Part shown: in pieces, positions 1-64,000 of the stretch
Layout of the letters: each line of letters begins with the position of its first letter
Position numbering within the stretch: the first letter of the stretch is position 1
From: Gluconacetobacter diazotrophicus PA1 5
GTDB lineage: Bacteria; Pseudomonadota; Alphaproteobacteria; Acetobacterales; Acetobacteraceae
DNA length: 64,000 nt
NCBI RefSeq assembly: GCF_000021325.1
Contig: NC_011365.1
Location: 1,584,501 to 1,648,500 of the forward strand
Reading direction: 5' to 3'
Program-made: the position numbers and the translations under genes
Notes under the pieces: model-generated
Database searches by the model: none
Told to the model about the DNA's origin: nothing
Seen by the model: only the letters and a program-made list of their open reading frames with translations

Positions 1-640
1 GGCATAGCGACAGCGTCTGTTCGCGCAGGCAGTGGCCGTCTTCCAGCAGCACCATGCGTTCGCCCGCGATCCGTTCGACGGGAATCGAGTCGAGGGCGGC
101 CAGCGCATGGTCGGCCGGCAGCAGCAGCATGAATTCGTCCCGCCACAGGGGCAGGGTTTCCGTGCCTTCGCACGGGCAGGGCATGGCCAGCAGCACCAGG
201 TCCAGCCGGCCCAGCGCCAGCTTGTCCATCACGTTGCCGGTCAGGTCCTCGTTCACCGACAGGCGGATCTGGGGGAATTGCCGGCGCAGGCGCGACACCA
301 GCCCGGGCATGATGAAGGGGCCGATGGTGGGAATGACCCCGATCCGCAGCAGCCCGGTCATGGGCGCGCGCGAGGCATCGGCCACGTCCTGCACCGCCTG
401 CAGCGTCTCCAGGGCGAATCGCGCCCGGGCGGCGACTTCGTCGCCGATGGGGGTGAAGACCACGCGCTTGCCGACGTTGCGGTCCAGCAACTGGACGTCC
501 AACTGCCGCTCCAGGGCCAGGATTCCGGCCGACAGCGTCGATTGCGTGACCGAACAGGCCAGCGCCGCACGGCCGAAATGACGCAGTTCCGCCAGCGTGA
601 TCAGGTACCGCAATTGTTGTGCCGAAGGCAGAGGTGTCAT
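1..640 (-). CDS. oxyR: OxyR-type LysR-family peroxide sensor/regulator (C-terminus cut off by window edge)
   Basis: The first 213 residues of a LysR-type regulator are readable from an ATG at 640 down to the window edge. An N-terminal winged helix-turn-helix (residues about 5-60, with the QSTLSAGI recognition-helix region) is followed by the substrate-binding-like effector domain. The last visible residues contain LLEDGHCLREQ and then LSLC, which matches the redox pair of E. coli OxyR (Cys199 and Cys208, same nine-residue spacing). Those two cysteines are what separate OxyR from other LysR proteins, so the call is strong although the C-terminal third is missing. The gene is divergent from ahpC-ahpD, the classic OxyR target arrangement. 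By family knowledge it is activated by H2O2 through a disulfide and then induces peroxidase genes. Confidence 0.92.
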   Translation of the reverse strand, partial: MTPLPSAQQLRYLITLAELRHFGRAALACSVTQSTLSAGILALERQLDVQLLDRNVGKRVVFTPIGDEVAARARFALETLQAVQDVADASRAPMTGLLRIGVIPTIGPFIMPGLVSRLRRQFPQIRLSVNEDLTGNVMDKLALGRLDLVLLAMPCPCEGTETLPLWRDEFMLLLPADHALAALDSIPVERIAGERMVLLEDGHCLREQTLSLC

Positions 641-784
641 CGATTCTTTCGATTGTCCGGATATAAATTATTCATTGGCATGATATAGGCTTCAACGCCA
701 TAAAATACAGTCCGAGGCCGGACCGCCTGTTCAGGGCGCCGCGCCAGGGACCACGACACGTCGTCACTATGAGGGAGTAAACCG
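641..784. promoter_or_regulatory. Divergent oxyR/ahpC promoter region
   Basis: This 144 bp spacer separates the divergent oxyR and ahpC starts. It is locally AT-rich (about 659-710), unlike the flanking coding DNA. A possible ahpC promoter is TTGGCA at 675-680 with an AT-rich -10-like stretch at 699-706. A strong ribosome-binding site, GAGGGAGTAA, precedes the ahpC ATG at 785. OxyR binding is expected here from gene order, but I could not read a convincing full OxyR consensus. Confidence 0.45.
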
Positions 785-1327
785 ATGCTGACAGTCGGCA
801 ACAAGTTTCCGGAATTCAATCTGACCTCCGTCCCCGGTGGCCCGGAAGGGCTGAAGGGCAATTTCGTCCAGATCTCGGACAAGAGCGATGCCGGCAAGTG
901 GAAGCTCGTCTTCTTCTGGCCGAAGGACTTCACCTTCGTCTGCCCGACCGAGATCGTGGCCTTCGGCAAGATGGCCGGCGAGTTCAAGGACCGCGACACC
1001 GTCGTCTATGGCGTGTCCATCGACAGCGAGTTCGTGCACCTGAACTGGCGCCTGCATCATGACGACCTGAAGGGTCTGCAGATTCCGATGCTGGCCGACA
1101 TCAAGCGCGAGCTGTCCGAGGCCTGCGGCGTGCTGTCGCCGGAAGCCGGCGTGGCCTATCGCGCCACCTTCCTGGTCGACCCCGAGGGCATCATCCGCCA
1201 TGTCAGCGTCAACGACCTGTCGGTCGGCCGCAACCCGCAGGAAATCCTGCGCATCCTGGACGCGCTGCAGAGCGACGAGCTGTGCCCGTGCAACTGGAAG
1301 CAGGGCGACGACTTCCTGAAGGTCTGA
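785..1327 (+). CDS. ahpC: Alkyl hydroperoxide reductase C (2-Cys peroxiredoxin, AhpD-coupled type)
   Basis: This 180-residue peroxiredoxin reduces H2O2, organic peroxides and probably peroxynitrite in the cytoplasm. The peroxidatic cysteine is Cys53 in the motif FTFVCPTEI. Near the C-terminus there is a CPC pair (Cys167 and Cys169), like the two resolving-side cysteines of Mycobacterium tuberculosis AhpC rather than the single resolving cysteine of enteric AhpC. That variant takes electrons from AhpD instead of AhpF, and an AhpD gene follows 200 bp downstream. The start at 785 has a good Shine-Dalgarno (GGAG) and gives the full family length. Its position divergent from oxyR indicates peroxide induction. 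Confidence 0.96.
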
Positions 1328-1345
1328 TCGGTCCCCGGTCATCAC

Positions 1346-1368
1346 GGTCCGGCCCCGGCGGCCGGACC
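1346..1368 (+). terminator. GC-rich hairpin between ahpC and ahpD (possible attenuator)
   Basis: A perfect 9 bp inverted repeat, GGTCCGGCC/GGCCGGACC with a 5 nt loop, starts 18 bp after the ahpC stop. No T-run follows, so it is not a canonical intrinsic terminator. It could lower read-through into ahpD or stabilise the ahpC 3' end. Confidence 0.45.
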
Positions 1369-1529
1369 ACTCCTTCCCCGCCGGCCGAGGACGCCCCGAT
1401 GACGCCCCGATGACGCCGGGGGGGAACCGGCCGATGCGGCCCGCATATTTCCCCATTCCCTTCATGGAGCCGACGCGCGGCGCGCCCGCTGGCCGGTCGC
1501 GATCCGCTCCGTCCCAGCAGGTATCCACC

Positions 1530-2075
1530 ATGTCGATCGAAACGCTCAAGGAGCGCCTTCCGGACTACGCGAAGGATCTGAAGCTCAACCTCAGTTCGCT
1601 GGCCAACGACATCACCCTGTCGCCGCAGCAGCTGGCCGGGACGTTCGTCGCCTCGGCCATCGCGTCACGCAATGCCGACGTCACGCGCGCCATCGTGGCC
1701 GAATACGAATCCGTCCTGTCGCCGCAGGCGCTGACTGCCGCCAAGGCCGCCGCCGCGATCATGGGGCTGAATAATATCTATTACCGCTTCGTCCACATGG
1801 TCGAGGGCGACTACGCCCACATGCCGGCGCGGCTGCGCATGAACGTCATCGGCCGCCCGGGCGTCGAGAAGCTGGATTTCGAGCTGTGGTCCCTGGCGGT
1901 GTCGGCCATCAACGGCTGCGGCATGTGCGTCGAGAGCCACGAAAAAGTGGTGCGCGAGGGCGGCCTGTCGGCCGAACAGGTCCAGACCGCGGTGCGCGTC
2001 GCGGCGACGGTCCATGCGGTGGCGGCGACCCTGGACGGGGCCGCTGCGCTGGGCGATCACCCGGCGGCAGGCTGA
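1530..2075 (+). CDS. ahpD: Alkyl hydroperoxide reductase AhpD (carboxymuconolactone-decarboxylase fold)
   Basis: AhpD is a CxxC disulfide reductase that recycles oxidised AhpC, using lipoamide/dihydrolipoamide dehydrogenase as electron source in mycobacteria. Starting at the ATG at 1530 ([10 protein letters not shown]) the protein is 181 residues. Its active-site residues then fall at Glu118, Cys130, Cys133 and His137, within the segment FELWSLAV...GCGMCVESH. This numbering is identical to M. tuberculosis AhpD, which fixes the start against an upstream in-frame ATG at 1410 that would add 40 unconserved residues. It is co-oriented with ahpC, separated by about 200 bp containing a hairpin. Confidence 0.95.
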
Positions 2076-2174
2076 CCCGTGCCCCGGCGGGCGGAACCCG
2101 CCTGCCGGGGACGTTCCCAGGGGCCTTTTCCGGGACCTATTTCATCGCACCGTCATTTTTCGTGCGGAATGCGG

Positions 2175-2202
2175 TTGCCAGAATCGCCAGCCTTTGTTAA
2201 TT
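2175..2202 (+). promoter_or_regulatory. Putative sigma70 promoter for tRNA-Asp
   Basis: TTGCCA (2175-2180) and TTAATT (2197-2202) are spaced by 16 bp and lie about 43 bp upstream of the tRNA. The segment is AT-richer than its surroundings. This was read by eye only. Confidence 0.45.
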
Positions 2203-2245
2203 CGCCCTCCACGAACGGATGCGGGGTCCCAGACCCCGAGCCGAT

Positions 2246-2322
<77 letters not shown>

Positions 2323-2357
2323 TCCCTTCCCCTCCCCGATATTTCGGTCCGGTCGCT

Positions 2358-3488
2358 TCAGTCCCTGCCATAGGTCACGCGATAGATCGCGCCGGCCAGG
2401 TCGTCGCTGACCAGCACGCTGCCGTCCGGCAGGGGCTGCACGTCGGCGGGGCGGCCCCACGGGGTTTCATCCTGCTGGAACCCGTCGATCAGCGGCACAT
2501 AGGACGCGATACCCCCATCCGGGCCGAAGCGCACCGCCATGACGCGATAACCCGCCAGCCGGCTGCGATTCCACGACCCGTGTTCGGCGATCAGCAGGGC
2601 GCCGCGCCACGCCGCGGGAAACTGGCTGCCGGTATAGAAGCGCAGGCCCAGGGCCGCGACATGCGCGCCCAGCTTGAGCACCGGCGGCGTGAAGTCGGAA
2701 CACGGATGGCCCCGCCCGAAGACGGGGTCCGGCACGTCGCCCTGATGACAATAGGGATAGCCGAAGGACTGGCCGGCATGGTCCACCCGGTTCAGCTCGT
2801 CGCTGGGCACGTCGTCGCCCATCAGGTCGCGTCCGTTATCGGTGAACCACAGCGTGCCGGCCCCCGGCTGCCCCGGTTGGCCCGGCTGCCACGTGAAGCC
2901 CACGCTGTTGCGCAGGCCGTAGGCCACGTCCTCGCGCCCCGTGCCGTCGGGATTCATGCGCATCAGCCGGCCGAACCGGTGCCCGACGTCGCAGATATTG
3001 CACGGCGCGCCGATCGGCACATACAGCTTGCTGTCCGGGCCGAAAGCGATGAATTTCCAGCCATGGTCGCCCACCCGCCAGGGCAGGTCCGGCACGGCGA
3101 CCTGCGGCGCGGGCGGGTGGTCCAGCCGGTCCTCGATCCCGCGCAGGACCACGATGTCGCGCACGTCGGAGATGTACAGGTCGCCATCCCGGAAGGCCAC
3201 GCCCACCGGCATGGTCAGCCCGCGCGCCACGACCCGCACCCGGCGGCCCCGTCCCGGCCCGTCATCGGTCACGGCATAGACCGCGCCCGCCGTCATCGAG
3301 CCCACGAACAGCGTGCCCCGGGCGCCGATCGCCATCTCCCGCGCCGAAGGAACCTGGTCGGTATAGACCGAGACATGGAATCCCGGCGGCAGGCGCAGCC
3401 GCGCGACCGGCGGCGCGGCCCGTGTCCCGGCGGCGGCCAGCATCGCCCCGAGAAGGACAAGCATCGACATGGTCCGGCGGAACGGCAT
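2358..3488 (-). CDS. Secreted PQQ-dependent sorbosone/aldose dehydrogenase-like beta-propeller protein
   Basis: This 376-residue protein starts with a signal peptide (charged MPFRR, hydrophobic core, cleavage near TRAAPP). It then has the repeated motifs of the soluble PQQ-glucose/L-sorbosone dehydrogenase fold: REMAIGARGTLFVGS, GLTMPVGVAFRDGDLYISD, LRNSVGFTW, an ELNR segment, and C-terminal SVLVSDDLAGAIYRVTY. The family oxidises aldoses or sorbosone in the periplasm with PQQ, passing electrons to the respiratory chain. The substrate cannot be read from the sequence. It lies 15 bp downstream of the phosphatase gene on the same strand and may share its transcript. It fits the oxidative periplasmic metabolism of acetic acid bacteria. 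Confidence 0.82.
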   Translation of the reverse strand: MPFRRTMSMLVLLGAMLAAAGTRAAPPVARLRLPPGFHVSVYTDQVPSAREMAIGARGTLFVGSMTAGAVYAVTDDGPGRGRRVRVVARGLTMPVGVAFRDGDLYISDVRDIVVLRGIEDRLDHPPAPQVAVPDLPWRVGDHGWKFIAFGPDSKLYVPIGAPCNICDVGHRFGRLMRMNPDGTGREDVAYGLRNSVGFTWQPGQPGQPGAGTLWFTDNGRDLMGDDVPSDELNRVDHAGQSFGYPYCHQGDVPDPVFGRGHPCSDFTPPVLKLGAHVAALGLRFYTGSQFPAAWRGALLIAEHGSWNRSRLAGYRVMAVRFGPDGGIASYVPLIDGFQQDETPWGRPADVQPLPDGSVLVSDDLAGAIYRVTYGRD

Positions 3489-3503
3489 GTGCGGCGTATC
3501 CTC

Positions 3504-3977
3504 CTAACGGGAGCGGATGAGCCTCGCCACCAGGGCCTCGGTCCCCGCCTGGACGTCCGCCCAGGTGGTGTGGAAATCCCGCGCCTGTCCGTAATAGGGA
3601 TCGGCCACCGACTGGCCGACACGCCCTGCCACATGATCCAGCAGCAGCGAAAGCTCCGCGATTCCATCGCTCGGCCGGCGCGCGCGCAGGACCTTCAGGT
3701 GGGTGTGGTCCAGGGCGACGATATGGGTGAAGACTCGGAAATCCTCCGCCGTGACCATGCGCGCGCGATAGCCCGCGATATCGATCCCGTTGCGGCGGGC
3801 CACCTCCTGCGCGCGGCGATCCGGCGGCTCGCCGGTATGCCAGTCGCCGGTCCCCGCCGAATCGACGACGGCATCCAGCCCGCATCGGGTGGCGGCGGCG
3901 CGAAACGCGGCCTCGGCCAGGGGGGAGCGGCAGATATTCCCGGTGCAGACGAACAGGATGGCGGGACGGCGGGACAT
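3504..3977 (-). CDS. Low-molecular-weight protein-tyrosine phosphatase
   Basis: This is a 157-residue cytoplasmic phosphatase. The P-loop CTGNICRSP at the N-terminus (Cys11 nucleophile, Arg17) and the general-acid motif DPYYG near residue 120 are both intact, and the length is typical of the family. Members dephosphorylate protein tyrosines, often bacterial tyrosine kinases of exopolysaccharide systems, or phospho-arginine. No kinase or polysaccharide gene is adjacent, so the target is unknown. It lies between nadC and the sorbosone dehydrogenase-like gene, all on the minus strand, with a T-rich repeat element between nadC and this gene. Confidence 0.93.
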   Translation of the reverse strand: MSRRPAILFVCTGNICRSPLAEAAFRAAATRCGLDAVVDSAGTGDWHTGEPPDRRAQEVARRNGIDIAGYRARMVTAEDFRVFTHIVALDHTHLKVLRARRPSDGIAELSLLLDHVAGRVGQSVADPYYGQARDFHTTWADVQAGTEALVARLIRSR

Positions 3978-3991
3978 GGCACGACTCTAGC

Positions 3992-4025
3992 GGTTCCTTT
4001 TTGAAAAAAAGAACCAAAAAACTTT
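3992..4025 (-). repeat. T-rich hairpin element, copy 1 (3' of nadC)
   Basis: On the minus strand this reads AAAGTTTTTTGGTTC followed by a T-run, CAAAAAG and GAACC. GGTTC and GAACC can pair around a T/A-rich stem. Related elements occur at 9191, 17982 and 29650, each at the 3' side of a gene. It probably marks the end of the nadABC transcript, although it lacks a classical terminal U-tract. Confidence 0.5.
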
Positions 4026-4032
4026 GATCCGG

Positions 4033-4887
4033 TTACCCTTCCTCGTAATCCAGCCCGATATCCAGCGCGCGCACCGTATGCGTCAGCCAGCCGACCGACA
4101 GGATATCGACACCGGTCCGGGCGATATCGGCGGCGGTGTCGGGGGTGATGCCGCCCGATGCATCGGTCAGGGCGCGGCCGTCCACCATCGCCACCGCCTC
4201 GCGAAGCTGGGGAAGGGTCATGTTGTCCAGCAGGAACACATCCGCCCCGCCGGCCCCCAGGGCCTGGGCCAACTGGTCCAGCGTATCGACCTCCAGTTCG
4301 ATGCTGACCAGGTGGCCGGCGCGGGCGCGGGCGGCGGCCAGGGCGCGCGCGACGTCGCCGCCGGCCAGGGCGATATGGTTGTCCTTGATCAGGATCGCGT
4401 CATCCAGGCGGAAGCGGTGATTGGCGCCGCCGCCGGCCCGCACCGCATATTTCTGGATCGCGCGCAGGCCCGGCAGGGTCTTGCGCGTGCAGCAGACGCG
4501 CGCGCGCGTGCCGGATATGGCCTGCACGATCCCGGCCGTGGCGGTGGCGATGCCGCAGAGATGCGACAGGAAGTTCAGCGCCACCCGTTCGCCCCCCAGG
4601 ATCGCCGCCGCCGGACCGCTGACGCGCGCGATGCGGTCACCCGGGGCGACAGGGCTGCCGTCCGGCCGGTCCACCGTGAAACGGACCGACGAATCCAGCA
4701 GGGTAAAGGCCAGCCGGGCCAGCGACAGGCCCGCCACCACGCCGGGCTGGCGCGCGACCAGGGCGGTGTGCAGCACCTGCCCCGGCGCCGCCAGCGCATC
4801 GGTCGTGATATCCCCGCCGCACCCCAGGTCCTCCAGCAATCCGGCACGCACCAGCGGTTCGAGCATGAGATCGGGCAAGGGGGTCAT
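4033..4887 (-). CDS. nadC: Nicotinate-nucleotide pyrophosphorylase (quinolinate phosphoribosyltransferase)
   Basis: NadC converts quinolinate and PRPP to nicotinate mononucleotide, CO2 and PPi, the third step of de novo NAD synthesis. The 284-residue protein carries family landmarks: EDLGCGGDITTDAL near residue 20, the LSHLCGIATAT segment, the CTRKTLPGLRAIQKYAV motif with its substrate-binding lysine and arginine, GGGANHRFRLDDAILIKDNH, and the C-terminal ASGGI...ILSVGWLTH. The start ATG at 4887 overlaps the nadB stop as ATGA, so the two are translationally coupled in the nadA-nadB-nadC operon. Confidence 0.96.
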   Translation of the reverse strand: MTPLPDLMLEPLVRAGLLEDLGCGGDITTDALAAPGQVLHTALVARQPGVVAGLSLARLAFTLLDSSVRFTVDRPDGSPVAPGDRIARVSGPAAAILGGERVALNFLSHLCGIATATAGIVQAISGTRARVCCTRKTLPGLRAIQKYAVRAGGGANHRFRLDDAILIKDNHIALAGGDVARALAAARARAGHLVSIELEVDTLDQLAQALGAGGADVFLLDNMTLPQLREAVAMVDGRALTDASGGITPDTAADIARTGVDILSVGWLTHTVRALDIGLDYEEG

Positions 4888-6440
4888 GGCACGAGGATTC
4901 CATTGTCAGAAAGAGAGGCCGCGGCAGGCGCGAGCGATGCGAGCGCGGCCAGGCCCTGGCGCATCGTCAGGCGGGTATGCACCGCCTGGGGCGCCGTGTC
5001 CGGATAGTCGGACCGGTAATGGCCGCCCCGGCTTTCCCGCCGGCCGAGCGCGGACACGCACAGCAGCGCGCCGACCAGGGCGTGGTCGTCATCCATGACA
5101 TGCGGGGCCAGCGCGCGGATGGCGCGGGTCAGGCCGTCCGCGTCACGCAGGATGCCGGCGGCGCGGCCGATGCAGGCGCGGATATCCGCCAGGTCGTCGG
5201 CCCCGCCGCCGGGGACGGGCGTGTCGTCCGGCAGCCCGTCCGGCACCGGCAGGGATGTGGCGTCCAGGTCGCGGGCGACGAAGCCGCCGCAGACGAAGGC
5301 TTCCAGCAGCGAGTTACTGGCCAGCCGGTTGGCCCCATGTAGGCCGGTCGACGCGGCCTCGCCGCACGCCCACAGGCCGGGGACGGTGCTGCGGCCGCGC
5401 AGGTCGGTCTCGATCCCGCCCATATGGTAGTGCACCGCCGGACGCACCGGAATCGGCTGCCGGTCGGGGTCGATGCCGTGTTGGACACAGGCCCGCGCGA
5501 TGGCGGGGAAATGCCGGGCGAAGTGGCCCTGCGTGGCGGCCCGGGCATCCAGCAGGACGCGGTGGCCGGCCGACAGATGCGCCTGGATCGCGCGGGCCAC
5601 AATGTCGCGCGGCGCCAGTTCGTCGGTGAAACGCGCGCCGCTTTCATCGACCAGGATCGCGCCCGCCCCCCGCACGGCCTCACTGATCAGTACGCGGGGG
5701 GCCGCGTCCGACCCGACCGCCAGCGCGGTGGGATGGAACTGCACGAATTCCAGGTCGCGCAGCACCGCGCCCGCGCGGGCGGCGCAGGCCAGGCCGGACC
5801 CCAGCCCGCCGGGCGGGCTGGTAGTGGTGGGAAACAGCGCGCCGACGCCACCGGTGGCGATGACGCAGACCGATGTCGGCAGGATCAGCTCCTGCCCGGC
5901 CCGCGCGATCCGCACCCCCGCGACCCGTCCGTCGCGCACGATCACGCGGCGCAGGGCCGCGCCGTCCAGCACCGTGATGCGCGGGGTGGCACGGGTGCGC
6001 GCGACCAGGGCGCGCATGATTTCCGCCCCCGTGCCGTCACCATGGGCGTGGGCGATGCGCGGGCGGGAATGGGCCGCTTCCAGGTGCAGGTCCAGCCTGC
6101 CGTCAGGGCCGGTATCGAACGCCACGCCCAGGTCGCGCAACGCGGCGATGGCGCCAGGGCCGGCGCGGGTGATGGCGTCCACCACTACGGGGTCGCACAG
6201 GCCGACACCGGCCTCCAGCGTGTCGCGCGCATGCAGGGCGGGCGTGTCGTCCGGGCCGATCGCGGCGGCGATTCCGCCCTGGGCCAGCGCGCTGGCGGCG
6301 TCCGTCGCCAGCGGCGCGGGCGACAGCACCACGCAGGGACGGTCCATCAGCAGCGCCGTCGCCAGCCCGGCCAGCCCCGCCCCGGCGATGACCGGCTGGC
6401 CGGCCCAGGAACCGGCGTCGGTGAGGCCCGGACCGGTCAT
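4884..6440 (-). CDS. nadB: L-aspartate oxidase
   Basis: NadB is an FAD enzyme that oxidises L-aspartate to iminoaspartate, the substrate of NadA. The chosen ATG at 6440 (MTGPGLTDAG) gives 518 residues, with the dinucleotide-binding GAGLAGLATALL about 20 residues in. Other landmarks are ASALAQGGIAAAIG, the FVQFHPTAL motif, RFTDELAPRDIVARAI, HYHMGGIETD and the C-terminal GLHGANRLASNSLLEA. An open frame continues upstream to 6743, but that part is antisense-like to nadA and is not conserved. The ATG overlaps the nadA stop (ATGA), and its own stop overlaps the nadC start in the same way. Confidence 0.95.
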   Translation of the reverse strand: MTGPGLTDAGSWAGQPVIAGAGLAGLATALLMDRPCVVLSPAPLATDAASALAQGGIAAAIGPDDTPALHARDTLEAGVGLCDPVVVDAITRAGPGAIAALRDLGVAFDTGPDGRLDLHLEAAHSRPRIAHAHGDGTGAEIMRALVARTRATPRITVLDGAALRRVIVRDGRVAGVRIARAGQELILPTSVCVIATGGVGALFPTTTSPPGGLGSGLACAARAGAVLRDLEFVQFHPTALAVGSDAAPRVLISEAVRGAGAILVDESGARFTDELAPRDIVARAIQAHLSAGHRVLLDARAATQGHFARHFPAIARACVQHGIDPDRQPIPVRPAVHYHMGGIETDLRGRSTVPGLWACGEAASTGLHGANRLASNSLLEAFVCGGFVARDLDATSLPVPDGLPDDTPVPGGGADDLADIRACIGRAAGILRDADGLTRAIRALAPHVMDDDHALVGALLCVSALGRRESRGGHYRSDYPDTAPQAVHTRLTMRQGLAALASLAPAAASLSDNGILVP

Positions 6441-7423
6441 GACGCGGCGAGCATCCGTTCCACGGCGCGACGCCCGCCCGCCACCAGATGCGGGGGAATC
6501 GTCACCTCGTGCGTCATGGTTTCCAGGGCCCGGCGGATCGCCGGCAGGGTGATGCGCTTCATGTGCGGGCAGAGATTGCACGGGCGCACGAATTCGACGG
6601 TGGGATGGGACGCCGCCAGGTTGTCGCTCATGGAACATTCGGTCACCAGCATCACCTTGCGGTGCGTGCCGCGCGCCACGAAATCGGACATCGCCGCCGT
6701 GGAGCCGGAAAAATCGGCCTCGGCGACGACCGAAGGCGGGCATTCCGGATGCGCCAGCACCGCGACATCGGGATTGTCGGCGCGCCAGGTGCGGATTTCC
6801 TCCGGCGTGAAGCGTTCATGGACCTCGCAATGGCCGGCCCAGGTGATCATCTCGACCCCGGTTTCCCGCTGGATGTTCTGGGCCAGGAATTCGTCGGGGA
6901 TCATGATGACGCGCGGCACGCCCAGGCTTTCGACGATGCGGCGCGCATTGGCCGAGGTGCAGCAGATATCGCTTTCGGCCTTCACTTCGGCCGAGCTGTT
7001 CACGTAGGTGACGACCGGCACGCCCGGATGGGCGCGGCGCAGCGCGCGCACGTCCTCGGCCGTGATCGAATCCGCCAGCGAGCACCCGGCGTGCAGCGAC
7101 GGGATCAGCACCGTCTTTTCCGGATTCATCAGCTTCGCGGTTTCGGCCATGAAATGCACGCCGGCCATGACGATGACCTCAGCATCCAGCCCCTGGGCGT
7201 CACGCGCCAGGGCCAGGCTGTCGCCCCGAATGTCGGCGATGCAATGGAAGATTTCCGGCGTCTGGTAGTTATGGGCCAGGATCACCGCCCCGCGCCGGCG
7301 CTTCAGGTCCAGGATGGCCGCGATGTCGTCGGCGAACAGATCCCATTCCATGCGCGGGACGACGCGGGCGACGCGGTCATAAAGCGCGTCGAGCTTGGAC
7401 GGGGCGACGAGAGTCTCGGACAT
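6437..7423 (-). CDS. nadA: Quinolinate synthase A ([4Fe-4S] enzyme)
   Basis: NadA condenses iminoaspartate with dihydroxyacetone phosphate to quinolinate, using an oxygen-sensitive 4Fe-4S cluster. The 328-residue protein shows the signature segments: ILAHNYQTPEI, GVHFMAETAK, the cluster-ligand regions SLHAGCSL and VTECSMSDN, and the C-terminal PCNLCPHMKRITL. VTYVNSSAEVKAESD and CTSANA form the substrate pocket. It is the first gene of the nadABC operon. A GGAG ribosome site lies 5-8 bp before the ATG at 7423, and the large palindrome at 7439-7471 lies immediately upstream. The nrtR gene lies just upstream on the same strand. Confidence 0.96.
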   Translation of the reverse strand: MSETLVAPSKLDALYDRVARVVPRMEWDLFADDIAAILDLKRRRGAVILAHNYQTPEIFHCIADIRGDSLALARDAQGLDAEVIVMAGVHFMAETAKLMNPEKTVLIPSLHAGCSLADSITAEDVRALRRAHPGVPVVTYVNSSAEVKAESDICCTSANARRIVESLGVPRVIMIPDEFLAQNIQRETGVEMITWAGHCEVHERFTPEEIRTWRADNPDVAVLAHPECPPSVVAEADFSGSTAAMSDFVARGTHRKVMLVTECSMSDNLAASHPTVEFVRPCNLCPHMKRITLPAIRRALETMTHEVTIPPHLVAGGRRAVERMLAAS

Positions 7424-7438
7424 GTTCGGCTCCTTCGG

Positions 7439-7471
7439 CCCAATTTATACTCACTGTGAGTATAAATTGGG
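7439..7471. promoter_or_regulatory. Perfect 33 bp palindrome: probable NrtR operator of nadABC
   Basis: The arms CCCAATTTATACTCAC (7439-7454) and GTGAGTATAAATTGGG (7456-7471) are exact reverse complements around a single T. The palindrome ends 15 bp upstream of the nadA ATG, leaving room only for the ribosome-binding site. No T-run or GC-rich stem is present, so it is an operator rather than a terminator. The next gene upstream encodes an NrtR-type NAD-repressor, whose family is known to bind long palindromes in front of NAD genes. Assigning NrtR as the ligand is an inference from proximity and family. Confidence 0.85.
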
Positions 7472-7615
7472 TACATGAACTCGCCGGTCTTGTTCCGCCA
7501 ATGCGCGCGCGCCGTCAAGCGAATTGCGTGCCATGCACCACGGCATCACGAAGAAAAATCGGGTATTCCATTGGGTTGGTCAGGAACAAACAAATCGTGA
7601 CCGAGGGCGGAATCG

Positions 7616-8518
7616 TTAGAATGGCCGCGTCAGCGGCAGCTTCGACCCGGCAATGCGCCGGGCGCCGATGACCTCGCGCCGGAAACGGAACAGGCGCGCG
7701 GGGCGGCCCCGCGTCTCGGGGGCGAAATCGGCGGTCTCCTCGACCAGGTCCTGCTGGGTGATCAGGCGACGGAAATTCTGCTTGTGCATCGACTGTCCGG
7801 CGACGGCCTCGACCGTGCGCTGCAGGTGCAACAGGGTGAAGCTGTCGGGCATCAGCTCGAAGATGACCGGCCGATAGCGGATCTTGGCCCGCAGCCGCGC
7901 CATGGCGGTGGCCAGGATGCGGCGGTTGCCTCGCGCCATGGGCACGCCGGGCAGCATCGCGGCGCCGGCGCCAGCGCGGCCGGATTCCGGCACCAGGCCC
8001 GCTTCCCACAGCAATTCGTAGCGTTGCAGTACCAGTTCGTCGTCCCAGCCCAGGCCGTCCAGCCCGAAGGTCAGGGCGATGCGCTGCCGCCGGACCTCGC
8101 GTTGCAGGGGGGGCGCCTGCCGCGCCCAGTCGTTCAGCCGTTCGGCGATGCGCACCACCAGGTCGCGGCCGCTGGGCGCGGTCTGGTCTTCCCAGGGAAA
8201 ATAGGCGTACCAGTTGCGCCAGCCATGTTCGCCACGATGGATGCGGGTCAGCGCCAGGTAGGAAATCAGGACCGTCCGGTCATCCGGCGCATCGCCGGCC
8301 GACGTGCCGTCCGGAGCGTCGGCGAAGGTATAAAGCTGTTCCACATGGCCCAGCGCGTGCCCGGTCTGCCGTTCGACCCACAGCCGCAGGCCCGTCTGCA
8401 GGGAACGATGGCCGGCCTCCAGCGGGCCCGAGGGCAGCAGACGGCCGGAATCCAGCGTCAGGACCATGGGCCGGTCCTCGCTGACCGCGATCAGCACCGC
8501 GATCAATTCCGAGGGCAT
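7616..8518 (-). CDS. nrtR: NrtR-type regulator (degenerate Nudix domain plus winged helix)
   Basis: This 300-residue protein joins an N-terminal Nudix-like domain (residues about 5-150: LIAVLIAVSEDRPMVLTL, LRLWVERQTGH, YLALTR) to a C-terminal winged-helix segment (FTLLHLQRTVEAVAGQSMHKQNFRRLI, then GRPARLFRFRRE). That architecture is the NrtR/COG4111 family, which represses NAD biosynthesis and releases DNA on binding ADP-ribose or related NAD metabolites. The Nudix catalytic box (GX5EX7REUXEEXGU) is not recognisable, so it is probably a sensor without hydrolase activity. Its location, in tandem and 192 bp upstream of nadA with a perfect palindrome between them, supports control of nadABC. Confidence 0.87.
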   Translation of the reverse strand: MPSELIAVLIAVSEDRPMVLTLDSGRLLPSGPLEAGHRSLQTGLRLWVERQTGHALGHVEQLYTFADAPDGTSAGDAPDDRTVLISYLALTRIHRGEHGWRNWYAYFPWEDQTAPSGRDLVVRIAERLNDWARQAPPLQREVRRQRIALTFGLDGLGWDDELVLQRYELLWEAGLVPESGRAGAGAAMLPGVPMARGNRRILATAMARLRAKIRYRPVIFELMPDSFTLLHLQRTVEAVAGQSMHKQNFRRLITQQDLVEETADFAPETRGRPARLFRFRREVIGARRIAGSKLPLTRPF

Positions 8519-8679
8519 GATGCGTTTCCTTGAGCTGCAACCGGGGCGCTGAAACCGGCGCGCGCCGGCCGATTGGCCATATCATCGACCGGCGCATGCG
8601 GGAAAGGATCTTCTGGCCACGCGGTCCGGTGTTGCACGTGAAACCATGACGGCCCGCAGGCGCCGGCCACGCGGGCCGA

Positions 8680-9150
8680 TCAGGAAACGCCGGTTTCCGC
8701 CGAACCGGCCACCGACGCGGGCGTCCGCACGAACCAGTAGACGAGGCCCAGGGCCAGTACCGACGCGGACAGGGCGAGCATTTCCATGACGTTCACCCCG
8801 CTGAGGTCGAGGACGATGAATTTCCGCACGGTCGCCATCATGCCGATCAGCAGGACGGAGCGCATGCGGACCATGCTGTGCGGCTGCACATCCGGCATGA
8901 CAAGAATGGAATGCTTGAATTCCAGCGCGATCAGCACCGTGAAGAACAGGCCGAATATCGCCTGCAGCATCGCCGGATCGGTCGGCGCCAGTCCGGTCGT
9001 AAGGACCATGGCGCCGACGGCGACCACGACATGGAACAATCCGACGGAGGCCACGATGATGATCGACAGGGTCAGGACGAGCATCGCAATTTCTTCGAAC
9101 AGATCGAATATTTTCGCGATCCTCATGAACCCTGGTATGGTCTTGATCAT
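8680..9150 (-). CDS. psiE: PsiE-like inner-membrane protein
   Basis: This 156-residue integral membrane protein has four hydrophobic segments (about residues 20-48, 60-85, 95-115 and 125-145). It also has the PsiE-family pattern of FFTVLIALEFKHSILV and MRSVLLIGMMATVRKFIVLD. PsiE is known as a phosphate-starvation-inducible protein in enterics, with no established biochemical role. No Pho box is visible upstream. It is a single minus-strand gene. The ATG at 9150 was chosen because it gives a short charged N-terminus (MIKTIPGFMRIAKIFDL) before the first helix. Confidence 0.8.
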   Translation of the reverse strand: MIKTIPGFMRIAKIFDLFEEIAMLVLTLSIIIVASVGLFHVVVAVGAMVLTTGLAPTDPAMLQAIFGLFFTVLIALEFKHSILVMPDVQPHSMVRMRSVLLIGMMATVRKFIVLDLSGVNVMEMLALSASVLALGLVYWFVRTPASVAGSAETGVS

Positions 9151-9190
9151 AAATTTCCTCTCGTCCGATGGGGGTCTGGACGGAAAGATA

Positions 9191-9225
9191 TCTTCCTTTT
9201 CTTCGGAAGAAGAAGCAAAAAGACC
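9191..9225 (-). repeat. T-rich hairpin element, copy 2 (3' of the 9253-10515 porin)
   Basis: On the minus strand this reads GTCTTTTTGCTTCTTCTTCC, then GAAGAAAAGGAAGA; TCTTCC and GGAAGA can pair. It resembles the copies at 3992, 17982 and 29650, and it begins about 28 bp after the stop of the porin gene, which suggests a transcript-end element. Confidence 0.45.
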
Positions 9226-9252
9226 TGATTCGTCTTGGAACCGGACAGGACT

Positions 9253-10515
9253 CTAGAATCCAAGCACGGCATCCGCCCCGAACGTGAACATCCCGACATT
9301 GCGCAGATCGTTGAAAGGTCTTGTTCCGTTCAGCGACCGGTCGAACCGGATTTCGGGCCGGATCTCGAACAGCTTGACATGATGACCCAGGGCAGGATGC
9401 CACGTGACACCCAGCGTCAGCGCGCCATACGTGGTGGGCGGCGCCGATTGCGTGGCCGCGGGCTCTCCCAGCAGGGCCTGCATATAGGCGTTGTTTCCCA
9501 GGAAACTGGTGACGAGCAGGCCGGTATTGTCGCGATAGATCTCGCCACGGTAGTTGAAGGTCAGGCCGGGGGTGACCTGATAGCTGAGGAAACTGACGAA
9601 GCTGACCGTATCGGCGCGCAGCCCCTCGTCATGCAGGACGTTGAATTCCCCCGTCAGCGACAGGCGATCGTCGATCTTGTAGGTGGCATTCAGATCGTTC
9701 CAGAACCGTTGCGCGCTGTTGGCGCGCGGGCCCAGCGCGCGCACCGCGTTTTCGGGCCCGACGCGGCCCAGATAGACGAAGGACAGGTTTCCGCCCAGGA
9801 AGCCGTTGCCCGCCACGCCGAAATAGCCGGCCGCCGCGTTGTTGTCGTCGCCCCCGCCAAAGCTGGTCTGGTTGCCGGTATCGACGCCGAACAGCGCATC
9901 CAGCCTGTCGGTCGCATGCCACTGGAACATCGCGCCGACATGTTCGAACGGTGTCGAATATTGCGTCGTATAAGCCAGGGTATAGAACGGCCGGGTGGCC
10001 GGATCGAGGGATTCCACCCCCATGGGCGATGCCAGGATGCCGGCCTGCATGTCCAGCCCATGCCGCGTCACCCAGGGCAGGTGCAGATCGACATGCGCCT
10101 GCGCCGGCATGATCTGGTACCGCCCGGCGATCGTGCGGTCCGATATTCCGGCGATGTTGTAATACCGCGTATCGGCGCCATACATTCCGCGCACGACGAA
10201 GCCGACCTGATAATCGCTGGACGCCTGGTCCACCGGGCGGCTGACCGTGATCGTCACCTGGTCCAGTTGCGCCTGGTTGGCATGGTCGCCGAAGAACTCC
10301 CCGAAATTATTGCCGTTCGCCGGCCGGGCGGGATTGGCGTTGATCCCGCCTTCGATCTGCCCGTCGACCGTGATCCCGTCGACCCAGCCCGTGCCGCCGG
10401 CCGCCCGGGCGACGGAGGGGAGGCAGGGCCCGCACACCAGGGCCGTCACCGCCAGAAGCCCTGCCCCCGTCAGGCCGCCGCGGCGGATGGGACGGGGGCA
10501 ATTCGATCGAAACAT
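9253..10515 (-). CDS. Outer-membrane beta-barrel porin (OmpL/BBP2-like)
   Basis: This 420-residue protein has a long signal peptide (basic MFRSNCPRPIRRGG, hydrophobic core, cleavage near ARAAGG). The mature part of alternating hydrophobic and aromatic beta-strands ends in a terminal phenylalanine (VLGF), the BAM recognition signature. DGQIEGGINANP near the mature N-terminus and GILASPMGVESLDPATRPFYT resemble the putative beta-barrel porin-2 family. The substrate is unknown. It is not obviously in an operon: psiE lies downstream on the same strand after a T-rich element. Confidence 0.75.
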   Translation of the reverse strand: MFRSNCPRPIRRGGLTGAGLLAVTALVCGPCLPSVARAAGGTGWVDGITVDGQIEGGINANPARPANGNNFGEFFGDHANQAQLDQVTITVSRPVDQASSDYQVGFVVRGMYGADTRYYNIAGISDRTIAGRYQIMPAQAHVDLHLPWVTRHGLDMQAGILASPMGVESLDPATRPFYTLAYTTQYSTPFEHVGAMFQWHATDRLDALFGVDTGNQTSFGGGDDNNAAAGYFGVAGNGFLGGNLSFVYLGRVGPENAVRALGPRANSAQRFWNDLNATYKIDDRLSLTGEFNVLHDEGLRADTVSFVSFLSYQVTPGLTFNYRGEIYRDNTGLLVTSFLGNNAYMQALLGEPAATQSAPPTTYGALTLGVTWHPALGHHVKLFEIRPEIRFDRSLNGTRPFNDLRNVGMFTFGADAVLGF

Positions 10516-10693
10516 TGTTTACTCGCAAAAGAACGCTTCCTGCCGGGCACCCGGATGCCCCCTACCGGATAGAGACACCGCCCCCCTGCCGCAACACGCC
10601 CACCGGATCGTGAAGCCGCGATGGTGGATCGTCCTGCGGAAACCGGTCCCTGTCCCACCCGTTGCGGCCACGGCATCGAAGGGGCGTCGCGTC

Positions 10694-11275
10694 ATGCTGC
10701 TGCTGATCTGCGGTCTGGTCGTCTTTCTGGGCATGCATTCGGTGCATATGGTCGCGCCGGCCTGGCGGGCGCGGCAGATCGCCGCGCTGGGCGAAGGGGG
10801 CTGGAAGGGCGTGTTCTCGCTGGTCTCGGCCATCGGCCTGGTGCTGATCGTGACGGGATTCGGCGGGGCGCGAATGCAGCCGTACCTGCTGTACAGCCCC
10901 CCGGCGTGGCTGCGCCATGCCAACGCGCTGTTCATGCTGGTGGCCTTCGTGCTGGTCGCGGCGGCCTATGTGCCGGGCAATCACCTCAAGGCCCGTCTGG
11001 GCCATCCGATGCTGGCGGGGGTCAAGGCCTGGGCGTTCGGCCATCTGCTGGCGACCGGCATGGTGCATGACCTGGTGCTGTTCGGGCCGTTCCTGCTGTG
11101 GGCCGCGCTGGATTTCGCGATGTCCCGCCGTCGCGACCGGGCGGCCGGAACACTCTATCCGGCCGGAACGGCGCGGGGCGACGTGGCGGCGGTGGCCATC
11201 GGCGCCATCGCCTGGATCGGCATGGCGGCGTGGCTGCACCGCATCCTGATCGGTGTTCCCGCCCTGGGTGCTTGA
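10694..11275 (+). CDS. NnrU-family integral membrane protein
   Basis: This 193-residue polytopic protein starts at the ATG at 10694 (MLLLICGLVVFLGMHSVHMV). It has about five or six membrane helices and the NnrU-family motifs GMHSVHM, GNHLKARLGHPMLAGVKAWAFGHLLATG and LFGPFLLWAALDF. NnrU was named from denitrification loci (nitrite and nitric oxide reduction), but the family is widespread without denitrification, and no nitrogen-oxide genes are nearby. An open frame extends upstream to 10247 but is antisense to the porin signal-peptide region, so the ATG just before the first helix was chosen. Confidence 0.8.
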   Translation: MLLLICGLVVFLGMHSVHMVAPAWRARQIAALGEGGWKGVFSLVSAIGLVLIVTGFGGARMQPYLLYSPPAWLRHANALFMLVAFVLVAAAYVPGNHLKARLGHPMLAGVKAWAFGHLLATGMVHDLVLFGPFLLWAALDFAMSRRRDRAAGTLYPAGTARGDVAAVAIGAIAWIGMAAWLHRILIGVPALGA

Positions 11276-11323
11276 TGAAAGGCGGGAGCGACACCACGAT
11301 CATTCCCAGCAGGGGGAACCACC

Positions 11324-12112
11324 ATGTCCACCTCCACCATGTTGCCTTCCGTGGACCGGTTCGTCTGGTATGAACTGGTCACCACCGACGCCGACGCCGC
11401 CACGGCGTTCTATCGCTCCGTCATCGGATGGAGCGCCAGGGATTCCGGTTTGCCGGACTGGCACTATACGATGCTCAGTGCCGGTGACAGGCCGGTCGGC
11501 GGCCTGCTGGAGGTGGCGCGGGCCGCACGGGACGACGCGGTGCGGACAGGCTGGATCGGCTACGTCGCGGTTGGCGATGTCGATGCCGTCGCGGCACGCG
11601 TCACGCAGGCCGGCGGCGCCATCCACCGCGCCCCCCAGGACATTCCGGGCGTGGGCCGGTTTGCCGTCGTCGCCGATCCGCAGGGGGCGATCTTTGCGCT
11701 GTTCCAGGCAACGGGCGAAGACCCGATGCCCCCCGTGCAGGAGGGCACGCCGGGCCATGTGGGCTGGCACGAACTGCATGCCATCGACCGCGAGGCCGCC
11801 TTCGGCTTCTATGCCGGATTGTTCGGATGGACGAAGGCCGAAACGATGGATATGGGCCCGATGGGGATCTATCAGCTTTTCGCGACCGGCGGACCGCCGG
11901 TCGGCGGCATGATGAAGAAGGCCGATTCGGTTCCGGCCCCGTTCTGGCTGTATTATTTCAATACGGAAGAAATCGGGCCCGCCATCGCACGCGTCCACGA
12001 GGCCGGCGGCACGCTGATCAACGGCCCGCACCACGTGCCCGGCGAGCGCTGGATCGCCCAGTGCCGGGACCCGCAAGAGGCGATCTTCGCGATGGTGGCC
12101 CCCAAACCTTAG
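11324..12112 (+). CDS. Two-domain VOC (glyoxalase/dioxygenase-superfamily) protein
   Basis: This 262-residue cytoplasmic protein is made of two tandem vicinal-oxygen-chelate domains. The first covers about residues 8-128 (VWYELVTTDADAATAFYRSVIGW to GAIFALFQ) and the second about 140-258 (GWHELHAIDREAAFGFYAGLFGW to EAIFAMV). Each contains GGxM/GGLLE and the paired EL/FY pattern of the fold. Such proteins are usually annotated as glyoxalase or hydroxylase-like enzymes, with few substrates known. It follows nnrU by 48 bp and may share its transcript. It ends just before the bidirectional terminator at 12117. Confidence 0.82.
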   Translation: MSTSTMLPSVDRFVWYELVTTDADAATAFYRSVIGWSARDSGLPDWHYTMLSAGDRPVGGLLEVARAARDDAVRTGWIGYVAVGDVDAVAARVTQAGGAIHRAPQDIPGVGRFAVVADPQGAIFALFQATGEDPMPPVQEGTPGHVGWHELHAIDREAAFGFYAGLFGWTKAETMDMGPMGIYQLFATGGPPVGGMMKKADSVPAPFWLYYFNTEEIGPAIARVHEAGGTLINGPHHVPGERWIAQCRDPQEAIFAMVAPKP

Positions 12113-12116
12113 AGCG

Positions 12117-12144
12117 CGTGATGAGGTGATCCCACCTCATCACG
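12117..12144. terminator. Bidirectional hairpin between convergent VOC and efflux genes
   Basis: A perfect 12 bp inverted repeat, CGTGATGAGGTG/CACCTCATCACG with an ATCC loop, lies 4 bp after the VOC stop and 7 bp from the efflux-protein stop. It is placed to terminate both converging transcripts, although it has no strong T-run. Confidence 0.75.
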
Positions 12145-12151
12145 ATCTGCT

Positions 12152-13564
12152 TTATCCGCCCCATCCCCCGCCCAGTGCCTTGATCAGCGCCACCGACGCC
12201 GTCATCCGGCGCACGCGGATATCGACCTCGGACAGCCGGTCGGACAGTTCGATATTCCGTGCGAGGATGACGTTGTAGTAGCTGGCGAGCCCGCCGGTAT
12301 TGAGTTCGCCCGCGCGATGCGTCGCGTCCTGCGCCGCGATGACGGCCTGCTGCTGCGTGGCGGATTCCTCGGCCAGACGACGCAGGGAGACGAGGCTGTC
12401 CTCGACATCGCGGCAGGCATCGAGGACCGTCTGCCGATAGCGCGCGACCTCCTCGTCATAAACCGCGCGGGCATGCGCGTTCAGGGCGGCGCGCCGGCCG
12501 CCGTCGAACACGTTCAGCAGCGCTTCCGGGCCGAAGGACCAGGCCTGGGCCGGCGCTACCAGAAGGTGGTTGGGCATGGCGGCCTGCACGCCCATCATGG
12601 CGTTGATGTTGAAAGCGGGAAAATACGCCGCCCGCGCCACGCCGATATCGGCGTTGGCCGCCGCGACGCGCCGTTCCGCCGCCGCGATGTCCGGCCGGCG
12701 CTGCAGCAGCGCCACCGGCAGGCCGGGGGCGATCGGGGGCGGGGCGGAATCGAGCGAACGCGCCGCGACGGCGAATGTCGCCGGCGGCTGGCCGGTCAGG
12801 ATGGCGATAGCATGTTCCAGCATGGCCCGCCGCAACCGGTTGTCGGCGGCCTGGGTCAGCAGCCCGTCGAGCTGCGCGGTGGCGGCGGATACATCGGGCT
12901 GCGCCGCGTAGCCGACATCGAACTGCGCCTGGGTCAGGGCCAGCGCATGCCGGTAATTGCCGACCGTCTGGTCCAGGACCGCCTGCATGGCGTCGTAGCC
13001 GCGCAGCGTGAAGTAATCGGTCGCGAGTTCGGCATGAAGGCTGAGATCGACCGTGGCGAGGTCCCCGGCGCTGGCCTGCGCCCGTGCCCGGCCGGCCTTC
13101 GCGGTATTGCGGACGCGGCCCCAGACGTCGACCTCGTATTGCAGGTCCAGGCCCAGGCTGTAGCTGTTGAAGGTCGACTTGTTGAACACGTTCGCGGTTT
13201 CGCGCGACAGGCCCGATCGCGACGCGGAACCGGTGAAATCCAGCGTGGGGTAATAGCCGGCCTGGGCCGTGCGGGCGTCGGCGCGGGCTTCGTCATATTG
13301 CGCGACGGCGACCCGCAGGTCCTGGTTCGCGATCGTGACCCGGTCTTCCAGCGCATCGAGAACAGGATCGTGGAAGATCCGCCACCATGGCCCCTTCGGC
13401 ACATCGTCCCCCGGCACCGCCAGGGCCCATCCGTCCCGTTCCTTGAACGATGCCGGGACCGGCGCCACGGGCGGCGCATAGCGCGGCGCCAGGTCGCAGG
13501 CAGCCGGTACCATGGCCGCCAGCAGCATCAGGACACGCCACGCGCGGCTGTGGCATGACATCAC
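12152..13564 (-). CDS. NodT-family outer-membrane efflux lipoprotein (RND partner)
   Basis: This 470-residue TolC-like outer-membrane factor is anchored by a lipid: the signal peptide ends in the lipobox PAAC-D near residue 24. Two repeated outer-membrane-efflux halves are visible, each with the QxxR/LxxA coiled-coil pattern. Typical NodT segments include GPWWRIFHDPVLDALEDR, YPTLDFTGSAS, LPVALLQRRPDIAAAERRVAAANADIGVARAAYFP and ARAVYDEEVARYRQTVLDACRDVEDSL. It is the last gene of an efflux operon: its ATG overlaps the adaptor stop (ATGA). It forms the exit duct for the RND pump encoded upstream. Confidence 0.92.
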   Translation of the reverse strand: MMSCHSRAWRVLMLLAAMVPAACDLAPRYAPPVAPVPASFKERDGWALAVPGDDVPKGPWWRIFHDPVLDALEDRVTIANQDLRVAVAQYDEARADARTAQAGYYPTLDFTGSASRSGLSRETANVFNKSTFNSYSLGLDLQYEVDVWGRVRNTAKAGRARAQASAGDLATVDLSLHAELATDYFTLRGYDAMQAVLDQTVGNYRHALALTQAQFDVGYAAQPDVSAATAQLDGLLTQAADNRLRRAMLEHAIAILTGQPPATFAVAARSLDSAPPPIAPGLPVALLQRRPDIAAAERRVAAANADIGVARAAYFPAFNINAMMGVQAAMPNHLLVAPAQAWSFGPEALLNVFDGGRRAALNAHARAVYDEEVARYRQTVLDACRDVEDSLVSLRRLAEESATQQQAVIAAQDATHRAGELNTGGLASYYNVILARNIELSDRLSEVDIRVRRMTASVALIKALGGGWGG

Positions 13565-14742
13565 GGATGCCGGTCCGGCCTGGCTGCCGCCTGGGCAGGG
13601 GCCGGGGATGCGACATGCACGCGCTCGCCATCCGCCAGCGAGGATGGCGGGTTGAGGATGACCCGGTCCCCGGGGGCGATGCCGGTCAGGATTTCGACCG
13701 TCGTCCCGAAATCGCGTCCCTGCGTGATCGCGTGCAGGCTGGCCCGTCCGTCCGGCGACAGGGTGGCGACCCGCAGCCCTTCGGCCCGGAACAGCAGGGC
13801 GTTGGCGGGAATCCGCACGCCCCGATCCGCGCGGCGCAGCTTGAAATGGACCTCGGTATAGCCGCCGGGCAGCAGCGCGCCCTGGGCGTTGTCGGCGCGA
13901 AGCTGCACCAGCAGGGTCCGGGCGTCCGGCTGCAACGCGCCCGCCGTGCGGGTCAGCGTGGCCGGGAAGGCGCGCCCCGGATATTCCGGAAAGCGGAGTT
14001 CGACCGGAAGGCCGATCCGGATATCCGGCGCATAGGTCTGCGGAACCTGGACATAGACCCGCAGCCAGCTCGTATCGGTAACGCGGAACAGTTCCGCGCC
14101 GCTGCCGCTGCCGGCGGTGATCAGGCTGCCATTGTCGGTCTCGCGCGCCGTGACGATACCGTCGTAGGGTGCCACGACTTTTTCGAACCCCACCAATTGT
14201 TCCAGCCGCTGCACGTTGGCCTCGTTCGAGGCCACGGTGGCGGCGCGGGCGGCGGCGTCGCTGGCGGCCTGATCGTTCTGCTGCGCGGAGACCGAACGTG
14301 TCGGCAGCAGGGCATGCACCCGCCGGGCCGTCGCCTGCGCCACCATGTTGTTGGCGCGCGCGGTCATCAGGTCGGCGCGCGCCTGGCGAAGCTGCTGGTC
14401 GATTTCCGGGGATTCGATCGTCGCCAGCAGATCGCCCGCTTTCACCCGCGTTCCGATATCGGTATACCAGCGCTGGATATATCCGCTGGTCCGCGCATAG
14501 ATCGGCGTGTCGTACGCGGCGCTGACGCTGCCGGGCAGCACGATCTCCTCGACATCCGGGCCGGCCTGGGCCGGGACCACGGCCACCGTCGCGACGGCGG
14601 CGTCATCGGTCGCCCGCGCCAGCCTGCGTCCGGCATGGACCCGCGACCAGATCCCCCAGCCGGCAACGCCGATCGCGACCAGAAGAAGACCGGCCAGCAG
14701 CAGCCCGGCGCGGCCACGCCCCGCCTTTGGCCCCTCGGTCAC
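13561..14742 (-). CDS. RND efflux periplasmic adaptor (membrane-fusion protein)
   Basis: From a GTG at 14742 this gives 393 residues. One N-terminal membrane helix (about residues 13-32) is followed by a lipoyl-like half-domain (YARTSGYIQRWYTDIGTRVKAGDLLATIESPEIDQQL), an alpha-hairpin, the second lipoyl half (FEKVVAPYDGIVTARETDNGSLI) and a beta-barrel (LRVYVQVPQ...GLPVELRFPEYPGRAF). The GTG overlaps the pump stop as GTGA and its own stop overlaps the outer-membrane factor start, so all three genes are coupled. The frame is open far upstream (to 16764), but that part is only a shadow of the pump gene. The substrate is unknown. Confidence 0.93.
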   Translation of the reverse strand: MTEGPKAGRGRAGLLLAGLLLVAIGVAGWGIWSRVHAGRRLARATDDAAVATVAVVPAQAGPDVEEIVLPGSVSAAYDTPIYARTSGYIQRWYTDIGTRVKAGDLLATIESPEIDQQLRQARADLMTARANNMVAQATARRVHALLPTRSVSAQQNDQAASDAAARAATVASNEANVQRLEQLVGFEKVVAPYDGIVTARETDNGSLITAGSGSGAELFRVTDTSWLRVYVQVPQTYAPDIRIGLPVELRFPEYPGRAFPATLTRTAGALQPDARTLLVQLRADNAQGALLPGGYTEVHFKLRRADRGVRIPANALLFRAEGLRVATLSPDGRASLHAITQGRDFGTTVEILTGIAPGDRVILNPPSSLADGERVHVASPAPAQAAARPDRHP

Positions 14743-17700
14743 GACGCGGCCCCGTTTTCCGGCGCGGGCGGGCGCGCACCCCGGCCATGGATCATCGAGA
14801 ACACCGCCGGCACGAACACGAGCGTCGCGGTCGTCGCGAAGCACAATCCGCCGATCACGGCCCGCCCCAGCGGCGCGTTCTGCTCGCCCCCCTCGCCCAG
14901 GCCGAGCGCCATCGGGACCATGCCGATCATCATGGCCAGGGCAGTCATCAGGACGGGACGAAACCGCGTATATCCGGCCTCGACCGCGGCGGTGTGCGCG
15001 TCCGAGCCCTCGCGGTCCATGTGGTCGCGGGCGAAGCTGACCACCAGGATGCTGTTGGCCGTCGCCACCCCGATGCTCATGATCGCGCCGGTCAGGGCCG
15101 GCACGCTGACCGGCGTGCCGGTCACGATGATGAACGCGTCGGTCCAGGACTGGAAATTGACGACGATCAGCAGATAGACCAGCAGCGTCGCGAAACCCAG
15201 GCCGGCATACAGCGCGGTGAAGGCCGTATTCATCGTTTCCGCCTGTCCCCGCACCGTGATCCGCGATCCGCGCGGCAGGTCCTTGTGCATGTCGGCGACG
15301 ATCCGGCGGATATCCGTCGCCACCGCGCCCAGGTCGCGATCCTGGGTCGTGGCGTAGAGATCGACCGTGGGCGCCACGTTGTAATGGGTTTCGACCGACG
15401 GCCCCACCCCGCGCAGGACCGTCGCGACGGCGCCGAGGATCTGGTTGCCCGCGCCGCCGGTGCCCCCGATCGGGATGTCGCGCAGGGTGTCGAGGGAATC
15501 GAGCTGGGGCTGCGGCGTCTGGGCAACCAGCGGGTAGGATACGCCGTTTTTGGTATCGAGCCAGAATGTCGGGTTGGTCTGGAACGTTCCGGTCAGCGAC
15601 ACCAGCAGGTCGTTGGCCACGTCGCGTTGCGTCAGGCCCAGTTCCGCCGCCCGGCTGCGATCGACGCGGACATCGAATTCGGGATAGTCGTACGCCTGCT
15701 GGATATGAGGGTCGGCAATGCCCGGCACGTGGCGGATGCGCGCCAGCAGGCGCTGCGCGTACCGGTTGTTGGCCGTCAGGTCGAAGCCCGCGACCTGAAC
15801 GTCGATCGGCGCCGGCGCGCCGAAATTCAGGATCTGGGTCACGATATCCGTCGGCAGGAACGCAAACGTGACGCCGGGAAACGCGGCGGCCAGGCTGCCC
15901 CGCAGCCGCCGCACATACTCCGCCGTCGGGCGGTGGGTGGCGGACAGGGTGATCAGGATATCGGCATCGGCGGCGGTGGTGGGGGCCGAAGTGCTGTAGG
16001 TCAGATTGATGCCGCTGACCGGCAGGCCGATATTGTCCACCACGCTGCCGATCTCGGCGGGGGGAATGACGGTACGGACGGCATCTTCCACCTGGTCGCA
16101 CAGGCGCGCCGTTTCCTCGACCCGCAATCCGGCGTGGGCGCGGACATGAAGCTTGATCTGTCCGCTGTCGACCGAGGGGAAGAAATTGCTGCCCAGCCAC
16201 AGGAACAGCAGCAGCGAGACCAGCATGAAGCCGAGAAAAAGAGGAACGAACACCGACCGGCGGGCGATGGTGCTTTCCAAGGTCCGGCGATAGCGGTCCC
16301 GCACGCCCTGGAAGCCGCGTTCGAATCCCTGCTGCCACCGCCGCAGCGGATTGCGCGGCGGCGCGTCCCCGTCGTGCGCCCCCTTTCCCTGGACCGGGTG
16401 CGGCTTGAGCCAGTATTTGGCCAGGGTCGGCACCAGGGTGCGCGACAGCAGGTAGGACGCGAACATGGCGAAGCAGATCGCCTCGGCCAGGGGCACGAAC
16501 AGATAGCGCGCGACGCCGCCCAGGAAGAACATCGGCGTGAACACGATGCAGATGCACAGCGTCGCGACGAAGGCGGGCACGGCGATTTCCTGTGCGCCGG
16601 CCAGGATCGCGGGCTCCACCTCCTCGCCGGCTTCCAGGTGGGCGTTGATGTTCTCGATGGCCACGGTGGCGTCGTCGACCAGGATGCCGACCGCCAGCGC
16701 CAGGCCGCCCAGGGTCATGATGTTGATCGTCTGCCCCAGGAAGAACAGCGCGATGATCGAACACAGGATCGACAGCGGGATCGAGATCGTGATGATGATC
16801 GTGCTGCGCCAGCTTCCCAGGAACAGCAGGATCATCAATCCCGTCAGCGCCGCCGCGATCGCGCCCTCGCGCACCACGCCGCTGATCGCGGCCTTGACGA
16901 AGACCGACTGGTCGCCGATCGGCGCGACGCGAAGCGCCGGCGGCGAACTGGCACGGATCAGCGGCAGCCGTCCCTTGATCTGGCTGATGATATCCAGCGT
17001 CGAGGCGTCACCGGTCTTCTGGATCGTCATCAGGGTGGCCCGGCGGCCGTCGACGCGGACGATGTTGGTCTGCGGCGCCGACCCGTCGCGCGCATGGGCG
17101 ACATCATGCAGATAGATGATGGTACCGTTGACGATGCGGATCGGCAGGTCGTTCATGTCCTGCGCCAGGACGGGGCTGCCGTTCAGCCGCACGTTGTACT
17201 CGAATTCGCCGACCTTCTCGGTCCCGGCGGGGATGATCAGGTTCTGGGCGTTGATGGTCGCGACGATGTCCTGCGCCGAGACATGCCGTTCGCGCATGCG
17301 GGACTGGTCGAGGTCGATCTGGATCTGCCGCTGCCGCCCGCCATAGGGAAAGGGAATGGACGCGCCCGCCACGCCCGCAAGCTGCGTCCGGACGAAATTG
17401 TTGGCCAGGTCGAACAGCCCCTGTTCGGTAATCGTCTGGCTGGACAGCGCCAGTTGGATGATCGGCACGCTGGACGCGTTGTAGGACAGGATGAAGGGCG
17501 GCGTGGTGCCGGGCGGCAATTGCCGCAGCCAGGCCTGCGCCACCGCCGTCACCTGGCTCATGGACAGGTCGACGTTGGCGCCCTCGTGGAAGAACAGCTT
17601 CACGACGGCCATGCCGGTGATCGACTGGGATTCGATATGGTCGATATCGTTGACCGCGACCAGCGACGCGCGCTCGAACCCCGCGGTGATCCGGCCGCTC

Positions 17701-17933
17701 ATTTCCTGGGGCGGCAGGCCGTTATAGGTCCAGATGACGCCGATGACGGGAATGCGGATGGCGGGGAAGATATCGGTCGCCATGGTGGCGATCGTCAGCG
17801 GCCCGAGGATGGCCAGCAGCAAAGCCAGGACGATGAACGTGTAGGGCCGGCTGAGCGCGATCCTGACGATCCACATCTTGTTGGTCTTCCCGATATCGCC
17901 AGGGGCATGTCGGTCCGTGGTTCGAGAGACCAT
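14739..17933 (-). CDS. RND-family proton-driven efflux pump (inner-membrane permease)
   Basis: This 1064-residue AcrB-fold permease has an N-terminal helix (WIVRIALSRPYTFIVLALLL), two large periplasmic loops and twelve expected membrane segments. The TM4 proton-relay aspartate pair is present (ALAVGILVDDATVAIENI). In TM10 the equivalent of the AcrB lysine is not seen: the segment reads SIGVATANSILVVSF. This subgroup therefore differs from classical hydrophobe/amphiphile exporters. It is the first gene of the operon with adaptor and NodT outer-membrane factor. A second in-frame ATG at 17876 (MWIVRI) is a plausible true start because the first 19 residues are not family-like. No regulator gene is adjacent, and the drug or solvent specificity cannot be read. 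Confidence 0.9.
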   Translation of the reverse strand: MVSRTTDRHAPGDIGKTNKMWIVRIALSRPYTFIVLALLLAILGPLTIATMATDIFPAIRIPVIGVIWTYNGLPPQEMSGRITAGFERASLVAVNDIDHIESQSITGMAVVKLFFHEGANVDLSMSQVTAVAQAWLRQLPPGTTPPFILSYNASSVPIIQLALSSQTITEQGLFDLANNFVRTQLAGVAGASIPFPYGGRQRQIQIDLDQSRMRERHVSAQDIVATINAQNLIIPAGTEKVGEFEYNVRLNGSPVLAQDMNDLPIRIVNGTIIYLHDVAHARDGSAPQTNIVRVDGRRATLMTIQKTGDASTLDIISQIKGRLPLIRASSPPALRVAPIGDQSVFVKAAISGVVREGAIAAALTGLMILLFLGSWRSTIIITISIPLSILCSIIALFFLGQTINIMTLGGLALAVGILVDDATVAIENINAHLEAGEEVEPAILAGAQEIAVPAFVATLCICIVFTPMFFLGGVARYLFVPLAEAICFAMFASYLLSRTLVPTLAKYWLKPHPVQGKGAHDGDAPPRNPLRRWQQGFERGFQGVRDRYRRTLESTIARRSVFVPLFLGFMLVSLLLFLWLGSNFFPSVDSGQIKLHVRAHAGLRVEETARLCDQVEDAVRTVIPPAEIGSVVDNIGLPVSGINLTYSTSAPTTAADADILITLSATHRPTAEYVRRLRGSLAAAFPGVTFAFLPTDIVTQILNFGAPAPIDVQVAGFDLTANNRYAQRLLARIRHVPGIADPHIQQAYDYPEFDVRVDRSRAAELGLTQRDVANDLLVSLTGTFQTNPTFWLDTKNGVSYPLVAQTPQPQLDSLDTLRDIPIGGTGGAGNQILGAVATVLRGVGPSVETHYNVAPTVDLYATTQDRDLGAVATDIRRIVADMHKDLPRGSRITVRGQAETMNTAFTALYAGLGFATLLVYLLIVVNFQSWTDAFIIVTGTPVSVPALTGAIMSIGVATANSILVVSFARDHMDREGSDAHTAAVEAGYTRFRPVLMTALAMMIGMVPMALGLGEGGEQNAPLGRAVIGGLCFATTATLVFVPAVFSMIHGRGARPPAPENGAAS

Positions 17934-17981
17934 AAGAGTCCGTGGCCACCGAGAGTTCCGGCGGCCGGTGGCGTAGGAGGC

Positions 17982-18015
17982 GGTCTTCGTTCTTTTTAAA
18001 AGAAAAAATTTTTAC
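17982..18015. repeat. T-rich hairpin element, copy 3 (3' of the Sel1-repeat gene)
   Basis: GGTCTTCGTTC is followed by TTCTTTT/AAAAGAA, a short perfect stem, and then an A/T run. It is related to copies at 3992, 9191 and 29650. It lies between the 3' end of the Sel1-repeat gene (stop at 18040) and the start of the RND pump, both on the minus strand, so it probably separates these transcripts. Confidence 0.45.
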
Positions 18016-18039
18016 GCATTCCCCAACCGTATGCCAGGA

Positions 18040-19608
18040 TCATGTAAGCTCCCGTAACGGCGCCTCCTCCGTGCCACAAGGCGATGACCGGCTAAGTATG
18101 CGCCGCGCATGCTTATGGCCACCAGATGCCGCTCGGCGATACCAGAGCGCGGCCTGTGCCATATTCGACCCGATTGCGCCTCGCTTGTGATGAAAACTCC
18201 CGAGTGCATACATGGCGCCGATGTGACCGGCCTTTGCGCCTTTGAAAAAAAACTCCCGAGCGAGGCCGGCGTCCGCCTTGCCTCCAAGACCGTTCATGAT
18301 CATTTGGCCCGCAGCGACGTGAGCCGTCACGATTCCCCCCTTAGAAGCCTTGATGAACAGTTCTCTGGCCATGACCATGTCACCCCCCTTCAAGGATCTT
18401 ATGCACAGCGCCAGGGCAAGATACGCCAACGGAATATCCTGGGCGCATAGGGCGTTGAGCTTCGCGAGGACGCGAGCCTGGAATTCGCCCGGATTCCGTA
18501 CGCTCGCGGCAAGCTTGCGCACGGCCGGTTCATATCCATGTTGCAGAGCCAGGAGATAACACTCTACGGCCTCGATGGACGTTCCGCCCGGCTCCTGAAG
18601 ACGCTCGATGGCCTCTCCCAGCCTGAAGATCGAAACCGGATCGCCATGTCCGGCTCCTATTTCATACCATCGCCTCATTTCATATGCATGGTGTCTGGCG
18701 GCATACATTTCGCCCAGAAGACGGCAGGCGCTCCAGTCTCCCTTGAGTGCTGCGCGTCTCAACCAGGTTTCCCCTGCTGTTCGATTGGGGGGACCACCAT
18801 GGCCGTCGAGCAGAAAAGTACTCAGGCGCATCATGGCCTTGATCACGCCGCCTTCGGCGGCCTGCCGGTACAATTCCCGGCTTCTGGACAGGTCTTTTTC
18901 CACTCCGGATCCGACTTCGTACAATCCACCCAGAAGATATGCGGCAACGGGACTTTTCTCCTCCATGGCAAAAAGAAGCGCCTTCTCCGCCTCCTTGAGA
19001 GCAGGAAGGCCCGCACTCCGAAACCGTAGGAGCGTTTGTCCAAGACCAAGTCCTGCCTTGCGGCTTCCCGCCTCCATCGCAGCCCTATAATGCTTTATGG
19101 CCATATCGATATCCTTATAGGCTGACCTCTCTAACGAATAGATATAACCAAGGCAGACGTGCCCTTCTGCCACGCCGCCCGCGATCGCCTTATTTGCCCA
19201 ATAAAGAGCCTTGTCAGTGTCAACATTGTTTCTGCCATGCCGCTCATCTTTAACCAGTCGAGCAACATGCGAAGCATCCTCGAAGTCGGGAAGCCCTTCG
19301 AGATACAGAAAGGAAAGCTTGGCCATAGCCTCGGCAATTCCGGCATCGGCCGCTGCAGTCAGCCTGCATAAAGCCTGTGCTCGGTTGCGCGGCACGCCTT
19401 TGCCTTCGAGATAGCAGAGTCCAAGCTGATACTGGGCTTCCGGTCTGCCTCTGTTCGCAGCTCCTAAGAAGCACTTCGCGGCTTTTACCCAATCCGCAAT
19501 TTGATCCGATGCCAGGTAGCGCTTTCCTTTTCCGTACAATCGGTTTCCCGGCAAGTACGTGTTTCTGTCGAAAATGTTTCGAAAAGAAACCACGACTGAC
19601 ATCCTCAC
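18040..19608 (-). CDS. Sel1-repeat (SLR/TPR-like) protein of the type I secretion locus
   Basis: This 522-residue alpha-solenoid is built of about nine or ten Sel1-like repeats of roughly 36 residues. Examples are AAKCFLGAANRGRPEAQYQL-GLCYLEGKGV, YLLGGLYEVGSG, RELYRQAAEGGVIKAMMRLS and ALWYRRAASGGHKHARRIL. No signal peptide is evident, so it is probably cytoplasmic. Sel1 proteins act as scaffolds in signalling or secretion; no catalytic motif is present. A GTG start at 19608 is preferred because AGGA lies nine bases upstream; an ATG at 19602 is the alternative. It follows the HlyD gene by 30 bp on the same strand, so it is probably co-expressed. Codon use looks more AT-rich than in the flanking housekeeping genes. 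Confidence 0.85.
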   Translation of the reverse strand: MRMSVVVSFRNIFDRNTYLPGNRLYGKGKRYLASDQIADWVKAAKCFLGAANRGRPEAQYQLGLCYLEGKGVPRNRAQALCRLTAAADAGIAEAMAKLSFLYLEGLPDFEDASHVARLVKDERHGRNNVDTDKALYWANKAIAGGVAEGHVCLGYIYSLERSAYKDIDMAIKHYRAAMEAGSRKAGLGLGQTLLRFRSAGLPALKEAEKALLFAMEEKSPVAAYLLGGLYEVGSGVEKDLSRSRELYRQAAEGGVIKAMMRLSTFLLDGHGGPPNRTAGETWLRRAALKGDWSACRLLGEMYAARHHAYEMRRWYEIGAGHGDPVSIFRLGEAIERLQEPGGTSIEAVECYLLALQHGYEPAVRKLAASVRNPGEFQARVLAKLNALCAQDIPLAYLALALCIRSLKGGDMVMARELFIKASKGGIVTAHVAAGQMIMNGLGGKADAGLAREFFFKGAKAGHIGAMYALGSFHHKRGAIGSNMAQAALWYRRAASGGHKHARRILSRSSPCGTEEAPLRELT

Positions 19609-19638
19609 TTAGAATTTTCCTGAAAGAATAAGTCCGTT

Positions 19639-21105
19639 TTACGGTTCCCTCATACCATCGGTAATAAGTGGCATTATACTATTCAGAAGGAATCGCATAA
19701 TGGTACGCTTGCCCACTTGAATATCGGCGGTGACGGGCATGCCCGGACGTGGGTGGAAAAACGACGGGACACCATGCAGCGTGTAACGCTCGATGCGCAG
19801 GCGCACGCGGTAATAGGATTGGGCGGCGTCGGCAGGGTCATTACTCTGAGCAGCCGCCCTTTCGGCGCTTGATGATGGTCCTTGTCCAGTCTGCCCATCG
19901 AACGTGTCGGCACTGATCTCGCGTACGGTCGCCTCGGCGCCGCCATATTGCGAGTATGGAAAAGTCGCGAATTTGAGGAGCGCCTTATTGCCGGGTTGTA
20001 CAAAGCCTGCGTCCTTGCCGCTCAGATGGGTTTCGACTTCGAGCCCGCTATCGATTGGAACAAGAGTCATCAGTTCCGAGCCGGTGGTGAGGACGGATCC
20101 GGTCGACAGTTTAGCAATCGTCAAGACGATGGCGTCGTTCTGGGCCTTCAGGACGGTCATGCTCTTGCGGAGCTTCGCCTTCTGATAGTCGCTGTCAGCC
20201 GTGGAAAGCTTGTGCTGGGCATCGCTCAGGTCGTGATAGATGTCGGCTTTCCACGTTTCGATATAGCCTTGCCGCTCGGCGACCAGCGCCTGCAGCTTGC
20301 TTCGGACGGACGCGCCGTCGTGCTGCGCCAGGATTTCGGATCGCGTTACCTCCATCAGGTCGTTTTGAGCGCTTAGCGTGGAGAGGCGGCTTCCAACCTG
20401 GTCGGCCTGCAAGCGTGCCCGCATCGCACGAACGTCGTTTGCGACCTTGACGCGCGCCGCATACATATCGGCATTGGCCAGGTCCCCCTGGAGATCGGCG
20501 GTCTGGGACGCGATCTGTTCCTGATAGTTGGCGATTTTTGCGTCGAACTCCGCTTTTCGGCGCAGAAATGTCTCCGCCTGTTGTGTCGAGGCAGGATTGT
20601 CTCGATCCGGTTTGTAGTCCCGACCTTGCGCTTCGGCGGAGAGACGCGCGACCTCGGCGCCGTAGCTCTGGGTCTGCGATCGCAGGTCCTCGATATCGGC
20701 GTCATTGACAGTAGGATCGAGTCGCACCAGCACCTGCCCCTTATGAACGAGGTCGCCTTCATGCACGTCGATACTATGAATGATCGACGTTTCGAAGGGC
20801 TGCACGACGAGGGGCTGCTGGGTGGATATGATCTTGCCGGTGGTGGACACCACCCGGTTCAGAGGAAATACCGCCATGAACACAATGCTGCTCGCGGTCA
20901 GGGCCCCGATCAGCCAGGAGATGTATTGTGCCGCTGGCGTCGGCGGCATATTGACGAGCGCGGTGGTCGGTGAATGAAACTCGATCAGCGCTGGCGGCAG
21001 GTCGGCGAAGGAAAACGGATCAGCGGCCCGGGGCAGAAAATCCTTCGTCTTCTCGATCTCGTCCTTTTTGCCGACAGCGGGCGGCGCGATCTCCTGGATG
21101 TTCAC
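19639..21105 (-). CDS. HlyD-family type I secretion periplasmic adaptor
   Basis: This 488-residue membrane-fusion protein spans from the inner membrane into the periplasm and links the ABC exporter to TolC. After a cytoplasmic tail of about 60 residues there is one membrane helix (SWLIGALTASSIVFMAVFPL), then the lipoyl motif GKIISTQQPLVVQPFETSII...EGDLVHKGQVLVRLDPT. A long coiled-coil hairpin (about residues 140-330) and a C-terminal beta-barrel with the HlyD signature RPGMPVTADIQVGKRTIMRFLL complete it. The start is a GTG at 21105, only two bases after the ABC stop, indicating coupling. It lacks the second lipoyl half found in RND adaptors, as expected for the HlyD class. Confidence 0.93.
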   Translation of the reverse strand: MNIQEIAPPAVGKKDEIEKTKDFLPRAADPFSFADLPPALIEFHSPTTALVNMPPTPAAQYISWLIGALTASSIVFMAVFPLNRVVSTTGKIISTQQPLVVQPFETSIIHSIDVHEGDLVHKGQVLVRLDPTVNDADIEDLRSQTQSYGAEVARLSAEAQGRDYKPDRDNPASTQQAETFLRRKAEFDAKIANYQEQIASQTADLQGDLANADMYAARVKVANDVRAMRARLQADQVGSRLSTLSAQNDLMEVTRSEILAQHDGASVRSKLQALVAERQGYIETWKADIYHDLSDAQHKLSTADSDYQKAKLRKSMTVLKAQNDAIVLTIAKLSTGSVLTTGSELMTLVPIDSGLEVETHLSGKDAGFVQPGNKALLKFATFPYSQYGGAEATVREISADTFDGQTGQGPSSSAERAAAQSNDPADAAQSYYRVRLRIERYTLHGVPSFFHPRPGMPVTADIQVGKRTIMRFLLNSIMPLITDGMREP

Positions 21106-21107
21106 GA

Positions 21108-23465
21108 TCAGCCTCCCTCAGCAACCACTGGCGCGAATTCGGTCTCGCTCGCGCGGCGAGCGCCGGCGCGACGTTCCGTGTGCCTATTCTGCTGCATCCA
21201 AAGCGTACGATAGATCGTACAGCGCTCCAGCAATGCTTCGTGTGATCCGATATCCGCGACCCGCCCGTGTTCCATGACCAGAATCTGGTCGCAATTCACC
21301 AGCGATGAAAGACGGTGAGAGACGATGATCATCGTGCGTCCCTTGCCCATGCGCTCGATATTGGCGCTGACGAGGGCTTCGCTCTCGGGATCGAGCGCGG
21401 AAGTCGCCTCGTCGAGGATCATCAATTTCGGATCCGAAATCAGAGCGCGGGCGATCGCGAGGCGTTGACGTTGGCCGCCTGAGATGTTGGTCGATCCTTC
21501 CTCGATCCAGGTCTCGTAGCCGGCGGGAAGGCGCTCGATGAACTCCTCGGCGCCCGCGAGCCGTGCCGCCCGCACGACGTCGTCAATGGTCAGCCCCGGC
21601 CGGCCGGCAGCGATATTGTCGCGTATCGTACCTCGAAACAGGAAATTATCCTGAAGCACCACGCCAAGGGAGCGGCGAAGATGGGTCAGGTTGATTTCGC
21701 GCAGATCGACCCCGTCCAGCTTCAGATAGCCTTCGTAGGAGCGGCTGACGCCTTGCAGCAGGCGGGTAATGGTCGACTTCCCGGAACCGGAACGACCGAC
21801 CAGACCGAGCATCGTCCCGGCTGGAAGCGCGAAACTGACGTCGTTCAGAGCCTTTGTCGTGGAGCCGGGATAGGTAAAGTTCACGTCGGTGAACGACAGC
21901 GCCCCCTTGATGGGTGGGCGCATGCCTTCGGTGAGCGCCTTCGTCTCGGTGGACTGGTTGAGCACGGAACCCGCTTCGGCAAGCGAGGTCGTCACTTCGT
22001 TCAGATCGTCGAGCAGCCGCGCCACGCCCACCAACGGCGCCGCGACGCGTCCCCCGAGCATCATGAAGGCGACCAACGCACCGACGCCGACAGTGCTGGC
22101 ATTGGTCAGCGCAAGATAGGCTCCCACAAGGATGATGCCACGATTGATGAACATCTCCAGCGGCATGGTCACTGTGGTCGGCCAGTTCGCGATGCGTCCG
22201 ACGGAGAGCTTCCATCGGACGACGTCGGCGGTGCGACGATCCCATTCCTGCTTGCGGGCTGGTTCGAGCGCCAGGGTCTTGACCGTCCGGATTCCGGCTA
22301 CGGTTTCGTAAATGACCGAGGATCGTTCTGCCTCAGCCTTGACGAGCCTGCCATAGATACGACCGACGGGCCGCATGAACACGGCGATGACCAGGCCGAT
22401 CATCCCGGCGGTCGCCACTGTCATCCATGCCAGGGTCGAACTGAGATAGAAGAGGAAGGGCAGAATGACCACTAGCGTAAACATATCGAGGAACGTCGAC
22501 ATAAGCCGTCCGGTCATGAAGTCCCGGACCTTGTAGATCGCCATCACCCGGCCGATAATGTTGCCGGCCTGCTGCTGTTCAAAATATTCGAGAGGTAACG
22601 CCAGGAGGCGATTGAATAGATGGAGCGATATTCTGGCATCGATCCGTGTCGTCAGAATGAGCGTCAGTTCGCGTCGCCCGAAGGACAGCAGGATCTCGTA
22701 AAACGAAAGCATCAGAACGATGGCCGCGATGGAGACAAGTGTCGTCATCGAGTGGTTGTTCACCACGCGGTCGATGACCTGCATGACCGCCAGTGGCGGG
22801 AAAATCTGCAGGACGCTCAAGGTCAGGGAGGAGAAGGTAATATCGCGCAGCGATTTCTTCTCGCGTAGCACCATCCTGGCCAGCCAGGCCATGTTGATCG
22901 GCGCATCCATCTCGCTCTGATCCTGCCGGCGTTTGATCAGGATGATATCGCCATTCCAGATCTCCGACAGCCGCATTTCGTCTATGGGAACTGGCGGCTC
23001 CGCTTCATGCGCCATCGGGTCGCGCAGCCAGATAACGCCGCGCTCGGTCTCCGCATTCACCATCAGCGCGGCGGAGCCATCCCGGAACATCAGTACAATC
23101 GGCGGGGAGTTACGCATCCGGACGAGATGACGCCATTCGACCCGCATTCCTTTGGCCACTGCCCCCTGTTCATTCAGCCATCGGACCAACGTGGCGGACG
23201 AGGGCGATTGTTCACCCGGCTCCGCCATGAAATCAAGCACATCGAGTTGTAGTCCGTGGAAACGGCCGGCGGCGATTACCGCTCGCAGCCTGATTAGGGC
23301 AGGCGTTTCCTGTTCTCTCTGGCTTGCATATGTACCTTTGTTATTGTCGCCGGTTACCCCACCCAAATCATGGTCCTGGTCCTGGTCGGCAGCAGCAAGC
23401 ACATCATCGGCTAAATCCACAGATCGTCCTCTACAATGTTCACTAATACCAACGGTTATAGGCAT
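21108..23465 (-). CDS. Type I secretion ABC exporter with degenerate C39-like domain; 5' end altered by IS630
   Basis: The protein is 785 residues if translation begins at the ATG at 23465. The order is a C39-like N-terminal domain (about residues 55-190) without the catalytic Cys of true bacteriocin peptidases, a five- or six-helix ABC membrane domain, and an ATPase. The ATPase has Walker A GLVGRSGSGKSTI, signature NISGGQRQRLAIARAL and Walker B LMILDEATSALD. This is the LapB/RTX-exporter type that moves unfolded substrates with a C-terminal signal. The first seven or so codons lie inside an IS630 terminal repeat. The native frame upstream of the insertion had a GTG (now beyond the IS) shortly after a stop, so the original start was probably lost or displaced. 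An internal GTG shortly after the IS junction could also be used. Confidence 0.9.
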   Translation of the reverse strand: MPITVGISEHCRGRSVDLADDVLAAADQDQDHDLGGVTGDNNKGTYASQREQETPALIRLRAVIAAGRFHGLQLDVLDFMAEPGEQSPSSATLVRWLNEQGAVAKGMRVEWRHLVRMRNSPPIVLMFRDGSAALMVNAETERGVIWLRDPMAHEAEPPVPIDEMRLSEIWNGDIILIKRRQDQSEMDAPINMAWLARMVLREKKSLRDITFSSLTLSVLQIFPPLAVMQVIDRVVNNHSMTTLVSIAAIVLMLSFYEILLSFGRRELTLILTTRIDARISLHLFNRLLALPLEYFEQQQAGNIIGRVMAIYKVRDFMTGRLMSTFLDMFTLVVILPFLFYLSSTLAWMTVATAGMIGLVIAVFMRPVGRIYGRLVKAEAERSSVIYETVAGIRTVKTLALEPARKQEWDRRTADVVRWKLSVGRIANWPTTVTMPLEMFINRGIILVGAYLALTNASTVGVGALVAFMMLGGRVAAPLVGVARLLDDLNEVTTSLAEAGSVLNQSTETKALTEGMRPPIKGALSFTDVNFTYPGSTTKALNDVSFALPAGTMLGLVGRSGSGKSTITRLLQGVSRSYEGYLKLDGVDLREINLTHLRRSLGVVLQDNFLFRGTIRDNIAAGRPGLTIDDVVRAARLAGAEEFIERLPAGYETWIEEGSTNISGGQRQRLAIARALISDPKLMILDEATSALDPESEALVSANIERMGKGRTMIIVSHRLSSLVNCDQILVMEHGRVADIGSHEALLERCTIYRTLWMQQNRHTERRAGARRASETEFAPVVAEGG

Positions 23466-24607
23466 TGACCTGTGTGTGCCCATTTTCTGAGTCCGATGGA
23501 TCGGATGGTTTCCGGCAGGGCAGTGAGATTGTTCCAGGCGCAGCAGGCGGCGTCGATGATGTGATCGATGCCGTCGAAGACGGTGTTGGACAGCCAGTTG
23601 GCGCGGAGGAACTGCCAGATATTCTCGACCGGGTTCAGTTCGGGGGCTCGGGACGGGAGGAAGATCAGGCTGACATTGCGGGGCAGCTTCAGCTTGTCGG
23701 TGGTATGCCATCCTGCGCGATCGAGCAGCACGACGGCGTGGGCGCCGCGGGCGACGCAGCGCGAGATTTCCTCGATATGCAATTGCATGCTGGCGGTGCC
23801 GATGAACGGTAGCGCCAGGCCGGCGGCCTTGCCGCGCGCAGGGCAGATCGCTCCGAACAGCCAGGCATTGTCGTAGCGCTGGTCGGCCGGCTGGCGTGGC
23901 CGCGTGCCGCGCCGGGCCCATTGTCGGACGATGCCGTTCTTCTGGCCGATGCGGGCTTCGTCCTGGAACCAGATCTCGACCGGTTTTCCCTTCGGCAGAT
24001 GGCCGGTATGAGCGCTCAGGATGCGGGGGAAGTTTTTTTGAACGCTTCCATGACGGCAGCGTCCTGACCCGGATGGCGCGGCCGGGCGGTGATATAGGAA
24101 AAACCAAGCCGTTTCAGCAAAGTGGACACATGACGCTCGTGATAGACGACGCCGAAGCGCTCTTCGATCACGCGTTGCAGATCGACCCGGCGCCAGCGCA
24201 CCACGCCATCGCGCTGCCGATCCGGGCCCGCCTCGACCAGGGCCTTCAATTCGGTCTGCTGTGCGACACTCAGACGGCAGGCCGGCCCCGTGTGCTGATG
24301 GTCGCGCAGGCCATCGGGTCCCTCGGTATTGAAGCGATGCACCCAGTCCCGCAACGTCTGGCGGTCCATGCCGCCTACGCGGGCCGCGTCCGTCCGGCTG
24401 GCCCCGTCACGGATCGCCGCCAGGGCCAGAAGCCGGCGCGCGGCATTCGCCTGCCGGCTTCTGGTCGCAAGTCTCCTCAGGTCAGAGGCCGAATAATCAT
24501 CCCGTAGCTTCACCGCCCTCGTCATCAGCCAGATCCTCCCCCAGCAAGAGAATCAGAACCCACACCGTTCGTCACTTCACACACGAGTCAGGGGCTGCGT
24601 CCTTTGG
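23449..24607 (-). mobile_element. IS630-family insertion sequence
   Basis: The 1159 bp element is flanked by TA dinucleotides at 23447-23448 and 24608-24609, the TA duplication expected of IS630/Tc1-mariner elements. The outer ends CCAACGG (left) and CCAAAGG (right, complement) match at six of seven bases. A second matched block, GTGTGTG, lies about 30 bp in from each end (23472-23478 and its complement at 24578-24584). The transposase lies on the minus strand and its stop is inside the left end. Insertion is at the 5' end of the type I secretion ABC exporter gene, in the same orientation. Removing it restores ...CACTAATATAATGC... at the junction. Confidence 0.9.
23456..24525 (-). CDS. IS630-family DDE transposase, two frames joined by a -1 shift at an A7 run
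   Basis: The first frame (24525 to 24016, 169 residues) has an N-terminal helix-turn-helix (LLALAAIRDGASRTDAARV...RQTLRDWVHRF). The second frame continues after a -1 shift and carries the catalytic DDE residues in WFQDEARIG, VVLLDRAGWH and PELNPVENIW, ending GLRKWAHTGQCL at 23456. The shift point is a run of seven A on the coding strand (complement of 24033-24039) in TTC AAA AAA ACT. The stop of frame one follows only a few codons later. Such A-runs are typical programmed frameshift or transcription-slippage sites in IS630 relatives. A simple disabling deletion of one A cannot be excluded from sequence alone. Confidence 0.88.
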
Positions 24608-24609
24608 TA

Positions 24610-24954
24610 TAATGCACGGGTCAGCGATGGCGCCGTCTCGGTTAGCATAGCCGCACATTGAACGAGCCGCGAGATACAGTACTGGTCTATAAAGACGATC
24701 CCGGGTAGAGGGGACACCGCCCCTTCAGATACAGTGGGGATGTTCCGGAACACCCATGCTGTATGGAGCCTGATTACGTCCTATCCTACCGTCACGGCAA
24801 CAAGGGCTCAAAAGCTGGCTGACCCAGGAGCGTCTCCCCGACCGCGCTGGGGACAAGAAACACTTATGCTCCTGGCCTATACAGAAGAGAACGTTGATCT
24901 ACTTGTACAAAACGGTCCTGTCTTCGCAGGGGACAGGACCGCGCAATCAACTGG
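24610..24954. other. Noncoding region between IS630 and the RTX-like gene
   Basis: These 345 bp hold no convincing gene. Before the IS insertion this was the upstream region of the ABC exporter, so its native promoter is expected here, but I cannot place -35 and -10 boxes with confidence. It contains a perfect 12 bp palindrome, TGTTCCGGAACA, at 24741-24752 and, at the right end, the terminator of the RTX-like gene (24909-24941). Confidence 0.6.
24909..24941 (-). terminator. Rho-independent terminator of the RTX-like gene
   Basis: On the minus strand the perfect 10 bp stem CGGTCCTGTC/GACAGGACCG (9 nt loop) is followed by TTTTG. It begins 14 bp after the stop of the RTX-like gene, making that gene a separate transcription unit from the exporter. 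Confidence 0.85.
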
Positions 24955-26028
24955 TTACGATGCCACGACTGTGTTAGCGGATTTATCATCGGTCAAGACG
25001 CCTGCTGCGACAGTATCGTGCGTTCCGAGCATCGTCGCGAGACTGCCGCCGGAATATGACAAATCGCTCGACGGACCGGGGCTTGTAGTGGCGGCCGACG
25101 TTGATCCGCTGGCATTGTTGAGGGCGATGACAGCCGAGTCAGCAAGCATCGAAGCATGCAGCCCTGCTCCATTCGCAATGGATGCCAGGGCGCTGCTGGC
25201 ATCCGTCGAGGCAGCAGAGGAAGTCGTGTCGTCGTTGGTCCACGCCGGTGCTGAATTCTCTACTGAAGATGAATAGGTGACGCCTCCTATGTTCACGGAA
25301 GATACATCTGTCAACTCGATGAATTTTCCATTTGCTGTGTCCTGGAGAAGCCAGTTGGACCCATCGTTCATATAGGAGTTTCCGTTGGTATCCTCATAGC
25401 CCCCTTCGTAGTCAGACAAGGCGTCGCTGGCATAATAGATATCGTTGCCACCCTCTGTTGTAATTATGTCATCGCCTGCGCTTTGGTAAAAGATGTCGTT
25501 CCCGGTTCCTTCATACAAGTAGTTTATTTGGTTTGATCCGGTAAATATATCATTTCCGTCCGAACCGTGAATATTGACGTGGACATTTTCGTTGTCCCAC
25601 ACGCCTGTCGAACTATTCCACTGTTCGAATGTCGTTCCCGAAAGATCCATGGTCTGGCCAGCCGAAGCGTAGTCCGACATGCTCAGACTATCGCTGACTC
25701 CACCAAAGTAAATTACGTTGGCTGCGCTTCCAGCCCCGGGGCTATACTCGAAAAGGCCGACGTCGGTGTAATCCGTCGTTATGTAAATAGCCACTTCCTG
25801 CGTACTGCTGGGAGTCGTAATGCCGCCGAGCCAGAGCGATCCCATCCAATATCTATAGCCACCGAGATCAACGTCACCGGACCCAGGAGTGTATTGGTTC
25901 TCTGTAAGGGTTATTAGGCCGTTATATCCATTTGCATCGACCTGCGTCAGGCCAATATCTCCCGTCAGCTGGATGTCCGTATCTGACGTCGAAAAATCTG
26001 ACGTTTCATTATAGACTGCCGTCACCAT
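24955..26028 (-). CDS. Small RTX-like protein, probable type I secretion substrate
   Basis: This 357-residue protein is acidic, contains no cysteine and has no N-terminal signal peptide. Residues about 154-200 contain four degenerate RTX-type calcium-binding repeats (GSDGNDIF, GTGNDIF, AGDDII, GGNDIY). The C-terminal 100 residues are Ser/Ala/Thr/Gly-rich, ending in a short hydrophobic tail (TVVAS), consistent with an uncleaved C-terminal secretion signal. It is transcribed alone (its own terminator follows) and sits between the ABC/HlyD genes and the TolC gene. RTX proteins fold on extracellular calcium. The N-terminal 150 residues, rich in Tyr, Asp and Thr, match no domain I recognise, so the extracellular function (adhesin, enzyme, biofilm matrix) is unknown. 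Confidence 0.75.
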   Translation of the reverse strand: MVTAVYNETSDFSTSDTDIQLTGDIGLTQVDANGYNGLITLTENQYTPGSGDVDLGGYRYWMGSLWLGGITTPSSTQEVAIYITTDYTDVGLFEYSPGAGSAANVIYFGGVSDSLSMSDYASAGQTMDLSGTTFEQWNSSTGVWDNENVHVNIHGSDGNDIFTGSNQINYLYEGTGNDIFYQSAGDDIITTEGGNDIYYASDALSDYEGGYEDTNGNSYMNDGSNWLLQDTANGKFIELTDVSSVNIGGVTYSSSVENSAPAWTNDDTTSSAASTDASSALASIANGAGLHASMLADSAVIALNNASGSTSAATTSPGPSSDLSYSGGSLATMLGTHDTVAAGVLTDDKSANTVVAS

Positions 26029-26244
26029 GATCCTTAACCCCCTTTAGCAACGAACAATTACGCCAAAAAAGCCAAGTTTAAACTTTCAGATGTTTCGAAG
26101 ATGCGCAAGGCAGTGAAAAATAAAAATATAGATACGTTTCATTCGTTTTGCGCATAGAAACGCCGTTCTGAATTTAATTGCAATCCCTTGGGACTTCCGC
26201 TTATGGTTTTCCCTATTAGAAAATTTGGCCTTGGGAGGCGGGAC
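26029..26244. promoter_or_regulatory. AT-rich divergent promoter region of the two candidate secreted proteins
   Basis: This 216 bp spacer separates the RTX-like gene (minus) from the Cys-free hypothetical gene (plus). It is distinctly AT-rich (for instance 26110-26160) compared with the core genome, and it must contain promoters for both. GGGAGG at 26234-26239 is a strong ribosome site for the plus-strand gene. A shared regulator is possible but no clear operator was read. Confidence 0.45.
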
Positions 26245-26958
26245 ATGGGAGTAATACCGGCAACGTCATCGGAAAATCAAGCGTACGATGCTTGGGCCGA
26301 AATCCAGGAGTCGTTTTATTTGGGCGGTTATGGGGGAAAACCGACAGCGGAGGCAGCCTCGGATACGACCGTAACAGATACTTCGGGCAATGGATCTGCG
26401 CTGTCCGTCAGCCTTGCTACTTCGACCAAAGAATACAACAGCGATGGGGTCAGAGTGGTGCTGCCTGCGGATAGTGGAATTAGCGCGAGCAGCGTCCCTC
26501 TAGGGACGACGATTAACGGAATGCCTGCGAGTGAGGAGGCAGGCGCTTCATTCATCGACATTCAGAGTCAGGTGGACGTCTCTACAATATCTTTATCTGC
26601 TCTTTATACGGCCGCAGGAAAAACGGCCAATGGAGAATCGGACACGGAGACGGCGGCCTTGCTCGCACAATTCGTCGCGACATCTGGCGGTTCGCAGGGC
26701 CCGATCTCATGGGCGGAAGAACCCGATGGAACGATCGAGTTTGCCACCTATTCACAGTCGGCCACCCCCTATAGCGACAATGGGGCCGGCTCATCAGGGT
26801 ATGGAACTGGAGACTCCGGCAGCACCGTCGCTTCGACCACGTCTGCCGATCCGGTTTCGACGAAACGGACCGGCCAAAGCAGCCTGCTTGATCAGTTATT
26901 CCAGATCTCGGACCAAAAACACAAATCTGGAAACAATGAGAGTTCCAAAAATACCTAA
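26245..26958 (+). CDS. Cys-free Ser/Thr/Gly-rich hypothetical protein; candidate second type I substrate
   Basis: The protein is 237 residues from the ATG at 26245, chosen for the ribosome site GGGAGG 5-10 bp upstream; the frame also opens at 26188. There is no signal peptide, no membrane helix and no cysteine. The composition (Ser, Thr, Ala, Gly, Asp) resembles the tail of the neighbouring RTX-like protein, but no calcium repeats are present. The C-terminus is hydrophilic and Lys/Asn/Ser-rich (QKHKSGNNESSKNT). I recognise no family. Its divergent location between exporter and TolC genes suggests a secreted product or a chaperone/regulator of secretion. That role is inference. Confidence 0.6.
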   Translation: MGVIPATSSENQAYDAWAEIQESFYLGGYGGKPTAEAASDTTVTDTSGNGSALSVSLATSTKEYNSDGVRVVLPADSGISASSVPLGTTINGMPASEEAGASFIDIQSQVDVSTISLSALYTAAGKTANGESDTETAALLAQFVATSGGSQGPISWAEEPDGTIEFATYSQSATPYSDNGAGSSGYGTGDSGSTVASTTSADPVSTKRTGQSSLLDQLFQISDQKHKSGNNESSKNT

Positions 26959-27468
26959 ATGAGGGCGCCTATTACATGGACGCGGCTCCCGTCCGCGACC
27001 CGATAGCCCAAGTTGCCACCACCATATCCGAAGGCCACCGGTGACCAAAGGGTTGAGATTAAGTAAGAGTTCAGCTTTAGCTTAATTGTGACTCCGTTAG
27101 CCTGTAATGTCGGCCCCCATCGCCACGCGAACCGGATAAAATGGGTCGATTGTCGCTTTTAATGGCGCTTGCGTCACGTTCGGCAATTGTCTGATCGCTG
27201 GTGACGGCGGCTTAGCTGGGAGGCTGCTTTGTGCCAAGTTAATATACAGACTGGAGATACCACCCCGTACCCGTATGTCAGTTTCCCCGATATCTGAGAC
27301 ACGCATGGGCCCGATCTGCAGTTGAATAGGTCGATACCAATCCCAATCCCTAGCTTTTGCCCAGAGAATGCTTCGAACTTACTCTTGTATGGAATACGCT
27401 TCGAAAAAAGCGGACGTTACTCAAATGTCCGTGCGTGGACAGACTGCAGCGGGGTTTTCATTAAACTG
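26959..27468. other. 510 bp without a confident gene, upstream of tolC-like gene
   Basis: The base composition is mixed and AT-leaning. A 69-codon minus-strand open frame (27097-27306, beginning MRVSDIGETDIRV) has no recognised family, and no ribosome site was identified for it. The frame of the TolC-like protein is open back to a TTG at 27322, but the added residues do not look like a signal peptide. The promoter of the tolC-like gene should lie here. No terminal repeats or transposase remnants were seen. Confidence 0.5.
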
Positions 27469-28911
27469 ATGAATACTGCTGTTGTTCGCGTGACGCTTGC
27501 TGCAATTGCCGTCGTGATACTGATAAACATGGGCGATGCGCGCACTCGGGACGATCAGAGTCGTCTGACCAGCTTTGTCCCGCACTCCCTGTTCGATTCT
27601 CTGGCCATCGCCTACTTGACGAATCCCACCCTGCGGCAGGAGCGTGCGATGCTCCGCGCGCAGGACGAGGGTGTGCCTACGGCCCTGGCGGGCTGGCGGC
27701 CCCAGATTTCAGGACAGGCCGGCGTGACCTATTACGACGGGCGAAGCAACTATCGCGGCACAGGCGATTATCTCGGATATTCCCGGATCTATTCGACTCC
27801 AGGTTATAGGGCTGGTGTCGATATTCAACAGCCGGTCTATTCCGGCGGAAAGACTACCGCCTCCACCCATCAAGCCGTCAACAAGGTGATGGCGGAACGA
27901 GCCAACCTGATCTCGGTCGAGCAGAAAGTCTTCCAGGCGGTCGTCAAAGCCTATATCGGCGTTGTCGATGACACGCAATTGCTCAGGATCAATCAAGGCA
28001 ATGAGCGCGTGCTGGCCGATCAGCTTCGGGCGACGAAAACGCGCTTTCGCGATGGCGAGATCACCCGCACCGACGTAGACCAGGCCCAGGCGGCGCTGGC
28101 TGCCGCTACGTCACAGCGCGAGCGGGCCGAGGGAACACTGGATGCGGCCCGCGCAGCCTATCTTCAGGTCGTAGGCGTAACCGCGCCCGCTGATCTGCTG
28201 CCGCCACAGCCGCTGGCCCTCCCGACGATGTCGGACGAGGAGGCGGGGGCATTGGCCGCGCAGAACCATCCGGACGTCATCAATGCGCTATTCACCCAGT
28301 CGGCGCAGAAGGACGCCGTTGATGTCGCGATTTCGGCTCTTATGCCCACATTGACGGCGGAGGTGGCCTATCAACGTGGAGTCAATCAGGGCCTCGGCGG
28401 CCAGTTTACTGAAAACAAATATGCCGCATTGACGATGCAGGTTCCTCTCTATCAAGGCGGATCGGAATACGCCGCGATCCGTCAGGCCCGGCAGCAGGCG
28501 CAGGCTGGACAGCAAGCCGTCGATGCCCAACGCCGAGAAGCGACTCAGTTGGCGTCCACGGCGTGGCACCAGCTCCTGTCCGCACGAGCCTCCGTTGTCA
28601 GTGATCGCTTGGCCATCACAGCCAGTACGGCCGCACGTGATGGGGTCCGGCGTCAGGCGTTGGAAGGCGTGAGTACAACGCTGGAGGTTTTGCAACAGCA
28701 AGAGGCCCTGCTGCAATCTGAAGTGACGCTGATTCAGGATTTAGGCGCCCTGGTCACTGCATCCTACGACGTGGCGGCGGCCATCGGGCGATTGACCGCG
28801 GTGGATCTGAACCTGAGCGTCCCACTCTACGATGAGAAAGCTTATTACCGGGCGGTCAAGGACCGTCTGTGGAGCATGAATGATTTCGCGCGTAGCCAAC
28901 CCGGACGCTGA
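27469..28911 (+). CDS. TolC-family outer-membrane channel of the type I secretion system
   Basis: The protein is 480 residues from the ATG at 27469, which places a signal peptide (MNTAVVRVTLAAIAVVILINMGDA) at the N-terminus. It has the two-fold repeat of outer-membrane efflux domains (first about residues 40-240, second 260-460). TolC landmarks are YLTNPTLRQERAMLRAQDEGVPTALAGWRPQIS, GVDIQQPVYSGGKT and TRTDVDQAQAALAAATSQ; NQQ/QG features occur in the second half (LTMQVPLYQGGSEYAAIRQARQQ). It has no lipobox, unlike the NodT-type protein in this window. It forms the outer-membrane duct for the ABC-HlyD pair encoded divergently on the minus strand. A lipoprotein gene follows by 120 bp. Confidence 0.9.
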   Translation: MNTAVVRVTLAAIAVVILINMGDARTRDDQSRLTSFVPHSLFDSLAIAYLTNPTLRQERAMLRAQDEGVPTALAGWRPQISGQAGVTYYDGRSNYRGTGDYLGYSRIYSTPGYRAGVDIQQPVYSGGKTTASTHQAVNKVMAERANLISVEQKVFQAVVKAYIGVVDDTQLLRINQGNERVLADQLRATKTRFRDGEITRTDVDQAQAALAAATSQRERAEGTLDAARAAYLQVVGVTAPADLLPPQPLALPTMSDEEAGALAAQNHPDVINALFTQSAQKDAVDVAISALMPTLTAEVAYQRGVNQGLGGQFTENKYAALTMQVPLYQGGSEYAAIRQARQQAQAGQQAVDAQRREATQLASTAWHQLLSARASVVSDRLAITASTAARDGVRRQALEGVSTTLEVLQQQEALLQSEVTLIQDLGALVTASYDVAAAIGRLTAVDLNLSVPLYDEKAYYRAVKDRLWSMNDFARSQPGR

Positions 28912-29031
28912 CGTGCTCGCGCGAAATCCGCCTATCCACTGTTTTTCATCATTATGCAGGATCTTCGACGACCATTATGTTCGTTCTGTCGTTCGTAAAC
29001 AGTTTCCGGTGACGCCGGCGTGCTGACGGTG

Positions 29032-29565
29032 ATGAGCGATGACACGCGGTCAGGAAGGCAGGACCGATATCGAATGCCCCGGGCGGTCCTCCCCTTGCTG
29101 GGGTTGATGACGCTTTCGGCATGTTCGGGAATCGGTATGTTTGCCTCCGACAGCTTCAGTTTTCCCGGTGCCAATCCGAACCACCCGCCCGGCGACGCGG
29201 AAAATCTGCGGCGCGTGCGCGGAGATTCCGTCGCGATCAAGCCCCTTACGCCTGAACCCGGCAATATCTGGCCTGACGCGCTTGACAAGCTGTCCGCTGC
29301 TGACGGGAAGGATTTCGCAGGTGACGAGAGGGACGCGCAGGCGGAGTTGTTGCCTGGGGAAAGCCTCGGTCTGGGGGAAGAGGCCGCGATCAGAAACGGC
29401 GTACAGATTGCCGATACCCCGATCCCGAAGACGAAAACGCCCGATAGGAACAATCGCGTCGCGCCAGACGGTGATACGATGATAATTCCTAGCAGCGATG
29501 GCGGCAGCACTGTGATTTCAGCCAACGGTGAGGTTAGAATTATAAAGGGCGGAGCCCGACAATGA
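29032..29565 (+). CDS. Small lipoprotein following the tolC-like gene
   Basis: The protein is 177 residues from the ATG at 29032; an ATG at 29074 (MPRAVLPLLGL) gives a tidier signal peptide, and a GTG at 29020 is a third option. The lipobox is LSAC (LMTLSAC-SG), so the mature protein is lipid-anchored. The rest is hydrophilic and proline-rich (PNHPPGD, TPEPGNIWPD, IPKTKTPDRN), ending in a short beta-like segment (STVISANGEVRIIKGG). I recognise no family. Its position after tolC suggests an accessory outer-membrane component of the secretion system or a substrate-retention factor, which is inference from context. Confidence 0.68.
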   Translation: MSDDTRSGRQDRYRMPRAVLPLLGLMTLSACSGIGMFASDSFSFPGANPNHPPGDAENLRRVRGDSVAIKPLTPEPGNIWPDALDKLSAADGKDFAGDERDAQAELLPGESLGLGEEAAIRNGVQIADTPIPKTKTPDRNNRVAPDGDTMIIPSSDGGSTVISANGEVRIIKGGARQ

Positions 29566-29649
29566 ACGAGCATGGAACATAGTCATCCGCCTTCTCGTGC
29601 GACGCACGTTCCTGGCGCCGCCACCATGTGGCCCTCTGATCCGATGAAT

Positions 29650-29691
29650 AAAGTCTTCTTGCTTCTTTTTCGTAGGACCAAAGAAGAAACC
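29650..29691 (+). repeat. T-rich hairpin element, copy 4 (between lipoprotein and cysA ends)
   Basis: AAAGTCTTCTTGCTTCTTTT on the plus strand closely parallels the minus-strand copy at 3992 (AAAGTTTTTTGGTTCTTTTT). CTTCTTT and AAAGAAG can form a stem. It lies between two convergent gene ends, so it probably acts at transcript ends. Confidence 0.5.
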
Positions 29692-29695
29692 ATCT

Positions 29696-30736
29696 TCATT
29701 CGAACCCCAGACATACCCCGTCGCGAAAGATGCGGGCCCGCGCGATATCGAGGGCGACGGGCCCGGCGGCATCCGCCTGCTCCGGGGGGGCCAGGATTTC
29801 GACGTCGCGCTGTCCCAGCGCGACGTGAAACCGGCGGAGACCGTGCTGGCGGCCCTTCAGCGGGGTGGCGGCGGCGGTCCCCCTGCCCTCGACCAGACGC
29901 ACCTCGTGCGGGCGGACCAGGGCCGACGCGGGGCCGTCCTGCGCCGTGGTGGACAGGGGCAGGACGTTCGCATCGTCCGGGTGAAACAGCCCCTGCGCGA
30001 TCCGGCCGGGAAATGCCAGGGCTTCGCCCAAGAATTCCATCACGAAGGGGGTCGCGGGCGCGGTATCCAGCGTTTCGGCATCCGCGTCCTGCACGATCCG
30101 GCCGTCCTGCATCACGACCAGGCGGTCCGCCACGTCCAATGCTTCCTCGTGATCATGGGTGACCAGGATGGTGGTCAGGCCCAACTGGTCGCGCAGCCAG
30201 CGCCGGATCTGGCGGCGCACGATGGGGTCGAGCGCGCCGAAGGGCTCGTCCAGCAGCAGCAGGCCCGGCCTGGTCGCCAGCGCCCGCGCCAGGGCCACGC
30301 GCTGGCGCTGGCCGCCGGACAGCTGGTCCGGATAGGCACCGCCCAGCGTCGGCAACTGGATCAGGTCCAGCAGTTCCGTCACCCGTGCCGCGATCGACGC
30401 GCGGTCCGGCCGATCCCGCCGGGGCAGGACGTCCAGGCCGAAGGCGATGTTGCGCGCCACGGTCATGTGACGGAACAGCGCGTAGTTCTGGAACACGAAC
30501 CCGATCCGGCGGTCGCGCATGGACCGTCCCGCCAGCGGCAGGCCATCGACATGCAGCGAACCCTCCTGCCGGCCGCCCAGGCCCGCGATCGCGCGCAGCA
30601 GGGTGGTCTTGCCCGCGCCGGACGGGCCGACCAGGGCGATGAAGGCACCGTCTTCCACTGTCAGCGAAATGTCGTCCAGAAGCTTGCGCGAAGTGCCGGG
30701 GGCGTATTGGGTCAGGGACTCGAGCTGCACGCTCAT
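29696..30736 (-). CDS. cysA: Sulfate/thiosulfate ABC transporter ATPase
   Basis: This 346-residue ATPase drives sulfate import on the cytoplasmic face. Walker A is GPSGAGKTTLLRAI (about residue 37), followed by the Q-loop FVFQNYALFRHMTVARNIAFGL, the signature LSGGQRQRVALARAL, Walker B LLLLDEPFGALD and the H-loop THDHEEALDVADR. A C-terminal TOBE-like regulatory region follows, including an LVRPHEVRLVEG segment typical of CysA. The ATG at 30736 overlaps the cysW stop (ATGA). It is the last gene of the cysP-cysT-cysW-cysA operon. Confidence 0.94.
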   Translation of the reverse strand: MSVQLESLTQYAPGTSRKLLDDISLTVEDGAFIALVGPSGAGKTTLLRAIAGLGGRQEGSLHVDGLPLAGRSMRDRRIGFVFQNYALFRHMTVARNIAFGLDVLPRRDRPDRASIAARVTELLDLIQLPTLGGAYPDQLSGGQRQRVALARALATRPGLLLLDEPFGALDPIVRRQIRRWLRDQLGLTTILVTHDHEEALDVADRLVVMQDGRIVQDADAETLDTAPATPFVMEFLGEALAFPGRIAQGLFHPDDANVLPLSTTAQDGPASALVRPHEVRLVEGRGTAAATPLKGRQHGLRRFHVALGQRDVEILAPPEQADAAGPVALDIARARIFRDGVCLGFE

Positions 30737-31548
30737 GAAGATGCTTTCTTGAAATCATGCTCGAAGAACGACCGCAGCAGGACGGTCGTCATCGCGATCA
30801 GGGCCAGCAGCGCCGCCATGGCGAAGGCGGCGACCGTCTGATAGCCGTTATAGAGCGTCTCGATATGCAGGGGCATGGTTTCGGTCAGGCCGGGAATGTG
30901 GCCCGACACGACCGAGACCGCCCCGAATTCGCCGATGCCGCGCGCGGTGGTCAGCAGGATGCCCGACAGCAGGGCCCAGCGCGCACCCGGGATCGTGACG
31001 CGCCACAGCGTCTGCCAGAACCCGGCCCCCAGCAGGAAGGCCGCTTCCTCGGCATCGCGGCCCTGCTGTTCCATCAGCGGCATCAGGGTCCGGGCGACGT
31101 AGGGAAAGGTGACGAACAGCGTGGCCAGGATAATGCCCGGCGTGGCGAAGGCGACCTGGATGTTATGCCGGGCCAGCATCGCGCCCCACCACCCGCCCCG
31201 GCCGAACAGCAGCAGCCAGACCAGGCCCGCGATCACCGGCGAGACGCTGATCGGCAGTTCGATCAGGACCAGCAGGACCCCACGGCCGGGAAAGCGGTAT
31301 TTCGTCAGCGCCCATGCCGCCATCACGCCGCCCACGCTGTTGATGGCGGTGGAGGCCAGCGTCACCACCAGCGTCAGGCGGATGGCGGCGACGGCATCAG
31401 GGTCCAGCAGGCTCTGCCACGCCGGGGCGAAGCCGGAGGCCAGCGCCTGGGCGACGACCAGCACCAGCGGAAGGACCAGCACCAGCAGGACCACGGCGTA
31501 CACCGCGACCACCAGCAGGACGCCCGTGCGGGAGGACCGGCCGGGCAT
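30733..31548 (-). CDS. cysW: Sulfate ABC transporter permease subunit CysW
   Basis: This 271-residue inner-membrane permease has six hydrophobic helices. It carries the binding-protein-dependent transport (EAA) loop EEAAFLLGAGFWQTLWRVTIPGARWALLSGILL and the CysW hallmark ARGIGEFGAVSVVSGHIPGLTETMPLHIETLYNGY. The ATG at 31548 shares one base with the cysT stop (TGATG), and the gene overlaps cysA at its other end. A longer frame reaching 32145 is only a shadow of cysT. Confidence 0.94.
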   Translation of the reverse strand: MPGRSSRTGVLLVVAVYAVVLLVLVLPLVLVVAQALASGFAPAWQSLLDPDAVAAIRLTLVVTLASTAINSVGGVMAAWALTKYRFPGRGVLLVLIELPISVSPVIAGLVWLLLFGRGGWWGAMLARHNIQVAFATPGIILATLFVTFPYVARTLMPLMEQQGRDAEEAAFLLGAGFWQTLWRVTIPGARWALLSGILLTTARGIGEFGAVSVVSGHIPGLTETMPLHIETLYNGYQTVAAFAMAALLALIAMTTVLLRSFFEHDFKKASS

Positions 31549-32393
31549 CAGGCGGCATCCGGCGCGACGAGCCCGCGCGAGGCCCGCCGCCGCAGGCGGG
31601 ACACGCCGGTCTGGCACAGCAGCGCGCTGACCAGCAGGATCAGCGCGATGGCGGTGGCGCCGCTGTAGTCGAACTCCTGCAGGCGCACCACGATCAGCAG
31701 CGGCGCGATCTCGCTGCGGAAGGGCTGGTTGCCGGCAATGAAGATGACCGAGCCGTATTCCCCGATGCAGCGGGCGAAGGCCAGGCTGAAGCCGCCGATG
31801 ACCGGCGGCAGCAGGGGCGGCAGCAGCACGTGCCGGACCGTCTGGAGCGGACTGGCGCCCAGCAGCATCGAGGCTTCCTCCATCTCGGGCGGCAGGGCCC
31901 GCAGGACGGGTTCGACCGCGCGGACGACGAAGGGCAGGCCGACGAAGACCAGGGCGGTGACGATGCCGGCCGGGGTAAAGGCGATATGGATGCCCGCCCG
32001 GGCCAGGGGGGCCCCCAGCCAGCCGTTGGGTCCGTACAGCGTGGCCAGCGTGATGCCCGTCACGGCGGTGGGCAGGGCGAAGGGCAGGTCGATCAGCGCG
32101 TCGATCGCCCGCCGCCCGGGCACCCGCCCCCGGACCAGCGCCCATGCCAGGAGCAGCCCCATCGGCACGTCGAGCAACGCGGCCAGCGCCGCGCAGCCGA
32201 AGCTGACGCGCAGGGCGGCGTACATGCGCGGATCATGCAGCGCCCGCAGCACGGCGCCCGTGCCGTCCTGCCAGGGACGCAGCACCAGCGCCACCAGGGG
32301 CAGCGCCACGATCAGCCCGATCCAGACCAGCGTGAAGCCGACCGAGACCGAAAAACCCGGCAGCGCATCGCGCCGCCGCAGGCGAAGCGCCAT
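31548..32393 (-). CDS. cysT: Sulfate ABC transporter permease subunit CysT (CysU)
   Basis: This 281-residue inner-membrane permease has six helices. The EAA-type loop reads EEASMLLGASPLQTVRHVLLPPLLPPVIGG, followed by the CysT signature FARCIGEYGSVIFIAGNQPFRSEIAPLLIVVRLQEFDYSGA. The ATG at 32393 was chosen because it begins just before the first helix and 11 bp after the binding-protein stop. It forms the heterodimeric sulfate channel with CysW. Confidence 0.94.
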   Translation of the reverse strand: MALRLRRRDALPGFSVSVGFTLVWIGLIVALPLVALVLRPWQDGTGAVLRALHDPRMYAALRVSFGCAALAALLDVPMGLLLAWALVRGRVPGRRAIDALIDLPFALPTAVTGITLATLYGPNGWLGAPLARAGIHIAFTPAGIVTALVFVGLPFVVRAVEPVLRALPPEMEEASMLLGASPLQTVRHVLLPPLLPPVIGGFSLAFARCIGEYGSVIFIAGNQPFRSEIAPLLIVVRLQEFDYSGATAIALILLVSALLCQTGVSRLRRRASRGLVAPDAA

Positions 32394-32404
32394 GACGGAA
32401 CCCG

Positions 32405-33436
32405 TTACCGGCTGTAGATCTGGTCGAACACGCCGCCGTCGGCGAAATGCGTCTTCTGCACGCGGGTCCATCCGCCCAGGCTGGCGACGTCGAAAACCGT
32501 GGTCTTCGGGAAGACCGACGCGCTTTCGGCGATGATCGCGGGATCGACGGGCCGGAAATAATGCTTCACCCCGATCCGCTGGCCTTCCGGCGTGAACAGG
32601 AACCGCAGATAGGCCTCGGCCACCGCTGCCGTGCCGTGCGCCTGCACGTTGCGGTCCACCACCGCGACGGGCGGTTCGGCCAGGATGGTAAGGGGGGGAA
32701 CGACGATGTCGAACTTGTCCGGCCCCAGGTCGCGCGAGGCCAGCAGGGCCTCGTCCTCCCACGCGATCAGCACGTCGCCCAGCCCGCGCTGCACGAAGCT
32801 GTTGGTCGCCCCGCGCGCGCCGGTATCCAGCACCGGCACATGGCCGAACAGGGCCTTGAGGTACGCCCGTGCCGACGCCTCGGACCCGCCGGGCTGCCGC
32901 AGGGCCCAGCCCCAGGCGGCCAGGTAGTTCCAGCGCGCGCCGCCGGAGGTCTTGGGATTGGGGGTGATGACCTGCACGCCGTCGCGGATCAGGTCGGGCC
33001 AGTCATGGATGCCCTTGGGGTTCCCCTTGCGCACCAGGAAGACGATGGTGCTGGTATAAGGTGTGGAATTGTGCGGCAGGCGCTGCTGCCAGTCGGCGGC
33101 CAGCAGCCCGTTCTGCGCCAGGATGTCGATGTCGTAGGCCAGGCCCAGCGTCACGACGTCGGCGGGCGCGCCCTCCAGCACCGAACGCGCCTGGGCGCCC
33201 GAACCGCCATGCGAACTGGTCACCACGACGCGCTCGCCGCCATGCGCGCCCGCCCAGGACGCGGCGAAGGCGCGGCTGACATCGGCATAGAGTTCGCGCG
33301 TCGGATCGTAGGACACGTTGAGCAGCCGGGGAGTGGCGGCCCGGGCCGGGCACGGCCCCACCGCGAGGGACGCCGCACCGGCGGCCGCGCCGGCAAGAAA
33401 CGCCCGGCGCGAGGAAGAGGGGAAAACGTTCGTCAT
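32405..33436 (-). CDS. cysP: Periplasmic sulfate/thiosulfate-binding protein (Tat-type signal)
   Basis: This 343-residue binding protein captures sulfate in the periplasm. Its N-terminus SSRRAFLAG followed by an alanine-rich core and ARAA looks like a twin-arginine (Tat) signal, which is unusual because enteric CysP and Sbp use Sec. Family landmarks include LLNVSYDPTRELYADVSRAF, SHGGSGAQARSVLEGAPADVVTLGLAYDID, VFLVRKGNPKGIHDWPDL, ITPNPKTSGGARWNYLAAWGWA and the C-terminal YLRFLFTPEGQRIGVKHYFRP. Whether it prefers sulfate (Sbp) or thiosulfate (CysP) cannot be decided. It is 38 bp downstream of the porin and 11 bp upstream of cysT. Confidence 0.92.
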   Translation of the reverse strand: MTNVFPSSSRRAFLAGAAAGAASLAVGPCPARAATPRLLNVSYDPTRELYADVSRAFAASWAGAHGGERVVVTSSHGGSGAQARSVLEGAPADVVTLGLAYDIDILAQNGLLAADWQQRLPHNSTPYTSTIVFLVRKGNPKGIHDWPDLIRDGVQVITPNPKTSGGARWNYLAAWGWALRQPGGSEASARAYLKALFGHVPVLDTGARGATNSFVQRGLGDVLIAWEDEALLASRDLGPDKFDIVVPPLTILAEPPVAVVDRNVQAHGTAAVAEAYLRFLFTPEGQRIGVKHYFRPVDPAIIAESASVFPKTTVFDVASLGGWTRVQKTHFADGGVFDQIYSR

Positions 33437-33474
33437 GACTGTCCTTGAAAGCCGTATCCGGGGAACCGGAAGGA

Positions 33475-35157
33475 TCAGAACGAGGCCTGGACCCGGCCCA
33501 TCACGGCATTGCCGCTGCGGCCCAGGAGGTTGACGCCGCCGGAGACGCCTTTCGACCGGCTGACGATGAAATGATCATAGTCCAGCATAAGTTTCACGTG
33601 CCGGGTCGGGTACCAGTTCACCCCCCCTTCCCAGACCGTCTGCTGGTTGCCGTTGATGCCCTTGCCGCCCTGGTCGGGGACATCGCCCAGGTCCGTCACG
33701 CTCCAGCGGCCGCTGACTTCCATCGCGCCCCACTGGTCGTGCAGCGGATCGAAATCGTAGATCACCCCGGGCGTGGTGAAGGCGGCGGTCTTGGCGTTAT
33801 AGGCGCGCCCCTTGCCGAACAGCGTGTAGTTGGCCGCGACGTACCAGCCGTCGAAGCCCAGCGACGGCAGGGGCGCCGCGCCGGCGGCGGCGCGGCCGCG
33901 CTCGACGCCAATATGGTAATATTCGCTCTTCAGCAGGAAGTTCCGCCACCGGAACCCGACCTGCGGGCCCGCGGCCCAGATCTGGGCGACGTTGGTCAGC
34001 GCGCCCGATGTCAGCAGCGATGTCTCGCCCAGCGGCATTTCCACATTGTCGCTGAAGGTATAGTTGCGGCCGGTCGAGCTCTGGTTGACCTTGAAGGCGC
34101 TGGTCGCGCCGGCACCGACATGGACGTCGATATCCTTGCTGACATAGGGACGGCCGGCGATGCGCGCCACCGCGCCGGTCTGGCTGTCGGTGATCGTGGT
34201 GTCCTTGGAACGGTCGCCGTATTTCTGTCCGGTGAAATAGGCCGCCGCCAGCCAGCGCTTTTCGGCGTGCTCGCCCCCGACGCTGAAGCGGGCGACACCG
34301 CCCGCCAGATTGCGGACCAGGTCCACGATCGTGGGACGTTCCATGAATTCGAACGACGAGGCGCGTTCCGCGCTTTCCTCTTCCATGCGCGGCTGGAAAT
34401 AGCCGACGGTCAGGATCGTATGGCGCAGCCCGGTATAGTTCAGGTTCGCTTCGAACAGGCTGACCGATCCGTCGGCCGTCGCATTGCCGAATTCGGGGGT
34501 GACGTTGGCGACCCAGTCCTTGTAGCGCCAGGAGAAATACAGGCGGATGCGGCGTGCATTCTCGGTCAGCGGGTTGAAATTGCCCTTGCCCTCGCCCCGC
34601 TTGGGGGCCGTGCCGACGAAGCCGCCGATATCCTCCTGCGCCGTCAGGCCCAGCGAGAAGGCATAGGCCCCGTCATCCGACGCGATGGTCGGCCGCCCCT
34701 CCGGAAAGCCGATGGCCATGCCGCCGATATGCATGGTTTCGTCCCTGGCCGTCGCCGCCCTGAAATCCGACCACGAGGACGGAGGACCTTCCGGCGTGAT
34801 CAGGCGGCTGCCGGCGTCGGACCGCGGCCCGCTGGAGGATCCGAACGTCAGCAGGGTGCGGTCCGGCACGGCCGGGGGCGTGCCGATCACGGGCTCCGGC
34901 CCGGTCCAGGGCGGGGGGGCGGCGCGCGCCACCCGGACGCGCCCTGCCGGGGCGCCATGCCTGGCGGCCTTCGCCCCGCTTTCGTCCCGCGCCACGCGCG
35001 CCTGCAACTGGCGGATTTCCCCCAGCATCTGCCGCATCTCGCGGCGCATGGCCGCGACCTCGTCGTCCTGCGACGCGGCCATGGCCCATGACGGCACGCC
35101 CGCCGACAGGGCCGTGCCGAACATGAGGAGAAACCGAATCCTGGAGTAAGCGCTCAT
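33475..35157 (-). CDS. OprP/OprO-like outer-membrane porin heading the sulfate operon
   Basis: This 560-residue protein has a signal peptide (RIRFLLMFGTALSAGVPSWAMA) and then an N-terminal coiled coil (EVAAMRREMRQMLGEIRQLQARVA). A Pro-rich linker leads to a beta-barrel resembling the phosphate-selective porin O/P family (ARRIRLYFSWRYKDWVANVTPEFG, FLLKSEYYHIGVERG, GGVNWYPTRHVKLMLDYDHFIV), ending in Phe. The coiled coil probably trimerises the porin. In front of cysPTWA it most likely admits sulfate or sulfonates, although relatives are phosphate or pyrophosphate channels. It is probably the first gene of the operon. Confidence 0.82.
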   Translation of the reverse strand: MSAYSRIRFLLMFGTALSAGVPSWAMAASQDDEVAAMRREMRQMLGEIRQLQARVARDESGAKAARHGAPAGRVRVARAAPPPWTGPEPVIGTPPAVPDRTLLTFGSSSGPRSDAGSRLITPEGPPSSWSDFRAATARDETMHIGGMAIGFPEGRPTIASDDGAYAFSLGLTAQEDIGGFVGTAPKRGEGKGNFNPLTENARRIRLYFSWRYKDWVANVTPEFGNATADGSVSLFEANLNYTGLRHTILTVGYFQPRMEEESAERASSFEFMERPTIVDLVRNLAGGVARFSVGGEHAEKRWLAAAYFTGQKYGDRSKDTTITDSQTGAVARIAGRPYVSKDIDVHVGAGATSAFKVNQSSTGRNYTFSDNVEMPLGETSLLTSGALTNVAQIWAAGPQVGFRWRNFLLKSEYYHIGVERGRAAAGAAPLPSLGFDGWYVAANYTLFGKGRAYNAKTAAFTTPGVIYDFDPLHDQWGAMEVSGRWSVTDLGDVPDQGGKGINGNQQTVWEGGVNWYPTRHVKLMLDYDHFIVSRSKGVSGGVNLLGRSGNAVMGRVQASF

Positions 35158-35217
35158 AATTCCCGACGTCTCCGACCCCCGGCGCTTGCCGAAAAATAAC
35201 CAATCCGCATGGTTGTT

Positions 35218-35231
35218 TTATGGAGAAATAA
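35218..35231. promoter_or_regulatory. TTAT-N6-ATAA dyad upstream of the porin-cys operon (possible CysB-type site)
   Basis: A perfect dyad TTAT-GGAGAA-ATAA lies 61 bp upstream of the porin start in the AT-rich spacer 35158-35409. On the minus strand GGTTATTT occurs twice nearby. The TTAT/ATAA pattern resembles LysR-family sites such as those bound by CysB. A further short inverted repeat (GTTGCA-CAAT-TGCAAC) is at 35331-35346. No regulator gene is adjacent. Confidence 0.4.
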
Positions 35232-35409
35232 CCATTGGTCGTGAGTGTTTGCTTTAATTAACAATCTGGTCAAGTGAGTTTGGGGCCGGAAATCTCGCAC
35301 TGTCACGTGGATGACATATTCCACCAACAAGTTGCACAATTGCAACATGTAATTTACTATTCCGTTAAGTAGAATCGGGCCGGATCGACGATCCGACCGA
35401 CGCCCCGTC

Positions 35410-36009
35410 CTACAGACCTTCGTCCGCCGCCCGTGGCGCGCGCAACCCGGCGATCAGGACATCGACCAGAATCCGGGCGCTGTCCTGCCAATTGGCCGTG
35501 GGCGCGACATTGGCCACGCCGGCCAGCGCGCGCAGCAGGTCGACGGGGTCGAAATCCAGGCGGATTTCCCCACTGGCGACGGCCCGGTCCGCCAGCCGCG
35601 TCATGGTCGCGATCATCTGCGGGCCCGACGCGGCATACAGGTCCGACGGGCCGGCGATCAGCGCATTGAGCGCCGAAGCCATCACCTGCTTGGTGGCGAT
35701 GTAATCGACGAACATCAGCATCCAGGCCCGCAACGCATCGACCGGCGCGTGGGTTTTGTCCAGATTCGCCGCCGCTTCGACCAGACGCCGGGTTTCGTTG
35801 CGATAGACCCCCTCGACCAGGGCGTCGCGGGTGGGAAAATGACGGTAGAGGGTACCGATCCCGACGCCGGCCCGGCGCGCAATTTCATCGAGACTGACGG
35901 CGGGCCCGATTTCGGCAAACGCCGCCTTCGCCACCTGAAGCAGCCGGTCGCGATTGCGTTGCGCATCCGCACGGGGCTTGCGCGGCTTCGCTGCTGTGGA
36001 ATCCGGCAC
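35410..36009 (-). CDS. TetR-family transcriptional repressor
   Basis: The protein is 199 residues from a GTG at 36009 (MPDSTAAKPRKPRADAQRNRDRLL), preceded by GAGGGG. The N-terminal helix-turn-helix reads VSLDEIARRAGVGIGTLYRHFPTRDALVEGVY. The C-terminal ligand-binding helices resemble the SbtR-like TetR group. The frame is open to 37065, but the extra part is antisense to the divergent dehydrogenase. It is divergent from that SDR gene, and paired operator-like repeats lie between them (36041-36084), so it probably represses itself and the SDR gene until an unknown ligand binds. Confidence 0.9.
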   Translation of the reverse strand: MPDSTAAKPRKPRADAQRNRDRLLQVAKAAFAEIGPAVSLDEIARRAGVGIGTLYRHFPTRDALVEGVYRNETRRLVEAAANLDKTHAPVDALRAWMLMFVDYIATKQVMASALNALIAGPSDLYAASGPQMIATMTRLADRAVASGEIRLDFDPVDLLRALAGVANVAPTANWQDSARILVDVLIAGLRAPRAADEGL

Positions 36010-36040
36010 GTCGCATATTCCCCTCTGAGCGCCCCTTGAT

Positions 36041-36084
36041 AAACGGAGGGACCCTCCGTATTTAAACGGAGGCATTCTCCTTTT
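36041..36084. promoter_or_regulatory. Tandem palindromic operators between tetR and the SDR gene
   Basis: Site one is a perfect dyad ACGGAGGG-A-CCCTCCGT (36043-36059). Site two, starting five bases later, is AAACGGAGGCATTCTCCTTT (36064-36083), a degenerate copy of the same pattern. Both sit between the divergent starts, as expected for a TetR autoregulator covering the two promoters. Confidence 0.8.
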
Positions 36085-36144
36085 ATATGCCGCACCGCCT
36101 TTCCCTCGGCAATGCAGGCCGGGCGTTTCACAAAGGACAGAATC

Positions 36145-37116
36145 ATGGCTGAATCCTTCAATGCCACGTCGACCACCGACGATGTGCTGGCGGGTGTCGA
36201 TCTGCGCGGCAAGCGCGTGCTTGTGACCGGCGTGTCCGCCGGACTGGGTGTGGAAACCGCCCGCGCCCTTGCCGCCCATGGCGCGCACGTCGTCGGCGCG
36301 GCGCGCGACCTGGCCAAGGCCGAGCGCGCGACGGCGCATGTCCGCGCCGCCGCCGCCCATGGCGGCGGGCTGGACCTGATCGAACTGGACCTGGCCGCGC
36401 TGGCCAGCGTGCGCGCCTGCGCCAACGCCCTGCACGCGACCGGCAAGCCCTTCGACCTGGTCGTCGCCAATGCGGGCGTGATGGCCTCCCCCTTCGGCCA
36501 CACGGCGGATGGGTTCGAAACCCAGTTCGGGACCAACCATCTGGGCCATTTCGTGCTGGTCAACCGGATTGCCGCGCTGATGCGGCCGGGATCGCGGCTG
36601 GTCAGCCTGGCGTCCTCGGGCCATCGCTTCGCGGATGTCGACCTCGACGATCCGAATTTCGACCATACGCCGTACGATCCCTTCGTCGCCTACGGCCGGT
36701 CCAAGACCGCGAATATCCTGTTCGCGGTGGAATTCGACCGCCGGCACAAGGATCGCGGCGTGCGGGCCACGGCGGTGCATCCCGGCGGAATCCGGACGGA
36801 ACTCGCCCGCTACATGGACCCCGCGCATCTTCAGGCGATGATCGACGGCATCAACGCCGACCTGGCCGCCGAGGGCAGGCCCCCCTTCGCATGGAAGACG
36901 ATCCCGCAAGGGGCCGCGACCTCGGTCTGGGCCGGAATCGTCGCCCCGGCCGCAGAGGTCGGCGGGCGGTATTGCGAGAACTGCCACGTGAGCGAGGTCG
37001 TGGCGGACCGCAAGATCAGCGTCATGAGCGAGGGCGTGCGCCCCTACGCCCTGGACCCCGAGCATGCCAGGGCGCTGTGGGCGAAGAGCGAGGACATGGT
37101 CGGCGAAACGTTCTGA
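36145..37116 (+). CDS. Short-chain dehydrogenase/reductase (retinol-dehydrogenase/WWOX-like subgroup)
   Basis: The protein is 323 residues from the ATG at 36145 (AAGGA upstream). The Rossmann NAD(P)-binding motif is VLVTGVSAGLGVETARAL (TGxxxGxG). The second motif is LVVANAGVM (NAG), and the catalytic Ser plus YGRSKTANILFAVEF provide the YxxxK pair. FGTNHLGHFVLVNRI and the insert after PGGIRTEL mark the extended SDR subgroup related to retinol dehydrogenases and light-dependent protochlorophyllide-reductase-like proteins. The substrate is unknown. It is regulated by the divergent TetR through the operators just upstream. The stop is three bases from the convergent lipoprotein stop. Confidence 0.87.
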   Translation: MAESFNATSTTDDVLAGVDLRGKRVLVTGVSAGLGVETARALAAHGAHVVGAARDLAKAERATAHVRAAAAHGGGLDLIELDLAALASVRACANALHATGKPFDLVVANAGVMASPFGHTADGFETQFGTNHLGHFVLVNRIAALMRPGSRLVSLASSGHRFADVDLDDPNFDHTPYDPFVAYGRSKTANILFAVEFDRRHKDRGVRATAVHPGGIRTELARYMDPAHLQAMIDGINADLAAEGRPPFAWKTIPQGAATSVWAGIVAPAAEVGGRYCENCHVSEVVADRKISVMSEGVRPYALDPEHARALWAKSEDMVGETF

Positions 37117-37119
37117 CCG

Positions 37120-38199
37120 CTATCCGTTGGCGGGGATCGTCACGATCGTGCTGGGGCCCTTGCTGGTCTTCGACAGCTCCAGCAGAATCTGCAGCATGGT
37201 GAAGGCCAGCTTGCTGTCGAAGTCGTCGTCGGCGATCCAGTAATATTTGTGGTTGTAGCTGGTGCGGGCAAAGACGGCTTCCGGGCAGTCGGGGGTGACG
37301 TGAACCACGACGATGGGCCGGGTTTCCCGTCCGATCAGCCGGATCGTGGGGCGGGTGCGGCCCGAGGCCACGTCTTCCTCGGGCACCTCGATCTGATAGG
37401 CGATCTGGCCCAGGACGCCGAGTATCGTCCGCGTCAGCAGCCGGATCTGGCCCTTGCGGGGCCGGCCGCCGCCATAGACGACCTGCACGCGCTCGTCATT
37501 CTGCGCCATGCCCAGCAGGCGGCGCACGTCATGGACCACGGGCGACAGGGCGGGATCGTCCGTCGAGGCGATCGACAGGAAGACGCGATCGTCCGCCGGG
37601 TCCTCCTTGCCCGTGGCGGCCGGGTCGCGTTCAAGCTGGATGCCCAGCAGGCCGGCCAGCTGCAACTGGCGCAGGTCGTAGATCAGGTCGAAGAAGGCGG
37701 GCGAACCGCGCCCGACATCGCCGCCGAGCGCGCCCGCATTGCTGATCAGGTTGATCGACTGCACCGCAAGGCGGAACAGCACGTCGATCGGCAGGCCGCC
37801 CATGGCCAGCGGCAGCAGGTTGCCGGGCGGCAGCGGGCGCAGGACGCTCTGGGCATACGCGTCGCCGGTAACGGGCTGGAAGGTGAAGGTCGGGCTTTCC
37901 TGCAACTGGGCGCCCACGCCGCCATAGGGGCGGCTGGCCAGGGAATAGGTCCCGATCCCGGCCGATATGTTGCGCTGGAGCTGATAGCCCGAGATCAGCT
38001 GCGTGGTGTCGAGGAAGCCCGGCGTGTCGGCATAGCGCAGGCGCACCACGTTCAGCAGGGTCTGCTGCTTGCCTGAACTGGTCAGGGCCCGGGAATAGTC
38101 GCTCTGGTCGCGATCCAGCCGGGTCGGCCCGATTTCATAGCATCCCGCCAGGCAGAATAATAAGGGCAGCGGAAGGAAGGCACGGAAAAATCTGTTCAT
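37120..38199 (-). CDS. Uncharacterised lipoprotein with signal-peptidase II site
   Basis: The protein is 359 residues from the ATG at 38199 (MNRFFRAFLPLPLLFC). An upstream ATG at 38232 is possible but would lengthen the signal peptide unnecessarily. The lipobox LAGC-Y is at about residue 20. The mature protein begins with a region rich in Arg/Asp/Tyr (IGPTRLDRDQSDYSRALTS), then LLNVVRLRYADTPGFLDTTQLISGYQLQ. This motif recurs in conserved hypothetical proteins of proteobacteria as far as I recall. No enzyme motif is seen. It is a single gene, and a strong hairpin lies in the region upstream (38293-38319). Confidence 0.72.
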   Translation of the reverse strand: MNRFFRAFLPLPLLFCLAGCYEIGPTRLDRDQSDYSRALTSSGKQQTLLNVVRLRYADTPGFLDTTQLISGYQLQRNISAGIGTYSLASRPYGGVGAQLQESPTFTFQPVTGDAYAQSVLRPLPPGNLLPLAMGGLPIDVLFRLAVQSINLISNAGALGGDVGRGSPAFFDLIYDLRQLQLAGLLGIQLERDPAATGKEDPADDRVFLSIASTDDPALSPVVHDVRRLLGMAQNDERVQVVYGGGRPRKGQIRLLTRTILGVLGQIAYQIEVPEEDVASGRTRPTIRLIGRETRPIVVVHVTPDCPEAVFARTSYNHKYYWIADDDFDSKLAFTMLQILLELSKTSKGPSTIVTIPANG

Positions 38200-38292
38200 T
38201 GACCACAGGCGATTGTTCGGGGGCAGGCCCACGCATAGGGCCGCCGCGCGCTCGCGCCAATATGATTTTACCTTATTTTCCGTAATGTCCGC

Positions 38293-38319
38293 GTCACACA
38301 GGCTGGCGGCCTGTGTGAC
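38293..38319. promoter_or_regulatory. Perfect 11 bp inverted repeat between divergent lipoprotein and TonB receptor genes
   Basis: GTCACACAGGC and GCCTGTGTGAC are separated by 5 bp. No T-run follows on either strand, and the repeat is about 94 bp and 122 bp from the two divergent starts. That fits an operator or a 5' UTR hairpin better than a terminator. The binding factor is unknown. Confidence 0.55.
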
Positions 38320-38440
38320 ACTCTTGCATCATCGCAATAAATTTTGTTACGCCGCAGGCAACCCGGACAGCCATCGGGTTGCCGCACCAGTTCCGATTCC
38401 GTAACTTTATTACGTATCGGAAATTAAACGGAATAGCTTT

Positions 38441-40948
38441 ATGCGGCAAAAAATGTCCTGGACCCTGTGCGCGATTCTGGCTTCGACGGCCCTCGCCAAT
38501 ATCGCCCGGGCCGACGCGCCGCAGGACACGCAGGCACGCAAGGCCGCCTCCGGAACGCCGCAATCCGGCACACCGAAATCCGGCACGGCGAAACCCGGTG
38601 CGTCGAAGCCGGGCGCGCGCAAGGCCGCCGCCACCCCGGCGCCGCAGGAGGAATCCGTCGCCGTCACCGCGCGCCGCAACATTCCGCACAATGCCGAAAA
38701 CCTCGTAACCAGGGCGATGATCGAGCAGCAGGTCGCGGGAACGAACATTCTGAAGTCGCTGACCCAGGTCCCGGGCGTCAGCTTCAGTTCCACGGACGCG
38801 CTCGGCCTCGATACCTGGGGCGCCAATGTCTATATGCGCGGCTATTTCATGGATCAGCTCGGCATGTCGCTGGACGGCATTCCACTGAACGACCAGACCT
38901 ACGGCAACCTCAATGGCGTCAACATCGCCAATACCGCCATTTCCGACGACATCGAACGCACCAACGTCTCGCAGGGCGCGGGGGCGGTGGATATCCCGTC
39001 GAACACCAACCTCGGCGGCACGATGCAGTTCTTCACGGGTGACCCGAAGGACAAGTTCGGCGGCAAGGTCAGCCAGGGCTTCGGCTCCTACGCCATGAAG
39101 CACACCTATGTCCGCATCGACAGCGGCCAGCTCAATCCGACCGGCACGAAATTCTTCGTCTCCTACGCCCGCAACTATGAAGAAAAATATGATTCGCCCA
39201 GCCCGGCCTTCATGCAGCAGGTCGATGCCAAGCTGGTGCAGCCGCTGGGCCCGAACAGCCGCATGTCCGCCTTCTTCAACTGGTCCGATGCCGAGGTCTG
39301 GGGCTATGCCGATAAATCGCTCGATATCCTGAACACGCTGGGCTGGCGCACCGAATCCTTCTACCCCAATTATGCCGCCGCCTATGCCGCCGCGAACTGG
39401 GTCAATTATTGCGACGGCACCACGCCGTCCTGCGCGACGCCGCCTGGCGTCCGGGGCAAGGCCCAGTTGCCGGCGGGCTGGATCAACACCAACGAGCAGG
39501 CGGGGGTCGCCTTCTATGATGCCGGTCAGCATACGGTCAATTATGTCGGCGGCCTGAACTTCGACGTGGCGGTGACCGACCGCCTGCGCTGGACATCGAC
39601 GATCTATGGCCACAGCGACACCGAATACGACACGTACGGCGATCCCTACCAGCCGTCCGCCACCGGCGCGCCGCTGTCGGAACAGGTGTGGCAGCCCAGG
39701 CAGGAACGCTACGGCTTCCAGACGGCGCTGGAGTACCACATCGCCGATCACACGATCCATAGCGGCGTCTGGTTCGAGAACAACAACCAGGCGTACTCGC
39801 AGTTCTGGTATAACGAGCCGCTGCTGGGCCAGGGCGCGCCGCTGAAGACCGTGGGCCCCTACACCACCTACGGGCCGGCCTTCATGCAGAATTACGGCTT
39901 CCAGTGGAACACCAACACGTTCCAGTATCATTTCATGGATACGTGGCGGCCGCTTCGTACCGTTGCGATCAATTACGGCTTCAAGTCCATGCTCCAGACG
40001 ACATCGGGCGGGGCGAACTACAACAACGAGGCGTTCAATTACGGGCCGCTGCCGAACGGCAGCATGACGTCGTCGGCGGCGTTCCTGCCGCATGTCAATC
40101 TCGACTGGCGCTTCCTGCCCCATAACGAGATCTATTTCGACATGGCCGAGAACATGCGTCCCTACAGCATCGCGGGCACCGGCGGTGCCAGCGGCGTCGC
40201 CTCGCCCTGGGCCGTGTCGGTTCCGACGCCCACGGACGGTTCCACCCCGGCGCAGACCTCGCAGCAGGTGTTCCAGCAATTGCAGAAGACCCTGCGGCCG
40301 GAAAAGGACTTCACCTATCTGCTGGGCTATCGCTATTCGTCCCGGCTGGCCGTGATCTCGCTGGACGGCTATCGCTCGGACGATTACCACCGCCTGATCT
40401 CCGCCTCGGTCGGGGACCTCAACAATCCCACATCGTCGGTCATCGATACGCAGAAGGCCGGCATGTGGGGCGCGGACGCCACGGCGACCATCACGCCCTA
40501 TCCGGGCCTGTCGATCTATAACAGCTTCAGCTACAACCACTTCACCTACGGCGCGCATGTGAACGCCTGCCCGACCGAGGGCAATTGCGACCTCTACGGC
40601 AAGAAGATGGATGCCTATCCGTCCTTCATGTACAAGACGAACGTAAGCTATACGTGGCATCGGTTCACGGTGCATTTCGACGCGAACTACTATTCCAGCC
40701 GTCCGTTCTCGGTCATGAACGACACGCATGTGGCGCCCTACTGGCTGGCCAACAGCGGCGCGCGCTACCGGTTCGGCGACTACAGCGTCTTCAAGAACGT
40801 CACGCTCGACTTCAACGTCTACAACCTCTTCAATTCCAAATATATCGCGATGATGGGCGAAAACGGCTTCCCCGTGACCGGGGATTACCAGTCGATGGAG
40901 CGCGGCGCGGTCCGCGAGTTCTTCGGCAACGTCAACACGGAGTTCTGA
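38441..40948 (+). CDS. TonB-dependent outer-membrane receptor with repetitive Pro/Lys/Ser linker
   Basis: This 835-residue receptor has a signal peptide (WTLCAILASTALANIARA). It is followed by an unusual low-complexity linker (about residues 35-70) with repeats of the type SGTPxSGTPKSGTAKPG, and then the TonB-box region ESVAVTARRN. A plug domain (LTQVPGVSFSS, NVYMRGYFMDQLGMSLDGIPLND) and a 22-strand barrel ending in Phe complete it. The family imports siderophores, cobalamin, sugars or peptides using the proton-motive force through TonB-ExbBD. The substrate cannot be assigned and no transport operon is attached. A terminator follows at 40986. Confidence 0.9.
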   Translation: MRQKMSWTLCAILASTALANIARADAPQDTQARKAASGTPQSGTPKSGTAKPGASKPGARKAAATPAPQEESVAVTARRNIPHNAENLVTRAMIEQQVAGTNILKSLTQVPGVSFSSTDALGLDTWGANVYMRGYFMDQLGMSLDGIPLNDQTYGNLNGVNIANTAISDDIERTNVSQGAGAVDIPSNTNLGGTMQFFTGDPKDKFGGKVSQGFGSYAMKHTYVRIDSGQLNPTGTKFFVSYARNYEEKYDSPSPAFMQQVDAKLVQPLGPNSRMSAFFNWSDAEVWGYADKSLDILNTLGWRTESFYPNYAAAYAAANWVNYCDGTTPSCATPPGVRGKAQLPAGWINTNEQAGVAFYDAGQHTVNYVGGLNFDVAVTDRLRWTSTIYGHSDTEYDTYGDPYQPSATGAPLSEQVWQPRQERYGFQTALEYHIADHTIHSGVWFENNNQAYSQFWYNEPLLGQGAPLKTVGPYTTYGPAFMQNYGFQWNTNTFQYHFMDTWRPLRTVAINYGFKSMLQTTSGGANYNNEAFNYGPLPNGSMTSSAAFLPHVNLDWRFLPHNEIYFDMAENMRPYSIAGTGGASGVASPWAVSVPTPTDGSTPAQTSQQVFQQLQKTLRPEKDFTYLLGYRYSSRLAVISLDGYRSDDYHRLISASVGDLNNPTSSVIDTQKAGMWGADATATITPYPGLSIYNSFSYNHFTYGAHVNACPTEGNCDLYGKKMDAYPSFMYKTNVSYTWHRFTVHFDANYYSSRPFSVMNDTHVAPYWLANSGARYRFGDYSVFKNVTLDFNVYNLFNSKYIAMMGENGFPVTGDYQSMERGAVREFFGNVNTEF

Positions 40949-40985
40949 GCAGGCACGATACGGAAAGCGGGCCCGGGCCTGTCAG

Positions 40986-41016
40986 GGGCGCCTTCCCTCG
41001 GGAAGGCGCCCTTTTT
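40986..41016 (+). terminator. Rho-independent terminator of the first TonB receptor gene
   Basis: The GC-rich 11 bp stem GGGCGCCTTCC/GGAAGGCGCCC with a CTCG tetraloop is followed directly by TTTTT. It is 37 bp after the stop and separates the two receptor genes into different transcripts. Confidence 0.95.
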
Positions 41017-41171
41017 CGTGCCATCCTGTTGTCATGACGCAACAGCGGGGGAAATCCCGCCCAAACTGCGACGGAGCATATTGAAACGTTATATCATACG
41101 GTTTAAGGGAGACGGACGGGGCCGCCTGGCCCCTGCCCGCCGTTTCCTCCTGCTCTGGACCGATTGCCCCC

Positions 41172-43472
41172 ATGCCCCTTCCCCGCAGCACCCGTTTTGC
41201 CCTGTTGAGCCTGCTGTCGTCAGGGATGGCATCCGTGACATTGCCGGCCTGGGCCGGAACGCCGGATGCGCCGGCCCCGGCAGGAACCGGGCCGGCCGAC
41301 GCCCGGCACACCGCACCCGGGCAGACGCAGGCACGGCCGGCCGCAACGACGGTGACCACCCGTGCGGCACCGGGCCAGCCCTCCGCCTCGGCGCCCGAAT
41401 CGATCACCGTCACCGCACGGCTGGACCGGGCACGGGCCGCATTGCAGCCTTCGACCGGGGCCACGGTCTACAGCTTCAGCCGCAACGCCATCGAGACCGT
41501 GCCGGGCGGCGACAACGCGCCGCTGAACAGCGTGCTGCTGCAGGCCCCCGGCGTGGCGCAGGACAGTTACGGCCAGATCCATGTGCGCGGCGACCATAAC
41601 GAGGTCCAGTTCCGGCTGGACGGCGTGCAATTGCCCGAAGGGCTGACCGTGTTCGGCCAGACGCTGATGACGCGCTTCGCCGATTCCATGACCATGACGA
41701 CCGGCGCGCTGCCCAGCGAATACGGGTTCCTGCAGGCGGCGGTGATCGACATCACGACCAAGAACGGCACCACCGATCCGGGGGGCGAGGCCTCGATCTA
41801 TGGCGGCGCGCGGGACTATTTCTTTCCGTCCCTGCAATATGGCGGACATAGCGGAAAATGGGATTATTTCGCCACCGGGGATTTCGTGCATGACCGGGTG
41901 GGGATCGAGAACACCACCTCCAGCTTCAACGCGCTGCACGACCTGACGAACCAGTACCATTTCCTGGGGCACCTGCGCTATACCGCCGACGACGATACGC
42001 GCATCAGCCTGATTGCCGGGGTATCGAACGCGGAATACCAGCTTCCGAACAATCCCGGTCAGCAGACGCAGTTTCAGCAGCCGTCCTTCGCCGGCAGCGC
42101 ACTGGCACAGCAACTGGCCGGCAGCGTCGACAGCGCCAGCCTGGACGAACGCCAGCGCGAGATCACGGATTTCGCCATCCTGTCGCTGCAGAAGGAAATC
42201 GGACGGTTCAGCCTGCAAAGTTCGGCTTTCCTGCGCTACAGCAGCCTGGATTATTCGCCCGACATGCTGGGGGACCTGGTCTATAACGGCATCGCGCAGC
42301 AGGCGTCGCGGTCGGTGTTCTCGTCAGGGACGCAAAGCGACGTGACCTGGCGGGTGGCGCCCCGGCATACCGTGCGCTTCGGCTACCAGGTGTTCGTCGA
42401 ACGGAACGTGTCGCAGACGGATTCTCTGGTCTTTCCGCAGACCGGCACCGATGCGGCAGGCAATGCCGTGTTCGGCACGACGCCGGAATCGATCCATCAG
42501 GGCAGCGGGCTGACGGGGACCATCTGGGGCCTGTATATCCAGGACGAATGGAAGCCGCTGCGCAACCTGACGGTGAATTACGGGCTGCGGATGGACGGGG
42601 TGGACGAATACACCCACCAGCAGCAACTGAGCCCGCGACTGAACCTGGTCTGGACACCGTGGCGCGGAACCACGCTGCATGCCGGATATTCGCGCTATTT
42701 CACGCCGCCGCCCTTCGAAGTGGTCAGCGGCGCGTCGGTCGCCGCCTTCAACGGCACCAGCGCGCAGGCGGCAAGTCCGCAGAGCAGCACGGTCAAGGCC
42801 GAAAGCGACCATTATTTCGATGCCGGCATCACGCAGCGCCTGCTGCCGGGGTGGCAGGTCTCGTTCGATGCCTATTACAAGCTGGCGCACAACCTGATCG
42901 ACGAGGGCCAGTTCGGCGCGCCGATCATCCTGTCGGGCTTCAATTACCGGCGCGGACAGGTGAACGGCTATGAACTGGCCACGTCATACGATCGCGGGCC
43001 GCTGTCGCTGTACGGCAACATGGCGTGGTCGCGGGCGATCGGAAAGGACATCACCAGCGCGCAGTTCAATTTCTCGCCCGACGACCTGGCCTATATCCAG
43101 CATCGCTGGATCTACCTGGACCATGACCAGCGCTGGACGGCGTCGGCAGGGGCGTCGTACAGCTTCTTCCACCGCACCGGCCACCCGACCAGGCTGTCCG
43201 CCACCATGGTCTATGGCAGCGGCCTGCGCGCCGACGGCGACGTGCCCAACGGGGTCAAGCTGCCGCAATACGTGACGTTCAACCTGTCGCTGGTCCAGTC
43301 GTTCCAGGACCTGTTCCACGTGCCGTTCCTGAAACGCACGCAACTGCGGCTGGACGTCATCAACCTGTTCGACCGGACGTACGAACTGCGCGATGGAACC
43401 GGAATCGGCGTGGGCGCGCCGCAATACGGGTTGCGCCGCACGATCCTGACCGGGATTTCGCAGCGGTTCTGA
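41172..43472 (+). CDS. TonB-dependent outer-membrane receptor (second, unrelated in sequence to the first)
   Basis: This 766-residue receptor has a signal peptide (ALLSLLSSGMASVTLPAWA), an Ala/Thr/Pro-rich linker, the TonB box ESITVTARLD and a plug (NSVLLQAPGVAQDSYGQIHVRGDHNEVQFRLDGVQLPE, here with GAL...EYG...IDITTKNGT). The beta-barrel ends in QRF. The substrate is unknown. Its own upstream AT-rich segment (41070-41110) presumably holds a promoter, since a strong terminator ends the previous gene. A YaiI-family gene follows on the same strand. Confidence 0.88.
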   Translation: MPLPRSTRFALLSLLSSGMASVTLPAWAGTPDAPAPAGTGPADARHTAPGQTQARPAATTVTTRAAPGQPSASAPESITVTARLDRARAALQPSTGATVYSFSRNAIETVPGGDNAPLNSVLLQAPGVAQDSYGQIHVRGDHNEVQFRLDGVQLPEGLTVFGQTLMTRFADSMTMTTGALPSEYGFLQAAVIDITTKNGTTDPGGEASIYGGARDYFFPSLQYGGHSGKWDYFATGDFVHDRVGIENTTSSFNALHDLTNQYHFLGHLRYTADDDTRISLIAGVSNAEYQLPNNPGQQTQFQQPSFAGSALAQQLAGSVDSASLDERQREITDFAILSLQKEIGRFSLQSSAFLRYSSLDYSPDMLGDLVYNGIAQQASRSVFSSGTQSDVTWRVAPRHTVRFGYQVFVERNVSQTDSLVFPQTGTDAAGNAVFGTTPESIHQGSGLTGTIWGLYIQDEWKPLRNLTVNYGLRMDGVDEYTHQQQLSPRLNLVWTPWRGTTLHAGYSRYFTPPPFEVVSGASVAAFNGTSAQAASPQSSTVKAESDHYFDAGITQRLLPGWQVSFDAYYKLAHNLIDEGQFGAPIILSGFNYRRGQVNGYELATSYDRGPLSLYGNMAWSRAIGKDITSAQFNFSPDDLAYIQHRWIYLDHDQRWTASAGASYSFFHRTGHPTRLSATMVYGSGLRADGDVPNGVKLPQYVTFNLSLVQSFQDLFHVPFLKRTQLRLDVINLFDRTYELRDGTGIGVGAPQYGLRRTILTGISQRF

Positions 43473-43543
43473 CCCCCTGTCCCTGCCGGGCAGCGTGGCG
43501 CGTCGCCTTGCCAACAGCGCACGCCCCGGCATAGGACTGGGGC

Positions 43544-44008
43544 ATGATCCGGATTTTCATTGACGCGGACGCCTGCCCTGTTCGCGACGAGACCTATCGC
43601 GTGGCGCAGCGTCACGGATTACAGACGTTCGTGGTGTCGAACCGGATGATCGCCATCCCATCTTCCCCCCTGATCGAGCGGATCGTGGTGACGCAAGGGA
43701 TGGATGTGGCCGATGACTGGATCGCCGAACAGGTGAACGCGCACGACATCGTCATATCCGCCGATATTCCGCTGGCGGCGCGCTGCGTGGCGCGCGGCGC
43801 CTGCGTGCTGGACCCGCGCGGGCGCATCCTGGACGAGGACGCGATCGGCATGGCGCTGGCCATGCGCAACCTGATGGAGGACCTGCGCGCGACCGGGGCG
43901 ATCACGCAAGGCGGGCGCGGCTTTACCCGCGCGGATCGCTCGACATTTCTCTCGGCGCTGGACACGGCCGTGGTGCGGGGGCGGAAGCGGGCGGCACAGG
44001 CCAGGTAA
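43544..44008 (+). CDS. yaiI: YaiI/YqxD-family (DUF188) protein, putative PIN-like nuclease fold
   Basis: This 154-residue cytoplasmic protein has the DUF188 signature: IFIDADACPVRDETYRVA at the N-terminus, DDWIAEQVNAHDIVISADIPLAARCVARGACVLDPRG in the middle, and FTRADRSTFLSALD near the end. The conserved aspartates suggest a metal-dependent nuclease-like (NYN/PIN) fold, but the activity of this family is not established. It converges on hutH with a 14 bp gap. Confidence 0.92.
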   Translation: MIRIFIDADACPVRDETYRVAQRHGLQTFVVSNRMIAIPSSPLIERIVVTQGMDVADDWIAEQVNAHDIVISADIPLAARCVARGACVLDPRGRILDEDAIGMALAMRNLMEDLRATGAITQGGRGFTRADRSTFLSALDTAVVRGRKRAAQAR

Positions 44009-44022
44009 GGTCTACACGACCC

Positions 44023-45567
44023 TTACACTTCGAGCCGGGGCAGCACGTCGGCAATCCCGGGCAGCAATGTCGGCACGCCATCGGCGATCAGGTCCCGCGC
44101 GGCCTCGATATCCGGGGTGAAGATCCGGTCGCGGTCATAGAACGGCACCCGCGCGCGCAGGGCCGCCGCCGCGCCGGCCAGCGGGCGGGACGTCTGCAGC
44201 GGGGCCAGGAAATCGAGCCCCTGCACGGCCGCCAGATATTCGATGGCGACGATGTCGCGGACATTGGCCACGATGTCGCCCACGCGCCGCGCGGCGAAGG
44301 TGGCCATGCTGACATGGTCCTCCTGGTTCGCCGAGGTCGGCAGGCTGTCGATGCTGGCCGGATGGGCCAGGGTCTTGTTTTCCGACGCCAGCGCCGCCGC
44401 CGTGACCTGCGCGATCATGAACCCGGAATTGACGCCGCTGTCCCGGACCAGGAAGGGGGGCAGGCCGCTCATCTGCGCATCGACCAGCAGCGCCAGGCGC
44501 CGTTCCGCGATGGCCCCGACTTCCGACACCGCAATGGCCATCAGGTCGGCGGCGATGGCCACCGGTTCGGCATGGAAGTTGCCGCCCGACAGCATTTCGT
44601 CGGTTTCCGCGAAATGGATCGGGTTGTCGGACACGGCGTTCGCTTCGATCAGCAGGACCGAGGCCGCATGGCGCAGGCTGTCCAGGCAGGCCCCCATGAC
44701 CTGCGGCTGGCAGCGCAGGCAGTACGGGTCCTGGACGCGTTCGTCATCCTCGCGGTGCGAGGCGCGAATGGCCGAGTCCGCCATCAGCGCGCGATAGAGG
44801 GCGGCGCATTCGATCTGTCCCTTCTGCCCGCGCAGGGCGTGCAGGCGCGGGTCGAACGGCGCGTCGGTGCCGCGGGCGGCGTCCAGGGTCAGCGCACCCG
44901 TCACCAGCGCCGCCTGGAACACGCGTTCGGCGTCGAACAGGGCGACCAGCGCCAGCGCGGTCGAGGCCTGGGTACCGTTCAGCAGGGCCAGCCCTTCCTT
45001 GGGCCCCAGTTCCACCGGCGCCAGGCCCACCGCGCGCAGGGCCTGGTCGCCCGGCAGGACGCGCCCGTCCACCCTGGCCTGCCCCGCGCCGATCAGTACC
45101 GCCGTCATGTGCGCCAGCGGCGCCAGGTCGCCGGACGCGCCCACCGATCCCTTCTGCGGAATGACGGGCAGCACGCCGCGATTGCCCATCTCCAGCAGCA
45201 GGTCCACGATTTCGGGCCGCACGCCGGAATGGCCGCGCGCCAGGCCGTTGGCCTTCAGCAGCAGGATCAGCCGCACCGTGCGGTCGTCCATCGGCGCGCC
45301 GATCCCGGCGGCGTGGCTGAGAACCAGGTTGCGTTGCAGGTCGCGCAGGTTGGCGTCGGCGATGCGCGTCCGCGCCAGCTTGCCGAAACCGGTATTGACG
45401 CCATAGACCGGCCTGCCGTCGGCCACGATCCGGTCGACCGAGCGCGCGGCCTGCGCCAGGGTGTCACGCACCCCCGCCGCCAGCGTGACTGACGGCGCGG
45501 AGAACGCGAGCCGCCGCAGATCCGCGAGGGAGAGCGTACCCGGGGTCAGGATCAGGGAGTCGGTCAT
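44023..45567 (-). CDS. hutH: Histidine ammonia-lyase
   Basis: This 514-residue enzyme deaminates L-histidine to urocanate. The self-processing MIO cofactor tripeptide Ala-Ser-Gly is in [15 protein letters not shown]. Substrate-side motifs include NTGFGKLA and [11 protein letters not shown]; the Ser-His pair there is characteristic of histidine rather than phenylalanine (FL) or tyrosine (HL) lyases. Later landmarks are [23 protein letters not shown], NEDxx-like [18 protein letters not shown] and SANGKT-like regions. The start at 45567 is a clear ATG; the frame extends upstream only as a shadow of the neighbour. hutU, hutI and hutG are not in this window, so histidine catabolism genes are split or elsewhere. 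A degenerate HutC-like site lies upstream at 45589-45598. Confidence 0.93.
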
Positions 45568-45588
45568 CACGGGGGGCTTGCCTGTACT

Positions 45589-45598
45589 TGTATAGACA
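45589..45598. promoter_or_regulatory. HutC-like half-degenerate site upstream of hutH
   Basis: TGTATAGACA, 22 bp upstream of the hutH start, matches the HutC core TGTA-N2-TACA at all but one base, and a CTTG extends it on the left (45587-45590). HutC is the urocanate-responsive hut repressor in many proteobacteria. No hutC gene is in the window. Confidence 0.4.
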
Positions 45599-45780
45599 TT
45601 GGTCGATAGCGACAGCGATCCGCTCTTGTCAAATCCCCTGGCAAGGGATGCAATGGGCCACTGCGCCACGGGCGCCATGCTTTCGCATACTGCAACGCTC
45701 GGTTTCGCAACGCGGGCAGGACAGCGGGCGGACGGCGCGAGACAATGCCGCATAGTCAGAAACAGAAACAGGGCGGGACG

Positions 45781-46854
45781 ATGGACCAGGACGTGGCGTA
45801 TGGGAAACAGGTATCGGCCGGGACGCGGGATCTGCGGACCATCGATTGCAATCCCGATTTCTGGTACCCGGTGGCCTGGTCGCGCGAACTGAAGGTCGGC
45901 AAGACCATCGGCACGCGCTATGCCGGCCAGCCGATCGCCCTGGTCCGCCCGGTGGAAGGCGGCGTCTTCGCGCTGGAAGACCGCTGCGCGCACCGCCAGG
46001 TGCCGCTGAGCAAGGGCGTGGTCAAGGGCCAGGCGGTCCAGTGCTGCTATCATGGCTGGGCGTACGGCCGGTCCGGCCGCTGCATCGACGTGCCGTATCT
46101 GGGCAAGGGCAAGCTGCCGAACGGCGTGCGCACCTATCCCTGCCGCGAGGAAGGCGGGCTGATCTTCATCTTCCCCGGCGACCCCGCGCTGGCGGATTCC
46201 GTGCCGTTTCCGAAGTTGGCGCAGGTGGCCAATCCGGCCTTCAAGACGCGGCAGTTCGGTCCGCGCGTGAAATGCCATTACACGTTCATGCATGAGAACC
46301 TGATGGACATGAACCATCAGTTCCTGCATCGCCGCCAGATGGGGCAGATCCGCTCGCGGCTGCTGGGCCAGGACCGGGGCGAGGATTTCGTCGAGGCGCG
46401 CTACAGCTTCGCCCGCACGGGGACCCACCAGCCGCTGGCCGAGGCGCTGATCTTCGGCCGCCATCGCGACCTGGAGGGCCGCGAACAGCCGGTCGAGGAA
46501 GTGGTCACGATCCGGACGGAATATCCGTACCAGACGCTGACCATCGTCGACAAGGACGGCGACATGATCATGTCGCTGTGGGCGGCCTACGTGCCGCAGA
46601 GCGCCGACCAGCGCGAAAGCCGGGCCTTCGGCCTGCTGTCCGTGCTGCGGCCCAAGATTCCGTTCCTGATCGACGTGATCTGGCCGGTGCTGGGCGGATT
46701 CACCAACCGGATCTTCGAGGAAGACCGCGAGATCGTCGAGATGGAGCAGCAGGCCTGGGACGCCCAGGGCGGCGACTGGAACGTGGAGGTGTTTCCGGTG
46801 GTCAACCATCTGCGCGCCCTGCTGGCCCGCTGCGGCGACCAGACGGTGAAATGA
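45781..46854 (+). CDS. Rieske-type non-heme iron oxygenase (ring-hydroxylating/demethylase alpha subunit)
   Basis: The protein is 357 residues from the ATG at 45781, chosen for the GGCGGGAC ribosome site; an ATG at 45745 is also in frame. The Rieske cluster motif is CAH-x16-CCYHGW, and the mononuclear iron site is in [11 protein letters not shown] (Asp and two His). Such oxygenases hydroxylate or O-demethylate aromatic or lipid-like substrates with electrons from a separate reductase, and no reductase is adjacent. The gene is divergent from hutH, and the 213 bp spacer could carry shared control. Whether it acts on a histidine/urocanate-related compound or is unrelated is unknown. Confidence 0.85.
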
Positions 46855-46858
46855 GTTC

Positions 46859-46889
46859 TCCCTGTTCTGCAGAAAACGCGGAACAGGGA
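46859..46889. terminator. Bidirectional hairpin between Rieske oxygenase and treY ends
   Basis: A 9 bp inverted repeat TCCCTGTTC/GAACAGGGA with a 13 nt loop lies between the two convergent stops (46854 and 46898). It has no strong T-run and probably limits read-through in both directions. Confidence 0.65.
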
Positions 46890-46897
46890 AAACCGCC

Positions 46898-49672
46898 TCA
46901 TTCGGTCACCAGGACATCCAGCGGCATCCCGCCGGCCAGCGTGGCCAGTTCGCGCACGGCGGCGGTGTCGAAGGTCCGGCCCGGGCGCAGCAGCGAGCGC
47001 CACGGGCCGGAAGGGGCGTCGCCCCAGTCCAGCGCCGTGCCGCGCCAGGTACCCGGCGGACAGGACAGGTCGGCCGGACTGGGCGTCAGGCCCAGGGTCA
47101 GCCGGGGGACGAGGACCAGCATCGCCCGGTGATCCAGCGTCCGGGCGAAGGCGACCAGATTCCGCCGGCGGCCGCCGGTCACCCGGACGGGCCGATAGGC
47201 GCCCTCGATGAACAGGGCGGGGTCGCTGGCCCTGAAACGCAGCACCGCGCCGATCAGGGCCTGTTTCACGCGGCCGTCGCGCCAGAGCGGGGCAAGCGAC
47301 GCGCAATCCGCCTCGCCCGCCGTCACCGCTGCCAGCGCCCGGGTGCGGGCATCGAAATCGACCGGGCGGCGATTGTCGGGGTCGACCAGGCTGAGATCCC
47401 AGAACTCGCACCCCTGATACAGGTCGGGCATGCCGGGGCCGGTCAGGCGCAGGGCCGTCTGGGCCAGCCCGTTCAACGCCCCTGCGGGCGCGATCCGGCC
47501 GATGAACCCGTCCAGCATCGGCAGGAAGGCGTTCGACGGATCGGGGGACAGGATGGCGTCGAGGAAGGTACGGCACGCATCCTCATACGCCGTGTCGGGG
47601 TCGGTCCAGCTTGTGTGGCGCTTGGCCTCGCGCAGGGCCTTGAGCTGCCAGGCGGCCATGCGGTCGCGGAAATCGGCCGCTTCCTTGCCGTGCGGCGGCG
47701 CATCGGTCATCGGCCAGGCGCCGATCAGCGCCTGGTACAGGATCAGTTCGTCCGCCCGGTCGGGCGCGCCGGCCCCCGATATGGAAGCGCGCAGGGGGGC
47801 GTTATGGGCGCTCCATCCCGTCGCGATGCGCGCCCATTCCCGCCCGCATTCCGACAGGACGGCCAGGCGGGCGCGGGCATCCTCGCCGCGCTTGTGGTCG
47901 TGGGTGGCCGTCGCCAGCATCGCCCGGGGCCAGTCCCGCCGCCGCACGGTGTTGGCGGCGTGGAAGGCGGCGACGGTTCCCGCGAAGTGGCCCGGATGGG
48001 TGCCGACATCATTGCGCGAGAGCAGGCGGCCATAGCGATAGAAGGACGTGTCCTCGACCGCCTTGGCGGCCAGGGGGGCGGTCAGGTGTTCGAAACACGT
48101 GATCGCCTCGCCCGCCGCCGGCCGGCCGGCGGCGCCGAACTGCCGTTCCAGCCACGCCAGCACCGGCATCTGCGACGGCGCCAGCCCCGCCCGCGCCGCC
48201 CGGCAGGAATCGTGCAGGACGCGATTGCCCGTGCCGGCCGGGGGCGGCCCGTCGGCGGCATAGGAACGATAGACGGGAAATTCCGCCAGGATGCGCCGCA
48301 GGACCCGCGCCAGCGCGGCGGGCGTGAAATCGCATGCCGCCGGGTCGCGCCGAGCCAGCCCGGCCAGCACATGGACCAGCCGCGCCAGGTCGGCACCCAG
48401 CGCGTGGTCCAGGATCATGCCGCGCGCCGCCCGCTGTTCGGCATCGAACGAGGTCGCCCCCCCCGCGCCCCAGACCCACAGGTCGTCCAGCGCGCCCTCG
48501 CCCCGCTGGTCGTGCAGCAGCAGGTCCACCTGTTCCAGGAAGTCATAGCCCGTGGTGCCGTCCACGCCCCAGCCGGCGGGCAGGGTTTCGCCGGCGGCCA
48601 GGATCTTTTCCACGTAGAGCGCGGGTCCTGGCGGCAGACCGGCCGGCCGCTGGGCCTCCACCGCCGCCAGGGCGTGACGCAGCCGCGCGCAATAGGCACC
48701 GGGGCGGGCCAGCCCGTCGATATGATCGACACGCATGCCGTCGATCAGCCCCTGCGCATACAGCGCGATGACCGTGCCATGCACCGCGTCGAACACATCG
48801 GGATGTTCGACGCATACGCCCGCCAGGCCGGTGATGTCGAAGAACCGGCGCCAGTTGATGATGTCGCCCGCCGTGCGCCACCACGCCAGTCGATAATGCT
48901 GCCGGTCCAGCAGGGCGTGCAGCCGGGCGCGTCCCGCCCCGGTAGCGGGGACGAAGCGCGCCAGCGCGCGGTCGATGGCGGTGGCGCCTTCGGGCGTGCG
49001 CGCCCAGTCCGCCAGGACGTGCAGCCAGGCCGCCGCGGCATCGGGCGGGGCGCCGCGCAGCATGTCCAGCACGCCGGCGACCGGGGGCGGCACGTCGTCC
49101 GCATCGAACAGGTCGGGGTAGTGGCTGGGACAGATCGGGAAGCAGTGCTCGTAATGCCAGCAGGCGAAGCGCCCGTCCTGCGCGTCATGGCGCAGGACCA
49201 GTTCGCCCTTGGCCAGGCAGTCACCGTACGGCGCGGCCAGGAAGGGCACCAGCACGCGGTCGCGCAGCGTCTCGTCCGGCGGGGTCCAGTCGATGTCGAA
49301 CATGTGCGCGTGCCGGCTGGCGCGGCCCCAGGCCAGCACATCCTCCCACCACGCATTGCCGCTGCCGCCCACCGCCATGTGGTTGGGCACGATGTCCAGG
49401 ATCAGCCCCATGCCGCGCGCGCGCAGCCGCGCCACCAGGCGGACCAGCGCGTCGTACCCGCCGAGTTCGGGATTCACCCGGCCGAAATCGAGCGTGTCAT
49501 AGCCATGGGTGGACCCCGGCCGGGCAGCCAGAAGCGGCGAGGCGTAGATATGGCTGATGCCCAGGTCGGCGAAATAATCGACCCGCGCCGCCGCGTCATC
49601 CAGGGTGAAACCGGCATGGAACTGCAGGCGGACGGTCGCGCGCGGGCCCAACATGGCAGGATCCGTCGTCAT
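46898..49672 (-). CDS. treY: Maltooligosyl-trehalose synthase
   Basis: TreY isomerises the reducing-end glucose of maltooligosaccharides into an alpha,alpha-1,1 link, giving maltooligosyl-trehalose. The 924-residue GH13 enzyme begins with [34 protein letters not shown], then shows [20 protein letters not shown]. The catalytic aspartate is in [14 protein letters not shown], the acid in [13 protein letters not shown], and the TreY-specific region [16 protein letters not shown] follows. The C-terminal part shows [23 protein letters not shown]. The ATG at 49672 overlaps the malQ stop (ATGA). It is the last gene of the glycogen-trehalose operon. Confidence 0.93.
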
Positions 49673-51762
49673 GGGGTGGAGGGTGTACGCCGGGCGTCGC
49701 GCAGCAGGGCCAGCCGGCGGGCGGCATCCGGCTGGGCCAGCAGGTCCCGCCCGGCGGGATAGCGGCGCTGCCAGTTGGGGTGGCCCGAGATCGTACCCGG
49801 CAGGTTGGGCTGCTCGGGCAGGCCCAGCACGTCTTCCAGCGGCAGGATCGCCAGGGGGGACGCCGTGGCGCCGACGAAGCCCACCGCCGCGTCGGCCACC
49901 AGGGCCGCGCCGTCCGGGGTCGGCGGGGGCACCGGCGCGTCGGACGGGGCGCCTTGTGGAGCACGCAGCGCGTCCCACAGGGCGGCACGGTCATGGTCGC
50001 GCGCCGCCAGCGCGTCCTCGGCCTTCGTGCCCTTCGGCAATTGCCGCAGGGTCTTGCGCCAGCCGATATCCCTGCCCTGCCACCAGCCGGCCACGGTGGG
50101 CAGGTCGTGGGTCGTCGTCATGGCCACGGCGTTGCGCCCCCACTTGTCCGGCGGCAGGAACGCGCCGTCCGGCCCGCGTTCGAACCACAGCACGTTCATG
50201 CCCATGATCGCGCGCCGCGCCGCCTGGCCGCGAAACCCCGGCGAGACGGTGCCCAGATCCTCGCCGATCACCACCGAACCGTGCCGGCGCGATTCCAGCG
50301 CCACCAGACGCATCAGGTCCTGGCGCGGAAAGGACAGGTACGCGCCATCCGTGGCCGAGGCACCATCCGGGATGATCCACAGCCGCTCCAGGCCCATCAC
50401 GTGGTCGATCCGCACTCCGCCGCCGCGCTGCGCATCCGCGCCGCGTGCGTCCGCGCCACCCTGGCGCGCCATGGCGGCGCGCAGCGTGTCGATGAAGGCG
50501 CGATAACCGTGCGCGTGCAGCCCGGCGGGGGAAAAGGTGGTCAGGCCCCAGTTCTGCCCCAGCGGGCCCAGCGGGTCCGGCGGGGCGCCCACCGAAGCGC
50601 CGATCAGGAAATCGTCCTGGTTCGTCCAGCACTGGCTGCCGGCGGGGTCGGTCCCGATCGCCAGGTCGGCGATCAGGCCGATCTTCATCCCGGCCTTGCC
50701 CGCGGCCTTGTCCGCGCGGTCCAGGCTGCGCGCCGCCAGCCATTGCAGGAAAAGGTGGAATCCGACCTCGTTCTGGCGTTCGTCGGCGAAGCGGGCGACC
50801 TCGGGACTGTCGGGATTGCGGATCGCGGTGGGCCACATGCGCCAGTTGCCGCCGCGCGGCCCACGGCCAAGCTGATGGGCATGCAGCGCCTCGAACACCG
50901 CATGGCAGTGCAGCGCGCGCCCCTGGGCGGCGACGAAGGCCATCATTTCCGCCGGCGGCGCGGCACGGATGCAATCGTCATACAGGCCGCGCAGCATCTG
51001 CATCCGCAACGCCGCCGCATGGGGCCAGTCGATCAGCGGCGCGTTTTCCAGCGCCAGCAGCGCCGAGGGGGCAATGCGCAGCCGGCGCTGGACCTGCCCG
51101 ATTTCGTGGGCCCGGAACCAGCAGCGCATGTCCGCCAGCAGCACGTTCAGGAACAGCCGGCTGGACGGCGAATAGGGGCTGTATTGCGTGGGCCGGGCAG
51201 CGAACATGGCGTGGACCGGGCTGATCGCCAGCGCATCGGCACCGACCGCGGCCGCCTGCGTCGCCAGGTCGGCCAATGCGCCGAAATGGCCGATCCCGCC
51301 GTCATGCGGCGCGTGCAGGCCGTAGATCTGCGCCGCCAGGCCCCATGCCCGCCCGTCCTGCATCGCCTCGGCCACCGTGTGGCAGCAGGACGGCGCGATG
51401 GCGAGCACGGCGCGCACGCCCCCGATATCCAGCACATGGTAGCCGACCTGGTGGACAGGCGGCAGCGTCAGGTGGCCGTCCCGCGCGCGGGTGGCGCGGC
51501 CGGTGACGATCGTCCCGTCCTCGCACTCCAGGTGGAAGGACGGATGGTCCGCCCGGGACGCCAGCGTCAGGGGCGTCCGGATGCCGGCCTGGCCCACCAC
51601 CATCGGCGGCAGGCCGGCCCGGATGGCGGGACCGCCCTCCAGCACGCGCAGCAGGCTGCGCAGGCTGTCGACGCCGACGCGGTGCAGCGTGCCGCCGGTA
51701 TCCCGCCACGATGTCGCCAGCCCCGCCCGGCGCGCCCGGGTACGAAGCGATCGGTCATCCAT
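49669..51762 (-). CDS. malQ: 4-alpha-glucanotransferase (amylomaltase, GH77)
   Basis: MalQ transfers alpha-1,4-glucan segments and releases glucose, reshaping maltooligosaccharides. The 697-residue protein starts at an ATG at 51762 overlapping treZ by 8 bp; a TTG at 51774 is possible. GH77 landmarks are ISPVHAMFAARPTQYSPYSPSSRLFLN, GLIADLAIGTDPAGSQCW, the catalytic aspartate in GGVRIDHVMGLERLWIIP, the acid in GEDLGTV, and TTTHDLPTVAGWW. Within the operon it probably tailors debranched glucans to lengths usable by TreY and TreZ. Confidence 0.92.
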   Translation of the reverse strand: MDDRSLRTRARRAGLATSWRDTGGTLHRVGVDSLRSLLRVLEGGPAIRAGLPPMVVGQAGIRTPLTLASRADHPSFHLECEDGTIVTGRATRARDGHLTLPPVHQVGYHVLDIGGVRAVLAIAPSCCHTVAEAMQDGRAWGLAAQIYGLHAPHDGGIGHFGALADLATQAAAVGADALAISPVHAMFAARPTQYSPYSPSSRLFLNVLLADMRCWFRAHEIGQVQRRLRIAPSALLALENAPLIDWPHAAALRMQMLRGLYDDCIRAAPPAEMMAFVAAQGRALHCHAVFEALHAHQLGRGPRGGNWRMWPTAIRNPDSPEVARFADERQNEVGFHLFLQWLAARSLDRADKAAGKAGMKIGLIADLAIGTDPAGSQCWTNQDDFLIGASVGAPPDPLGPLGQNWGLTTFSPAGLHAHGYRAFIDTLRAAMARQGGADARGADAQRGGGVRIDHVMGLERLWIIPDGASATDGAYLSFPRQDLMRLVALESRRHGSVVIGEDLGTVSPGFRGQAARRAIMGMNVLWFERGPDGAFLPPDKWGRNAVAMTTTHDLPTVAGWWQGRDIGWRKTLRQLPKGTKAEDALAARDHDRAALWDALRAPQGAPSDAPVPPPTPDGAALVADAAVGFVGATASPLAILPLEDVLGLPEQPNLPGTISGHPNWQRRYPAGRDLLAQPDAARRLALLRDARRTPSTP

Positions 51763-53551
51763 GGGCGACCTCAAGAAGGCGGACGGTCACGCTGTACGGG
51801 TCGAGATCGCGCTGGGGCGGCGCCGGCGTGGCGGGCGAACCATCGGCGGGCGAACCGTCGAACAGCACGGTGCCGGCGACCCAGTCCGGCAGGGGCACCA
51901 CGCCCTCGCCCAGATTGAGCGCGATCGCCAGCACCGCGCCGTCGCCCATGCGCCAGCGCGCCGCCACGGCGGCGGGGCCGATCGGCTGCGCGCCCAGCCC
52001 CCGCGCGCCGCGCAGGCGCGGTACGACATGGTGCCGCCGCAGCCGCAGCAGGGTCGCGAACAGGTCCTGCCAGCCGCGTCCGGCGGGTCCGGCGGCCTCG
52101 CGCGCGTTCGGGACCGAGGCGGCGAAGGTTTCGGGCTGGTTGGGATCGGGAATCTGTTCCCGCCGCGCGGGATCGCTGAAATGGGCGAAGGCGGCGAATT
52201 CGCGGCGGCGGCCATCGCGCACGATCTGCCCCAGATGGGGCGAATGGCTGGTGAAGAACAGGAACGGCCGGCGCGACCCCCATTCCTCGCCCATGAACAG
52301 CAGCGGAATCTGCGGCGACAGCAGCAGCAGGCCATAGGCCGCGCGCAGGGCACGCGGATCGGCCAGGACCGTCAGCCGGTCGCCCAGCGCGCGATTGCCG
52401 ATCTGGTCGTGATTCTGCAGGAACAGGATGAAGGCGCTGGGCGGCAGGCTGCCCGACGGCATGCCGCGCGGCCGCTTGAGCGTGGGAAACACCTCGCCCT
52501 GGAACGCGAAGCCCTGGCCGAGAACCCGTGCCAGATGGGCGGTCGGGTCGTCGGAAAAATTCCTGTAATATCCTTCATCCTCACCGGTCAGCAGAACATG
52601 CAGCGCGTTATGGCCGTCATCGTTCCATTGCGCGTCGAAGCCCGACTGCAGCAGGCCGGCATCGTTGTTTTCGTTTTCCAGGATCAGATGGACGTGCCGC
52701 CCGGCTTCGGTGCGGGCACGGACCCGCGCCGCCAGCTCGACCAGCCAGTCACGGTCGGCAATGGCGTGCACCGCGTCCAGACGCAGACCGTCGAACCGGT
52801 ATTCCATCAGCCAGTACAAGGCATTTTCGGTGAAGTAGGTGCGCACCGCCGGCTGGCGGAAATCGATGGCCTCGCCCCAGGGCGTGGGCCGGTCGGACCG
52901 GAAGAACGGGGCCGCGTAGGCCGACAGGAAATTACCGTCCGGTCCGAAATGATTATAGACCACATCGAGGAAGACCATCATCCCCAGCCCATGGGCGTGG
53001 TCGATCAGCGCCTTCAGGTCCTCCGGCGTGCCGTAGGACGATTCCGGGGCGTAGGGCAGCACGCCGTCATACCCCCAGTTCCGCCCGCCGGGAAATTCCG
53101 ACAGCGGCATCAACTGGACGGCGGTGATGCCGAGCGCCGCCAGTTGCGACAGCCGGGCGCGCACGCCCTGGAACCCGCCGGCGATGCCGACATGGATTTC
53201 GTAGATGACCGTCCGTTCCCACGGCATGCCGCACCAGTCGTTGACCGTCCAGGCATAGGCGCGGGGATCGACTACCATGCTGGGGCCGAACACGTCATCC
53301 GGCTGCGCGCGCGAGGCGGGATCGGCCACCGCGAGGTCGGGCCGCACGCGATAGCGGTAGCGCGCGCCCGCGCCGCACGGAGCGACGATTTCAAACGCGC
53401 CATCGGGCTGGCGAGTCATGGCGATCGGCGCCGCACCCTCGATTTCCAGGTCGACCGTGTCGCACGATGGCGCCCACAGGCGGAAACGCGTCTGGTGCGG
53501 CGTGATCATCGTGGCGCCGAACGTGCAGGCAAAGGCGTGGGTCGTGCGCAT
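51755..53551 (-). CDS. treZ: Malto-oligosyltrehalose trehalohydrolase
   Basis: TreZ releases free trehalose from the TreY product. This 598-residue GH13 enzyme has an N-terminal CBM48-like domain (FRLWAPSCDTVDLEIEG), then ERTVIYEIHVG, AVQLMPLSEFPGGRNWGYDGVLPYAP and VFLDVVYNHFGPDGNFL. The catalytic triad is in DGLRLDAVHAI (Asp), LILENENND (Glu) and LQNHDQIGN (Asp). It follows glgX with a 12 bp gap and overlaps malQ. With TreY it converts glycogen-derived chains to trehalose, an osmoprotectant. Confidence 0.93.
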   Translation of the reverse strand: MRTTHAFACTFGATMITPHQTRFRLWAPSCDTVDLEIEGAAPIAMTRQPDGAFEIVAPCGAGARYRYRVRPDLAVADPASRAQPDDVFGPSMVVDPRAYAWTVNDWCGMPWERTVIYEIHVGIAGGFQGVRARLSQLAALGITAVQLMPLSEFPGGRNWGYDGVLPYAPESSYGTPEDLKALIDHAHGLGMMVFLDVVYNHFGPDGNFLSAYAAPFFRSDRPTPWGEAIDFRQPAVRTYFTENALYWLMEYRFDGLRLDAVHAIADRDWLVELAARVRARTEAGRHVHLILENENNDAGLLQSGFDAQWNDDGHNALHVLLTGEDEGYYRNFSDDPTAHLARVLGQGFAFQGEVFPTLKRPRGMPSGSLPPSAFILFLQNHDQIGNRALGDRLTVLADPRALRAAYGLLLLSPQIPLLFMGEEWGSRRPFLFFTSHSPHLGQIVRDGRRREFAAFAHFSDPARREQIPDPNQPETFAASVPNAREAAGPAGRGWQDLFATLLRLRRHHVVPRLRGARGLGAQPIGPAAVAARWRMGDGAVLAIALNLGEGVVPLPDWVAGTVLFDGSPADGSPATPAPPQRDLDPYSVTVRLLEVAHG

Positions 53552-53563
53552 GGGCGGGTCCCT

Positions 53564-55690
53564 TCATCTGTCCGATCGCGGGGTGAAGGCCAGCAGGACG
53601 ACGCTATGGGCGGGAACCGTCCAGTGCATCGCGGCTTCCGCCCCCCCGCCGGGCTGTCCCGGGCCGGTCGTGGCCGAGGGATTGGCACTGTCCAGCAGCA
53701 GGGCCCAGCTGCCCGCGACCGGCGGCAGGGTGCAGTCCGCGTCCTCGCCCCCCGGGTTCATCAGCAGATAGGTGGTGTCGGTGCCGTTCCAGGTATCGGC
53801 GCAGGACCGCAGCACGCCCAGGACGCGGCCATGGTCGTCGTTCCAGGCGTCCTGCGTCATCGGCACGCCGTCGGGGCCGTACCAGGCGAGGTCGGTCAGG
53901 CCGGGCTGGCTTTCGCGACGGCCATACAGGTAGGTGCGCCAGCGCACCGAGGGATAGGCCCGGCGCAGGGCGGCCAGCCGCGCCACGTACGCGACCAGCG
54001 AGCGTCCGGCCTGGCTGTCGGCCAGGGACCAGTCCAGCCAGGCGGTCGCGTTGTCCTGGCAGTAGGCATTGTTGTTGCCGTCCTGCGTCTGGCCGAATTC
54101 GTCGCCGGCCAGCAGCATCGGCGTGCCCTGCGACAGGAACAGCGTGGCCAGCATGGCGCGCCGCACCCGGTCGCGCACGGCGAGGATGCCGGCATCGTCG
54201 GTCGGGCCCTCGACCCCCCAGCCGGAGCTGTAATTATCGGAATGGCCGTCCTGTCCGCCTTCGCCGTTCGCCTCGTTATGGCGTTCGGCATAGCTGACGA
54301 CGTCCGTCAGGGTGAAGCCGTCATGCGACGTCACGAAATTCAGCGAGGCCCAGGGCCGCCGCCCGCGCCGGTCGAAGATATCGCCCGAGCCGCTGAGTCG
54401 CGCCGCCATGTCGCCGCGCTGCAGCGAATCACCGCGCCAGAACCGCCGCACCGTGTCGCGGAACCGGTCGTTCCATTCGGCGAAACCCGGCGGATGGTTG
54501 CCCAGCTGATAGCCGCCCGGCCCCGGGTCCCAGGGTTCGGCGATCAGTTTCAGCTTCGACAGGACCGGGTCCTGGCGCAGCACGTCGAAGAAGCCGCAGG
54601 CCTGGTCGAAGCCATAGCTTTCGCGCCCCAGGGTGGAACACAGGTCGAAGCGGAAGCCGTCGACATGGAAATCGACCGCCCAGTGCCGCAGCGAATCCAT
54701 GACCATCTGCAAGACCCTGGGATGGGACAGGTTCAGCGTGTTGCCGCAGCCGGTATCGTTGATCAGGTGCCGCTCGTCCTCGGGCACCAGACGGTAATAG
54801 ACGGCGTTGTCCAGGCCGCGATAGCACAGGGTGGGACCCAGTTCGTTGCCTTCGCACGTATGATTGTAGACGACGTCCAGCACCACTTCGATCCCCGCCG
54901 CGTGCAGGCGGCGGATGGCGGTGCGGACCTCGTGCGGCGAGCCTTCGGCCAGGTAGCCGGCATGGGGCGCGAAGAAGGCCAGCGTATTGTAGCCCCAGTA
55001 GTTCGTCAGGCCCCTCTCCAGCAGGAACCGGTCCTTGACGAAGGCGTGGACGGGCATCAGTTCCAGCGTGGTGATGCCCAGGCGCAGCAGATGGTCGATC
55101 AGTTGCGGGTCGGCCAGGGCGCGGAAGGTACCGCGTTCGACCGGGGTCAGTTCGCTGCGGCGCATCGACAGCCCGCGCAGGTGGGCTTCCATGATCACGG
55201 TGCGGTCCCACGGCACGCGCGGCAGCCGGTCGTCGCCCCAGTTGAAGGCGTCGTTGGTCACGACGCTTTTCGGCATGGCGGGGGCACTGTCGCGCCGGTC
55301 GATCGACAGGTCGCCGCGCGGCGAGCTGATGCGGTAGCCGAACAGCGAATCCGACCAGCTCAGTTGCCCGTGCAGCGCGCGGGCATAGGGATCGACCAGC
55401 AGCTTGTGCGGATTGAAGCGATGACCGCGCAGCGGTTCGTACGGACCATAGGCGCGATAGCCGTACAACAGTCCGGGCCGCGCGTCGGGCAGGTAGCCGT
55501 GCCAGACTTCATCGGTGCGTTCGGGCAGTTCGAACCGCGCGATTTCCCGCCGGCCCGAGGGATCGAAGATGCACAGGTCGATCCGCAGCGCGTTGGCGGA
55601 GAAGACCGCGAAATTGACGCCCAGCCCGTCCCAGCTCGCACCCAGCGGCGTGTCCGCCCCCGGCATCAGCCGGGTGGGGAAGCGCATCAT
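53564..55690 (-). CDS. glgX: Glycogen debranching enzyme GlgX (isoamylase type)
   Basis: GlgX hydrolyses alpha-1,6 branches of limit dextrins. The 708-residue protein starts at an ATG at 55690 that overlaps the glgB stop (ATGA). It has an N-terminal CBM48 domain ([19 protein letters not shown]), [27 protein letters not shown], and [19 protein letters not shown]. The catalytic residues are in [12 protein letters not shown] (Asp), LIAEPWDPG (Glu) and [10 protein letters not shown] (Asp). The isoamylase-type signature [19 protein letters not shown] is also present. It supplies linear chains to TreY/TreZ and MalQ. Confidence 0.95.
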
Positions 55691-57915
55691 GCCCAGCCCC
55701 CGCCAAAGGATTCGGGCGAGAGGTACAGCACCGCCAGGGGCGGCAGGACCAGCACGCAGGACTGGTCGTAGCCATGCGACGGCTCGGGCAGGGCCTGCGC
55801 GCCGCCGCCGTTGCCCATGCCCGAACCCGCGTACTCTCCGGCATCGGTATTCAGCAGTTCGCGCCAGTATCCGCCGCACGGCACGCCGACGCGATATAGC
55901 GGGCGGGGTATCGGCGTCATGTTGCACACCACCAGCACCGGGGCGACGCCCGGTGCCATGCGCAGCCAGGCGAAGACGGCGTTGTCGCTGTCGTCGCCGA
56001 TCACCCAGGCGAAGCCGTCGGGCGTGCAGTCGGCACGATGCAGGGCGGGATAGGCGGCATACAGCCGGTTGACGTCGCGGACCAGGGTCTGCACCCCCTG
56101 GACCAGCGGCTGCGCCAGACCGTACCAGGCCAGTTCGCCATCGGCATGCCATTCGTGCGGCTGGGCCAGTTCGCCGCCCATGAACAGCAGCTTCTTGCCC
56201 GGATGGGCCCACATGAAGGCGAAATAGGCGCGCAGACCGGCATGCTTGCGCCATTCGTCACCGGGCATGCGCGCGATCAGCGAGCCCTTGCCGTGCACGA
56301 CCTCGTCATGCGACAGGGGCAGCACGAATCGTTCCGAAAAAGCGTAGTGCAGGCCGAACATGATTTCGGAATGGTGATAGCGCCGCCAGATCGGGTCGCG
56401 CGACATGTAGGCCAGCGTGTCGTGCATCCAGCCCATGTTCCATTTGTAGGAAAAGCCCAGCCCGCCATCGACGACCGGCTGGCTGACGCCGGGCCAGGCC
56501 GTCGATTCCTCCGCCATCATGACCGCCGAGGGGCAGAGTTCCGCGATCGTGGTGTTCAGGCCGCGAAGGAACGCGATCGCTTCCAGGTTTTCGCGCCCGC
56601 CATGGATGTTCGAGATCCATTCCCCCTCGCGCCGGCTGTAGTCGCGATAGAGCATCGAGGCCACGGCATCGACCCGCAGCCCGTCGATATGATAGCGCCG
56701 CAGCCACATCAGGGCGCTGCCGATCAGGAAACCGCGGATTTCGTGCCGGCCGAAATTGTAGATCAGCGTGTTCCAGTCGGGATGGAATCCTTCACGCCGA
56801 TCCTGGTGCTCGTACAGGAAAGACCCATCGAACAGGGCCAGGCCATGCGCGTCGGAGGGAAAATGCGCCGGCACCCAGTCCAGGATCACCCCCAGCCCCG
56901 CATTGTGGCAGGCATTCACGAACGAGGCGAACTGCCGGGGCGAGCCGAAGCGCGCCGAGGGCGCGTACAGCCCCAGCGTCTGGTACCCCCAGGACCCGTC
57001 GAAGGGATGTTCCATGATGGGCATCAGCTCGATATGGCTGAACCCCATTTCCACCACGTAGGGGATCAGTTCCCGCTCCAGCCGGTCCCAGTGCATGATG
57101 CCCTGCGGGTCGCCCTCCGGACGGCGCCATGACGCGGCATGGACTTCGTAGATCGACAGCGGGGCGGTGATGCCCTGGCGGTCCTGGCGGTTTTCCATCC
57201 AGGCGGCGTCGGTCCATTCGAACGGCGTGGGATCGGCCACGACCGAGGCCGTGGCGGGCGGCTGTTCCGCCGCCAGCGCCATCGGGTCGGCCTTGGGCGG
57301 CAGCAGGCGGCGTTCGGCATCCAGGATTTCATACTTGTAGCGCTCGCCGGGGCCGATGCCGGGAATGAACAGTTCCCAGATCCCGGCGGCATGGCGCAGG
57401 CGCATCGGATGGCGGCGGCCGTCCCATACATTGAAGTCGCCGATCACCGAGACGCGGAAGGCATTGGGCGCCCAGACCGCGAAACGCACCCCGGCCACGC
57501 CGTCCACGGTCATGGCCTGCGCGCCCATCACGCGATCCAGGTCGCGATGCAGGCCCTGGGTGAACAGATGCAGGTCCAGGTCGCCCAGCAGCAGCCCGAA
57601 GGAATACGGATCGTCGATCTCCTCCCACCCGTCGGCCCAGCCGATCTTCAGCCGGTAGCGCGCCCCGGCGGGGACGGTGCCGACATACAGGCCCCGGTCG
57701 TCGACCAGGCGCATGGGGCGTTCGGCCGGGCCCGAGCGCGGGCGCTGCACCACCAGCCGCACCCCCCGCGCGTCGGGGCAGAAGGCGCGGACGATGTCCA
57801 CGCGGCCATGCGGGTGCCGCCCCAGGATGGAGAACGGATCGGGACAGGTTCCGGCAAGCAGGTCTTCGGTCCCCGATGGAAGGGTGTAGGTACAGTCGTT
57901 CCGGGCAGCATTCAT
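55687..57915 (-). CDS. glgB: 1,4-alpha-glucan branching enzyme
   Basis: GlgB introduces alpha-1,6 branches into glycogen. The protein is 742 residues from the ATG at 57915 ([15 protein letters not shown]). An N-terminal domain ([12 protein letters not shown]) and a CBM48 ([23 protein letters not shown]) precede the GH13 barrel: [48 protein letters not shown] (Asp), [12 protein letters not shown] (Glu) and [15 protein letters not shown] (Asp). It is 110 bp downstream of glgA and coupled to glgX. Confidence 0.96.
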
Positions 57916-58025
57916 ATGACGGGATTCCGGCGGGCAGGCATGGGACGGCACAGGGAGACGGCAGGCGGGAACGACACGGCGTCAGTCAGGCGGGCGGGAC
58001 GGACAGGACCCGCCGCCCCGCGCCG

Positions 58026-59675
58026 TCAGTGCGGGCGGGCAAGCAGATCGTTGGCACGGACGCGCGCGCGGCGGGCGATGGGGGCGGGCAGCCGCCCTGC
58101 CCGTCCGGGCGCGCCCGTGGGACCCTGCATGCGGGGTCGGTGACCCAGCGTGCGCCGCCGCGGACTGACGAAATCCTGGTCCGGATCGGCCAGCGTGGCG
58201 TCATTGCGGCCCAGCACGCGGCGGAACAATTGCGCGTATTCATGCGCCTTGTGCCCCCAGGAGACATCGTACCGCGCACCGTTGCGCTGCAGGCTGGCCC
58301 AGTAGGGCGGATGGCGGAACAGCATGGCGCCGCGCCGGATCGCACCCACCAGGGTGTCGGCATCGGTCGGCCCGAACAGCAGGCCGGTCGCGACGTCGCT
58401 GGTCATGGCCGCCGTGTTGGCGTCGATGATGGTGTCGGCCAGGCCGCCGACCCGCGCCGCGATGGGGACGCAGCCATAGCGGACCGCGCAGAGCTGCGTC
58501 AGGCCGCACGGTTCGAAGCGCGACGGGATCAGCAGGCTGTCGGCCGAGGCCTGGATGCGGTGGCCCAGCGGCTCGCTATACCCGATATGGCACGCCATAC
58601 GGTCCGGGAAACGGCGCGACAGCCGGGCGAAAGCCTGTTCCATGGCCGCGTCGCCGCTGCCGACGACGACGATCTGCGTCCGGTCGTCAAGGACGCGCGG
58701 CACCACCTCGGCCAGGATATCCACCCCCTTCTGCCCCGTCATGCGGCTGACCAGGCCCAGCAGGAACACGTCCGGGTCCTGGCGCAGGCCGAATTCGGCC
58801 TGGAAGGCGCGCTTGTTGGGGTGGCGGCCGCGTATGTCGCCCACCTGGTAGGGAAACAGCACGGCGGGATCGGTCGCCGGGTTCCAGTCGGTCGTGTCGA
58901 TCCCGTTCAGGATTCCGATCAGCCGGTCCGACCGCGTCCGCAGCAGTCCCTCCAGCCCCATGCCCCATTCGGGGCTCTGGATTTCCCGGGCATAGGTCGG
59001 CGAGACGGTGGTGATCCAGGTCGCGAAATACAGGCCGGCCTTCAGGAAGCCGATATCGCCATGATATTCCACGCCCTCCATCGCAAACGCATGCGGCGGC
59101 AGGCCGAACTGTTCCAGGTCCCTGGCGGGAAAGCGTCCCTGGAAGGCGAGGTTGTGGATGGTATGCACCACCGGCGCGGCGGGCAGGCCGTCATAATGCA
59201 GATAGGCCGCCGTCAGCCCCGACTGCCAGTCATGGGCCAGCACCAGGTCCGGACAGAAGGCCGCGACCTGGCCCTGCGCGATCGTGGCCGCCACGCGCGA
59301 CAAGGTTGCAAACCGCACGCCGTTGTCGGGCCAGTCCACCCCCTCGGGGGCAAGGTATGGATTGCCCTTGCGCCGGAACAGGGTCGGACAGTCGATGACC
59401 AGCAGATGATGCCCGGCGGCATGGCCCTCCAGCACCGACACCGTGACCCCCGGCAGGGGCGTGAGTTCCGCCACCCGGACCGGGCCTTCCAGCGCGTCCA
59501 GCACCGCAGGGTAGCCGGGCAGCAGCGTCGTCACGGCGATGCCCTCGGCGCGCAGCGCGACAGGCAACGATCCGACCACATCACCAAGCCCCCCCGTCTT
59601 GACGAACGGAAACATTTCCGAAGCGACGGAAAGCACCCGGATCAAACCGGGAGGCGCCTGATGGTGACGATCCAT
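58026..59675 (-). CDS. glgA: Glycogen synthase (GT5)
   Basis: GlgA extends alpha-1,4-glucan from ADP-glucose. The 549-residue GT-B enzyme has the ADP-glucose-binding KTGGLGDVVGSLP near residue 27, LVLAHDWQSGLTAAYLHY, ILNGIDTTDWNPATDP, and the C-terminal-domain motifs SRMTGQKGVDIL and SRFEPCGLTQLCAVRYGCVPI. The C-terminus has an extra basic tail of about 60 residues (RRRTLGHRPRMQ...), longer than typical. It is the first gene of the operon; its promoter should lie in 59676-59965. glgC, which makes ADP-glucose, is not in the window. Confidence 0.95.
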   Translation of the reverse strand: MDRHHQAPPGLIRVLSVASEMFPFVKTGGLGDVVGSLPVALRAEGIAVTTLLPGYPAVLDALEGPVRVAELTPLPGVTVSVLEGHAAGHHLLVIDCPTLFRRKGNPYLAPEGVDWPDNGVRFATLSRVAATIAQGQVAAFCPDLVLAHDWQSGLTAAYLHYDGLPAAPVVHTIHNLAFQGRFPARDLEQFGLPPHAFAMEGVEYHGDIGFLKAGLYFATWITTVSPTYAREIQSPEWGMGLEGLLRTRSDRLIGILNGIDTTDWNPATDPAVLFPYQVGDIRGRHPNKRAFQAEFGLRQDPDVFLLGLVSRMTGQKGVDILAEVVPRVLDDRTQIVVVGSGDAAMEQAFARLSRRFPDRMACHIGYSEPLGHRIQASADSLLIPSRFEPCGLTQLCAVRYGCVPIAARVGGLADTIIDANTAAMTSDVATGLLFGPTDADTLVGAIRRGAMLFRHPPYWASLQRNGARYDVSWGHKAHEYAQLFRRVLGRNDATLADPDQDFVSPRRRTLGHRPRMQGPTGAPGRAGRLPAPIARRARVRANDLLARPH

Positions 59676-59965
59676 TCTTCCTGGCCTTCATGATCGGGGA
59701 GAGCAACGGGGCGCGAACCTTTGCCGGATTCAGCCACTGTAGGGCTCTAACGACGCGGACCGGCCGGCGGCACAGGACTCACATGAAAGTGATGGCAACG
59801 AAACAACCCCGTTCGTTCCATCAATATTTCGAATTCCCGCCTTTGGCGCCGTGTTGCGCGGCAGCGCCATTGGTTTCCACTTCGGAACAAGAATTCCGCA
59901 CCGCGCCCGCCCCGATGCGCCAGTGCGGCATGCGGGCTATCGCGCCAGGACGCAGATCGTGCGGC
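59676..59965. promoter_or_regulatory. Upstream region of the glgA-glgB-glgX-treZ-malQ-treY operon
   Basis: This 290 bp region has no supported gene. It lies between the glgA start and the stop of the DUF4112 gene, both on the minus strand, and should contain the operon promoter. A more AT-rich patch is at about 59785-59835. No operator could be read with confidence. Confidence 0.4.
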
Positions 59966-60367
59966 TTATTCCCGCCACGGTCCGGGACCGACGTTCAGAT
60001 AGCGTTCGACCAGCGCCACGTTGCGCATGTTGGCCTTGAACACCGTATCGAACGCATCCCCGGCCAGCGGCACGGTATCCACCAGGGTTTCCAGCGCCAC
60101 GTTCACAATCATGCGCATCAGCAGCACCCGCGGCACGCCCATCCGCCACGCCTGCCAGACGATGGACAGCGAAACCATCCCCAGCACCAGGCTGCCCGCA
60201 GCGGGGAACAGTCCGACCAGCGAGGCCGCGCCAAGGCGAAAGCGCGTGCCCGGCACGCGCACGGCGGCATCGAGCAGCCACGCCAGACGCCGGATGCGCC
60301 GCAGGCGACGCATGACCTCGTCGGTCACGGGCGGAAGGATATCTCCGAGGAAAGGTCCTGCATACAT
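59966..60367 (-). CDS. DUF4112 small membrane protein
   Basis: This 133-residue protein has two membrane segments (about residues 46-70 and 75-100). The DUF4112 pattern is LDAAVRVPGTRFRLGAASLVGLFPAAGSLVL followed by NVALETLVDTVPLAGDAFDTVFKANMRNVALVERYL. The function of this family is unknown. It lies between glgA and the GAF-Fis regulator on the same strand. Confidence 0.85.
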   Translation of the reverse strand: MYAGPFLGDILPPVTDEVMRRLRRIRRLAWLLDAAVRVPGTRFRLGAASLVGLFPAAGSLVLGMVSLSIVWQAWRMGVPRVLLMRMIVNVALETLVDTVPLAGDAFDTVFKANMRNVALVERYLNVGPGPWRE

Positions 60368-60413
60368 GGCAATGCATATGGTCCGGACGGTGCCCGGTTC
60401 AACGGGGCGGCCC

Positions 60414-61364
60414 CTATGTCAGGCCGAGGGATTTCAATTTGCGATACAGCGTGGCGCGGCTGATTCCCAGGCTGCGCGCCGCCGCGCTGGCATTGCCCAG
60501 CGACATTGCCAGGGCGGAGCGGAGGACATGCTCCTCGGCCTTCTGGAAGCTGATCTCGCTGCTGGATTCCAGCTTGGTCAGAAGGTTGGGATGTTTCTGG
60601 ATCATGTCGTCGGTCCAGCCCGCAAGACTGCGCGCGGCATGGGTCGCACCGGTGATCTGCCCGTCATCATTGATGGAGACCAGCGGCGCCGAACACCCTT
60701 CGTCAGGACCGAGGGTCAGCACCCGCTGGCCCACATAGCGTTCCCGGAACAGCCGTTCCTCGATCCGGCGTGCCGATTGCAGCAGCGTTTCCAGCACCAG
60801 GGACGCCACAGGGCGTGTCGAATCTCCGCTGAGGGCCGCGAGGTTGATCGCCCCCGCGACGCGCCCCTGTGAATCGAAAATCGGCGCGGCATAGCTGGCC
60901 AGGAGCGAGAAGCAGAAACGCCAGTGCTCGCCCTCGCCCAGGAAGATGGGGCAGCCGTCCCGGACGGACGTGCCGATGCCGTTGGTTCCCGCCACGCGCT
61001 CGTCCCACATCGCGCCCTCGCGCAACTGCAGCCGCCGGCAGGTGAGCAGGTGCGTTTCATCGACGCTGCGCGCCAGGATCGTGGCATCGGAATCGGCCAG
61101 GAGCACCATCAGGTTCAGCCCCTGCACCAGGGTGAACAGCCGGCGCATCTCGGGGACCGCCATCTTCAGCAGGGTCGCGGAACGGCCGCTGATATGGCGG
61201 AACTCCGCGCCGGAGAGGATTTCCGCCCGCCATCCCTGGGCCGGGTCAAGCTGATACGATCCCGCGCACCGTTGCCAGGATTTCGCGACCTCGCCGGTGC
61301 CGGCCCCCGCGGGGGGACGGCAGGACAGATGGGCACCGGAATCCTTGCCGCAAGCCGACCTCAT
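60414..61364 (-). CDS. GAF-domain regulator with Fis-type HTH, lacking the AAA+ sigma-54 domain
   Basis: The 316-residue protein begins like AcoR-type activators (SWQRCAGSYQLDPAQGW). It continues through a GAF-like sensor (about residues 70-200, MVLLADSDATILARSV, GTNGIGTSVRDGCPIFLGEGEHW) to a C-terminal Fis helix-turn-helix (AEEHVLRSALAMSLGNASAAARSLGISRATLYRKLKSLGLT). The central AAA+ ATPase (GESGTGKE, GAFTGA) of sigma-54 activators is absent, so it cannot act by the usual ATP-driven route. It may be a repressor or a DNA-binding sensor in its own right. Its targets are unknown; the SphA-PQQ dehydrogenase genes lie immediately upstream on the same strand. Confidence 0.85.
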   Translation of the reverse strand: MRSACGKDSGAHLSCRPPAGAGTGEVAKSWQRCAGSYQLDPAQGWRAEILSGAEFRHISGRSATLLKMAVPEMRRLFTLVQGLNLMVLLADSDATILARSVDETHLLTCRRLQLREGAMWDERVAGTNGIGTSVRDGCPIFLGEGEHWRFCFSLLASYAAPIFDSQGRVAGAINLAALSGDSTRPVASLVLETLLQSARRIEERLFRERYVGQRVLTLGPDEGCSAPLVSINDDGQITGATHAARSLAGWTDDMIQKHPNLLTKLESSSEISFQKAEEHVLRSALAMSLGNASAAARSLGISRATLYRKLKSLGLT

Positions 61365-61504
61365 GTCCCATCACCGTTCGCGCGTCGTTTCACCGGCGTT
61401 CCGCTTCCCCGCCCCCCTGCCGGCCCGGAGAGGCCTGTCACCCATACAGCATCAATCCTGCCGCCGTGCGCGGGGTCCGTCTTTTGTCATATTTTCTAAC
61501 GCGC

Positions 61505-62395
61505 TTACCAGAGATAAACGAACTTGACGTAATAGGCGTTGCTTTCCGGGGTATTGCGGCCCTCGACCGAGTGCTGGTAGCGCGTCGTGAAGGACAGGTG
61601 CTGCGAGATGTTGAACATCAGCCCCGGGCCCATGGCCACTTCGCGGCTGTTCGAATCATCGAGGTCCCTGCCGGCGGTGTGGTCGTAGGTCCCCGTCACG
61701 TTCTGCCAGTCGAACGCGAAGAACGGTTCGATCAGCTTCGTGGCTTTCCAACTGAAGCGCAGGTTGGTGTAGAAGACGACACCGGGGTCGTAGCTGTGCT
61801 GGCCCTTTACATGCCTGGTCGATCCGGTGACCGTCCCGGCGTCGCCGTCGAAGCTGAAATGCTTCCATTCATAATCGAATATGAAGCTTGAGATATTCGA
61901 CCAGTATTCGGGCGATGTCGCGGTCCTGGTGCCCAGGGGCGTCTGCATGAAGGTCTGGAAGCCGAACGTGCTGTGGGCGTTCGGCTTGAACCAGGCGGCG
62001 GGGCCGACGATGGTGGGGCCGAGCCCGCCGGAACTGGTGCCGTTCGCCAGCGTGTAGCTTTCGCCCTGGATCAGTTCGAACGCGAAGCCGACATGCGGGA
62101 TCGCCTCGAAACTGCGGAAATGGACGTATTTCGTCAGGCCGGACCAGGTATGGCTGCCCCCCTCGGCCCGGCGCTGGCCGAGGCTGTTATAGGTGCTTCC
62201 CGCGGCGTTGCCGTCACCGTACTGCACCAGCACGTTGAACGGCTGGAAATCGACGGGCAGGTCGTATTCGTGCGGTCCGATGATGCCAAGGGTGATGTCC
62301 GAGGCATGGGCCTTCGTCGTGCCGAGCAGCATGATGCCGGCCGTCGCGAGGCGACGCATGGTGCGCGGCCATCCCGACCTTTCTGTCAGATACAT
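61505..62395 (-). CDS. SphA/MetA-pathway-type outer-membrane protein
   Basis: This 296-residue protein has a signal peptide (RRLATAGIMLLGTTKAHA) and beta-strand alternation ending in VYLW. The pattern resembles the SphA/phenol-degradation MetA family (PF13557-like): HVGFAFELIQGESYT, GLGPTIVGPAAWFKP, FGFQTFMQTPLG, and QHLSFTTRYQHSVEGRNTPESNAYYVKFVYLW. Such proteins are often encoded next to PQQ dehydrogenases or catabolic enzymes. It sits 71 bp downstream of the PQQ dehydrogenase and probably helps substrates cross the outer membrane. An alternative ATG is at 62359. Confidence 0.7.
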   Translation of the reverse strand: MYLTERSGWPRTMRRLATAGIMLLGTTKAHASDITLGIIGPHEYDLPVDFQPFNVLVQYGDGNAAGSTYNSLGQRRAEGGSHTWSGLTKYVHFRSFEAIPHVGFAFELIQGESYTLANGTSSGGLGPTIVGPAAWFKPNAHSTFGFQTFMQTPLGTRTATSPEYWSNISSFIFDYEWKHFSFDGDAGTVTGSTRHVKGQHSYDPGVVFYTNLRFSWKATKLIEPFFAFDWQNVTGTYDHTAGRDLDDSNSREVAMGPGLMFNISQHLSFTTRYQHSVEGRNTPESNAYYVKFVYLW

Positions 62396-62466
62396 AGGGG
62401 GGCGCTTTCGTGAAGGAAATGGGCATCCGGCCTGGACCGGATGCCCGCGCAAGGATGGTCTTGCGT

Positions 62467-64000
62467 TTACTGGACCGTCGCGCCCTGCGTGCCGTCGAGC
62501 GTGTAGGCGATGATGTAGTCGCCGCTGCGCGTTCCCAGCCCGCCATGGCCGCCGGCGGCCATCAGGACGTACTGCTTGCCGCCGACCTCGTAGGACATGG
62601 GGGTGGCCTGGCCCCCCGCCGGCAGGCGGTCGCGCCAGATGACCTGGCCGGTCGCCAGGTCGAAGGCGCGCAGGTAGTCGTCCGCCGTGGCGCCCATGAA
62701 CACCACGCCGCCCTTGGTCACGATATTGCCGCCGATATTATACATGCCGGTCGGCAGGGGCAGGTTGTTGTGGGTCCGGAACGGGCCCGTATCGCGCGTC
62801 GTGCCGACCGGGTGCTGCCAGACGATCTTCTTCGTCACCAGGTCGATCGCGGTCAGCGTGCCCCAGACCGGGCCCTTGCAGGGAATCTGCAGCGGGTTCA
62901 GCCACGGGTTGGTATAGGCGATATAGGGCGTGCCGTAATCCGGCGACACGGACAGGGCGTCGCCCTTGGCCGCGGGTTCCTCGCCCTGGCCATTCCATTT
63001 CGGCAGGGTCCCCGGGGCTTCCAGCGTCTGGCGCTTTTCCAGCCTGATGCGGAACGGCAGGTAGCTGGCATTGGCCAGCAGGATCTTCCGCTGGGGGTCG
63101 ATCGTGATGCCCTGCCAGTCGACGACGCCGTAGAACGCCGGATAGACGATGGTCGTCTTGCCCACATGGGGCGGCGTGAACTGGCCTTCATAGGCCGACT
63201 GGCGATACTCGATCCGGCAGAGCATCTGGTCCAGCAGCGTCGCGCCCCACATGTCGCTCTCCTTCAGGTTGGCGGGCGTCAGGCTGGGCATGGCGGCGGG
63301 GTACGGCTGTGTCGGAGAGACACGGTCGTCCGGTGCGTGGCCGGCCGTGGGAACGGGGCGCTCGTCCACCGGATAGCCCGGAACCGGCTGGCCGGTGCGG
63401 CGGTCGAGGACGAAGAATTCACCGCGCTTCGTGCTCTGCACCAGTGCCGGGACGCTCTCGCCGTTCTGCCCGGGCAGGTCGACCATGGACGGGCCGGAGG
63501 GAATGTCCATGTCCCACAGGTCGTGATGCACGGTCTGGTAGGTCCAGCGGCGTTCACCCGTCACGATGTCCAGCGCGATGGTCGCCGACGACGTGGCGTC
63601 GTCGAACGGACGGCGCGAACCGCCCCAGTTGTCGGGCGGCGAGTTGCCCGTGGGGATGTAGACCAGCCCCAGGTTGAGGTCGGCCGTATAGACGCCCCAG
63701 GCATTCGGGGTGTCGCGCGTCAGCACGTCGTTCGGGCCGGGCGTCCAGGTTTCCGGCGTGTGGCCGGCGTCCCAGGCCCAGGCGATGGCACCGGTGGTGG
63801 CGTCAAAGGCGCGGATGGCGCCCGAGGGCTCGAAATTGGCCTGGTTGTCGAAGATCCAGCCGCCGGTGATCAGGCGGTTCTTGGCGACCATCGGGGGCGA
63901 GGTGATGAAATGGAAGCCATGCGGCACATGGCCCAGGTAATCGCGCATGGAAATGAAGCCATGATCGCCGAAATCCTCGCACGGCTTGCCCGTTTCGGCA
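62467..64000 (-). CDS. Membrane-bound PQQ-dependent dehydrogenase, glucose/quinate type (5' end beyond window)
   Basis: The C-terminal 511 residues of a quinoprotein of the membrane-bound glucose dehydrogenase family are readable to the window edge. The first visible residues, PETGKPCEDFGDHGFI, match the Gcd-type catalytic propeller. Further landmarks are GHTPETWTPGPNDVLTRDTPNAWG, GNSPPDNWGGSRRPFDDATSSA, YQTVHHDLWDMDIPSGPSM, GVVDWQGITIDPQ, and the C-terminal GGQATPMSYEVGGKQYVLMAAGGHGGLGTRSGDYIIAY. The N-terminal membrane domain is outside the window. It oxidises a sugar or polyol (glucose, quinate or similar) in the periplasm and feeds ubiquinone; the exact substrate cannot be fixed from this part. 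Confidence 0.88.
   Translation of the reverse strand, partial: AETGKPCEDFGDHGFISMRDYLGHVPHGFHFITSPPMVAKNRLITGGWIFDNQANFEPSGAIRAFDATTGAIAWAWDAGHTPETWTPGPNDVLTRDTPNAWGVYTADLNLGLVYIPTGNSPPDNWGGSRRPFDDATSSATIALDIVTGERRWTYQTVHHDLWDMDIPSGPSMVDLPGQNGESVPALVQSTKRGEFFVLDRRTGQPVPGYPVDERPVPTAGHAPDDRVSPTQPYPAAMPSLTPANLKESDMWGATLLDQMLCRIEYRQSAYEGQFTPPHVGKTTIVYPAFYGVVDWQGITIDPQRKILLANASYLPFRIRLEKRQTLEAPGTLPKWNGQGEEPAAKGDALSVSPDYGTPYIAYTNPWLNPLQIPCKGPVWGTLTAIDLVTKKIVWQHPVGTTRDTGPFRTHNNLPLPTGMYNIGGNIVTKGGVVFMGATADDYLRAFDLATGQVIWRDRLPAGGQATPMSYEVGGKQYVLMAAGGHGGLGTRSGDYIIAYTLDGTQGATVQ

Follow-up and report, generated by a model that had tools for sequence, protein, structure and literature searches.

The window, by which we mean the whole stretch of 64,000 nucleotides of Gluconacetobacter diazotrophicus PAl 5 that was analysed, contains a type I secretion set composed of an ABC exporter, a membrane-fusion adaptor and a TolC channel, each identified by profile matches. 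These are accompanied by genes for a Sel1-repeat protein, a lipoprotein and two candidate cargo proteins, and an IS630-type element lies between the exporter and one of the candidates. The features are:

17,970 to 29,693 (± ~25 bp), no strand: inserted island, from flank alignments to genome G215 and GC content
18,040 to 19,608, minus strand: sel1, 522-aa Sel1-repeat protein (PF08238, E=1.8e-35)
19,639 to 21,105, minus strand: hlyD, membrane-fusion adaptor of 488 aa (TIGR01843, 321 bits, above the cut-off of 208.7)
21,108 to 23,420, minus strand: abc, exporter ATPase/permease of 770 aa with a GTG start (PF00664, PF00005)
23,427 to 23,432, minus strand: likely abc ribosome-binding site AGAGGA, read by eye and common to G. 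johannae
23,444 to 24,613, no strand: IS630-type element, ~11 bases upstream of the ribosome-binding site of abc
24,016 to 24,525 and 23,456 to 23,788, minus strand: two ORFs of the IS630 transposase
24,955 to 26,028, minus strand: candidate cargo D, 357-aa Cys-free RTX-like protein (PF00353, E=0.0013)
26,245 to 26,958, plus strand: candidate cargo C, 237-aa Cys-free protein, no family match
27,469 to 28,911, plus strand: tolC, outer-membrane channel (PF02321, E=1.3e-50; TIGR01844, 250.7 bits, above 225.2)
29,074 to 29,565, plus strand: lipoprotein gene, likely ATG start, lipobox LSAC read by eye

All seven genes of the original prediction are present and their reading frames are open in the ORF list, and its description of a type I secretion island that is complete, TolC included, agrees with the ABC, HlyD and TolC profile matches. 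The abc start at GTG 23,420 was read by eye, in a start region common to G. johannae, and the tolC start, also read by eye, is probably the ATG at 27,469. A 999-aa ORF of the ORF list extends from abc into the IS630 element.

The block is a bounded insertion of acquired DNA. In G215, a genome of the same species, the site is empty, with flanks that align to ~17,968-17,971 and resume at 29,694-29,717, so that the 11.7 kb insertion of PAl 5 is without counterpart there. GC content in 2-kb windows is 52-61% within the block versus 62-73% in windows clear of it, as expected from the earlier remark that the block is more AT-rich than its flanks. Inspection of the ORF list and the junctions by eye showed no integrase, att repeats or tRNA site, and a search of Rfam at gathering thresholds returned a tRNA at position 2246 only and none at the island ends.

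Like the HlyB/HlyD/TolC exporters of RTX proteins, the island combines a HlyD adaptor and TolC with an ABC protein in which no C39 peptidase is detectable, and it contains Cys-free candidates in which no signal peptide was seen. It differs from these systems by its conserved extra Sel1 gene and its own lipoprotein, and its ABC protein falls below the cut-offs of both the HlyB (TIGR01846; 532 bits versus 725.6) and LssB (TIGR03375) subfamily models. A Pfam search found no Peptidase_C39 match at E ≤ 1, which agrees with the earlier view that the C39-like domain lacks the catalytic cysteine and sets the island exporter apart from the C39-peptidase (bacteriocin-processing) exporters.

The Sel1 gene had been taken for a non-standard addition to type I secretion, a view that its distribution does not support: sel1 follows abc and hlyD in 20/20 acetic-acid-bacteria loci and in 38 of the 40 sampled family loci, making it a regular partner of the exporter family in acetic acid bacteria. 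In the 40 genomes with compared coordinates, 34-388 bp separate hlyD from the best Sel1 match, so that Sel1 occurs with the exporter as the original prediction required, and all eight genes tested, from core operons, the small contig described below and outside the family, passed the Pfam gathering score for Sel1. The abc-hlyD-sel1 order is also found on one Azospirillum plasmid and one Mesorhizobium plasmid, while abc and hlyD occur without sel1 at locus L179 and likewise in Rhizobium anhuiense. In the Acetobacteraceae the three genes belong to a core operon, abc-hlyD-sel1-glycosyltransferase-374 aa, for which we know of no name and of which the same genome carries a copy at C1:3,155,839 (L010). 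The gene next after sel1 usually encodes a TPR-glycosyltransferase (glycosyltransferase present in 36/40 sampled family loci). The island matches this operon in gene order and exporter family, but its Sel1 is highly divergent, no glycosyltransferase or 374-aa gene follows sel1 in the ORF list, and tolC, the lipoprotein and the cargo candidates are added; in the places looked at, neither the core tolC nor the core lipoprotein gene adjoins the exporter operon.

Published accounts of Sel1 in this group, in the parts consulted, treat Sel1 numbers and not the abc-hlyD-sel1 operon (PMC6558740, PMC8156966). One passage describes Sel1 domains as almost entirely absent from acetic acid bacteria except two ant isolates (PMC6558740), a statement that conflicts with the family loci and Sel1 profile matches reported here, while another gives two to three Sel1 proteins per genome for Asaia (PMC8156966). 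Among the titles and opening abstracts searched, none described a link between Sel1, or dextran dextrinase, and type I secretion.

Three related copies were compared with the island. Gluconacetobacter sacchari (L040) carries tolC-abc-hlyD-sel1-lipoprotein as a single collinear run, after which comes the gene for a dextran dextrinase homologue; dextran dextrinase is known as an extracellular enzyme that lacks a signal peptide. TolC (80%), ABC (69%), the lipoprotein (62%) and HlyD (58%) of this cassette resemble those of the island, and neither shows a glycosyltransferase match; the cassette differs in its Sel1, which is 32% identical to that of the window, and in its likely cargo, the GH15 enzyme. 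In G. oxydans, no exporter was present among the four sequenced neighbour ORFs of the dextran dextrinase gene. The second copy (L009) lies in the same genome as the island, on contig 2 (27,455 bases), which was taken as a plasmid. It shares abc-hlyD-sel1 and the RTX-like gene with the island (ABC 88%, HlyD 78%, Sel1 58%, RTX-like 58-59%), but has a 63-residue TolC remnant, no 237-aa gene, and additional Cys-poor families A, B and E. No match to the glycosyltransferase or 374-aa genes was obtained in L009, L022 or L040. In the third copy, from G. johannae, the 237-aa gene is broken and tolC is missing from the interval between that gene and a lipoprotein fragment. This decayed copy is the only other occurrence of the island layout that was found, so that the expected synteny of all seven genes across genomes was not borne out. 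Given the conserved abc-hlyD-sel1 order and the G. sacchari run, TolC, Sel1 and the lipoprotein seem to belong together in a single type I secretion cassette.

For the lipoprotein, the concern in the original prediction that it might mostly occur without the exporter was answered in part. Its family is present in 212/299 genomes, and 192 genomes have both it and HlyD, 32 HlyD only, 20 the lipoprotein only and 55 neither, an association statistic that takes no account of kinship. The two are statistically linked and lie together in the G. sacchari cassette, whereas 11 other lipoprotein loci, with ~1.5 kb flanks, gave no tolC, abc or hlyD match.

The original prediction overlooked the element at 23,444-24,613. 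It is an IS630 element by its transposase domains (DDE_3, E=5.7e-12; HTH_33, E=2e-22; Pfam search), its three further full-length copies in the genome at 91-92%, and its absence at the matching spot of the G. johannae copy; related elements are found on acetic-acid-bacteria plasmids. Its position cuts off abc-hlyD-sel1 from the sequence upstream, so that this exporter may be either silent or driven by the IS, and two paralogous exporters in the genome could substitute. A promoter scan near the element was uninformative (5 promoter-like sites versus 3.1 expected, none within the IS). With only ~11 bases between the IS and the ribosome-binding site of abc, the alternative arises that the exporter operon is a silenced relic in a decaying island whose genes persist by chance. 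The broken 237-aa gene and missing tolC of the G. johannae copy, the TolC remnant on the small contig and the absence of the insertion from G215 are all in line with decay. We nevertheless regard it as somewhat unlikely, as all seven reading frames in the window are open, the RTX-like protein has remained open in both other copies at 72% (G. johannae) and 58-59% identity, and the IS may itself provide a promoter, although the scan singled out no site.

The two candidate substrates have no Cys, as originally claimed. Nine members of the candidate families contain 1 Cys in 2,411 aa versus 23.5 expected, a count made on members chosen after being seen, and the 488 aa of HlyD likewise include no Cys, so that Cys-poverty is not specific to the candidates. 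For the 357-aa protein, the assignment as RTX-like stands less firmly than its presence and lack of Cys: its PF00353 match of 19.1 bits is below the gathering score of 23, and its matches to serralysin and polyurethane-esterase models are weak and partial. The 237-aa protein gave no Pfam match at E ≤ 1 and none in NCBIfam, PHROGs or PADLOC at E ≤ 0.01, consistent with the claim of no known family, although related proteins exist, one a paralogue at 47% in the same genome and another at 57% in G. johannae (G123). Neither protein had a match in plasmid searches, and structure prediction from three-row alignments yielded poor models (mean pLDDT 40.2 for the RTX-like and 37.0 for the 237-aa protein). 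Readings as defence or phage proteins were dropped, with no PADLOC or PHROGs match for the proteins searched.

Both proteins could instead be cargo of other machinery. At 3/5 clear places, members of the 237-aa family have no exporter nearby; at a chromosomal locus its relatives accompany families A and B, and the 20 kb covered there contain no exporter. In G060, too, families B and A occur without one, and a common C-terminal secretion signal, searched for by eye, was not established. Conversely, 3/3 island-type copies have the RTX-like gene close to the exporter operon, and families A and B are near the exporter on the small contig. We therefore consider export by other machinery doubtful: the 357-aa protein is likely cargo of the local exporter, and the 237-aa protein is the less sure candidate because its relatives are mostly encoded at a distance from exporters.

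Sel1 does not track the exporter with which it is encoded. Between the island and six Acetobacter loci, mean identity is 80% for ABC and 72% for HlyD versus 28% for Sel1. In the HlyD tree a set of ten rows (100/100) unites the three island-type copies, six Acetobacter rows and G295, so that the island exporter groups with Acetobacter core operons, its exact position among the Acetobacter rows being weak (82/38). In the Sel1 tree the three island-type copies, flagged for odd composition, sit on a 3.28-long branch apart from the 51 others. Owing to this composition and the weak placement, fast divergence is not separable from replacement of Sel1. Co-divergence of the exporter's N-terminal C39-like domain with Sel1 was considered and set aside: this segment is the least conserved in island-Acetobacter pairs (70-71% versus 80-84% and 89-91%) and likewise in two Acetobacter pairs (79% versus 86-87% and 93-95%), so that its low value says little about Sel1.

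Could Sel1 be a regulator or stress scaffold merely placed in the operon? Its best named profile is ExoR (NCBIfam, 65 bits), far under the cut-off of 450. ExoR is periplasmic, and no signal peptide was seen by eye in Sel1, which is therefore probably cytosolic; its regular position after hlyD across the family and its divergence pattern, unlike that of the exporter, likewise argue against this role, which we find improbable. Use as an antibacterial or effector export island, suggested only in the original prediction, is very improbable, as neither candidate matched a toxin, immunity or defence family and no family match points to interbacterial use.

Taken together, we favour, at a probability of roughly 0.6, a horizontally gained type I secretion cassette in which Sel1 presents cargo, probably the RTX-like and less surely the 237-aa protein. 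The ABC exporter, HlyD and TolC would form a channel moving Cys-poor, signal-less proteins from the cytosol to the outside in one step, by analogy with dextran dextrinase. Sel1, last in its operon, would most likely bind cargo and present it to the exporter, and we infer that it acts as a cytosolic cargo adaptor exchanged together with its cargo. Since Sel1 adjoins the TPR-glycosyltransferase in core operons, its role there may extend to bringing the glycosyltransferase into contact with cargo. In accessory cassettes, with the glycosyltransferase missing, Sel1 would have been replaced or rebuilt, and TolC, lipoprotein and cargo are the cassette's own. The cargo would likely be cell-surface or matrix proteins, and the lipoprotein probably assists passage across the outer membrane or retains cargo on the cell surface.

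More tentatively, and with the odds somewhat against it, the family may constitute an alphaproteobacterial subclass of type I systems in which a cytosolic Sel1/TPR solenoid selects the cargo. In core systems, Sel1 would link glycosyltransferase and exporter, and glycosylation of the proteins would thus precede their one-step export; in mobile cassettes, Sel1 and cargo would be exchanged together on a retained ABC and HlyD, and specificity would be set by Sel1 and not by the exporter.

The widespread operon, its regular Sel1, its glycosyltransferase neighbour and the natural divergence of Sel1 would offer a direct genetic test of type I cargo choice and dedicated adaptors. This system could explain the exit of dextran dextrinase and other signal-less proteins from acetic acid bacteria, and it gives a nitrogen-fixing endophyte of sugarcane a candidate system for surface proteins.

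At ~17,970-29,693, the type I secretion genes form an island, a mobile form of a type I secretion operon that is itself widespread. Within the 3,914,947-base genome (chromosome, 3,887,492 bases), the window spans C1:1,584,501-1,648,500, and alignment to a same-species genome, G215, revealed that the whole block is absent there and that both flanks adjoin, separated by 2 bases in one alignment and 28 bases in another. As the flanks are just 96-98% identical to G215, the difference between the window and G215 would reflect strain divergence rather than assembly error alone. GC content in 2-kb windows was 52-61% within the island versus 62-73% in windows clear of it, bearing out the original prediction that the block is more AT-rich than its flanks. 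By eye, neither an integrase nor a clear terminal repeat was seen at the island, and no tRNA lies at its ends. T-rich GTCTTC...CTTTTT motifs occur at both ends (17,983-18,005 and 29,653-29,690), every exact form searched being present once in the window. Elsewhere, ARAGORN called a tRNA-Ile at 48,120-48,204 on the minus strand that Rfam did not report at gathering score. The two published sequences of PAl 5 differ by 2-4% in the flanks (locus L094 versus window 16,500-31,500), which suggests two distinct strains and not only assembly errors; according to PMC3035290, the JGI sequence better matches an optical map.

The operon was delineated by a HlyD-alignment scan of genome contigs, which returned 21 loci, or 20 once a 26% hit was left out. 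In all 20, abc precedes and a sel1-type gene follows hlyD; in L029 and L031 the contig stops inside sel1, and in L034 and L036 sel1 matched in two pieces. A glycosyltransferase match was found in 16 of the 20, the others being the two cut loci, L022, which is of the island type, and L040, a Gluconacetobacter sacchari cassette. Of the 299 family genomes sampled, 224 carry HlyD of the island kind (E<=1e-60), and 40 loci from these 224 were hand-chosen down the match list, some being close kin of the first 20. These contained abc in 40/40, a sel1-type gene in 38/40 (L176 stops at a contig end and L179 has none), the glycosyltransferase in 36/40 and the 374-residue protein gene in 34/40, some of the misses being contig ends. 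Of 200 genomes sampled from the order, 132 matched a profile of the island Sel1 (E<=1e-20), the matches listed all belonging to the same family. A distance of 34-388 bp separated hlyD from the best Sel1 match in each of the 40 genomes where both positions were compared. The Pfam Sel1 model scored above gathering in all eight proteins analyzed from other loci (L010, L023, L028, L032, L041, L009, L189 and L190), as it did for Sel1 of the window and of L040. Outside the family, among three plasmid hits examined of 106 records, a Sel1 gene follows hlyD in Azospirillum brasilense and Mesorhizobium ciceri and is absent from that position in Rhizobium anhuiense. These sel1 genes beside hlyD conflict with a statement in PMC6558740 that acetic acid bacteria, two ant isolates excepted, almost entirely lack Sel1 domains. 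The literature searched on Sel1, type I secretion, Gluconacetobacter and dextran dextrinase yielded no description of the abc-hlyD-sel1 operon. The type I secretion island of the original prediction is real and was partly misread, and the system is more general than that prediction described.

The island genes are arranged as follows.

Minus strand: sel1, hlyD and abc, downstream of the RTX-like gene, itself on the minus strand
23,420: abc start codon GTG, with ribosome-binding site AGAGGA
23,444-24,613: IS630-type element
Plus strand: the 237-residue protein gene, tolC and the lipoprotein gene

The predicted gene block is real; the IS630-type element had been overlooked. Its edge lies ~11 bases from the abc ribosome-binding site, and the genome has three further full-length copies (91-92% identity). 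The abc start region is common to the decayed island copy of G. johannae, where the same spot lacks an IS. The local exporter may be silenced by the IS. Two additional abc-hlyD-sel1 sets occur in the genome. One, L009, is on a 27,455-base contig taken to be a plasmid (ABC, HlyD and Sel1 88, 78 and 58% identical to the island) and carries an RTX-like homologue (58%) ~2 kb past sel1 and a TolC remnant of 63 residues. The other, L010, is chromosomal (73, 59 and 32%), and its sel1 precedes genes for a TPR-, GT2- and GT4-domain protein and then a 374-residue protein; this core operon (L010 9,810-19,549; G000:C1 ~3,155,800-3,165,500) adjoins metH-like and purF-like genes, named by eye. G215 has another tolC, flanked by pcm-like and valS-like genes (names by eye). 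The two paralogous exporters, together with the other tolC, might take over from the local ones.

Lipoprotein family matches occurred in 212 of 299 genomes. HlyD and the lipoprotein were both present in 192, HlyD only in 32, the lipoprotein only in 20 and neither in 55 (Fisher p=5e-21, ignoring kinship), the corresponding counts without 19 weak HlyD genomes being 186, 19, 26 and 68. No tolC, abc or hlyD match was found within ~1.5 kb of the lipoprotein gene in 11 other loci (L099-L109), and the other copy in the window's genome directly follows a pgsA-like gene (named by eye).

Five Cys-poor families, A-E, recur in mixed combinations as candidate cargo: the island carries C (the 237-residue protein) and D (the RTX-like protein), the small contig A, B, D and E, chromosomal locus L021 C, B and A, and genome G060 another Cys-free gene, then B and A. 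Nine family members, chosen after seeing them, contain one Cys in 2,411 residues versus 23.5 expected from thirteen other genes; HlyD likewise lacks Cys. Families A and C were each found in 4 of 299 genomes (one C match weak, E=9.4e-4), while D matched 12, at full length only in the window's genome and in G. johannae; the remaining ten matches were partial and covered the repeat region. An exporter lies near D at 3/3 places and near C at 2/5 clear places, one of them broken. The three Cys-free proteins of L021 are clustered (8,203-16,071; G000:C1 ~334,200-342,100) beside genes that by eye resemble those for a TPR-glycosyltransferase and a Hint-like 647-residue protein. A family A gene in G142 (L186 9,527-9,943) lies upstream of conjugation-like genes (by eye), hinting at plasmid spread.

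Dextran dextrinase is found outside the cell and on the cell surface. The G. sacchari cassette runs tolC (80% identical to the island), abc (69%), hlyD (58%), sel1 and the lipoprotein gene (62%), and ~350 bases further on encodes a Cys-free protein of 1,284 residues with a GH15 domain, residues 1-907 of which match dextran dextrinase 9ju0 (923-residue chain, E=0). As no exporter is present among the four sequenced ORFs neighbouring the dextran dextrinase gene of G. oxydans, the link between this enzyme and the exporter depends on the G. sacchari locus.

The evolution of Sel1 is discordant with that of the exporter. A 56-row HlyD tree unites the island copies of the window, G. johannae and the small contig in one clade (100/100) within a ten-row set (100/100) that includes six Acetobacter rows and G295, support for the exact position of the clade inside this set being weak (82/38). 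A Sel1 tree of 54 rows places a branch 3.28 long between the same three copies, flagged for unusual composition, and the 51 others (100/100). Mean ABC, HlyD and Sel1 identities to the six Acetobacter loci were 80, 72 and 28% for the island versus ~74, 61 and 52% for L010. The simplest account would be that Sel1 was replaced, or changed very fast, outside the glycosyltransferase context. Type I export through ABC-HlyD-TolC is established. No signal peptide was seen in Sel1. Its operon position, solenoid nature and discordant evolution suggest that Sel1 would deliver cargo to the exporter, and the lipoprotein may serve the outer-membrane step or help to retain cargo.
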